Assembly: GCF_040807025.1 (NCBI RefSeq)
Contig: NC_090952.1
Span: 27,525,068 to 27,589,067, forward strand
Length of the DNA: 64,000 nucleotides
Direction of reading: 5' to 3'
Source: Struthio camelus
Taxonomy: Eukaryota > Chordata > Aves > Struthioniformes > Struthionidae
This document shows, piece by piece, positions 1-64,000 of this stretch. Both the position numbers and the translations under genes were made by a program. Every line of letters begins with the position of its first letter. Position 1 is the first letter of the stretch. The notes beneath the pieces were generated by a model. That model was not told where the DNA came from and did no database searches. It saw only the letters and a program-made list of their open reading frames with translations.

Positions 1-13432
<13,432 letters not shown>

Positions 13433-13684
13433 GGCGGAGCGGGGAGGCCGAGCCGGAGCCGTGACGGGGGAGAAGGAGACGCCGCCGAGCGCGCACCGGC
13501 AACGCACCGCCCGCTCGCTCGCCCCGCCCGCCGCCGCCGCGCCTGCGCCTGCGTCACTTCCGCCGCCGCCGCCCGCCCCGTCGCTCCGCCCGCCTTGCGC
13601 AGAGCCGGTGACGTCACGGCGGCGGCACCGCCCGCCCCGCCCCGCCCCCGCTGCGTCGGCCCAGCGCGGTCGGTGCCAGCAGGG

Positions 13685-14855
13685 GGGCGGCGGGGCCCTG
13701 CGCGGCCCTGTGTGGGGCCTGCGCGGCTCCCTGCAGCCCTGTGTGCCCCGAGGGGCCCTGCGCGGCTCTGTGTGGGGCCTGCGCGGCTCCCTGCAGCCCT
13801 GTGTGCCCCGAGGGGCCCTGCGCGGCTCTGTGTGGGGCCTGCGCGGCTCCCTGCAGCCCTGTGTGCCCCGAGGGGCCCTGCGCGGCCCTGTGTGGGGCCT
13901 GCGCGGCTCCCTGCAGCCCTGTGTGCCCCGAGGGGCCCTGCGCGGCCCTATACGGCCCTGCGCGGCCCTGTGTGGGGCCTGCGCTGCTCCCTGCAGCCCT
14001 GTGTGCCCCGAGGGGCCCTGCGCGGCCCTATACGGCCCTGCGCGGCCCTGTGTGGGGCCTGCGCTGCTCCCTGCAGCCCTGTGTGCCCCGAGGGGCCCTG
14101 CGCGGCCCTATACGGCCCTGCGCGGCCCTGTGTGGGGCCTGCGCTGCTCCCTGCAGCCCTGTGTGCCCCGAGGGGCCCTGCACGGCCCTATATGGCCCTG
14201 CGCGGCCCTGTGTGGGGCCTGCGCGGCTCCCTGCAGCCCTGTGTGCCCCGAGGGGCCCTGCGCGGCCCTATACAGCCCTGCGCGGCCCTGTGTGGGCCCT
14301 GCGCTGCTCCGTGCAGCCCTGTGTGCCCCTGAGGGGCCCTGCGCGGCCCTATATAGCACTGCACAGCCCTATACGGCCCTGCAAGGCCCTTGCGCAGTCC
14401 TGTACAGCCCTGCGCTGCTCTGTGCAGCCCTGTGTGCCCCAAGGGGCCCTGCAAAGCCCCTGCGCAGCCCTGTGCAGCTCTGCGAGGCTGCTGCGAGGCC
14501 CCTGTGCAGTCCTATGCGGCCCTGCACAACCCTACAAAGTCCTGTGCAGGCTTGCGCGGTGCTGCATGGCCCTGCAAGGCCCTTGCGCAGCCCTATATGG
14601 CCCTGCAAGGCCCCTGCACTGCTGTATGCAGCCCTGCGTGGCCCTGCAAGGCCCTTGCGCAGCTGTATTCAGCCCTGCGAGGCCCCTGCACCACCCTATG
14701 CGGTTCTGCACGGCTCTGCAAGGCCCCTGTACTGCCCTGACAGGCCCTGCGTAGCCCTGCAAGGCCCCTGTGCAGCCCTGCGAGGCCCCTGCGTGGCCCT
14801 GCACCCCTGCGCAGCCCTGCACCCCTGGCCCTGCTGCGCGGCCCTGCGCCACGGG
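13685..14855. repeat. Layered minisatellite, 60-mer to 80-mer to short units
   Basis: Near-identical 60-bp units containing GTGTGCCCCGAGGGGCCCTG and GGCTCCCTGCAGCCCT begin at about 13681. From 13921 the unit grows to 80 bp by gaining a 20-bp block with CCCTATACGGCCCTG, repeated about five times to 14320. After that the array decays into 10- to 30-bp GCCCTGC-type pieces to about 14855. Both main units are multiples of three, so all three plus frames stay open and give a false 525-codon frame. It fills the gap between the RAB promoter and the ARR3 3' end. Confidence 0.93.
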
Positions 14856-14958
14856 CTGCCACCGCTCTGGCCTCCGGGCCGTTCAGCAACGCGGGAGAAA
14901 GCCCCGTACTACACCCAAGCAACACAAAACAGATGCTGCGCGGGTCAATTTGTGTGAC

Positions 14959-14964
14959 TTTATT
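14959..14964 (-). terminator. ARR3: Probable ARR3 polyadenylation signal
   Basis: AATAAA on the minus strand, about 1.2 kb after the ARR3 stop codon at 16124, is the first such hexamer noticed downstream. It sits just before the GC-rich minisatellite. Confidence 0.55.
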
Positions 14965-16123
14965 TATAAAGATGGTGCGTATATTGCAGTATTTGGGCAA
15001 ACACGTTTGTGGCTCCAGCAGTCCCAGCCGCTAGCAAATGACCCAGGGCACCCCGCTTCTGGCGTTCGCGCTGTCGGCCCGTGCCACGCGCGCGAGCTGC
15101 AAGATGCCGAGGAGCGCGCCTCTGCCGCTCTTCCTAGGAGCGCCGCAGCAGGCACGCTTCAGGCTTACTCCGCTCCCCTCGCCCGGGGATGGGAGCAAGC
15201 GCGCCGGGTGCCAGGGTGGTCACGCTTTACGTGGCCGCGGAGGCTCTGCATGCATTGTGCAGCCTGGCTGCAGCATCGCAGCCCGACAGGCAAAAGCCAG
15301 GCAGGTCGCTCCTTCGGCGCGGAGGCAACTCCGCTCTTCCACCACCTAGGACACCGCTGGCCTCACTTTTCTATTGTAAAAAAGTGGAAGAGAGGAAAAA
15401 CTTCCCTGTCTGACATAGTCTTCCAAAATACAGGGAGGGGAGAGCGACTGCACCCTTGGGAAACCAGCGGCTGGGAGATGCAGCAGTGTCGCGTGTGCAC
15501 CCTCCCAGTGACGCGTGTGACGCGTGTGACGCATGTGCGCCCTCCCAGTGACACGGTCGCTGGACTTCACGCTGCCTTCCCTAGGGAAGCTGTGGGACAG
15601 GAGCTGTGGCCGTCAGATGGGCTCTCCCTGAGCAGAGCCTGGAGAGCGACTCACATTAGCCAGAGATGCTGATGTTATCCCTTCCTTTCACAGATCCTCT
15701 CTCACACTTGGACTGGGCGAAAGAGGAAGAGGCAAGATGAGACCCAAAGGCAGATAGATACCTGTCTCATCCCCACCTCTGAGTGACCTTTGCATCTGTG
15801 GGTGGTTTCTCACTTTCTGAGCAGAGGTAGAAACGCCCGAGATGTCTGTTCTACAAGGAACTGTGATTTCCATCGCAATAGTGTCGTGAGTAAATACATC
15901 AGCTGGTTTTCAACTGCAATCAGGACTTTGAGTCAGTGCAAGGAGTGGTATTTGAGGGAGGAGGAGAATAGACCTACAGGGATATATTGCACCACAGATA
16001 GAGGACAGAGGTTTGCTGAGATACTTGCGCTGCGCTAGGCGCGTTGGGGAATGCGCTACGGAAAGCTACGCCCCGGGTCCTGGTGCGCGGGACTGGGCTC
16101 TACCATGCTAGCCAGGCAGCAGG

Positions 16124-19100
16124 TTAGCTCTCTTCTTTGTCAGCTTCCTCCTTCTCGTCTTCATCATCTTTTTCCCCCTTGAGTTTGTGGCGAGCAAATT
16201 CCTCGATGACAATGTCCTCCTCGCTGGAAAGGAGAGCACAGCGCAGTGAGGTTGGGGAACCAGGCCTGGGTGCACGCTCCCGCTGCCCCAGCGAGCAGTG
16301 CCCGGGGGAGCCAGTGGAAAGGGTAAAATCCCTGCTTGCACCCAAAAAAACACCTGCTCCCACCAGAGGACAGTGCGAGCATCCTGCCGGCGCTCGGCCG
16401 GAGGCAGCCCGACAACGCGGTATAGACGTATTCCTCCTCCTGGCAAAGGCACGAGCAGGCAAGTAAAGCCAGTGCAGCGGCAGACGCTTTCTGACCAGAA
16501 TACACAAAATCAAGGATTGATGGCTCGGGGAAACTCACGGCCCTCGTCTGGCTGCTGTGCGGAGATGGGGGAGAGCTCCGACTTTAGGCATTTCAGACAA
16601 TGTTTTGCATTGTCAAGAGAAAAAAAAGGGACGGAAAAAAAAATAAAATGGAGACAGATTAGTTACCTCCTTGCAAAAGGGATGACATCAAGGGAGAGCC
16701 AGAAAATGAAAAGTTGGAGAAGAAAACGGAAAAAAAGAGTCAGCAACAGAGATTCCAAACGCCTGCGAACGTGAAACGACTTGGCAAATTCTGCGGGGAG
16801 TGATGGCCGGGACCGGCCAAGAGGTTTGTTCCTCGGGAAGTGGAAATGTGCTCGCTGAGCTGAGGAAGTGAGTCTCTGGGGTGAAAGCCCTGGAGCTGCA
16901 GAGTGAGTTTCCAGACTCCAAACACCAGTACTCGTGTCCCGTTGCAGGGTGGAACCGGGCACAAAAGCGGTCTTTCGGGCCTTTGCAACTAAGGCATGAA
17001 CGCAAGGCTGGTCGGAGTCCGCGGCTGCTGCCAGCAATGGGTTTGGCGTGCCGCGGCGCCCGGACAGAAGGAGCCCCAGCCTTGCATTTCGGCTGGAATA
17101 AGCCTGTGTCACGGGGGACGAGGAACCTGGCAACGGTGACCGTGCCGGAGATGCCGGCTGCGCGCCGGCGCCCCGCTGGCAGGCTCGGGCCGGGCGGCCT
17201 CGGGGCAGACGGTGCCGTAGCTCCGGAGCTGCTGGCCGCAAGGACTCCGCCGGCGCGCTCCCGCTGGGAGAGGCCTGGGTCTGTGCAAGGCACCGCTTGG
17301 TGCACGCTCGTGCCCAGCGTTTGGACGCTCCTGCCTGTGCTAGCTCACGCTACCTGCAGCGTCACGCCGATGTCATGCAGCTTGCTTTGACGCAGGGAGC
17401 ACAAGATTTTGAGGCCTGGATGTTTTGATCCAAGGACGGCTCCGTAATTCCAAGTGGGAACGGGGCATCACATCCATCTGTGATGGCTCCATACAGTTTA
17501 TTCGTTAGAGGAAATACTAGTGTAAAGCAGAAGAAAATTTTTCCTTACCTTGGCTTATCTGTAGTCCATTTATAAGCACATCACAGGCAGGCAAGGATTG
17601 AAAGAGACACACACGCGCAGGTTAATACAGAAGTGACATTTCAGCAAGCATCTCCTTCATACTTGGACCTTTCTTCTGGAAAGACAGGTCCATTGCAGGA
17701 GGCTTTCTGAGGTGTAGGCCGTCGCAGGATGGCCTTTGGGGGCGGTAAGGCAACAAGGCAGTCGTGCGATCGCCTTCTGCCGCGCCTCCGCTCCCCTTTG
17801 GGACTGTCCCCTGCCCCCAGCCTCAGCAGGACCCCTCGGAGCGGGGCTTGCCCGCGTTCCCCGCGTTTCTGCGGCGTCACTCACCGTCCGCAGGCTTCGG
17901 GTGCATCAGGATGACCGGCAGCTCAACACCGACGTCGCTGGAAGGAAAAGCGCTTCGGTCAGCAAATCAGCCCAGGGCAGCACCGAGCCCCGCGCAGCCA
18001 CCCGCTTGGTCCACAGCTGCGATAACAGCGTCGGTGCTGCCACGTCCCCCTCCCTGCGCCGCGCCGCGCCGCGCCGCGCCGCGGAGGACTCCCCGCCGGC
18101 TGCTTGCTCACCTTGAAGTGAGATCCCCCAGGATGCTGCGGCAGCGAAAGGAAAGACACAGGATTAGCGGAGGAAGAGCAAAGCCGGCCCGCGGGGAGCG
18201 CTGGCGACGCTCCTTCACGAGGCAGGAGGCATCTCCGCGCGTCGCCACGGCTGGCGGCACCCGGCCCCAGCCCTGCCGTCCCGGGCACAGGGGTCTGGCG
18301 GGAGTGCGTGTCGGTGTGTCGAGACACCCCACGGCGGGGTCCCGCCGGGCGAGACCGCCTTTAGGGCTGGGGCTGGTGTCCCCTGTGCGGGGCTCGACCT
18401 CGGGTGCTCTCTGGGGTGCTGGACCGCTGTGGCCGACGCATTTCTACAAGCCCCTCTTTGTCACTCCCCAGGGCCGAGGGAAGACGGGAGGCGCTAGAAG
18501 TGCTTTGTAATAAAGTGGAATATGCTTTACGGTACGTTAGATGGTGCTTTTTAATGAGGATGAAGGGCAGGGGACACGGGGACGTGCCGTGGGGAGGGAG
18601 GGGTGAGAATCGCCATGCACGGCGTGGGCAGGAGGGCGTCCCTGGCACGAGCCGCTCCCCGGGTCCCATCCCTCCAGCATCCACCCATCCTGGGGCCGCC
18701 CGAGCGCCGCGGGCTCTGCATCGAGTGCTCCTCACCCTCCTCGGGACACCACCAGGTTGACCTTCACTTTGTAAGACACCAGGATCCCCAGCACCTCCTT
18801 GTCCATGCCAGGTCTCAGGCTAGGAGGAAAGGCAGAGCGAAGCCGTGAGAGGTGGCATCTCTCCCACAAGATGGATAACTGGGTCTGTGTCCACGCCACA
18901 AACCCCTCAGCTTTTTCAGCAGGACAAGGTCACCTCAGGCATGGGGACAGCAGGCGGAGGAGATGCGTGGGATCCTTGCTGGGAGTGAAAGGGGAAAACA
19001 CCCAGAACAGCAGGAAACCACAGGAAAGGGGGAAGGGCCAGGGCTGTTCTTGCACCGGCGATACCGGTGCCGAGCCACGGGGTGAGGGGCCCAGGAGCCC

Positions 19101-22100
19101 GCCCAGCTCTTACATGGTGGTGGAGGCCAGGTTGGTGTCCTCGTGCTTCAGCTTGCCGTCGAGAGCCAGGCCTCGCTTCTCGCGGTTGGCCGAGAGCATG
19201 GGCGTCACGGAGTAGGTTTTGGAGAAGGTGGAGTTGGCCGCCACGTTCTCGCTGCAGGGAGCGGAGGGGAGGCGCTGAGCACCGGCGCTGCGCCGGACCG
19301 GAGCACGTCGACGCAGCAGCACCCGGGCAAGGCAGGCGGCCACCTCCTTTGTACTTACTTGATCTCCTCAGCGCACACAGTCTTTGTGTATTTGTCCAGC
19401 GAATAGAGGACCACGTCTGTGATCTGGTCCACTGCAGAGAGACAAGATGGAGCAATGCTGGGTGCACGACAGATGCCGCGCGTTGCACGGGCGCACACCG
19501 ATGCACAATCCCCATCACCCCGGCGGCTAAAGAGGCAGCATCTCCCATCAGCAGGCTGGAAAGAAGATTCCTACAGGTCTTTCCCCACCGCTGGATTTAC
19601 CAGGGTAAATACTGAGTATATAACGTATCACATGGGCCAATGGTCTCGCAGTCTTGTTACCCCACTTCTCCCTCTTGATAACCCAACAGCTCTCAGCTGG
19701 ACATCAACAAGATGTCTGGGCTGCAGCTCCGACGCTGGCAGCGAGTTTCTCGTGCCCATCTGCGTCGGTCCGTGACAGTTCTGCCCCATGGACACGCCAC
19801 CCCAGGGCAGAGAGGGGGCCCGGATGTGCCCCTCCTGTCTGCTCTCACCTGAGATCTTAATTTTTTTCACTATCTTGCTGGTGGTGTTATTGATGTTGAC
19901 AGTCACATTGATGGGGTCTCCATGGTAGTAGATCTGCAGTCAGAAGAGACTCGGTTACACGACCGGCAAGCAGGGAATAGCCACGTTTTGGGTGTCCGAG
20001 CGATGCCTCGGTGCTGTGAGGGCAAGCAGCGTGGCGAGGAGGGAAGCAGCTCCCGGGACGCACCAAGAAACGGCAACCTTCAGATAGCGGAGGGTGCTGG
20101 GGGCTGGGGGAAATGCATCTATGCATCGCGCTCGAGCCCTTTCCCTTCCAAGGAGGCAAGAAAATCCCAGGTCCTGGGGAGAGGAGGAGGGCTGCAGCCA
20201 AACCGCAGAGCCCTCGAACCCTTGGGCTTGCAGGGCGCGCTGAGGAGGGGGTGCTGCACGGCGCGGGAATTCAAACACGGAAAGCAGTTCCCCGTTGGAG
20301 CTTTGGCTCCAGCCTAAGGTTGGAGCCCGGAGTCCGAGCGGTCCTGGCGAGTTACCGGCTGCGAAGGAGCTGCGAGGCAGAGCGATGCCCTGAGGGGCCC
20401 ATTGCGCAGGAGGAGCCCCCGGCCCCGAGGGGATGCAGAGAGGCCGGTGCACGCGCTGCGGCGGCAGCCTCTCCTTGCAGCGGTTGCTGGCCCCGGCGGT
20501 GGAGCTAGGGCGGACGGCGCCCGGCACCCACCTCCCTATCCAGCGAGGCTTCGAGGTGCAAGGGCTTGTCGGACATCATGAACTGCCGGGTGGTCTCCGA
20601 CTTTGGCGCGGGCCCCGTTTTCACCGGCGCAAACTGGATCTTTCGGATGACGAGCCGCACCGAGTTCCTGCAGGGATGAGCGCTGGTCACCCCTACGGAT
20701 GCAGCGGACCTGTCCCACCCCGCCGTCCCCCTGGACACTGAAAAGGGGACCGGCGCCCTTCCTGTGGTCAAAGACCGAATCGGAGCGTGCCAGAGGCTGG
20801 AAGCGGGGCCCTGGACCCGATCCCCGAGCCGGCCCCTGGCAAGCCGGCCCGCTGTTCGGCTGTAGGGGCACGGGGAAGGAGAGGGGTCCTCCGGAAATAC
20901 CTCTTGTGAATTTTCTCCTCCAGATTTTCAGCGCAAAATCCTTTGACCTCAAAGTCCACTCCGCAGGCCTGAGGCAAACACGTGTGGTTACAAAGCGGGA
21001 CGGGCTCCGAGTTCCCTGACGTTCAGGTTTATTCACCTCCTTTTCCCACCGCGTCACCACTTCTGCCGCCCCGGAGAACCCGGCTCCGGCTGGCCAACCC
21101 TCGCCCCGCAGGGCGCATCCCCGTGCGGGAGGCCACTCTCGGTTTTGGCACCACCGAACGGATCATCCCTCCCTCCACGGGCACGAGTCGAAGGTAGCCG
21201 CTCACCTTTCCGACATCGTCCGGTCCGGGCTGGAGGGTGACCGAGCAGGGCAGGTTGGTTGCAATCTGGGGAGAAAAGGGACGAGAGGAAGCTTTTGCCG
21301 AGCTCCCCAGCGTGACGCGGCCGAGCAGAGCGGTCGGCGCCCCGAAGGGGACAGCTCGGGGCCGCAGGGGTGCGTTGGCTCTGTCGGGCAGGCGAGGAGC
21401 ACGGCCCGAGGTCAGCCCCAGCCGCGCGGCCCCTACCTCGAACGTGAAGGGGTAGGCGTTCTCGCCCAGCTTCTTCAGCAGCTTCTCCTGCAAAGGAGTG
21501 TGGGTTTTGGGCACCTGGTCCGGCACCGGGGGGAAGATCTGAGTGGTCTGGACATAGATGTCCTTCCTGAAGGTCAACCCAATAACGTCGAGGTCATCCC
21601 GGCCATAGCGAAACGCGCACGTCAGCGTCACGTACACTGGTGTCGGTGCAGGGCGGATGGGAATCGAGGGAGCGGTGGGATTAGGGCAAGGAAAGGAGTA
21701 CGGGAAAATGAAAAGCACAGGGGAAAAGAAGAGAGGAAGGAAAGAAAAGATGTTAATGACTTCAGCATTAAAAGCAAAATCTTTGCGCAAACAGAAACAT
21801 AACTCCGTTATCTGGACCTAGATCTCAGGCACCAAGCAGAAAGTTGAGGACTCATCCCCTCTTTCTTCAAGGCACTGGTGGCTTCCAAGTCAGTGCCCAA
21901 GACAGAGGTGGAAGAGAGGCAAGAAGAAAGAGGCAGTTCTCCTCTCTGCGTGAGCAATCGTTGCCCCGAAGCGTGACAACCAGGAGATAACCCATTGCAA
22001 TTTTAGCATCTCCACAGTCCCAGGTTGCTTGTGGACTTTGCACCAGTTTTTAGCCCTTCCCATTATAAAAGAAGATTTTGTGTCTTAATACCTTTTCTGT

Positions 22101-23304
22101 CCTTTAGGTACTCTGGGTCAATCAAGCAGATGCCATCTGCAAACAAGCAAAGAAGGAGGGCAGGTAAGGCCGGTGTCCCTGCAGGAGGGAGCCTGCCAGG
22201 GAGCTGCAAGGAGGGGAATATCTTCCCAAAAATACAGTGCTTCTTAAAGGCACCAAAATCATCTGTACCCATCAGCTCTGCAGGTGACTTTGGGGAGCTG
22301 CCCATCAAAGAGCATTGATGCCTCCCAAAGGATCTCCACCAACAGTGCAACAGGTTTGTTTGGCAAAGTCCAGGCTTTGTCCCTTTCCCCAACACCTTCC
22401 TTTAAAGGTATTTGCAGGAAAATGGGATCTTTGCCCCTGCTCCTCTTGTTCCCAATGGGGAACAGAGGTAACTGGAGAACAGAGACACCAGCAGAGGAGC
22501 CAAGTCTCCGAAACCGCTCGCGGCCACATGCGTCCCAGCACCGGGCAGGCAGCGGCAGCACCTAGCGGGGACCTCTCTGGCCAGGGGAATGGCCTCGCTC
22601 ACCTACAGCTTCCACGGACTCCACGTGATCCACAAAATCTCTCTTCCCCAGGTAGATGGACAACTGGAGGCAGCACAGGGTGAAAAACAGGGAGAAACAA
22701 GGTTAGTGTTTGCCATCGAATTGGCAGAAATTTTCGAGCTCCAGTTTGCATCACGGAGCTTTTTAACACTGCGGTCATTCAGAGTGTCGGACCAGGCATC
22801 AGGTTTAAGGACTCGTGCAGGTCTTTTTAACTTCTGTCTTGAAAAGCAAGCCCTGCGGTGGCATTGCGACGGGGTAGAAGCCAGTCGAGAGAGCCCAGAG
22901 GGAAGGGAGACCTCCTGCGTCCCCTCCCGGAAGGGGGTCCCTGCGGCCCCGCTGCAAGCCCAGCAACAAGGCAGACACCCTGCGGACAGACCGGTCCGCG
23001 TCTGCCTTTTCATGCACGGACTCACCTTGCCATTGGGGCTGGTCTTCTTAAACACTCTGCAAAGGGAACAAACACAAAGGTGTTGGGAAAGCTCGAGGAG
23101 CGGCTGGGAGCAGCTCGGCTCCTTCCTGGGGCGCGTGGTTGGGGAGGGCTGGAGGGGACCCAGGAGGGGACGGGGGGCCCAGGCACCGGACCCGGCCGGG
23201 CTGGCGCACGAGGCAACGCGGTGCCTCCCTGCCGCGGGCTGCCGTGTCCCTCCCGTGCAGCGCGAGCAAGGACGGACGGACACCTACTTTGCTCCTTCGG
23301 CCAT
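16124..23304 (-). CDS. ARR3: Cone arrestin (arrestin-C), complete
   Basis: Sixteen coding exons join in phase to 394 codons: 23288-23304, 23026-23056, 22603-22663, 22092-22136, 21437-21636, 21206-21265, 20901-20968, 20532-20667, 19849-19933, 19359-19431, 19114-19251, 18736-18819, 18112-18135, 17885-17937, 17549-17558, 16124-16223. It starts [16 protein letters not shown], with the phosphate-sensing KK pair. The finger loop (YGRDDLDV, about residues 62-68), [13 protein letters not shown], the gate loop [14 protein letters not shown] (289-302) and the C-tail [13 protein letters not shown] are all present. The last residues, 378-394, are unusually acidic ([17 protein letters not shown]). ARR3 binds light-activated, phosphorylated cone opsins and ends signalling; that is known of the family. 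It matches ARR3 better than ARRB1 or ARRB2 at the start and in the C-tail. Confidence 0.95.
17549..17558 (-). other. ARR3: 10-nt coding microexon of ARR3
   Basis: The exon reads ATAAGCCAAG between a TCTGTAG-like acceptor (CTACAG) and GTAAGG donor. It joins the exon at 17885-17937, which leaves one base, to the last exon, which needs two. The result is [16 protein letters not shown]. Without it the frame of the acidic C-tail would be lost. A 10-nt exon at this place is known from visual arrestin genes. Confidence 0.85.
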
Positions 23305-24576
23305 TTTGGTCGGATCGGTCGTGGCACAGCGGGGGACCTGCGGGGAGAAACGCAGGGAGACGCTGGGAAAGCTCGTAGGGATGGGGGACCAAGAGGCAGC
23401 CAGGAATCAGGACAAAATCGCTGATGTGCCAATACATTTCAGAGTCCTCAGGCTACGGCCCTTCAGGGCCCTTCACATCTCCGAGCAGCCCGGTTTCAAG
23501 GCTTCGCAGAGTTCACATACTCTGGTTTCTAGCGGGGCTTTGCCCTGGGACCGTGCAGACACGGGGACTTGCGTAAGACACGTGCTGGTGGCTGAGCTCT
23601 CCAGACATAGAGAGCCGGTGGGGACAGCCTGGCCGAGCAACCCTCCCCTCCCAGACCAAAAGGCAATAAAGAGGAAGAGGAGCAGAAAAAGTGAGACTGA
23701 TACCCAAGGCAGGGCACGTTTTAGAAAATGAAAGGGGAAACCTTGGGGGGCAACTCCCAAAGGAGCGAGTTCAAGGCTGGGAAAGGCAAGAAAATGAACA
23801 AGACTCTTTAGGGCGCTGCAATCTTATATATTTTCTTGGCCGCAGGGAGCTTATTGTCATGACTTAAGAGGAGGAACGTGCTCATTTTGTATGATCCCTC
23901 ACGAGCAGGGCAAGGAAACCACGGTCAGAAAGGTCGAGAGCAGTCTGCGTGCCGGTGAGCTGGCACGGCGGCGCTGACCTCCGCGGAGCATCAGTCCTCC
24001 CCGCGGCCCCCTCCCTTCCCACAAGGCACAAAGTAATGCCCTGAAGAAGCTCCCGCGCTGGAGCGGCTGCAGTTGGAGACGCTTCGGAGCTTGCCGGTCT
24101 CTCCTCTCTGCAGCCGGTTTCTCCATCAGTGGGAAATGCCGGCAGAGGCCGGGTGTTCAGCACCGTGTCGCGTTGGCCGTGCAAGGGTTAGTCATGCTCA
24201 CGCCTGGGGCACGCACGCACGCTGCCGCTCCAAAACCAGCGCACCCCCTGCCCCGGCTGTGCCGTGCCCCGCCGTCCCATCCCGCTGCTCCTCAACCCCA
24301 CCGAGCCTCCCCGTCGTCCCTGGGCCGGCTCCTCTTCCCAGAGCTCGTTCCCAGGCCTCACTGATCATCAGGCGATTTGCAAGGAGATTAGAAGGGATGA
24401 GCTCAGCTTCCTAAACTTAGGTAGCTCTGCCGCGAGCAGGGCTTAAACCGGGCAGGTTGCTAAGCCCCAGCGATGCCTGGGCAACCTCCTCCTCGTGCAG
24501 CTGCCAGGATGCTGAGGAGAAAGAGGAGAGCGATATCGCGGTGGGGAGATGATCCTCTTCCCCACGGCAAGAGGAT

Positions 24577-24638
24577 GGATTAGTCCCAACCCCAGGATCT
24601 TTGATTGCCCTCTGCCAGTCAAAGATTATGATGGATTA
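24577..24638 (-). promoter_or_regulatory. ARR3: Two TAATCC (CRX/OTX-type) sites in ARR3 intron 1
   Basis: TAATCC occurs on the minus strand at 24577-24582 and 24633-24638, inside the first ARR3 intron. This core is bound by CRX and OTX2 in photoreceptors. Two copies in about 60 bp fits a cone-expressed gene, but a six-base motif can occur by chance. Confidence 0.35.
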
Positions 24639-25086
24639 TGATCTTCACGTGGGTTCTGCATATGGATCATGAAATCTGGCATCCTCCTCATCTGCAGGGT
24701 TTCTTGGGCGGTGGCAAGAGGAGGCGCAAAGCCTCCGCCGGCCCGGGAGCCTGGCAGTCAGGCGGGGGGCATTAAAAGCAGGAGGGAAGGGAAGAGCCGA
24801 GCTCCTCCGCTGCCTCCCAAGGCTCAGAGAAGAGCGAGTCGGAGACCTTTCCCGGCTCGGTGAAGCTCTCCTGCACTGCTAACGTGATACCTCTGTCCCT
24901 GCCCTCCCCGCTGACCCGTGAAAACCTTTCGGCCCGATGTTTCCCTCTTTCAGCCCCAAGCTGCCCTCCTTCCAGCCAGGAGCTCAGCGCCGACGTCCCT
25001 GCCCCGCCGCCCTTTACGCTGCGGCGGGTCGGCGGCCGGAGCCGGGAGAAGGGGGCAGCCCCGCGCGCGGCGCCGGCAGCTCGTAC

Positions 25087-25178
25087 CTGCGGGCCGGACC
25101 GGCAGCCTCCTCTTCCTCGCCGGCGCTGCCCTCCGTCGCCGGTCAGTGCGGCGGGCGCCCGCTCCTGCCGCTCTTATA
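25087..25178 (-). promoter_or_regulatory. ARR3: ARR3 core promoter and noncoding first exon
   Basis: A TATAAG box lies at 25173-25178 on the minus strand. A start about 30 bp later would give a short noncoding exon ending at 25087 before a GTACGA donor. The matching acceptor, CCCCGCAG, is followed by 33 bases of leader (23305-23337) and the ATG at 23304. Confidence 0.55.
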
Positions 25179-28100
25179 GCCCCGCGCAGGTCCCTCCCGC
25201 GGCCGGGCCCGCCGGCGGGGCTCTGCCGGCAGGTGCGCAGCGTGCGCGCGCGCCGCGGCAGAGGTATTTTCGGGCTGCAATCCTATTAGTTTATTAATTC
25301 GGGAGCCGCTTCATGAGTACGAGCGGGCTACGAGGGCGGTTCTGGCCGGGGCCCTGCGAAAGCAGATTACGGAGATCGGCAAAGCAGGCTTAGGAGCGAG
25401 GTGACGGTAATTGAGGTGGGCGCTCCGCTCTCGGCACCGCTCCGAGGGGGCTTGCGCATGGCTGCCGACTCACGCGGCGGCTCTCCGGGCCCGCGCGCCC
25501 CCCGGCCCACCCCGGCCACCAGCCCGTGTTATCCCTCCCGCGGGCACCTGCTAGCGGACAGATGGGAGGTGGCCTGGGACCTCCCCAACTCCTAAATGCG
25601 ACCCCGGAGCTCAGGGCCGGCAGAACCGGAGCGGCGGCCGCCGGGGCCGGGAAGGGCGGCCGCGGGGCTGGGAGCGCGCCGGAGGGAGGAGGCGCCCCGC
25701 GCCCAGGCGAGGGGCCGCAGGGGTCCCGCAAGGGCCGTCTCGCCCCCGGCCGCGGAGGTGGCGGCGGCTGGGGCAGAGCCCGCTGCCCGCCGAGGCGGGA
25801 CGGCGGCCGGCCTCTCCGCCCCGCGCCGTTTCGTAACGCCGAGGTTTGGCCTGGCCTGACCCGATTAGGGGGCGTTATTAATTCGGGGTCGGCTGCTGCA
25901 AATAGCAAACTCCTGGAAGCGCCGCGCGGCTTTGCCTGCCGGGAGGCCCGGGAGACCCCCGCCGCCTGCCCTGCTCGGCCGCAGCCGGCCCGGCGTCCTC
26001 CGTCCCCCCGGGGAGGCGCGGGAGCTCTCGCAGAGCCCTCGCCACCCGCGCGCCGACGCCTGCCAAACTCAGCGCAGCTGTGCCGCGAGCTGCGGCCGAA
26101 GCGGGGGGGGGGCTTTCGCTATCAGGACGCGTCGCCCGCAGCCGGGACTTGTGATCTCTTTAATTGCCCGCGGGAAAGCGGCTTAGTCTGCAGATTAGCG
26201 GGCGCTATTTCTGCCCAGGTCGGGGGGACACGTGCACTGCGACCTGGCGGTGGCGGGGCGGCGGGGGGGGTCCGCCCTGCCGCGGGGCTCGGGCGCCGGC
26301 GGATCGGGCTCGGTCTGCGTGGGACGAGCCTCATCCCGGCTGGCGGCTGCTGGTGAGACCGACCCTCGCCCCCCCCCCCGCCGCCCCCAAACCGGCCCCC
26401 GCGGGGGGACGCTGTAGCGGAGAGACGAGAGACGGCGTCTTCCTTTTTCCTGTTTCTTTCTGCAAGCGGCGAGAGGCTCCGGTCCACCCCTTTCGGCGGG
26501 GAATTACGGCAGCGCCGCTAAGCAGCAGCCAAGCCGGGCCGGCGGCGGCGGCGGGTCTCCGGCAGGACGGGGGTTTCCAGCCAGCAGGGTCCTCGCCAGG
26601 CCCAGGCGGGTTCGTGGCCGGCCGGGACGGGCGGCCGGCGAGGAGCTGGCGCCAGGCCAGCCTGCCGCGGTGCCGCTGCAGACGCCGAGGGATGCAAATG
26701 CAGAACCGCCGGCCCAAAATACACGAAACGGCCAAATTTCTCGGCACCCCCCCCACACACACCCCCCGCCCGAGCCCCGGGCCGCAGCTTCCTCCTGCCA
26801 CGGCGGAAAGCCCAGGTGGTGCCAGCCCAGGGGAAGGCCGGGACGGGGGCCGCGGCGCCGGCCCCAGCGCCCGCCCGGGGGCCTCCCGCTTGCTTTCGGC
26901 TCAGGGGCCAGCGCGGGCTGCAAAAAAAGCCGGTGCGGCTGGGTGCCCGGCGGGCACCGCGTCCCTCCCCGAGCGGGACTGGGCGCCGCCAAACCCGCTC
27001 GGCCCCCGGGGCAGCCGGCAGCAGATGGTGCCTGCTGCTCATCTGTAATTAACGGGCTGCAGCGTGCGGATAATCGCCCTAACGCGGCTGGAGCCCGCCG
27101 CCCGCTGCACCGGCCTGCCCAGCGCCCCCCCACCCCCAAAACCACCCGCTTATCGGTTGCGCCGCACCTGGCCGCGGCGTCACCCCGGCAGCTTCGTGCC
27201 GGGGCGGTTTGCAGCTCCCAGCGCTGCGGCCGGTTTCGGAGGCCCCCCCGGCTTTCCCCGGCCGTGCCCGGCACCCCCTCCCCAGCAGGAACGGCTGGCG
27301 AGGCACCGGCTCCGCTCTGGCCGAGCTGTTTCCTGCAGGCGAGGGGGGTGAATCAGGTCCCTTTGCTGGGCGCCGACCAGTTTTTAGCCAGAGTTTTTTA
27401 GCCCCATCCGAAATCGGGCTTTGCTCAGCGCCGGAGCACCCTTCCCGGCACCGGGAAAGGCCGACGGAGCAGGGGGGGGACACGGTGGCGGCTGCACCCG
27501 GCAGCCCCCTCGCTCCGCTGTGCAAACCGCCCCCCTGCCGGGGCCGGGTTGCAGCCCCCTGGTTGCACGGGTGACCCGCATCGCCCTCGGCCCCGGCTGG
27601 GCGGCTGCACCCGGGGGCTTTCGGAGCTGGGGGAGCAGCAGCGTCGCCGGTGCCGGCGGGGACGGGGACGGGGACCGGCCGCTCTCGGCTTTTGGCACCG
27701 CTGATGCTGCAAGGAGCGAGCCCCGCGCCGCCGGCGGAGCGGCCCTGGCCCCCGCGGCACCCACATGACTGCGCTGGCTTCCTCCGGGCGGCCGCCAGCC
27801 CGCGGGGCCGGGGAGGAGGAGCGAGGAGGCTGGTCCTGACAGCGGGGCCAGGAAAGTGCAGCGAAGGAGGAAGAGCGGCGGTGGGGAGCCCGGCGGGCCG
27901 AGCGGAGCAGGCCGAGCAGCCCGGCGGGGCCGGCGGGCGCCTGCAGCCTCGGGGCGGGCGAAGGGCGCCCGCACCCCGGCGGGGTCGGGGCGGCCGCGGC
28001 GGGGGAAGCAGCCGTCGGCCCGCGCATCCTCCCGGCTCCGCTCCGGCGGCTGCAGCCCGGGAGGGCCGGCCGCCCCGGTGCCGGGAGCCGGCGGGCGGCG

Positions 28101-28494
28101 GCACGAGCGAGGGAAGGTGAGTGCGCGCGTCGCCGGGAGCTGGGTGGCCCCGGCGGCACGCTGCCCTGGGGAAGGTCCGTTCGCTGATCCGCACCTCTTC
28201 CCCGCTCCGGACAGGCCGGGTGGATGGAGAGCATCCGCACCGGCGGCCGCTGCCAGCCAAGCCGCTGCCGCCCGCGCCCCTTCCCGCGTCCCCGGCCGGG
28301 CTCCCCGAGGATGCCACCGTCCCCGTGACGAGCCCGTCCGCGGCTGCTCGTCGCCCGCCGCCATCCGCTGGCGCCGGTGCCGCCGGGCCGCTCGCCTCTC
28401 GGCCCTCGTCCGCCCGCCGCCGCCGGAGCGCCGCCGAGCCGGACGCCGGGGCCCATGCTGGGCTGGGCCCGGCGGCCGCCTGCCGCTCGGGAGG
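25179..28494. promoter_or_regulatory. Divergent CpG-rich interval between ARR3 and the SHIP-like gene
   Basis: About 3.3 kb of extremely GC-rich sequence with frequent CpG separates two genes pointing away from each other. The part next to 28495 is the likely promoter and leader of the SHIP-like gene. AT-rich islets such as TTATTAATTCGGG occur near 25290 and 25876. Long open frames on both strands look compositional. No exon could be supported. Confidence 0.5.
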
Positions 28495-31400
28495 ATGGCG
28501 GCGGCCAGCTGGTACCACCGCGACATCAGCCGGGTGGTGGCTGAAGACCTGCTGGCCAAAGCGGGGAAGGACGGATGCTTCCTGGTGCGGGACAGCGAGT
28601 CCGTGTCCGGGGCGTACGCCCTGTGCCTGCTGTGAGTCCCTGTCCTTTCCCTCGTCCCTCTGCCCCGGCCCCGGCCGGCGCGCCGATCCCGCCGCTGTCA
28701 GGCGGGCCGGTGGCCGGGCCGCACGGAGCGGTCCTCCTCCGGGGAGAAGCAGGCGGCCGAGGCGGAGGGCGGCCTTCGGAGCAGCCCCCGGCCTCTCTGG
28801 CCCCGCTCCCGGCAGGACGAGCTCCCCGAGCAGCTCTCGGCTTGCTCGGCCCCCGGGGACAGAGGAGGCCGCCGGGAAGCGCCCGGCCCCGGGCACCCTC
28901 ACCGGCGGCCACGCGGGGCGGCGCCTCTCGCACGCTTGGAAGGATGCCACCCCCTTTCCTACGGTTCCCCTGGCCCGGCGCGCGGTGCAAATTGCAAACA
29001 CATGGCGCCGAGGAGCGCGGGAGGGTGCAGCGGACTTGTCCCCCCCCCCCACCGCCGCCGTCCCCGGCAGCCTCCCGGCCTCGCTGGGCTCCAGCCCGTG
29101 CCCTGATTCAGGGCTCAGCCCCGCGCCGCCGCCGCCGGGACTGCACAGCTCCGCCAGAGCCCTCGGGGCTCCGCGCCGGCGCCTGGCCCGGACGCCGCGT
29201 GCCGGGATGGCCCCCCCCTTCCCGGGGGCCCAGCCCGCGTGGAGCGGCGCACCGGCACCCGCTGAGACCCCCCCTGCTCGTGGCAGGTTCCAGAGGCACG
29301 TGCACACCTACCGCATCGTCCCCGATGACGAGGGGCTGCTCTCCGTCCAGGTGGGTGGAGCGGGGGCCGCGGCGCCGCGCCGGCTGCTCCCGCCGCCACG
29401 CCGGCGGAGCTCCCCCCCCCCGGGGGGGGGCAGCTCGTGAGCGGGATTTGGGGTCCGGCAGGAAGCAGGTGCGGACAGGCTGGTGCCTTTGCCGCCGCCA
29501 GCGTCGGGGCGCGCCGGCCGAGGTGGCGTTCGCGCTTCCATGCACGCCGGAGCCGCAAGCGAGCGCTGCGGTTTTCTTTTTGCATAAGGCAGCTTCAGCG
29601 CGCGGCGGCACAGGATGTGAACGCGCTGCACGGACCCTTTTTGCAGCACGGCCTCGCCGAGCTTCCCGACGCGCCGAGCTGAGCGCGGCTGCAGCCTGGC
29701 AGCACCAGCTCTCCGGCAGCGCCGCGCTCCCGCAGCCCGCTGCCGCCTTTAAGCCCACGGCTTTACCCCCGCTGCCTTCGCGTCTGGCGCGGCTGCAATA
29801 AACTGCTCGCCCGTGTTTGTGCCCCGCGGCGAGAGCACGAGCCCCTCCTGGCGCCCCGGTGTCAGGGCACGATGAGGAGCGGGGCCGGGCGCGGAGCGCC
29901 GGGAGCAGGGGGCGGGAAAGGCCGCGGCAATGCCCTCTCCGCTTCCTCCCCCAGACCATCCAGGGCATCCAGGCCAAGTGCTTCCGCACCCTCACCGACC
30001 TGGTCGGCGCCTACCAGCAGCCCAACAACGGCCTGGTGACGCCCCTGCTCTACCCCGTGCACCGGGCGCGGGAGGCGGCCGACGAGGACTCGGGTGCGCA
30101 GGGGCCGTGGGACGGCGGCGGCCGGCGAGCTGGAGCAGGAGCGGGCGGGCGGGCGGGCGAGCCGTGCCGCCGTCCCTCTGAGCCGGTGCCCGTCTGCCGC
30201 AGATGGGGACGACGGCCGGGGGGGCGCGCCGGCCAGCACCGGCCCCCCCGGCGGGGCCGCCCCGGGCGCCTGGGCCGGCGCTCCGACCGGCCGGACCCAC
30301 ATCTCGCAGCAGCTGCACCTGCGGCTGCAGGAGCAGGTCCACAGCAGGTAACGTGTGCCCGGCCCGGCTGCCGTTGCCCCCCCGGAGGCTGGCGGAGACG
30401 CCGCCGGGGTGGGACTCTGCATCGAGCGCCGGGGCGCAGGCAGCGCTGGCGAGAAAAGGCTCCCGCGCTCTCAGCCGTCTCTGGCCGTTGCAGCCCAGCC
30501 AGCGACTTCATGGGCTTCATGGCCGAGTACCTCACCCACCACCTGCAGCTGGACCTGGAGGCGCTGCGCAACGGGAACCTGCAGCTGCGCCACCTCAGCA
30601 CCGCGCTCGTCACGGCCTGCCGCGGGCTGCACAGGCGAGTGGGCACGGCAGCGGCGGCGCCGGGAGGCCGACGGGCCTGGCCCGCCTCCCTCTGCCGAGC
30701 GGGAGATGCCGGCGGCCCGCGCAGCCCGCGCGACGCCTCTCCGCTGCGCGGCCGAGGGGGGCTGCCCGGCGGCTCCTTCCGCCGTCCTCCCTCTCACGCT
30801 TCCGCTCGCCTCCCTGCAGCGAGATCGACTTCACGTTGGCTGGTTTGGAGACGTTGGCCAAGGTGTTCGACCCTCCCGCATCCCCCCGCAGCCCCACGAG
30901 GGAGCAGGTGAGCCCCCGGGCGGGAGCGCAGCCGGCCCCGAGCCCGGCGCTGGGGACGGCAGATGTCTCGCCACGCATGGGCGAGCGCAGCTGCTCGGCG
31001 GGGACGGCAGGGAGCTGCTCGGGGCAGTTTCGGTGCCTGCGTGCACCCGGAAAGGCGCTGCGTGCACGGCCTGCAGGGACGCGGGTCCCGGCACGGTGCT
31101 CTGTCGGTGGTGGAGGGGGCCCGGGAGGACTGGGAATTCGTTTCTGCATCCAGTCCACGATGCCGCAGGAGGGGGAGCCAATTCCCTGCCTGGCCCCAGG
31201 ACCCCACGTGCTGCAGCACGTCCTGCCCCTGTGGTGGGACCGGCCGTGGAGAAACCCACCAGGCAGAGCCAACTGTGCCGCTGCGAAAGCCTCCGCCCTC
31301 CCAGCGAGTGTCCATCTCTCTCCCCAGGGTCTCCTGACCAGTGATCCGGACCTGGAGTTGCTCCTCAGCAAGATATCCACTGTCAACCATCTTCTCTCTT

Positions 31401-34400
31401 CCCTGGAGAAAAAGGTGCCTGGCCTCATTGCCGGAGTGGGCAAGGGGCACTGCAGGGCACCTGGGAGCGTGTGGATCGGGCAGTGGGACAGAAATCAGGA
31501 TTTGGGATGCTAAGTCATTTTCTGACCCTATCAGAGGGGTTAAGGTCCCTCTCCCGCCGCCAAGCACATCACCAGCTCCCCGCTTTGCGTCCATCTCTCT
31601 CCGCAGGTGCTGAGGTCGCTGCAGGAGACGGTGTCCAAGCACAACCTGGCACTGCCCAGTGTGGCCGCGGCCCCCCAGCCCGCCACCAAGCCCCTGGCCG
31701 TGCAGAGCTTCGAGGTGAGGCCGGGCTGGGGCAAACTGCAGCCATGGGGGGCAGATGGAGCAGACTGCAGAGGCAGGAGCCAGTCCTCCCAGCACGGGGT
31801 GGGCGCTGACCCCTGTGAGCATGTCCCCGTGCTGCAGGTGAAGGTGGGCAAGTCGCAGCGAGCAGTCCTCACGGTGGACGTGGAGTCAGGCACAGTGGCC
31901 ATCACCAAGAAGGGCAGTGGGACTCCAGAAGAGATCATCCCTCAGGACAAAAGTAAGGACCCACCATCTCCCCGCTGGTCCCCAGGGGACAGTGCAGGAC
32001 CAGGGGCTCCCTCTGCAAGGGCAGCAAGGGATCTCCCTGGGACACCACTTTGGGGATAGGCCTGATGCCGAGGTGATGGCCTCCATCCTCTCTGGAGACT
32101 GTGGGGACAGTGGGAGTGGGCCGTATGTGCCCCCAGCCCTGCACAGCCGAGGCTGGGGGTGCCGGACGGGCGGCGGGACCTGCCGTTGCTCCGCTCACAC
32201 CCATGGGCATCCAGTCTTGCAGCTGATTAAATACCAGAGCGTGCAGAGCAAGGTGAGGCTGGTGTATGACCGGGACCAGCACAAGAGCCTGAGCAGAGAC
32301 TTTGTCTTCCCAAGTGCACGGGTAAGAGGACCCTGCCACGTCCTGAGGTTAATAACTTTCTGCATGTCCCAGGCTCCCCTGCCTGGAAGTTAACATGCCC
32401 GCAGCCTGGCTGCAGCCCTGTGGACCTGGCCATCAACACCTCTTGCGGTGCCATGTTCCTCAAAGCCCTGGGTCCTTTGCTGGGGCCCTGAGGACACCTG
32501 TTTCCTCCTGCAGAAGCGTGAGGCCTTTTGCCAGCTGCTCCAACTCATGAAGATCCAGCACTCCAACCTGGATGAGCCTGACCTCATCTCGGTGTACGTC
32601 GGGACATGGAACATGGGTAAGGGGCCGGGAAATGCTCACATCATGCAGGGAGGCCTTCATGGCTGGTTGTGCCTCCAGGGACAGCTTTGGAAGGGGAGGC
32701 TTGCAGCAGCTGCCCTGGGATGTCTAGGGTTGGAGCTGCTCCTTGGTGGGACGAGGAGGCTGGAGAAAGCTCGGATTTGGCCTTCTCTGGGTTTGTCAGT
32801 CCCATCATGATCCACTTGCCTTGTGGTTGTGTTGAGTAAATAGATGAGCTGGGATACTTGGAGGGTTTTAGAGAGGAGCAGTAAATCTGAGCACGGGTCT
32901 GGGCTTTGCATGGGTGGACCTTGTGGTTGACATGATGCTTTCCATCCCCCATGGGGCCTTGACACACCCCTGGGGGCTGAGAGGGGCTCAGGGAACCAGC
33001 CTTGGAGGCAGCCTGGTGCTGTCGTCCTACTTGGGCGCTTGGTGACTGCCATCCCTTCTCCCCTCTCCCCACAGGCAGCACCCCGCCGCCCCGGTCCCTT
33101 GCCTCCTGGCTGACATCACGGGGCCTGGGGCGCACTCAGGACGAGACCACAGCCTGCATCCCCCATGACATCTATGTGATCGGCACCCAGGAGAACTCCT
33201 TGGGTGATCGCGAGTGGGTGGAGTTCCTACGAGCATCTCTGAAGACGCTGATGGCCATAGACTACCGAGTGGTAATGGCTTGGGCCAAAGCTTGAGGAAG
33301 ATCCGTCTTGGGGTCTTAGCTGCCCTCTCCGCCTTTGCCAGGGGGATGCCCACTTGATAAAAAGCCTGAAGACTTCCACAAACAGTTTCAGGAAGCTGAT
33401 TACCCACCAGTAATCGAGCTGGGGTTCTCACACCTAAACCCAATGTCCTCTTCACTTTTCTGCTTCTTCACCCTGTCCTGCTCATTGTGGGTAGCTGGTG
33501 GGCACGGGCAGGAGCTGGGCACCCCAGCTCACCCCCGTCTCCAGGGGCCATGCAGGCTGGCTCACCCCTATCTCCCGCAGGTCGCCCTGCAGTGCCTCTG
33601 GAGTATCAAGATGGTCGTGCTGGTGAAACCAGAGCACGAGCGGCGCATCAGTCACGTGAACACATCCAGTGTGAAGACAGGCATTGCCAACACCCTTGGT
33701 GCGGGCCGGGAAGGGGCTGCGGGTCCTCTTGGTGGGATAGGGCAGGGTGGGCTGTTGCAGTCAGGGATGCCCTGAGCCAGGGTGGCAGCCTGGGGGCATG
33801 GTGCAGGGACTGCCACGTGCCATCTCTGCCATGCTGCAAGAGAGTGTTGTCTCCTCCGGCTGCTCAGCTTCCCGTGTGTCCCCACAGGTAACAAGGGAGC
33901 TGTGGGCATCTCCTTCCTTTTCAATGGGACATCCTTCGGGTTTGTGAACTGCCACCTGGCCTCAGGGAGTGAGAAGACCCACAGGTGACAGAGGGACACA
34001 GGAGGATGGGACGCACCACAGGGTGGTGGGACAAACCCACCTGGGGTGGGCTGGGTGTAGCAATGCCTAATGGTCCAGGTAGGTCCTTGTTCAGATGGGT
34101 CACTTAGGCATCCCGGAAAGTTCCTGATGGGCCACAAAGGAAACAGCAATAAAACACAAAGCCAAAAAAACAGCCGGTAACAAAGGATATCCTTCCTCAT
34201 AGCTTTTTCTTTCCTCTATGTTATAGCAAACTTACACATGGCTTCTCCTCCCACGTTTCCTGCTTACTCCTTGCAAGTGCAGCTGCAAGGGAGCTGGGTT
34301 TGCACCCCGAGCCCTTTGGAGGGAGAGAAGTTTCAGTCCCTGAATGTCAGACATTGGGTTCAGGGCTGCTAGTGCCCGTCCCCATCCTGTGCATGCTGCC

Positions 34401-37400
34401 CCAACCATGCAGAGCCCAGCGGGCCAGGGACTGGGGGTGGCTGGTGGTGGGGCTGGCCCCGGGGGCAGGACTGGCGGTGGGGCTGTCTCACCTGCTCTGC
34501 TCCCATCCCCCTGTGCGGTGCAGGAGGAACCAGAACTACAGCGATATCCTGCGCTCGCTCGTGCTGGGCGACAAGCGGCTCAGTGCCTTTGACCTCACCT
34601 TGCGTTTCACCCACCTCTTTTGGTTTGGGGACCTCAACTACCGCCTCAACATGGACGTGCAGGTAGGAGCGAGGCCCCGGTAGCTCTGCAGCCCCGGGAG
34701 TGCTGCAGGGACCGGGGCCGTGCTGGAGTTGTCACTGGGGCAGGGTGACACCAACGGGGGGGGCCCTGTCCCAGTTCCAAAGAAAGCAGGGGTGAAGGGG
34801 AGCCCGGGGCATGTGCTCAGGGCCCCCGGCTGGGGCTGGTACTGAGGAGGAGCCGAGGAGGGTCCTGGATGCTCATCATGATGCTGAAGCAAAGGGAGGG
34901 ATGAAGAAGAGCCCACATGCTCACAAACTCTTTCTTCCTCCCTGCCCAGAACATCCTAGCCCATGTAACCAAGAGGGAGTTTGAAGCCCTCCTGGCTGTG
35001 GACCAGCTCACCCTGGAGCGGGAGAAGAACAAGGTCTTCCTACGATTCAGTGAGTGCTGGCACAAGGTGCCAAAAACATGAGGGGCCCCGAACGTGCACC
35101 AAGGAAAGCCCCCCTGGGGCAGCACATCTGGGTGGTGAGGGAGGCTGGCCTCGGCCCCGGCACTTGTGTGCCCATGGACATGGCTATGCCACTCCCAGCA
35201 TGGGACCTGGGCTGGGGGTGCTGCTCGGAAGAGCCCCAGCAGGATGAGGAGTGTGGCAGATGATGTCCCCAGCCTTGTTCCAGCCGTGGGGACATTCAGG
35301 GACACTGGCCCTGGCTCAGCTCTGCCTCTTGGTTCCCAGGTGAGGGTGACATCTCCTTCCCTCCCACCTATCGGTATGAACGGGGCTCCCGGGACAACTA
35401 CATCTGGCAGAAGTTCAAGACCACAGGGGTGAGTTCCCAGACTCTCATGCTGATGCCAGGGCTCCAGAGGTCCAGCCCCATGCCGGGGGAATGGGGACAG
35501 CAGCTGGGGATGATGACAGGCAGGCTGCATGGCGAGCAGAGAGCCCGCTTCATGCTCAGCCCTCACACCTCTGCCAGCCCTTCCCCTCTGCCAAAGAAGG
35601 TTTGTCAGGAGGAAAATATCTTTTAGGGGTCCTCTATCCACTCCCTTGGTGGGGAACAAGAGAGAAAGCTTCTGCGGTGGGAAAAGCACTGGGTTGGTGG
35701 GAGAAAGCGGCCAGATCTGAGGACTGCGGAAGCAGCACCTACACTGACTGTATTTCCTGTTCCCAGATGAGGATCAACGTCCCCTCGTGGTGTGACCGTA
35801 TCCTGTGGAAGTCGCACCCAGAGACCCATCTGGTCTGTAACTCGTATGGTGAGTGAAGTGCCCCAGAGCCCTGCTGAGGGTTTGGGGGCAGCCGAGCGTC
35901 AGCGGGGCTGCCGGTGGTGCTGGGGTTCAGTGGCCATCACCCAGCTCCCCCTTCTTGCATTTCAGGCTGCACCGATGACATCGTGACCAGCGACCACTCT
36001 CCGGTCTTTGCCACCTTTGAGGTGGGAGTGACATCGCAGTTTGTGCCCAAGAAGGGTAAGGGTGAGGGTGATGGTGAGGGTGACAGTGATGGTGAGGGTG
36101 AGGGTGGAGGTGAAGGTAAGGGTGAGGGAGCACTCTCTCTGGGAGGGTGATTGCCTTGGGAGCAATCAGGCCCAGGGACAGCTCGCAGCCCTGCTTCTTC
36201 CTGGCTTTGTCCACAAACCTGCCGGGCCCTGGGGCAAGCCCTGAGCGTGGTGCTCGGCCAGCACGTGCTAAGCTCCTGGTGCCCGCCTGCAGCGCCCGGC
36301 TCCAGCCCTGAGTCCCTGGCCTGCATCGAGTGGGAGAGCATCGAGGTGATTGTGAAAACTGCCAGCCGCAGCAAGTGCTACATCGAGTTTCACTCCTACT
36401 GCCTGGAGGGTGAGCCAGCCCCCGGGGGCTGGGGGAGGACCTCGGGATGCAAGGGGCATCTGTGCACCCATGCACCGTGAGCACGGGCACGGTGCTCCCC
36501 CGTGGGCCAGGGCAGCGAGGGGTGCAGGGGTGGCTGCGCTCTGCCACTTGGCATCGGGGCAGCCGGGCACCCCGGGGCAATGAACAGAGGCACCGAGCTT
36601 GACGCTGGGTTAAGGATGGAGCCCAAGACAGGTTGGTGGGCAGCAGGGTCAGCAGCGGGAGGGAGCTGCTTCTCCTCATGCTCTCTTGCCGGCAGAGCCC
36701 CAGCGGAGCGGGGAGAACACGTCCCAGAGCTGTGACATCCCCGGCTTCCTCAAGCTCAGCTGGTCGGCTAAACACTTGCCCGTGGTGAGCACCGGGGAGA
36801 GGGGGTCCAGGCTGCAGCAGCAGGGCAGAGGCGGGTGGACGAGGCACAAGCTGCCCCTTCACGCCGGCTCTGCGCCAGCCCCTGAGCATCTCCCTCCCTA
36901 TCCCTCCCGCCTGGCTCGGCACCAGCGCTCTGCTCCAAGGGGAGCGCCGGGGCTGTCATCACCCCCAAGGCCGAAGTGACCCTTGTACCAGCCCACTCCC
37001 CAACACCTGCTCTCCCCATGCACAGCTGCACCCCATCCTCCCGGACCTGGAGTACCTGGGGGACCAGCACTTGCTGCTCAGCATCAAGGGCGTGGAGAGC
37101 TGCGAGTCATACGGTGCGTCCCTGCGCCAGGCTCCGCACGGCAGGTTGCTGCGGGTGACCCGCAGACACCTTCGGGGTGGGGGCTAGCGGGGTCTGGGGA
37201 GGGGGTCTGCAGAGAGCTACAGGTTGCAAGCTCAGAGCTGCAGGAGGTCTGCCCCCAGCACAGCACTGTCTCCTGTGCCAGGGGCCAGAGAGACCTCGGT
37301 GGCCTGTATGAGGCCGTGACCACAGGCCTGGCCCCTAAAGGAAGCATGGATGGTGTCAAGAACAGCCTTTGCATGCAATTTTTGGGAAACAGTCTCTCCT

Positions 37401-39533
37401 AGCCTGTGGGCCTGCTGGGTGTGAGGTTTTGCAGCTGGAATTTGGCAAGAAGGACCCCGACACCCACCCTCTCTAGCTCAGCACCCGCTCCAGGTTGCTG
37501 CTGGAAGAGGGTCCCGGGACGGGAGACGGAGCTGCCCTGCTCCCGGCCTGCTAACATCTCCATGTGCCGTGCATGCAGGTGAGTGCTGCATTGCAATGAG
37601 GTCCATGATCGGCAGCATGGCCCAGCAGTTTGAGACGTTCCTCTTCCACCGTGGCGAGGAGACGGGCTCCATGCGTGGCTGGATGAAGGTCCGAGTCCCC
37701 AAGGACAGGCGCAGCACCCGCGAGAGGCTCTACGGTAACGCTGCCGCACTCTTTGGCTGCTCCCGCTTGGCCTGGGAGGGGTTGAGGGTGGCGTGGCTGA
37801 GCGCTCCCCATGCCCAGCGCCGCTCCCCCCTTCCCCGGCAGCCAGCAGAGGCCGTGCATGGACTGACTAGTCCTCCGGGCACCCTGTGCTCCTGTTGAAA
37901 GAGGACTCAAATATCTGCATGCAGCTCTTTAGCTGTGCCCTTCCTGCCCCGAATTTCTTGCAAGCGAGCCTTCACCAGCCTTGTTCTTTGCAGAGTGGAT
38001 CAGCTTCGAGGAGGAGGATGCCGAAGCGGCCGCCGATGTCCCGACGTGCTCCAAGCCGCCCGTGCACCGTGTCAGGTACCTCCGGCAGAGCACAGTCCTG
38101 CCGCCAGCCCCCCAGCCACCAGCGGCACTAAGGCCGCCTCGATCGCTGTGTGTTGCAGGAGCCGGCCCCACAGCATCCCGGACTTGGCCAGCAGCTACAC
38201 CAACCCGGCCTACTTCATATTCGAGGGGTTGCCCAACACGTGTGTCCTGGCGCCCAGCGCCTCCGAAGCCCTCCATCGCCCCCGCAGCGAGAGGCAGACG
38301 GAGGGCCAGCGGCGCTGCAGCCCGGCAGGCGCCCCGGCCCCATCAGCCGTGGAGGAAGAGCCGTGGGGTGGCTGGCCCTGCAGCGTGGTGGTGGCCCCCG
38401 GCCGCGGATGCCAGCTCAGCCCCCTCCCCACCGGCAGGCAGAGGAGGCCCAAATCGGCCGTTCTGGAGAGGGACCTGCCGGCGGTGGTAGTGGAGGGTGA
38501 CTGCTCCCTGACAGCGTTGCACATGGCGAGGTGTCTCAGCGAGCTGGACCGGGTGCCCCCCGAGGAGGGCAGCCGCCTCAACGGTGGCACGGCCGGCGGC
38601 CCCAAGGCGCAGCTGCGCCAGACCCGCAGCGCCCTGGAGCCGCTGCCGCGGCGCTGCCCCGAGGTGCTGGGGCCCGCGCAGGACACCCAGTGGCATGGTC
38701 AGGCCAAGGAGGTACCGCCTGGCTGCGCGCAGCGCTGCAAGGATCAGGGAGGGCAGGGGAGCTCATCTTGGTGACCTGCTTTTGGACATGAGGCCACCGG
38801 CAAAGCCAGGGCGCTGGCCTCCTGGGGTTGCTCTGCCCTGCCGGAGCAGCAGGATAGGGAGGGAAGGCGGAGGAGCAGCAGTGCCCGGGTCCTGCTTCAT
38901 ACGGATTGGGGAAATGAGGGTGGCCACGTCGTGGTCCTCTGTCGTGACACTGCTGGAGCATGTCCTTGTTCTTCTTTCCCTAGTGGCCCTGCGACAGAGG
39001 TGACCGCTCCCGCAGCATCGGCGTGTGGCTCAGTCACCTTGGCTTGGAGCAATACAAGGACGGGCTGTATGAAAATGGCTGGGATGACCTTGAGTTCTTC
39101 AGGTATCCCCCAAGTCCTGGCACTCATAGAGGGGCACAGGACAGGTGCAATCGGTCCCCAAGTGCCAAAGCAGTAGTGGAGCAGGTCAGGCCAGTTCCTG
39201 TGTCCCCTAGGTCCCTGGTGAGCCACAAGCCTGGAGGGGGAGCAAAGGGGATGTATGCAGAATAGAGTGCAGACGAGGAGGCCATTAACTGATCAAGTCC
39301 CCAATTCCTTCTGGATCCCCTTGGCTTTTGAGGATGCTGTTTCCCTGCATCGTCTTGCTTGCTTCCCCACAGTTGCTTTCTCTCTCACCCCACTGTACAG
39401 AGACATCACTGAGCAGGACCTGCTGGAAGCTGGGGTGCTGAGTCCTACTCACCGGAAGCTCATTCAAGCCAAGCTCTGCGAGAGCACCACTGAAAGTCTG
39501 CAGCAGAGACCCCATCTGAAACCAAACGCCTAG
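28495..39533 (+). CDS. INPPL1-like: SHIP2-like inositol polyphosphate 5-phosphatase, complete
   Basis: Twenty-seven coding exons join in phase to 1160 codons: 28495-28631, 29287-29350, 29955-30093, 30203-30347, 30494-30634, 30820-30907, 31328-31414, 31607-31714, 31838-31952, 32215-32321, 32514-32616, 33075-33271, 33581-33698, 33888-33984, 34524-34662, 34950-35049, 35340-35428, 35767-35848, 35966-36055, 36293-36409, 36696-36784, 37026-37113, 37579-37734, 37994-38075, 38159-38711, 38984-39102, 39401-39533. It has an SH2 domain (SWYHRDIS, FLVRDSES, residues 5-100) and a 5-phosphatase domain with GTWNMG (407-412), TQEN, GNKGAVG, FWFGDLNYR (581-589), PSWCDRILW (664-672) and SDHSPVF (694-700). A C2-like part, an NPAY site (908-911) and a C-terminal SAM domain (about 1084-1150) follow. 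The SAM domain marks it as SHIP2-type, since SHIP1 (INPP5D) lacks one. Human SHIP2 has about 1258 residues; most of the shortfall lies before the SAM domain. The family removes the 5-phosphate of PI(3,4,5)P3 at the membrane. Catalytic residues look intact. Confidence 0.92.
30635..30640 (+). other. INPPL1-like: GC-type 5' splice site (AG|GCGAGT)
   Basis: The exon at 30494-30634 must join the exon at 30820 to give GLHSEIDFTLAGL, which aligns with the same place in SHIP2. The only fitting donor is GCGAGT; there is no GT at or beside the junction. GC-AG introns are a known minor class of the major spliceosome. Confidence 0.7.
36056..36129 (+). repeat. Hexamer array of donor-like GGTGAG/GGTAAG units
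   Basis: Twelve hexamers in a row begin at the donor of the exon ending at 36055. Five read GGTGAG and two GGTAAG; the rest differ by one or two bases. The period of six keeps the reading frame, so any downstream unit could serve as a donor without a frameshift. Reading through gives Gly-Glu, Gly-Lys and Gly-Asp pairs and then a stop near 36148. Confidence 0.85.
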
Positions 39534-40594
39534 ATGCCAGCGTGGCTGTGCTGGGCTCCTCCATGTGTGGGTCTCCTTCGAGGAGCTTCTCGGGGAGCTT
39601 CTGCTCTAAAGTGCCCAGAGCCCAGAGCAGAAGGAGGCAGGACTGGAGGTCACAGGGGTAAATCTGTGATTGGGAAATACATCCTTGGCTGGCTTCCTCT
39701 GCAGTCTTTACCACTACCACCAATGTTTTGCTGAATACGCCCCGCTGACAGCTGCAGCACATGCCTGTGCCAAGCCTGCACCAAAGTCTGGACCTATTGG
39801 CCTTGTGGTGAAACCAGCCTCACTCACAAGTTGTCTGGCCTCACCAGTAAGCGACTGGGTGTTTCTCCATTGGAAAGTCTCAGGGAGTTTCTGTGGCCAT
39901 CAAGACTGACACTGTCTGGGTCTCACTCTGAGCCCTTCCTTCCCTGAAGCAATGGAAGGACCATGCTGAGTCTCACCAGCAAAGAGAGGTGGAAGCCTGC
40001 AGGACAGGGATGTGAGAGAGGTGGAGACCACGCTGGAGGTGAGGACCATCCATGTTGCATCCACCCTACATAAGGGGGGGGGGGCATGACGTGCCCTGAC
40101 AGGCAGGGGCACGCTCTTGTGATCGCCCCAAATGCAGGCACTGAAGCACCACTGGGGAGCCCGATGCTTTGGACCTTAAGGCCCAGCTTCTCTAGGTGGC
40201 CAACTTGGCAGTGGAGAGCAGGGAACCTGCTGCGGGAACCGCCCTGCTCCAGCTCTCCGGGGAACAACATGCTCCCGCGGCTCCGGTCCGTGCGCGGCCG
40301 CAGAGGGTGACACCTTTGCCCAACACCGCTGATGGACCCGAAACTCTTACATGTCCCCAGCGAGGCAGCGCTTGGGGCCTCTCGCCCATTCCTGGAGAGA
40401 GCCCCAGACTCATCCCTTAGCTCTCCCCATAGCCACGCGATCGTGGGGGCACAAACCCTCGGCGGGGAGGCCGGGCCGCGCTGCTGGGCGCTTCCCTCCG
40501 CCCTGCCCTGCCCCGCCGTTTCCAAGCGCCTTTTTTCACACCGCTTCGAAGGCTGCGTCGCTGTTTTCTTACGCCTCTTGCCGTTGCAATCGAG

Positions 40595-40600
40595 AATAAA
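40595..40600 (+). terminator. INPPL1-like: Probable polyadenylation signal of the SHIP-like gene
   Basis: AATAAA lies about 1.06 kb after the stop at 39533, right before sequence becomes CpG-dense. No earlier exact hexamer was noticed. Confidence 0.5.
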
Positions 40601-40619
40601 GTCCCAGGGCTCAGCGGGC

Positions 40620-43400
40620 GCCGCGGGCCGTGCACTGCCTGGTCTTTGGTGGGGGGGGGTCGCCATACCGTGATAGCTGGCCCGGTGTCGCGGCGGGGAC
40701 ACGCAGCTCCTTCCCCGCCCCGAGACGCGCCAGCTCCTGCTGCCCAGCCCCAAGCCCCCGTGCGTCCCCGCGCTGCCTCCTGCCCGGGCCTGGGCGACGG
40801 CGGCCGCTCGCGGGCATCCCGGCGCTGGCAGCCCTGCTTCCTCCTAGGGCCGGGCCGCTTTGGCGCGGGGGCTGCGGGCTGAGGACCTTCCCTGCGGCTC
40901 GGCGGTAAAAATCTGTGTTCGTGCACCGGCCGCCCCTCGCCCCGATCCACGTCCGCGCGAAGACATCGAACCCGCGGCGCGCCGGGGCGCCAGCGCCGGA
41001 CGGTCCCCGTTTTTGGGGACACTATGCCCGGGCTGGCCTCAAGGTGGCAGTGGCCACCTTTGTCCCCAGGAGAGCCCTGTAGGGCCTGGCCCTGGTGCAA
41101 GCGGGGGTCACCCCCAGGGCTGGGGGCAGCAAGGCAGGAGCCGGCCCGTCCCCGTGCCTGTCCCCGTCCCCATGCCCGTGCTGTGCCCGTGCCGGCGCAG
41201 CCCCGGCCCCGCTGCCGGGGCAGGACGACGTGGCCTCACGGGGGGCAGGACGTGCCGCCTGTCCGGCCTCGGCACGGGGGTCCGAGGCCGGCGGCGAGGT
41301 GCGAGGGCGGCGGCGGGCAGGAGGGCGGCCCCGGCCTCACGGCGGCCATGGCCCCGCGCCCCACGGCCCCTCCGCCGGGGTGGGTGGGTGGGGGCCGCAC
41401 CGGCCCTGCAGCCGGCGGGGGGAATGGCCGAGGCGGGAAGGGGGCCGAGGCGGGAAGGGGGCCGAGGACGGCGGGTGGCGAGGGAAGCTGGCGCCGGTGG
41501 CCTCGGGCGCCTGCCCCCGCCTCCGCCCGCCTCCGGCCCTGCCTCTCCCTGGCACTTTGCTCCCCGAGCCGGGTGCCGGCTCCGCGCGGCCCTGCACAGC
41601 GGCAGCGGCACCGCTCGACGGCCCCTGCCCCGGCCCAGCATGGCCCCCGGCGCCGCCGGGCACCGGCCCTGCCCGCGGCCGCCCCGCACCTGAGCGCGCC
41701 CCGTCCGGGCCGGCACCGGAGGTGAGGCGGCGGCGGTGACGGCGCGGGGCACCGGCCCAAGCGAGGCCTTGGGCCCGAGGGAGGCGGGCGGGTGTCGGGG
41801 GGAACGACGCGCGCGCGCGGGCGACCCCTCCTCGCCGTCCCTCGCGGCAGCGAGGCCGCCCCAGCCCGGCCCGCGCATCCTCCCCAGCGCTGCCCTCTTC
41901 TCGGCCTTCCTCCCTCCCCAGGCACCTGCCTCCTCCTCCTCCTGCCCCTCTCCCTCGCTCCCAGGGCACGTCCCCTCCAGAGGTGACTCTGCCTCCGCTA
42001 GGTCCGTGCGCTCCGCCGAGGAGGTGCAGGGGCCGGGGAAACCTGGCCCAAAAAAGCTCCCAAAACCCCATGTCACCTCCTCCCTCCCCACTGGGAAATG
42101 GCGTCACCTCGGAGAGGATGAACCTGCCAGCTCCGGGCAGCACAGAAAGCGCCCGGCCCCGCCAGCCCCCAGCTCCGCCGGCCTCCCCGGGGGGAAAGCG
42201 CCCGGCCCCCGCCAGCCCCCGGCTCCGCCGGCCTCCCTGGGGGGAAAGCGCCCGGCCCCCGCCAGCCCCCAGCTCCGCCGGCCTCCCCGGGGGGAAAGCG
42301 CCCGGCCCCCGCCAGCCCCCGGCTCCGCCGGCCTCCCCGGGGGGAAAGCGCCCGGCCCCGCCAGCCCCCGGCTCCGCCGGCCTCCCCGGAGGAAAAGCGC
42401 CCGGCCCCCGCCAGCCCCCGGCTCCGCCGGCCTCCCCGGGGGGAAAGCGCCCGGCCCTGCCAGCCCCCGGCTCCGCCGGCCTCCCCGGGGGGAAAGCTCC
42501 CGGCCCCCGCCAGCCCCCGGCTCCGCCGGCCTCCCCGGGGGGAAAGCTCCCGGCCCCCGCCAGCCCCCGGCTCCGCCGGCCTCCCCGGGGGGAAAGCGCC
42601 CGGCCCTGCCAGCCCCCGGCTCCGCCGGCCTCCCCGGGGGGAAAGCTCCCGGCCCCCGCCAGCCCCCGGCTCCGCCGGCCTCCCCGGCCAGGAAGCGTCA
42701 GCTCTGGGAGCAGCGACTTGGAGTTTGCGTTTCGGCTGCAGCTGCTCTGGCAGCCAAAGGAAAAAGATTAAAAAAGAAATTAGGTCGCGCTCCCCTTGTG
42801 CCAGGGCTTTGGCTGTGCAAACCACGTGGCGATTAGGGGAAAGGGTCCTTGCGCAGGACGTTTTGCATAATTTCCCCTTGTTTTGCAATATCCGAGCGTT
42901 TGGGCGAGAAGAAAAGCCCTGTGTTTTCCTCCTTTCCAGCGGCAGCCAGGTTTCGGGCTCGCCCTGCCCAGTTACCCCTCAGCGGCTCAGCCGTCCCGCT
43001 CTGCGATTTGCTCTGCTGTCAGCAGCTCCCGAAGCGCCGCCGCTCGCCCCTGCAGAGCGGGGCCCGGCCTCGCCGCCCCGGGCGCCGGCCCTTCCCCGCC
43101 GCGACGCCCCGCCAGCGTCCCGTCCTCTTCCCGGGAGGCAGGACCTTTGGCTCCCGAGCGGAGCCCGGCGTCTGCCCTGCCAGGCTCATTCATTTTATTG
43201 GTGCCTTTCCACCGCCTACGTAAATTGGACACGCAGGAGGCCTGGGCACCGCTGCGGCAGGCTGGGGTCAGGTCGAGCCGCGCCGTGTCCTTTTCCTCCA
43301 GGGCTCTTTATCTCCTTGTCCAGCTCCCGTGGCTGCTGCGCCCGGCCAGGAGACGGCTCAGCTGCGCTCGCTCCCTCCCGCTAAAGTCCACGCTGGAGAG
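40620..43400. promoter_or_regulatory. CpG-rich stretch upstream of P2RY4
   Basis: High CpG density begins after the SHIP-like 3' end and fades by about 43.4 kb. It may hold a promoter and a noncoding first exon of P2RY4: a CGGAG|GTGAGG donor candidate lies at 41721/41722, and the P2RY4 coding exon begins with an acceptor at 48824. No protein exon with recognisable content was found. Confidence 0.4.
42150..42690. repeat. 50-bp minisatellite, about 11 copies
   Basis: Near-identical units of 50 bp contain GGGGAAAGCGCCCGGCCCCC, GCCAGCCCCCGGCTCCGCCG and GCCTCCCCGG; phase is easily seen at 42191, 42241 and 42291. Variants differ by GCGC versus GCTC and by single C deletions. The minus strand is G-run rich and could form quadruplexes. 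It makes a 366-codon Pro-rich frame that I reject as coding. Confidence 0.95.
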
Positions 43401-46400
43401 GCCGTGGCCAGGGAAAACGGTCCCGCTGAAATTACCTAGAAATGGGAACAGGCCTGGCGATGACGTGTCCTCTGGGTGGACTGATGTAAATCAGAGCAAC
43501 TTAAACCACTGATTTTGATCATGACTGAGATGAGGAAGCAGGAAACTTCAGCTGTTGAGATTAAGAGTGTTAAATGTAGTCGTCTTTCACATTTTTATTT
43601 TTCGGTTGTTTTCCTGAAGAAAAGTTGCTTAGGAACAGTTAAAAGATGTTGCTAAATACTGACAATACTGCAGGCATTGTATTTTTTGCCAGACACCGTG
43701 AACCTACACTCCCATCCGAGCAGCCCTCCACCAGACGGCTACACAGATACTTTCTGCCTTTTCTTTTCTCTCTCTCTGTTAGAGAGAGAGATATATATAT
43801 ATATTTATCTACTGGATTTTTCATGTGTTCCTCGTGATTGTTGACCTATGTTTCGTGGAAATTGGCTTTGGTCGCTGAATCCTTCAGCATGTCCGGTCTG
43901 GTAGATCGTGTTGTTTCATGCTCCATTTATTCAGAGGTTAGAAGAGGAAAACAAATCTCCCAATTCTTCATATCCTCATCAGTGTGTCAACTTTGAGAGA
44001 AACAGCTGCTGGCCAGACCGGTGCAGTAAACCCCAGTGACGAAGAGAGTCTGGCTGCACCTGAGGCAGAGGTGGCTGCTGGTTTCTTCGTCACGAGGGGT
44101 GGTTCCAGGTGCTCAGCCAGGGCATGGCACAAGCTCAGGGGCAGCAAAAACGTACTGAAAATTTTATTGTGTAATAAATTTATACTGGTTTAATGGGACG
44201 CTGGAAGGTGAGCCTTCTAAGGCACTGTGTTATACCCAGAGCTAGGCTCGCCTTCCAAGCACAATCCCTGCTTTTCCTGGCTTTGCAAGGGTGGAGCAGC
44301 CCAGCAGAGCTCTGTATTGTTCTCATGGAGTCAAGAAATTCCCATGCACACCCGCAGTGATCTCGAGCCTGGGATTCCCGGCATCTCCTCTTATTTCTGT
44401 TCTGAAACTTGCTCTGAAGTGGCCTTTTGCTGCAGTGTTAGGAAAATCTCGGCTGAAGGACATGTAATAGCGACTTCCTCATGCCACTGCTCCACCTGGG
44501 GGAGTGGGGCCACCTTTCATCGCCTTTGAACAGGCTGGTGCCGACGGTGGGTAACCAGTGGGTTACCTTGGGTTAATATTTCAATGCTGAAGATAAGTCC
44601 CCTCTCACCGATCGGGTCTCCCCAGGGCCAGGGCTTGGTTCATCATACGGTACTGGCCACCGGTAAGGCCCTGCAGTGTGGGAAGACATCTCAGTCTGGG
44701 CTGCCTTCCCCTCTGGGGACCAACTGGAGGAGAGTGGGTGGTCCTAATGTCCCGCACCCAGCACAGCACTTAGGCCCCTGACTCTTAATGCAGGCTTTTA
44801 ACCTTACACTGATTTCACTCATCAGTCAGAAGTTGAGCTAGCATTAGGAGCCTCACTCTTCTGTTGAATTATCAAGTAGAAGAGTATGTGTCTATTGTGA
44901 AAGACACCAGGAGCAGTAGGGTTTTCCCATGAGGAGGGTATCACAGGGTCCTTAAAGGCAGGTGAATTCGTAGGCTGACATCTTCTCTGGAAGGTATCTC
45001 AGTAATGGATCTACCCTTCAGAGGCCTTCCCTTTTGTGCTTCTCCCTGCCCTTTTTCTAAGGACACTGCTGTCAAAATGATTCATAGATGCAAATTCAGA
45101 CTCAATGTCGCTGGGGTTTGGTAATGACTACTTTGAGAACTGGGACAAAGGCCTGCAGCTGGAGTGGGAAGCTGAGCAGATGCTGGTGCGAGGCAGGCTT
45201 GAGCACAGATGTGATACATGCACAATCGGTCCAAACCCTGGCTGGGTAGTACAGGCACCCATTTGATCCCCTCGAGGCCTTCTGTGTTCTCTAGTCTCTC
45301 TACAGAGAGGACTCGCTGCTCTGCCATGTGGCTGCTGCGTGGCTTTGCTGTGCGGGCTCTGGCATGGATTGCTTTACTGGCAGAGTCTGAATCTTTTTTC
45401 TTTCTCAGGTCTTGCATCTTGCTAGGTATGTGCTTATCAGCTAGCGTTTATCTGTGAATTGTGGTAACCGTCTGAGACAGTCTGGCACACTGGATGTTAG
45501 TGGTGGAGAAGAAGAGACAACTGCATTACTTTATTAACTCCCTGGTATTCCAGCTTTCTGTCTGAGGCTTGTTCTTCCTACCCACACTGAGAACATAAGA
45601 TGTTCCATAGTCTGCAGGGGTAAAGCATCATTATTTGCTCATTTCTCCAGGACAATGAATAATTATATAGTTAAAGTTGGAAAAAAAAAAATCCAGGCTA
45701 GATCTGGCCAGAGATTGCCTGAAGCAAGCTTATTAGGAAGGAAGCTCTGCCAGCAGCTTTTTGCAGCTGAGCAAGCTCTTCGGTCCTCACTGCGTCGATG
45801 GCTCCATTTCAGTCTTCCTCCACTTCCCTATAGATGTGTCTGGGCAGCAGAGCAGCTGTCCAGGCTCAAGTCAGGATAACACCATGGAACACACCCAAGA
45901 ATGCCAAGGGAACTGTGCACACCACCCCAAAATAGGCTGGGCCCCGGGGGATCTTCTCGGCTCCCAGACGCATGAGAAACCTGCCTTGCATATAGCTGGA
46001 ATGTGGCTGATGGACACAGCCCAGGGATGAGACCCAGTGAAGCTGGCTAAATTAAGTGGCAGAGCACGCTTGATTCTTGATAGCTCTGATGCTCTGGGAC
46101 CTCTCAGTTGGGTGTTTAAACTACATACATGAGGGTGACCTGGGTGCACCCTCCTTGCAGTGTGCCCTGCACCCCTTCAGCAGGATGCTGGCATTGCCCA
46201 GCAACTCCCAGTGCTACAATCTGTGCTGGCAGTGGAGATGGGCCACTTCCCAGATCCCTGCTGCTGCTCTCCCAGCACCCGGGATTTCCGCGGAGGTGTT
46301 CCCGCAAGGTTGTCCAAGCCAAGGCTGCGAGATACAGCTGGTACCAGAGCCTGGAGGCAGCTAGGGTTTCACACGAGCTGGTCTTCAGTCCTGTTTACAG

Positions 46401-48820
46401 GGGAATTGACTGAATTTCCTTTGTTAATGTTTGATCAGGACCTGCCTGTTGCTCTCTGAACTCATGCCTGTAATAAAGCTGTGAAGCAATCTGCACTTTC
46501 TGTAGCTGGAAAGCAATTGCAGAGTGTTTGATTTGGGCCCGAGGCTCCAGTTCAGCCCAAAACTCAAACAAATGGCACAGAGCGCGTGTAGCCACAGGGG
46601 CTAGCTCGGCACAGACACCCTCCTGTCTCTCAGCCCATCTGCCGGGTGATTAGTTTATGATCATGACTGTAAATCTAGGAATGCCAGTCTATCCAGGCAA
46701 GGCTCTGCAGAGCAAAGTGACAAAACGGATCAAATATCACCTGACCCCAGAGCCATGAATGAAAGAGATAAAGGGGACTGGAGGAAGAGGTAACCAAAGG
46801 AAGAGAGCAGGAGACAACGCAGCCTTCTACCTTGTATCACCGAAACTAGCATCCCATCGATGTGTGTCATCTCCCTGGACCCAGAGTCCTCCTCTATGTC
46901 CTCCTAATGTCATTTCATGGGTGAGCTCTGAACCAACATAAACCAAATGCACACCGTGCAACCCCTGCTGTGAGATACAGCGTTCAGATGCACCCTCAGC
47001 TCTCTCTATAGCATGGCAGAAGCCAACTCCTGCTCCCATTTCAGATTTCCCTGGTTACTCATCGGAGAACACCACGGACCCTAGCCACTTGCCCACAGAA
47101 GGGGAAGATGGTGCTCAGCCTGCCCAGACTCGGTCTGCAAGTCGTTTCCAGCACCGCTGTGTGCAAAAGCACCAACCTCAGGTTACAAGTGCAGCCTGCC
47201 TTTCCTGACTCTCCAAATAAGCCCTTGCTTTTGGCTGTATTTAAACCTCCAGGATTCAGTGGAGCCCACTGGACAAAGGCATCTTAGCGTGTGTAACCGG
47301 CCAGGCCCTATTACTTTTGAATCCTCTGAAATATTACCAGCAATAGCTCTATATTTTCCTCTTGACCTTTGGCAGATGCCGCTGGCCCAGGAGCAAACCT
47401 TTACTGGACCCCAATAGATACACGTCCATGGGATAAGAATATATGGCTTTACAATTACTTTTTTTGAGCGTCTCTGATTATGGTTTTAAACCTATTTAAT
47501 GCACCAGGTCGAACTAGTGCATTCAATAGAGCTAAAAGAGCATAAAATGCAGTTAAGTGGTCTGGTTTTTTGTTCTTGCTTAAGGTGTGACTTTGGCCTG
47601 CTGTTAGCAAAGCTGCAGAAGCACTGGCTGGCACCAGGCTTGTGCACTGGGCCAAAACCAGAATACACAGATTGCCCAATTGGCCTTGCAGCAGCTGACA
47701 GCTAAAAGAGGTTTTTTGTTTTTTTTTTTTACTTCAGTCAGCTGCTCTTTTGCCCTCCATCATTGTGGGGCCAACTGTTGAGTTGCCTCTGTCCGCCCTG
47801 CCTGTAGCTTCTCAGTCTGCTGCCTTGGCTGATGGAAGCAGCTGCTCCAGAAGTGCTTTGCAAGGAAGCAAGGCAATCTCAGAAGACCTGAGATGCTGAA
47901 ACTCTTCTCAGACTTAGCCCTTTGTTGGATGTGACAACTGCAGTAGAAGCTCCCTCTTTCTTCTGGAGAAGTGGACTCTGAACTTTAGACATCTTGAAAT
48001 GCAGATGCAATCATTTTATAGTTTGCCCTCGCATTTTACCCTGGGGATAAATTTGCCAGGATGATGAGAATCCCAGTCTTTGATCCTAACAATGTGCAAG
48101 AGGGAAAAGTCCTGCCTGGCTTGTGAACTTGCACTCTCTTGGGCTGGGACTTGGCTCTGTCATAGCTCCTCTCTGCACCGCTTAGATCGTCGCTCTCCTA
48201 TTGAGAATACCCGGCAGCTGGAGGCCCCTCACTGTCCAGGGACGCTCTCTCCCAAAGGCTCATTTAACAGCTCCCCAAGGATTTCTGCAGGCCATAATAT
48301 TCCCCCAGACAAGCCTTTCTTCTCCTCTAGCCTTTCTTCTGTTGAGGACCCCTCTGGGATGAGCAGCATTGTCAGGATGGTGCCAATTAGACTGAGCTGG
48401 TTTCCAACAGTCTGCGCTGGCACTGAGCAGGGGTTTGCTATTGCTCATAAAGGTTTCTTTGTCAGTGGCGCAGTGGGTTTGCTGGCCCGGCGGCTGGGGC
48501 ACAGCGTGGCAGGGGGGACGCAGGCCTTTCTGTCTAAGGCATGCTTCCCGGGCTCTCATACAGCGCTGGTGTCACTGCACAGTGCTCAAAGGGATGATTA
48601 ATGGGTGTCATTGTGGGGGCTCCAAAGGGAAGGATTTGTCAAGCCTTTCTTGGCTGACTGTAAGGCCCAAATGTGAGAGCTGAGAAAAACCAAAGAATCA
48701 TCAAAGTGGCCGGAGCTCTTGGAGGGGGGGGGGGAAATCTGGCATCTTTGGCTCCCTTCCACGCTTTGTGCCTCACAGTGGTTGAGTTCAACAGCTAATG
48801 TGTTTTTATTAACTGCTCTT
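43401..48820. other. Gene-free stretch, probably P2RY4 intron or intergenic
   Basis: Sequence of ordinary composition with a short GA/TA simple repeat at about 43780-43806 and small open frames only. No known repeat family, RNA gene or exon was recognised. If the P2RY4 leader exon lies in the CpG-rich stretch, all of this is its first intron. Confidence 0.4.
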
Positions 48821-48824
48821 CTAG
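48821..48824 (+). other. P2RY4: 3' splice site before the P2RY4 coding exon
   Basis: A pyrimidine-rich stretch ending TCTTCTAG runs directly up to 48824, followed by ATCTGGCTTTGAGAAC and the start codon. This implies an intron in the 5' leader. Confidence 0.55.
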
Positions 48825-48840
48825 ATCTGGCTTTGAGAAC

Positions 48841-49941
48841 ATGGCCACGTCAGTGAGGACATTCCCAGTTGCCCTGTGGACACGAACGCCTGCTTCCTGG
48901 CTGGTGGGGAACACCACCGCTGTGGCAGAAGCAAAGTGCGTGTTCAATGAGGAGTTCAAGTTCATCCTGCTGCCTATCTCCTACGCATTCGTGTTTGTGG
49001 TGGGGCTGCCGCTCAATTCTTGGGCCTTGTGGATATTTGTCTCCAGGATGAGGCCATGGAACGCCACCATGACCTACATGTTTAACCTGGCCATCTCCGA
49101 CACGCTCTACGTGCTCTCTCTCCCCACCTTGGTCTATTACTATGCTGATCGCAACAACTGGCCCTTTGGGGAATGGCTCTGCAAGATAGTGCGCTTCCTT
49201 TTCTATGCGAATCTCTACAGCAGCATCCTTTTCCTCACGTGTATCAGTGTCCACCGCTATGTGGGCATCTGTCACCCTATCCGCTCCCTGAAGTGGGTGA
49301 AAACCAAGCATGCGCGCCTCATTTGTGTGGGTGTGTGGTTCGTCGTCACTATCTGCCTCATCCCCAACCTCGTGTTTGTCACCATCAGCTCCAGGTACAA
49401 CAGCACCCTTTGCCATGACACCACCAAGCCCGAGGAATTCGATCATTATGTGCACTACAGCTCCTCTGTCATGGCCCTCCTCTTCGGGGTGCCCTTCCTG
49501 GTGATTGTCCTGTGCTACTGCCTGATGGCCAAGAAGCTTTGCAAATCCAGCTTCTCTAGCCCTGGCATCCGAATGCCTTCCTACAAGAAGCGCTCCATCA
49601 AGATGATTATCATTGTGCTCACTGTCTTTGCAGTCTGCTTTGTGCCTTTCCACATCACCCGGACCCTCTACTACACCTCCCGCTACTTCCAGGCGGACTG
49701 CCAGACCCTCAACATCATCAACTTCACCTACAAGATCACACGTCCCCTGGCCAGCATCAACAGCTGCCTCGACCCCATCTTGTACTTCATGGCTGGGGAC
49801 AAGTACCGGGGCAGGCTGCGCCGGGGGGCAGCCCAGCGGCCCCGGCCTGGGCCCCAGTCTGCTTTGGCCCTGGTGTCCCCCTCCAGGGATGAGGCCGTGG
49901 GCAGCAGCCATGCCACCGGTTACCGCATCAGTGACACCTGA
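48841..49941 (+). CDS. P2RY4: P2Y nucleotide receptor 4, complete
   Basis: One uninterrupted frame of 366 codons encodes a class A GPCR. The N-terminus has a glycosylation site (NTT, 24-26) and leads into the first membrane helix at FILLPISYAF. HRY at 138-140 stands for the DRY motif, Cys114 and Cys191 can form the usual disulfide, TM6 has FHITR (H271, R274), TM7 has KITR (K298, R301), and DPILY is at 311-315. The H, R, K and R residues bind the nucleotide phosphates in P2Y2/P2Y4 receptors. FGVPFLV and LCHDTT followed by PEEFDHYVH match P2RY4 closely. P2RY4 responds mainly to UTP and couples to Gq; that is family knowledge. An acceptor (CTCTTCTAG, ending 48824) sits 16 bases before the ATG, so a noncoding 5' exon is spliced on. 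The Arg-rich tail follows KYRGRLRRG. Confidence 0.95.
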   Translation: MATSVRTFPVALWTRTPASWLVGNTTAVAEAKCVFNEEFKFILLPISYAFVFVVGLPLNSWALWIFVSRMRPWNATMTYMFNLAISDTLYVLSLPTLVYYYADRNNWPFGEWLCKIVRFLFYANLYSSILFLTCISVHRYVGICHPIRSLKWVKTKHARLICVGVWFVVTICLIPNLVFVTISSRYNSTLCHDTTKPEEFDHYVHYSSSVMALLFGVPFLVIVLCYCLMAKKLCKSSFSSPGIRMPSYKKRSIKMIIIVLTVFAVCFVPFHITRTLYYTSRYFQADCQTLNIINFTYKITRPLASINSCLDPILYFMAGDKYRGRLRRGAAQRPRPGPQSALALVSPSRDEAVGSSHATGYRISDT

Positions 49942-50119
49942 GGGATGGGGGCAACATGGAGGCAGGAGGAGGGCGTTGAGAGCTTGCCAAGGGGGAGCTG
50001 GTGGCAATGTGGTGTTGGTGTTATCCCTAGTCTCTGCGAGTTACACCCTCCTGATGCTCTGGCATCATCTACAAGCCTGAACCATTTCTCCTGGCCCTGC
50101 CCCTGTCCCTGTCCCTGCC

Positions 50120-50120
<1 letters not shown>

Positions 50121-50174
<54 letters not shown>
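50121..50174 (+). repeat. AGGCTC hexamer array in the P2RY4 3' UTR
   Basis: Nine perfect tandem copies of AGGCTC, preceded by a CCCTGT-type hexamer run from about 50095. It lies 180 bases after the P2RY4 stop. The antisense frame reads as an (EP)n peptide, which is a repeat artefact. Confidence 0.95.
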
Positions 50175-50823
50175 CACCTTAGAGCCGGGACCAGAGCAGA
50201 GACCTACACGCTACAGGTCTGGGAGAGGGAGGAGATGACTGCAGTGATGTGCAGAAGACAGAACTGGACTAGATGAGGCGCTCTCATAGCATTTTGAGCG
50301 CAGTGGACGAGTGGGCTCTAAAGCTAGGCGATGCTGAGATCCCCCTTCCCACCAGGTCCCAGGGCCTGCAGACCTGGCTGATGCCCCGTGCCCAGGATCT
50401 TGCCTGAGCGTCACCTGAATGCTACGTGCACAGAGGAAAGGGAAGCACAGGCTGAACCGTCCATCTGTCCATGCTCCTTTTGCAGGACAAATCTTTCTGT
50501 AGATGAACCACTTGCCTTGCTTCCCTCAGTGCCCCAGGAGCAGCATGTGGGAGCTGGCCCACCAAGGCCAGCCATGCGAGCGGGGCCCTGCCACCATAGC
50601 AGGCAGGAAGGGCATGGGACAGGGATGCTTAAGGAGAGGATGCCCAGCTGACAGCTGCAGCATCCTGCATGCGTTAGTCTGTTAGAGATGTTCCTGTCAC
50701 AATATTGTCCTTGAGTGAGGCAAGGGAGTGACCCACCGCGGGGCTTGTGATCCCTCCAGAACCACCGTCCCCGGGCCCGGCTCGGGCAACGGTGGGGAAG
50801 GGCTCATTGCTAACCAGCCCACA

Positions 50824-50829
50824 AATAAA
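50824..50829 (+). terminator. P2RY4: Probable P2RY4 polyadenylation signal
   Basis: AATAAA followed by a GTGTATTTTCTTTCT stretch, a typical GU/U-rich downstream element, about 0.9 kb after the stop at 49941. Confidence 0.6.
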
Positions 50830-50849
50830 GTGTATTTTCTTTCTCTAAG

Positions 50850-53133
50850 TCCAGGCCTATTTCTCCCAATATCAGAAGAAAGAGATATCAGGTGGTCATA
50901 TCTGACCACTTACGAGGGGATATCACAGGAAAGGGGGAGCCCAACACAGAGAGCATTCACTCCTTCTCCTCCCTCTCCCATGTAGTACGCCCCATTATTT
51001 AAGTGATCTTTAAATGATATTAAAAATCTCTTTGATCCTCAAAGAGCCCCTGGTACAGGCTCCCCTCACTCGCTCACAGCCTGGGCCAGCAGAGATCCAT
51101 CTTTCAGATTGCACATGTCTTGCTGGGAACGGGTCAGGCCTCAGAAGGTGTTTCTGAGCACAGAGGAAAGCTTTCTTCAGCTTTCTTCCTGCTTGTAGCA
51201 TGGCCTCATCTGACACCAACACTGACAGGGGCTCGTGTGGCACGTTAACATTAGCGTTTCTACGAATTTCGAGAGCAAGGCGGCTGGAGCGGTGAAATAC
51301 CGAGGTGACTAGCGATGGGAGGTTAATAAGTCCTCAGGAATCTGTTCTTTATGGGTGTTTGCTTTCTAAATGTTTACCCAGATCTCCTGTTTAACTGAGT
51401 GCTGCGTAAAGAAGAGCAGGCCAGAGATGATTATCACCATTATTGACTTTCCCACACTAGCCCATTAAGGATGTCATGTCCCACTTCCTACCACCCGCTG
51501 GGGGCAGGAATAGGGCAAGACTTGGCCGCTGTCCCTGCCAGCGAGGCCAAGGAAGAGGCTGCTCCCCAGTGCCACCTGCAAAGGCACCGGGGGGGTCACG
51601 GCCCCTCCCCCCCGAAGGACAAGCTTCAGCTGCACCAGGCCCTGCTGCTTTGGATTAGGGCATGCATTTTGGGTAATTGCCCACGAGGCAAGGAAAAGGA
51701 GGCATCTTTCAGCCCCAGGTGCTCCCACAGCTGAGCCACACTCACAGGAGCGGCTCTCGGCCAGCCCCAGCCACGGAGAGAGCAGGTAGCATCCCCCGTC
51801 CCTCCCTGTGGCCATCACGGCAGCAGCAGCCAGACCCAGAAAGCCCCTCACTCACGGCTCAGTGTGCAGAGCAGAGAAATGAGAAACAGCCCAGCAGCAC
51901 CGCCAGCTCGCTGCCCTCCCCTCCCCTTACCCACTGCCTGGCCCAGGTGGGACCAGAGCCACTCGATTGCTTAAAGGTGCAAGTGCCCTGGCCAAACCCT
52001 GTGCCCCAGCGCAGCCTCAAGCCCTGCAAATGGGCCAGGAGCGAAGCCTCGGGGATTGCAGGCCACAGCAGCGCATTTGGCCCACAGGGCTCAGCCTAGC
52101 CGGCCCTCCCTCCCCACCACAACCAGGCAAATCTGGGGTTGTAAGTCTGTATTTGGTGCAGAACCAGTCGTGGTGGTGGGAAAGGCTCGTTACCTGGGGC
52201 CACAACAGGACTGATCCCTCCAGTAGGGCAGCACCATCTTAGGTTTCGTTGAGTCCAGCTGACTAAGTCCCAAGGCCTGGGACTCCCACCCCTTCCCTGT
52301 GGCAGACCTCTCCCCAGCCCAGCACCTCATCTTGATGGAGGGCTGCCCCTAAAAGCTGCTCTCGTTAGCAATTTTCCTTCTTCCTCCTCCTTGCTACACC
52401 TGGTCTCCTGCTTGTCCTGGGAGGGAGCATGCCCGGTCTAGCACCAAGATGGCTCTTCCCTCCTCCCCGCTGCCAAAACACTTTTGTCTGCCACTTAGGG
52501 AAGATTGAGGGGATGAGACTGTGGAAAAGCCACCAGTACACCTGGCTGCATAAGACCTGTTTGCCAAGCTGAACGTTGCAGTGCAAGCTGTCACGTTCAA
52601 AAGCCTTGAATGAAAGTACTCCCTGGAACGGACCACCTCCCCGTTGCCCCACAGCGCCTGCCGTGGCCCGACATCCCGCCGGCACAGCCCGTGGGGACAT
52701 CACTGCCTCCCATGCCGTGGCTCCACGAGCCCCTGTCCCGCAGGACCGCTGGGCCAGGCTGCGAAGGAGCGGGGAAGCGGCTGCTCACCCCAGCGATACC
52801 CCAGGGGCCCTCTGCCAATCTTCCCCTCCCTCCCCTTGGTTTCTCCTGTGCCTCACTCTGCTTTTTCCATCTTCCTTTTTCAAGCCACCGTCAAGGAGCG
52901 GGGGCCGGAGCGGAGGCCCACGTGGTGATAGGCAAGGAGAGGAGGCCAGGGGCAGCGGTGGCATGTGGCACATGGGAAGGGTCTCTGGGGCCAGGGGGTC
53001 CCCACAAGCGCAGTGCCCGTCCTTCCGTGCCCACCCACCGGGCGGGCTGAAATCCCCACCCTCAAGAGCCGGCTGCCCTTGCGAGTCAGGACTTGGCCGC
53101 CCGCCTCGGCCCGTGGCTTCTGCCTGGCCTCGC
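50850..53133. other. Intergenic stretch between convergent P2RY4 and the acyltransferase
   Basis: Apart from one copy of a short duplicated element (52473-52638), I see no exon or RNA gene. No exact AATAAA on the minus strand was noticed for the acyltransferase, so its 3' end is unplaced. Confidence 0.4.
52473..52638 (+). repeat. Unidentified duplicated element, copy A
   Basis: About 166 bp closely resembling 59941-60088 on the same strand, near 90 percent identity by eye over the last 92 bases. Shared blocks include CACCTGGCTGCATAAGA, CTGTTTGCCAAG, TGCAGTGCAAGCTGT and GTTCAAAAGCCTTGA. Copy A has about 18 extra bases after GGAAGATTGA. The family was not recognised and no coding use is evident. 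Confidence 0.8.
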
Positions 53134-56100
53134 TCACACGATCCGCAGCTCGTCCGTCTCTGACAGCCCGTACTTGGTCTTGTTCTCGTTGAAGAGCTTG
53201 AGCAGGGAGCGGACGTACATCTCGTGGTACAGGTCCACCGTCTCGCAGCTTGGGTCCTCGATCTTGGGCACCGTCATGGGCTCCCCCACTGCCAGAGCCA
53301 GCGCAAGTGAGGCCCGTGAGACCCAGGGGCTGCCCGCCGCGGCCCGAGATCCCTCCCCATGCACCATCCCGCCCTCCCGGCACGGAGATGCTCACCAATG
53401 GTCGTGATGGGCCTGGCATAGGGCAAAAAGCCCCGGGACTGAACAGATGTGAGACCCCGGCCGTAGAAGACGCAGGGGGCAAAGCCCATCATCTTCTGGA
53501 AGCGCTGCTGGATGCTCCTCATCCAGCTGCCCTCCTTGAAAACCACCTGCCGGAAGAGGTCGTTCTCGCCGAAGGAGAAGGAGGGGACCAGGTACGCCCT
53601 GCGGGGGAGAGGTGTTGCCACGGGATCGGACGTCCCGCAGCCCCCCGCAGACACGCAGTCTGCAAAGCGCCCCGTCGCCTGCTCTGACCCTCGCCGCAGC
53701 GCTGCTGCCGCCCGGCCCAGCTCACCCGTGCTGCAGGGCCATGCGCACGAAGCCCTTGCGGTTCTTCAGGATTAAGGTGGTGACTCCCGGCTGGCAGGAG
53801 AGCGACTCGGCCGCGCCGCCGATGACGATGACCACGGCGTTCCCAGTGCCGTTCTTGGACAAGAGGTACCCTATGGCCTGGCGCGTCACGGGGCACAGAC
53901 CTGGGGAGCGGGGCAGCGAGCAGAGCGTCGCAGCGGAGACCGAGATGCACTGCCTGGCTGGGCAGTGACCCAGGGCTGTGATGCCCCATGGGTGCAGCCC
54001 TTCCTTGAGCTGGTCTGTGCGGGGTGGGCTCAAGGGCAAGGGCCCCTCCGCTGTGGGAGAGCACTGGGAGCTGGGGCCCTGGGCCCGCAGGCAGGGTGCA
54101 GGCAGGGTGCAGGCAGCACGCTGCTTCTGCTCCTAGGATGCATAGGATGCATAGGATGCATAGCCTCCGGGCAGAGTCAGCCCGAGCCCACGCTGTCAGT
54201 CCTGGGATTTGCCCATGGGTGGGAGCAGGAGGTTGAGGGAGACAGTCCGTGCGCTCCGCCACGGCTCCAGCTGTGCCCCCTCCCCAGCGCTGCCCCACAG
54301 AGCAGCCTGTGTGACCCCGGGCCCGGGGCAGAGCTGGGGGAGCAGGGCAGAGGCAGCTGGCCCTGGCCCCTGGGGCGCCCAATTTGTTTAAGCCAGAGGA
54401 GAGAAAGCAACCAGCATGGGGTGGGTGCCTAGAGGCTCCCCAGGGTGCCTGGCAGGGTGGCCCCCCGGGCACGCTCACCCCCACTCATCAGGTACTCCCT
54501 GAAGACGGGCAGGCGGAAGTTGCCAGCCAGGGTGGTCAGGAAGGGTCTGATGCCGGGGAACATCTCCGAGAAGCCTGTCGACCCCGTGATGAAGTTGCAG
54601 AAGGCCCCGACGCAGAGGATGCCGTGGGGGTGTGAGCCGATGATGTAGTTGTGGCTGGGCGACAGGTCGTGGGTCTTCACCAGCTGCGGGAGCCAGGAGG
54701 GGTCAGCAGCCACCAGCCCGGCCATGCGGGAGCTGCCGGCCGCCGTGGGGCTGGGAGCGTGTGACCATGACGGGCAGCGGACCACCATCTCCCACCGGGC
54801 TGCAAGCCATGGCAAGCGGGGAAAGCGAACATGTTTCCAGGAGCGGTTCCTGCTGGAGGGATGACCCGCACGCACCAGCCCTTCCCAGCCCACCTCCTCT
54901 GCCTCCAGTTTTCCAGGTGGGAGGTAGCTCCCACTGGAGCTGCTCCTCAGGGAGCTGGGCTCGCACCAGGGCTCAGGGCAGGGAGATCAGCTGGGTGCCC
55001 GTGGCACAAACGCCCTGGCCCCTTGCCTGCCCATCCACAGCTTACCTGGACTGGGAAATAATCTCGGAAATGCTTCCACACGGACCATTTCCGCAAGCAC
55101 GCCAGCCTCCTCCCGCCTGCAAACACACACCAACGGTGGTAAGTAAACCCACTCTGATGGTCCTGCTTAACAACTTGTAACACATTCCTCTTTTTCTACC
55201 CCGATTAAATTTGTAGATGGAAGGAAGACCGTTGTGGTGGAAAGGCCGTTCATTGTGGAAGGGGCTGATCAGGGAAGAGAAGACTGAAGGAGCAAACAGG
55301 ACACGGCACGCTCAGTCCAACGTGCTGGGATGGGGACCCTGTGGTGCATCTGCTCTGGACCAACATCGCTATACTTACCTTTACCATGAGCGCAACTAGC
55401 TATTCACATGGGTCGCTGCCCAAAAGCCAGCAAGCTATACGTGCAGACTGACACGAAGGCTTTGATGCACCCAGTGGCACAAATTATCACATCACCTTCT
55501 CCTTCTCTCTGCATTAGCCCCACTACCATGCCACAGGCAACCCGGAGGTAATTCAGTGACAGGTAGAGAAATGTGAAACCTCACGTTTCCTGGAGGACAT
55601 CTCTGTCCTGCTACAAAGACAGGGCTGTGTCCATCCATACCTTTTTCTGGTGTGTCCCAGTCAAAGATGATCCAGGCCAGATACAGGGCGGAAATGGGCC
55701 AGAAGCTGGTGAACACCAGGTAGATGAGCAGAAGCAGACTGACCACCCCTGCGAGAGCCGGGGAGAAGGGGTGAGCGTGTGCCCGCCTGGCCAGCTTGCG
55801 ACATCTGTCCTCAGAGCCACCCACACCTGGACACAACTTTCCCATGTTCCAATAAAGCCCAGCAAACACCTAGGTTGAGGCATGAGAGCATTTTTCCTCC
55901 CGTGAGATGGGATGAAGCCTCGGTCGAATCCCAGTTGGCGACAACGCAAGAGTGCATCCAGAAACTGCCCCATCCCTCGTGGCCATGAAACACCAGCGTC
56001 CTGTGGATGCAACGTCCCCTTCATGCCCTTGGCCGCAATGGGAGGCCGGGGCTGGGTGCTTCCACTCACCCAGGAGCAGGAAGCTGAGGACCCACTGGAG

Positions 56101-56198
56101 GACAGCAAGGAGCTGCAGCCACGACCGGACGTCCCGCTGTGAGGGCCACGGCGCCGTGAGCAGGGTGCGGAGGGCTGCCTGGATGCTGGCGCGACTCC
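53134..56198 (-). CDS. DGAT2L6: DGAT2-family acyltransferase, first exon unresolved
   Basis: Seven exons join in phase to about 347 residues and a stop: 56070-56198, 55641-55748, 55046-55116, 54479-54683, 53726-53900, 53396-53598, 53134-53288. The first begins mid-codon after CTCCGCAG, so an upstream exon with the ATG is missing. Membrane segments are clear at [18 protein letters not shown] and in the next exon ([12 protein letters not shown]). The active-site HPHG is present ([18 protein letters not shown]), with [23 protein letters not shown] and SFSFGEN of the family. It ends TDELRIV. Enzymes of this family esterify diacylglycerol, monoacylglycerol or wax alcohols with acyl-CoA at the ER. 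The residues look closest to DGAT2, but the place next to IGBP1 and P2RY4 is that of human DGAT2L6 and AWAT1, so the symbol is positional and the substrate unknown. Confidence 0.85.
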
Positions 56199-59100
56199 CT
56201 GCGGAGCACAGACATCTGCTGGCCCCCAGTTCCCTCCGATGCCGTGATGACCCCGACCCACCTCCCCCAGCCACGTGGTCTGAAAAAGCACGAAGACCGG
56301 GCTTGTGCAAGCACTGTGCGGCCGTCAGGGCAGTGCCAAGGATGCGCCCCAGCGGCAGCTGACGCTGTCTGCCCAGTGGCCGTCCTGTCCCTTGGGGCCC
56401 CAGCAAGCCCCGACTTTGGGGTGGGGGAGCTCAGCAGCCCTCACTGCTTTGCTGCCCGCCACCGCCCCCTTCTTCCCCCTGGTCGACCTTGGTGAACCAT
56501 TAACCGCCTCGGAGCGGTGCCAGCCGGGCCAGGAGCCAGGATCCAAACTCCATGCGCATCCCCATTCCCTCCTCCCCGGCACCGGCTCGCCGTGCTCGCC
56601 TCGCCGGCCAAAGGTCTGCCCCGGGCTGAGACCGCCCGCCACGGCCACCGCCACCACCATGGGCTCTCGGGCTGCACGGCTGCAAAATAACCCCAAGCCC
56701 AAGAGCTGGCCAAACAGAGATCCCTCCGTGGAGAGACCAGAGTAGGCCTGCCCGCGCCGCTCTCCCGGGCCGGCAGGTCGCAGAAGGACCCTCGAGTTGG
56801 AGAATAACCACCAAAACCCAGATTTAGGCCAGGCCAGGATGATGGAGGCTTGACTCTTCCTGGCTCAATCCAAATCAGGAATGGGACAATTGAAATAAAT
56901 TAAACACTGGAGCTATTACCAGCGTCGAAGAATTATTTTTCCTCTCCCTATGCCCCCGAGCAGTTTGCCATGTGCTAAACAATCCCTCCTGCCCGTCCCT
57001 GACACATGCCCAACAACATATTCCCAGAAATCTTACAGTCCTTGGAGCCCTGTGGTTTTCAACTTTCCAAATCCTTATTTTTTTTCTAGTGAAGACACAA
57101 GAGCTCTGCCTAGTGATTTGTGCCTACCAAAAAGTTGCTTTTTTTAGTTAGTTTTTATAGCCTCCCCTAGAAGCACTTCATGAATTTCCAGACCACAGAA
57201 TGAAAACCATCAGCTGAGTAATGGACAAACCCCAGTGGCTCTGCTCACACCCACGTAGGTCTCCACGTAGGTGTAACAGGGATGTTTTCTGAAGGCAACC
57301 CACCCAAAGTTTGGACTCCACAGCTTAGAGGCAGCAATGAAACACAAAGGAGAATTTGCTGCACTTTGTAGCATCTTACAGGAGTAACATTATCTAACGC
57401 ATTGTCGGTATTAACTTAAGAAATTTCATTCCTACTGAGCAACTTTATGTTTTCCTCTGGTGCTGCTAACTCCAAATTGCTCCAAACACCTCCCTTTCCC
57501 CTAAACGGTCTACAGCAAATAGACAACAGTGACAACAAACATTAATTGCCTGACCAGATACTCACAACTCCAGAGCATTAGAAACCATTTAAACACGCTT
57601 TGGAAATTTCTTACCACTACGATTTTGGGAATAGGCTGCAATAATTGTTTTCATGGTGGCAAGAAGTTCTGCTCCCGACTCTGGTTCTGCAGGTTAAAAG
57701 GCAAGTTTGGAAATACCAGACTGAGATTGTGTATCCAGTTGCTTTAACTCCACCAGCTGATCCAAGATAAACGGTCTGCTGTGGAGGGGAGCGGACAGGC
57801 TCCAGCCTCAACCTACAGCACAAGGAGAGAAGCTGGTACTCCTCGGGAGGAAAAGGAGATCACGCTCAGTACCAAAGAGCTGCTTGCATGAAGGGTGGTG
57901 TGCTTTTCCTCTGAAACACACAATTACCAGAATTCTTCATCATTCTCGGAGATCATTTGGCAGGTGCTGCCTTCCCCCCTGCAGGGAATGGTACCGTCCA
58001 TACTTCGGAGATTTCACAAACCGCTCTCATGCCTTTCTGGTGTGACTTCCCCCAGGGCTGCCTGAAACCATCATTCCGAAATCTCCTGCTCTGCATTACA
58101 GGAATACACTTTGCCAGGTGGGTCCCAACCATTAGCTCCACTGTCCAACACAAAATCCCATCCTTTTCCACGGCCCCAGTTCAGTGGAGGAGAAAGTGCT
58201 CTGTCCGTGACTAGGAGAGGCACCAAAGGCAAAGACCTGGCACCATTTCTCCCATGTTCTTGAGACTGGATGTTTTTCCTTTCACCAGTCTCCCTTTGGG
58301 GCTGCTGGAAATGATAGGAAAGGAGATTGAATGTGAAGCTCAGTTCTTTGTTCTTTCAACCCAAAGCTGATCCACCCAAACAGAAAATGTTCACATTGTG
58401 TGCTAGACTAAGATCAGAAATTAATGATTTTGAGAAGATAATAATCTTTAAGAGGATGATAGGTGAACTGTCAGGCACGTGGCTATGGCCTGATAGCCCA
58501 GAAATACTGGAGTAGCGCTCACAGAGGATGAGAGACCCAAAGTTTTTTTTCTGCTTAGAAAGCAATCTGCATCAAGCTTCCCCGGATCCTGCTGTGAAGG
58601 TTGGAGGAGGGTTATGGTGAGCAAGTATCTTCAGGAATTCATTGCAATAGCCTTAACGTGGGGATTGCGGCTTTGGCTGGAATTACAGCTCATCAAAACA
58701 CTAGCACAGAAGGCTGAAAGGAGGATCGGCTGTAGCTAAATCAAACAACTTTAGGCAAGATTCCCTCACAAATGTACGTAGAAAAAAAAAAAAAAGGGCA
58801 AACCAAAAATTGCACAGAAGTAGCCCTGAGATGTGGCTCCAGGCTACCAATGACAGGAATAGTAAAGACCTGCAGAATCTAGTTCACTAGAACTAGTGTT
58901 CAGGATCTACCTTTCCAGAAGTACTCAATAAGAGTAGTAGTCCCTCTAACATCAAATGTAGGAAAAGGGTAAATCCATGTATAAGACTGCATGGGTGTTA
59001 GTACCAAAAAAACATTTCAGAGGAGAGATCTGAAACCCACAAAATTCATAGACAAAATCTGCTCTTTAAGTCATAGAGATTAGATACCTGGAAAAACGGG

Positions 59101-59940
59101 CATAACAGCATCCATTGCAGGACACCGCTTCCCAAGCGCAGATGAGCTAAGTAAGAGGAGCAGAGATTGCTTCATACTGCTAGGTATAAAAATGTCTAAA
59201 CTCCACTGAAGCCTAGCTGGTCCCTGAGGTGTGCCTAAATCATGTTAACGTGAAGGAAAAACACTAGACCCTCTCTAAATCATCATCCCTAAAGATAAGG
59301 GAAAAAGCCTGCAGAGGAAAACCTCTGACTGAACTTCAAAAAAAATCAGAAAGCAAATACCTCGTGGCCCGCTCTGGATAACACACATGACCACATTAGC
59401 AGCTGCCATAGGAATTAGGCTTTGTCTTTAACCTGACATTTATAACATAGCTTCCATTAGCAGAACACTGGTTTAAAATCACAGCTGTCCACCACGTTAG
59501 GCGAGTCCAGAATTTCCAGCATTTGTTCAGGTTTCTTACCCAGCTACTTCTGTGATTCAGGTCAGTGCTAGGTAGAGCAGAACAGTCACGCCTGCTCTTC
59601 TTGGTCAGTTCAGGATTATTCCTAACAGCTATTTAAACCAGCTTTAGGGGAATCCAGACAGGGGTTTCACCACTTCAGGGCTATTCCGTAAGCAGATTTC
59701 AAAGCACAGTGGCAGTCAGTGCACTACCCATCTTTTGAATATTGCACAACTTCTCCCATTATTAGCCCCTGTAGGACGCTAAGTTGGTTGAGCGTATGCA
59801 CAGAACGTGTATTATACTATGCGATAGCCATATAACCTCCCTCTTACGCTAAGTGAAAAGATAAACATTTCTGTTATGGCATTACACTTCACTTCAGAAC
59901 ACAGGCCTTGAAATACCTGATCTGCTTAACATGCAAAAAT
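56199..59940. other. Stretch upstream of the acyltransferase
   Basis: The missing first exon of the acyltransferase should lie here. The GC-rich part at about 56.4-56.8 kb is the likeliest place, but no ATG-led frame with a donor in the right phase stood out. From about 56.9 kb the sequence is AT-rich with no recognised gene; a short A-run lies near 58780. Confidence 0.4.
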
Positions 59941-60088
59941 CCAAAACACTTTTGTTCGCCACTTCGGGAAGATTGAAGGCCACCACTACACCTGGCTGCA
60001 TAAGATCTGTTTGCCAAGGTGAACACTGCAGTGCAAGCTGTAGCGTTCAAAAGCCTTGACTGAAAATACTCCCTGAAACAGACCACCT
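59941..60088 (+). repeat. Unidentified duplicated element, copy B
   Basis: This is the partner of 52473-52638, in the same orientation and about 7.5 kb away. Its 3' half can fold into a long hairpin: TCTGTTT (60006-60012) pairs with AAACAGA (60076-60082), and inside it CAAGG and TGAAC pair with CCTTG and GTTCA. ATAAGA just before the hairpin fits an H-box pattern, but a proper ACA tail is missing or lies inside the stem. It lies beyond the IGBP1 polyadenylation signal. Confidence 0.8.
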
Positions 60089-60214
60089 GACAGTTCACAT
60101 TTCCCACCCTCAACTCTTTAGGTTGCTGGAAACCAACCTTACAAAACTGCTCTGGAAGAGCCTAGGACAAAGAGCAAGGGATTTTTACAACAAGAACTAG
60201 TCAGGACAAGAGAT

Positions 60215-60220
60215 TTTATT
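60215..60220 (-). terminator. IGBP1: Probable IGBP1 polyadenylation signal
   Basis: AATAAA on the minus strand, about 370 bases after the IGBP1 stop codon at 60586. Confidence 0.65.
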
Positions 60221-60585
60221 TTGTTTAAAATATAGAGAAAAAATAAATACATCCACCAACAATACAAAGAGCTGTTTCCAAATTCATGTACTTTCTCTCA
60301 AGGACTTCCTCTGACTGGGAGAACAGAGGTAGTCTGATCCCTCAGAAAGAGCTCCTCTTGAGAAGAGCTCCTGTGTACATGAGCTCCTGTGCACATGACG
60401 AGTGCACTCTCAGTCTGACATTTATGTAAACCAAAACAAACTGTCCTGCTCACTCCTCAGACTTGGGTGACTCCCAGAGAAGTCAAGGATACCTCTGCAT
60501 ATGTACAGTGTATTTACTCCTATATCTCCAGGACATAGGCATTCTTACAGGATTTCCAAGCCTTATTCTTTCTGCAGCTGGAGCA

Positions 60586-63479
60586 TCAGCCCATATTCTG
60601 TCGATTGCCATAGCCTCTTGGGTGTGTATCTTTCCAGTCATCCCAGTTCCGAGCTTTTTGGAGAGCTTCCTCATCATCCTCTTCCTCTTTTTTCTCCTTC
60701 TGCTTCTTCTGCAGTTCTTCATCAGTTATACCTGCTGTAGGTCAAGAATAAGAGTGAGGGGCAGTAAGACAGTGAAAGATCACTAGCCAAGTTCTCAGAA
60801 CAGAAGCCCATCAGGGAGCCAGTACAGACAGAAAGCAGGAACTGCCAACCAAAAGCAACCTAGTAATCCAGCTACTCTCACAGCCTAACAGGGAAAGTTT
60901 GTTCCTACTCTTCATCAGTCAGTGGATGTTTTATATCTTGAACATATCCCCATTCACTCTTCCCCTTGCAACGGTTCCCAAATTCTCTACGCCAAATTTT
61001 TACTTCTCCACTCCATACCCGGTGTTCTCTGAGGTACGCTCTGACCAGGCATGACTCCTTGCCTTCTGCGCTGTTCATACCAGTCATCTACTGTCATAGT
61101 TGGCAGGCCAGGATATCCAGCACCAAACACTCTATGGGAAGAAAAAGTCAAGGAATGCACTTTACGTACCCTTATTAATGAAAAGAAACAGCTAGCAATG
61201 CAGAGGAATACTCTGTACTCCAATTTGTACTGTAATAGAAGACATTTTGTCATGGATGGTTTGGGAACAGATATATTTCTAGGGTCCGGGCCTTCAGCAA
61301 CAGGCTTGCCAGTAACCTGGCCATAACAGTATTTAAACAGTTCATCTAGTAAGTTCAGGGAGATAAAGACTGTTCTATTCCAAAGGCCTTGAACCACTTC
61401 TTTGCAAAGGAGAAAGCTCTCTGCTAGCTTAACTTGCCAAGGAAGCCACTGGGATTTAGGCACTGCTTAGCTAAGTAGATATACTGAAGACTCAGGGCAA
61501 GCAATGTCAAAAGCATGACAAAAAAACTGGTTTCTATCCCATTTTGTGCTTTAGCTGCCATACGCTTTACAAGAATCTGACAGTACCGCAAAGTGTTAAG
61601 ACCTTGATCCCCTAAGGGGAGACTTATAGTCAAAGGCTGTTGTGACTGATGAATCTCTGGCAGGTATCACTTCTTCCCAGCCACTAAGATCACTTATTTG
61701 AATTCACTGAAATCTTCCAGAGCGCACATCAGATTAACAGACACACATGTGCTTTTCACCACCAGGTTCTTAAAGAGCGAAGAACAATCCTGTTACACCA
61801 TACAGAGGTTTAGAGGGTGAGATAAGCCTTGCCTCTCCACAGCTAACCAAAGAGCAAGCATACGGTCTATGAACTAACACAGCCATATATGCCTCGTGCA
61901 GTCTTCTCTTCTGCCACTCCGATAGGAGGAAACAACATTAACAAAGACACTGCAGCATGCTGGTAACAAAAGAAACTACAGAGAAGGTGGAAGAAATAAA
62001 TTAGACGCTTCCCTCATCCCCTGCCCCAGATGTACAATACATGCCATCTTGATGTGGCACATTTCTTAAGGATAACCACTGCTTTACTGCATTGGAAAGA
62101 ATATCCTAGGGTTGATAGGACAACAGAGCACTGCATCACACTGTGTCTAAATAATCAAAAAACAACATACTTAGCCTGAGCAGCATCCCGAGTAAGAATG
62201 AAAGGTTTCAACGGAGCCCTCGCTTGCCGAGAAGTACTGTGTGGTGGTGCTGAAGACTGAAGTTGCAAACAATAGTCACAAGATGATCATGTAGATGACA
62301 GCCCCCTTCTTTCCTTTCCACCCCAAACAAGTTATTAAAGGTCTTGCAGATGAAGAACGCCTCTGCTGTCAGAGCAGCATCCTGAGATGGACAAATCAGG
62401 CCCTAATCCAGTTTAGGCCATGAACTCCATCTCTGAGCTTCAATAAATCACTTCTATTTGTGCCTTTGTTACATCAGTTCTGATCAAAGCACAAAGCTGA
62501 CAGAGCTGAACCAGACCAGCTCAGATCACAGCGAGAAATATAGCTTTCCCCGGATGAAACAGTACTTTCTGCAGCAAGTGGAACTCATCATTCACAATGA
62601 CGTTATCACCTGGGCACTACAGAAAAGCCAAACTTCTACAGTGCCAGATAATGAACTGCACAAACAAGTCATGCCAACAAAACCGGGCTGTGGCACATTT
62701 ATGCCCATTATATATTTTTAATTGTGGACATTCATTTAGTTGAGCAGCACAATGCCCAGAAACACTTTTCTGCACAAGATTTGCAGGTTCATGAGATGCT
62801 TTAATCATTCAGAACAGACATTCCTGGAATGTCTGGACATTTTCTTAGCCAGAACTATATGCTTGGGGGAAGCAAAAAAAAAAAAAAAAAAAAAAAGGAC
62901 AAAAAACCCACAAAAACCAAAACCAACCCAAGGCTCCTATTTTAGTCAAAAATCCACTTAGTTCTTCAGTGTTAAGGGACTGGCACAGCCCAATAAAGTG
63001 GAGAACAGCCTTTCCACACACACCAGCTCAGCTTTGATATTCAATGCTCTAGTATTTCACAACTGTCTAGGACATGTGGTGGCACCAGACAGTGACTAAT
63101 CCAAAAGAGACCACCACCCATCCAAAATTCATGCATTTAGGTAATGTGTGAGCTAGATTTCAATCTAGAACTTTGCAGAATAAAACTTACAAAACTCTGC
63201 CTCTGAGGTTCGTTTACCCGCAACAGTGTCTGTCATCAGGTCTAAGTGTCCACAGGATCTGCAGTTCAAGAGAGATCTCGTACCTGTTTTACTGTACCTC
63301 TGCTCCTCAAAATGAACATTTCTTGGTCAATACTCTCAATTTCCTCAAGGCTGACGTTGATCCATTTCTGGGTTTGCAGGAGGTAAAATTCCCGCATCTG
63401 ATCTTCATCTGCTTGCCCACTCTCCACAAAGGTTCTCATAGAGGCCAATCTGTTCTCCAGTTCCTTCTTCTGCTTATAC
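60586..63479 (-). CDS. IGBP1: Immunoglobulin-binding protein 1 (alpha4), 3' part
   Basis: Four exons, 63298-63479, 62171-62249, 61019-61131 and 60586-60734, join in phase and carry the C-terminal half. The first gives [15 protein letters not shown], the TAP42-type helical part, and ISLEEIES-like text ([19 protein letters not shown]). The second ends [15 protein letters not shown], the third reads [20 protein letters not shown], and the last has an [12 protein letters not shown] acidic stretch and ends [14 protein letters not shown], the IGBP1 signature end. The N-terminal exons lie beyond the right edge. Alpha4 binds and stabilises free catalytic subunits of PP2A, PP4 and PP6; that is family knowledge. 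At 63298 I chose the donor AGAG|GTACAG over a later ACAG|GTACGA at 63284 because only the first keeps phase with the next exon. Confidence 0.94.
60731..60736 (-). other. IGBP1: Tandem NAGNAG acceptor of the last IGBP1 exon
   Basis: The acceptor reads CTACAGCAG|G. Use of the first AG starts the exon at 60734 and the second at 60731. Both keep frame and differ by one residue (PAGITDEE or PGITDEE). Confidence 0.6.
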
Positions 63480-64000
63480 CTGGTTCACAGAGAATAAAAT
63501 GAGATCGTCTGAGTAACCTTCTCTAGCATAACCCAGATACTGCGTTTTCTAAAATAAACAACTTGCTCTTTCTTGAAATTCAGTCAAATTCAGTGAAAGA
63601 GCTACCTCCTGCCTCAATCCCATTTTAATCGCTTTTTACATAGGTGCCGGTTGGAGATCATCGCTCATTAGCGTAAGCAAATCCCAGACGTTCATAAAGC
63701 TCCCCGTATCTTAGAAAAACCTCCCCGTGGAAGCAGTTTCCATTCATTTAACAACAGAATAACAACCCTGCAATGACTTAGAGGAAAATTTTCATTATGA
63801 AGAGAACCAATGGCAGCACCAGATCATACTGAGGGTTACTTGCTGGTGACCTCTAAAGTGTGAGCACAAGGCAAAACACCAAGCGCAAGGATATATCCAC
63901 CCACCTCAATTAGAACCACCTGACTGACAATTTAAGTTTTTTGACACAGGGAAAAATACAGAAAAGATCCACTTCACTCGCAAAAGCTTTGAAAACACAC

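Follow-up and report, generated by a model that had tools for sequence, protein, structure and literature searches.

A likely third SHIP-type phosphatase gene between ARR3 and P2RY4 in Struthio camelus, with a tail that lacks PxxP motifs

Results

The 64-kb window of Struthio camelus DNA analyzed here contains a SHIP-type gene of 27 coding exons (28495–39533, + strand; splice-site model and Pfam domains) for a protein of 1160 amino acids, herein termed SHIP3. It lies between cone arrestin (ARR3; 18112–23304, − strand, partial model of 13 exons) and P2RY4 (48841–49941, + strand), as the first-pass annotation of this DNA had proposed, and protein comparison confirmed both flanks, with 614.5 bits to cone arrestin vs. 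553 to beta-arrestin-1 for the former and 463.8 bits to P2Y4 vs. 375.3 to P2Y2 for the latter. Further out are three syntenic neighbors, all on the − strand, namely RAB6-type GTPase exons (348–11388), a frame with an exon of a DGAT2/AWAT-type acyltransferase (54429–54986; an open reading frame with a Pfam DAGAT match on an 84-aa piece) and IGBP1-type (TAP42) exons (60586–63484; Pfam). We take the RAB6-type exons to stand at the position of RAB41, and the RAB6A isoform residues used are likewise our assumption. No Rfam family reached the gathering threshold within the window, and matches to the CR1 end pattern did not exceed chance (1 vs. 1.22 expected).

Rebuilt from its splice sites, the gene has a coding length of 3483 nt, or 1160 codons plus a stop, with zero internal stops. 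Its introns are GT-AG in 25 of 26 cases, the exception being intron 5, which is GC-AG (donor at 30635). With a stop density of 0.0189 per codon across the locus, ∼22 stops would be expected over 1160 codons, so the open frame is not due to chance, and neither is the gene model as a whole, given that the phosphatase-C2 part of the protein also matches a SHIP2 chain in the PDB with 775.7 bits. Splice-site model, Pfam and motif check thus bear out the complete gene of 27 exons and 1160 codons, with SH2, 5-phosphatase, NPAY and SAM, that had been read from the DNA at first pass, and the claim that it bears no sign of decay also stands, since there are no internal stops, splice sites are usable throughout and all nine catalytic and substrate residues are kept. 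A pseudogene reading was rejected on the first two of these grounds. With SHIP1 taken as the outgroup, a relative-rate test counted 49 changes unique to SHIP3 and 32 unique to SHIP2 (p 0.059), which is no clear acceleration relative to SHIP2.

A CpG-rich stretch (25001–31000; GC 0.74–0.78, CpG observed/expected 0.82–0.99) covers the start of SHIP3 and runs towards that of ARR3. It had been suggested that GC richness could have kept the gene out of older bird assemblies; this fits exons 1–6, which lie in 1-kb bins of 0.75–0.78 GC. It does not fit the majority of the phosphatase exons, with GC of ∼0.59–0.60 in the bins from 32 to 36 kb, and the known INPPL1 locus of S. camelus, at 0.736 over 40 kb, is even more GC-rich.

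The predicted protein contains five Pfam domains, all above cut-off and all encoded on the + strand. The N-terminal SH2 domain (residues 6–87, exons 1–3, 28495–30093; splice model, Pfam and motif check) has the FLVR arginine of the SHIP family (FLVR at residue 29) and is identical to that of S. camelus INPPL1 at 68 of 99 positions. The 5-phosphatase domain (Exo_endo_phos2, residues 407–701, exons 11–19, 32514–36055; Pfam, PDB match and residue check) is bordered on either side by the SHIP-specific C2 domains (PF24150 and PF24147), these being C2_SHIP1-2_first (residues 298–373, exons 8–10, 31607–32321), which is termed PH-related or PH-like in papers, and C2_SHIP1-2_2nd (residues 741–848, exons 20–23, 36293–37734; Pfam and residue check). 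The fifth is a C-terminal SAM domain, a mark of the SHIP2 type (SAM_1, 1e-10; residues 1086–1140, exons 26–27, 39008–39470), whose best PDB match is the SAM domain of SHIP2. The C-terminal NPXY motif of the SHIP family is represented by NPAY (residues 908–911, 38202–38213, +; motif check), in register with the NPAY of S. camelus INPPL1. A UIM-like core, LHMARCLSELD (residues 1013–1023, 38517–38549, +), found by pattern, is in register with LQMAKTLSEVD of the same protein, although such a pattern also arises in 4.4% of shuffles of the SHIP3 tail, and Pfam gave no UIM match in SHIP3.

SHIP3 hence resembles SHIP2 in the order SH2, PH-related, 5-phosphatase, C2, NPAY and SAM, in the register of the UIM-like core and in having arginine at the site of SHIP2 R682, where SHIP1 has lysine. 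It has SH2, 5-phosphatase and C2 in common with INPP5D/SHIP1, and differs from it by the SAM domain, which SHIP1 lacks according to excerpts of a review (PMC11121230). SHIP3 differs from SHIP2 in its locus, in its sequence (71.5% identity to human SHIP2 over phosphatase-C2, compared with 91.3% for S. camelus INPPL1) and in its tail, where PxxP motifs number 0 in 230 aa, as against 16 in the 291-aa tail of S. camelus INPPL1. Where a proline-rich, PXXP-bearing tail is counted among the defining features, SHIP3 is therefore not a full SHIP by architecture, and its homology to the family follows from the other domains in common and from the tree. SH3 adaptors dock on SHIP1 and SHIP2 but, if the predicted protein is a guide, should not do so on SHIP3, since its tail has no PxxP.

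All nine of the catalytic and substrate residues checked, whose roles are as given in the available text of PMC5550278, are as in SHIP2, from which we infer that SHIP3 is likely to be a working PIP3 5-phosphatase. Of the 33 functional residues compared in all, 27 match SHIP2 and six differ, and the D613 docking site of SHIP2 is N in SHIP3. On the strength of the conserved residues, SHIP3 would be a Mg2+-dependent PI(3,4,5)P3 5-phosphatase converting PIP3 to PI(3,4)P2, as SHIP2 does, with its SH2 domain predicted to recruit it to phosphotyrosine receptors, and its NPAY motif and SAM domain to bind PTB and SAM partners, respectively.

Across the genome, 27 of 28 SHIP matches fall at three loci, on contigs C11 (SHIP3), C1 (INPPL1) and C9 (INPP5D), and the remaining one is a weak match on C3. 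A search of this genome for a separate INPPL1, proposed with the first-pass annotation, thus found one on C1, recognized by flanking PHOX2A-type homeobox and folate-receptor exons, the motifs used to name these neighbors being taken by us to be diagnostic. Its model comprises 26 of 27 exons (a counterpart was found for all but exon 4) and includes SH2, NPAY, a proline-rich tail and SAM. INPP5D on C9 lies ∼43 kb from S-arrestin (SAG), and was modeled with 20 of 27 exons by script and exon 21 by hand; the first and last script exons score 18 each and are untrusted, so that the model leaves out most of SH2 and the tail. The human genes are presumably at 11q13 (INPPL1) and 2q37 (INPP5D).

Over phosphatase-C2, S. 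camelus INPPL1 and human SHIP2 are identical at 419 of 459 positions (91.3%) and S. camelus INPP5D and human SHIP1 at 395 of 453, while SHIP3 is identical to S. camelus INPPL1 and to human SHIP2 at 328 of 459 positions each (71.5%), and is 55.8% identical to human SHIP1 and 56.3% to S. camelus INPP5D. Among the PDB chains used, 6dlg and 2mk2 were assumed to be human, and the SHIP1 SH2 chain used was 9vjl, which differs from the SHIP1 SH2 chain 2ysx and may be that of another mammal. PDB 5okm is human SHIP2 (PMC5550278, in part). In the phosphatase tree that had been called for, which comprises five sequences and is unrooted, SHIP3 falls outside the pair of S. camelus INPPL1 and human SHIP2; this was the best tree in six of six AU runs. 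Each of the two alternatives was rejected in five of the six runs (the two non-rejections among 12 tests having p 0.054 and 0.066), hence SHIP3 does not group within the INPPL1 orthologs. Having five sequences and no root, the tree does not distinguish between SHIP3 as sister of INPPL1 and as an earlier branch and, taken alone, would be compatible with a duplication slightly earlier or later than the genome doublings. Clock dating of SHIP3 from distances gave ambiguous results and was set aside.

Arrestin genes are found at four loci in the genome, on C11, C1 (∼307 kb from INPPL1), C9 (∼43 kb from INPP5D) and C37, those on C1 and C37 being named ARRB1 and ARRB2 from identity pattern and elimination only. 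A SHIP gene stands beside the arrestin at three of the four. On the fourth contig, C37, there was no SHIP match at E ≤ 1e-5, so that a fourth SHIP copy is either missing or past recognition. The nearest relative of P2RY4 is also on C1 (at 222.66 Mb, 57%), and the relatives ranked second and third are on C9, >25 Mb from INPP5D and outside the blocks. There is thus one SHIP in each of three of the four arrestin blocks, together with the nearest P2Y relative on C1.

Discussion

The arrestin and P2Y relatives common to the SHIP blocks are what a paralogon from genome doubling predicts, and we consider it very probable that SHIP3, a gene of SHIP2 type, arose in the vertebrate genome doublings as the counterpart, in the ARR3/P2RY4 block, of INPPL1 and INPP5D and was kept in this lineage. 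The INPPL1 block would then be the beta-arrestin-1-type/P2RY2-type block, the INPP5D block that of SAG and the SHIP3 block that of ARR3/P2RY4. An ancient partner of INPPL1 from genome doubling was also the origin put forward at first pass, and it is supported by the three loci, the separate INPPL1 and INPP5D, the tree and the paralogous blocks. The arrestin paralogon (SAG, ARR3, ARRB1 and ARRB2) has already been published (PMC5795056, in the portion available), and its duplicated blocks are the same ones, now with SHIP genes at three of four loci; INPP genes are unnamed in the main text of that paper.

Other origins were weighed. That SHIP3 might be INPPL1 itself, relocated in this lineage, would fit its SHIP2 domain order and best PDB match (SHIP2), and is refuted by the second, syntenic INPPL1 on C1, which has 91.3% of its phosphatase-C2 residues in common with human SHIP2 and lies between PHOX2A-type and folate-receptor exons, the neighborhood that SHIP3, between ARR3 and P2RY4, does not have; we give this reading virtually no credence. 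A later duplicate of INPPL1, inserted near ARR3 in the bird/reptile line, is very improbable. One AU run (p 0.066, LG+G4, concatenated set) left the pairing of SHIP3 with S. camelus INPPL1 unrejected, but the other five rejected it, the two proteins are only 71.5% identical when S. camelus INPPL1 itself is 91.3% identical to human SHIP2, and SHIP3 sits in a block paralogous to that of INPPL1 by its arrestin and P2Y relatives; the late duplicate was rejected on the identity figures and these five runs. An old duplication, local or segmental, that preceded the doublings or fell between them is better placed, as trees of five sequences do not date the split and the same caveat is raised for the arrestins (PMC5795056, in part), yet it too is improbable, one SHIP beside one arrestin in three blocks being the simple expectation of genome doubling.

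It is no likelier that the gene looks intact and is silent or has very recently begun to die. The lack of PxxP in its tail could be read in this way, but 1160 open codons, 26 usable introns, the full set of catalytic residues and a rate not significantly raised over that of SHIP2 all argue against it. The retained genome-doubling paralog remains the preferred reading. There is presumably no such gene in humans at Xq13.1, between P2RY4 and ARR3, and on this assumption and a published count of two SHIPs, SHIP3 appears to have been lost in humans and may have been lost in mammals at large.

The SHIP family is described as having two members in the accessible text of PMC5550278, and likewise of PMC11121230, and SHIP3 was unreported among the matches listed from the open-access PMC literature. 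One newt transcript takes its name from a "5-phosphatase 2-like" protein of Anolis (PMC3628982, in part), so a gene of this sort may already have been annotated automatically. The terms looked for were absent from the main text of a paper on bird missing genes (PMC12954441), and no relative of SHIP turned up in the bacterial/archaeal and viral contigs scanned with a 97-aa piece.

SHIP phenotypes and inhibitors are, in the literature sampled, read against a two-member family, and in species that keep SHIP3 it may buffer the results of work on SHIP2 and PIP3 turnover; humans seem to be without it. In the much-studied arrestin paralogon, SHIP3 closes a gap. SHIP3 and cone arrestin are divergently oriented, their starts ∼5 kb apart with a CpG-rich stretch between, and for this reason SHIP3 might be co-expressed with ARR3 in cones. 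That birds, and perhaps other non-mammals, use an SH3-uncoupled SHIP3 in a tissue role of its own, maybe the tuning of PIP3 in cones, and that this was lost in mammals, is a conjecture that we regard as doubtful. What is new here, as read from the predicted protein, is a SHIP tail without PxxP in which NPAY and the UIM-like core are retained. The missing SH3-docking motifs amount to a natural experiment on which roles of SHIP2 need SH3 partners, and a solved structure 71.5% identical to SHIP3 already exists.

Results

An exon-by-exon model built from splice sites resolves the window gene (28495-39533, plus strand) into 27 exons and 1160 codons with no internal stop, where simple arithmetic from the stop density of the locus (0.0189 per codon) gives a chance expectation of about 22. 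The start context is GGGAGGATGG, 25 of the 26 introns are GT-AG and one is GC-AG, and GC at codon positions 1, 2 and 3 is 0.61, 0.46 and 0.85. Pfam places, all above cut-off, an SH2 domain (residues 6-87), two SHIP-specific C2 domains (298-373 and 741-848), a phosphatase domain (407-701) and a SAM domain (1086-1140). The frame and these domains bear out the intact SHIP gene of the first-pass annotation, and the locus is a real, intact third SHIP gene.

The genome (1.4519 Gb, 262 contigs, with the window at C11:27525068-27589067) yielded 28 SHIP matches. Three contigs account for 27, with 12 on C11, 9 on C1 and 6 on C9, and the last is a weak match on C3 (44% across 57 residues). The C1 locus, near 224.03 Mb on the minus strand, matched 26 of 27 exons and gives a near-complete INPPL1 with SH2, phosphatase, C2, NPAY, proline-rich tail, UIM-like core and SAM. 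It is the separate INPPL1 that had been sought beside PHOX2A-type neighbours: PHOX2A-type homeobox exons (224,015,781 and 224,017,127) flank it on one side and exons of a folate-receptor type (224,054,321-224,056,751) on the other, both recognised by their motifs. The C9 locus, near 6.13 Mb, reads as INPP5D, and about 43 kb from it is a gene with S-arrestin as its best PDB matches (452 bits versus 388 for beta-arrestin-1). The ancestral folate receptor is described as generally lying beside ANAPC15 and/or INPPL1, in a group kept clustered in lineages that include fish, snakes, alligators, birds, turtles, frogs and mammals (PMC4807442), and stickleback inppl1a is placed with stard10, clpb, phox2a and a folate receptor (PMC5462536). 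The surroundings of the C1 gene match those reported for vertebrate INPPL1 genes in general.

To the left of the window gene, on the minus strand, is the cone arrestin gene ARR3 (614.5 bits to cone arrestin versus 553 to beta-arrestin-1), with a RAB6-type GTPase beyond it, and to the right is P2RY4 (463.8 bits to P2Y4 versus 375.3 to P2Y2), after which come a DGAT2/AWAT-type exon and exons of IGBP1 type. The gene order is that of human Xq13.1, where no gene is known between P2RY4 and ARR3.

When SHIP2 residue roles (PMC5550278) were mapped onto the window protein, 27 of 33 functional residues were kept, including all nine catalytic and substrate residues. One of these, R682, described as the 3-phosphate contact (PMC5550278), is arginine in the window protein and SHIP2, whereas SHIP1 has lysine. 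The six differences from SHIP2 are D613N, Y697H, Y770H, V838C, S827G and D829E, of which Y770H and V838C give the SHIP1 residue and D829E leaves the charge unchanged. With SHIP1 as outgroup, the SH2 and phosphatase-C2 regions carry 49 changes unique to the window protein and 32 unique to SHIP2 (chi-square p 0.059), so constraint on the two is similar. From its sequence, the window protein is best read as a PIP3 5-phosphatase that would be recruited through SH2, NPAY and SAM.

The tail NPAY and UIM-like core are in register with those of the C1 INPPL1, although the core pattern also arises in 4.4% of shuffles and Pfam gave no UIM match in the window protein. The tail of the window protein has no PxxP in 230 residues, whereas that of INPPL1 has 16 in 291, and this PxxP-free tail is a new anatomical point. 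Since PXXP motifs are described in both SHIPs (PMC11121230), the window protein probably lacks SH3 docking. The gene adds a new member to a known family, one with no SH3-docking motif in its tail.

Discussion

One alternative is that the window gene is INPPL1 itself, moved to a new site, and hence the ortholog of SHIP2. The gene is labelled SHIP2-type for its SAM, UIM-like core and R682, not from the tree. Over phosphatase-C2, the C1 INPPL1 is 91.3% identical to human SHIP2 (419/459), so a SHIP2 ortholog in this species is expected near 91%, and the window protein, at 71.5% (328/459) to both INPPL1 and human SHIP2, does not reach this. The same region gives 87.2% (395/453) between human SHIP1 and the Struthio camelus INPP5D, to which the window protein matches at 253/453 and 255/453, respectively. 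In SH2, the window protein matches INPPL1 at 68/99 and INPPL1 matches human SHIP2 at 86/99. The best maximum likelihood tree of these five sequences, which is unrooted, is (window gene, (INPPL1, human SHIP2), (INPP5D, human SHIP1)), with FastTree support of 0.994 for the split. In AU tests, run on two data sets with the LG, JTT and WAG models plus gamma, trees joining the window gene to human SHIP2 or to INPPL1 were each rejected in five of six runs, the exceptions having p 0.054 and 0.066. The three-locus search, identities and trees, in which the window gene is not nested within INPPL1, support the third paralog of the first-pass annotation and reject a moved INPPL1.

Because of the AU rejections, the split of this third paralog from INPPL1 very probably predates that of human and Struthio camelus, and the gene could be the sister of INPPL1 or an earlier branch, both being compatible with the unrooted tree. 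If humans do not have the gene, as a description of the SHIP family with two members implies (PMC5550278), its ortholog was lost on the human lineage.

Four arrestin loci are present in the genome, on C11 in the window, C1 (223.71 Mb, with INPPL1 about 307 kb away), C9 (6.18 Mb) and C37 (0.65 Mb). A SHIP gene is beside three of them, with no SHIP match on C37 in the genome search, which fits one gene per block and one loss. Gar arrestins are described as a paralogon, with an earlier tandem duplication kept as a possibility (PMC5795056). Among the 112 of 291 candidates scored, the closest P2RY4 relative is at C1 222.66 Mb (57%), with a further P2Y at C1 222.71 Mb (44%), and those ranked second and third (45-46%) lie away from the blocks, on C9 at 31.6 and 33.2 Mb. 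It is highly probable that the window gene arose in the vertebrate genome doublings as the partner of INPPL1 and INPP5D; the unrooted tree and the position of these two P2RY4 relatives keep this short of certainty.

We found no report of a third SHIP gene among the open-access papers listed by our searches, and the gene may already be present in automated annotation. The proposal that GC richness hid it from older bird assemblies fits exons 1-6, to which its high GC is limited, and does not by itself account for the whole gene. As the INPPL1 locus (C1:224010001-224050000) has 73.6% GC over 40 kb, above most of the window gene, INPPL1 itself could be the gene hidden in older bird assemblies.

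Several further features were observed. The C37 arrestin (645247-649672) is ARRB2 by elimination; it has been argued that birds may have lost ARRB2 (PMC5501109), and the gene may survive here. In the same 112 of 291 candidates, P2Y-type matches form collinear pairs on the large contigs C40 and C41 (42.93/62.45, 42.89/62.42, 42.84/62.37 and 56.37/75.91 Mb), near-equal as a little-differentiated Z/W pair would look. The RAB6-type gene has one 108-bp exon in two copies (3486-3593 and 7456-7563, minus strand, 85% identity) with I/A versus V/T at the positions where RAB6A' and RAB6A differ in their mutually exclusive exons; on this basis the pair would predate the RAB6A/RAB41 split. Beyond it, exons resembling a STARD10-type START protein by eye (C11:27516157-27518597, minus strand) may be another block partner absent from human X, as stard10 adjoins inppl1a in stickleback (PMC5462536). 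Repeats in the window include GC-rich minisatellites at 13692-14353 (period 60/80) and 42145-42687 (period 50, 95% matches, about 11 copies), a perfect CAGGCT hexamer array directly after P2RY4 (50120-50174, 9.2 copies) and an interspersed repeat pair on the same strand (52473-52638 and 59941-60088; 166 bp, 80% identity).
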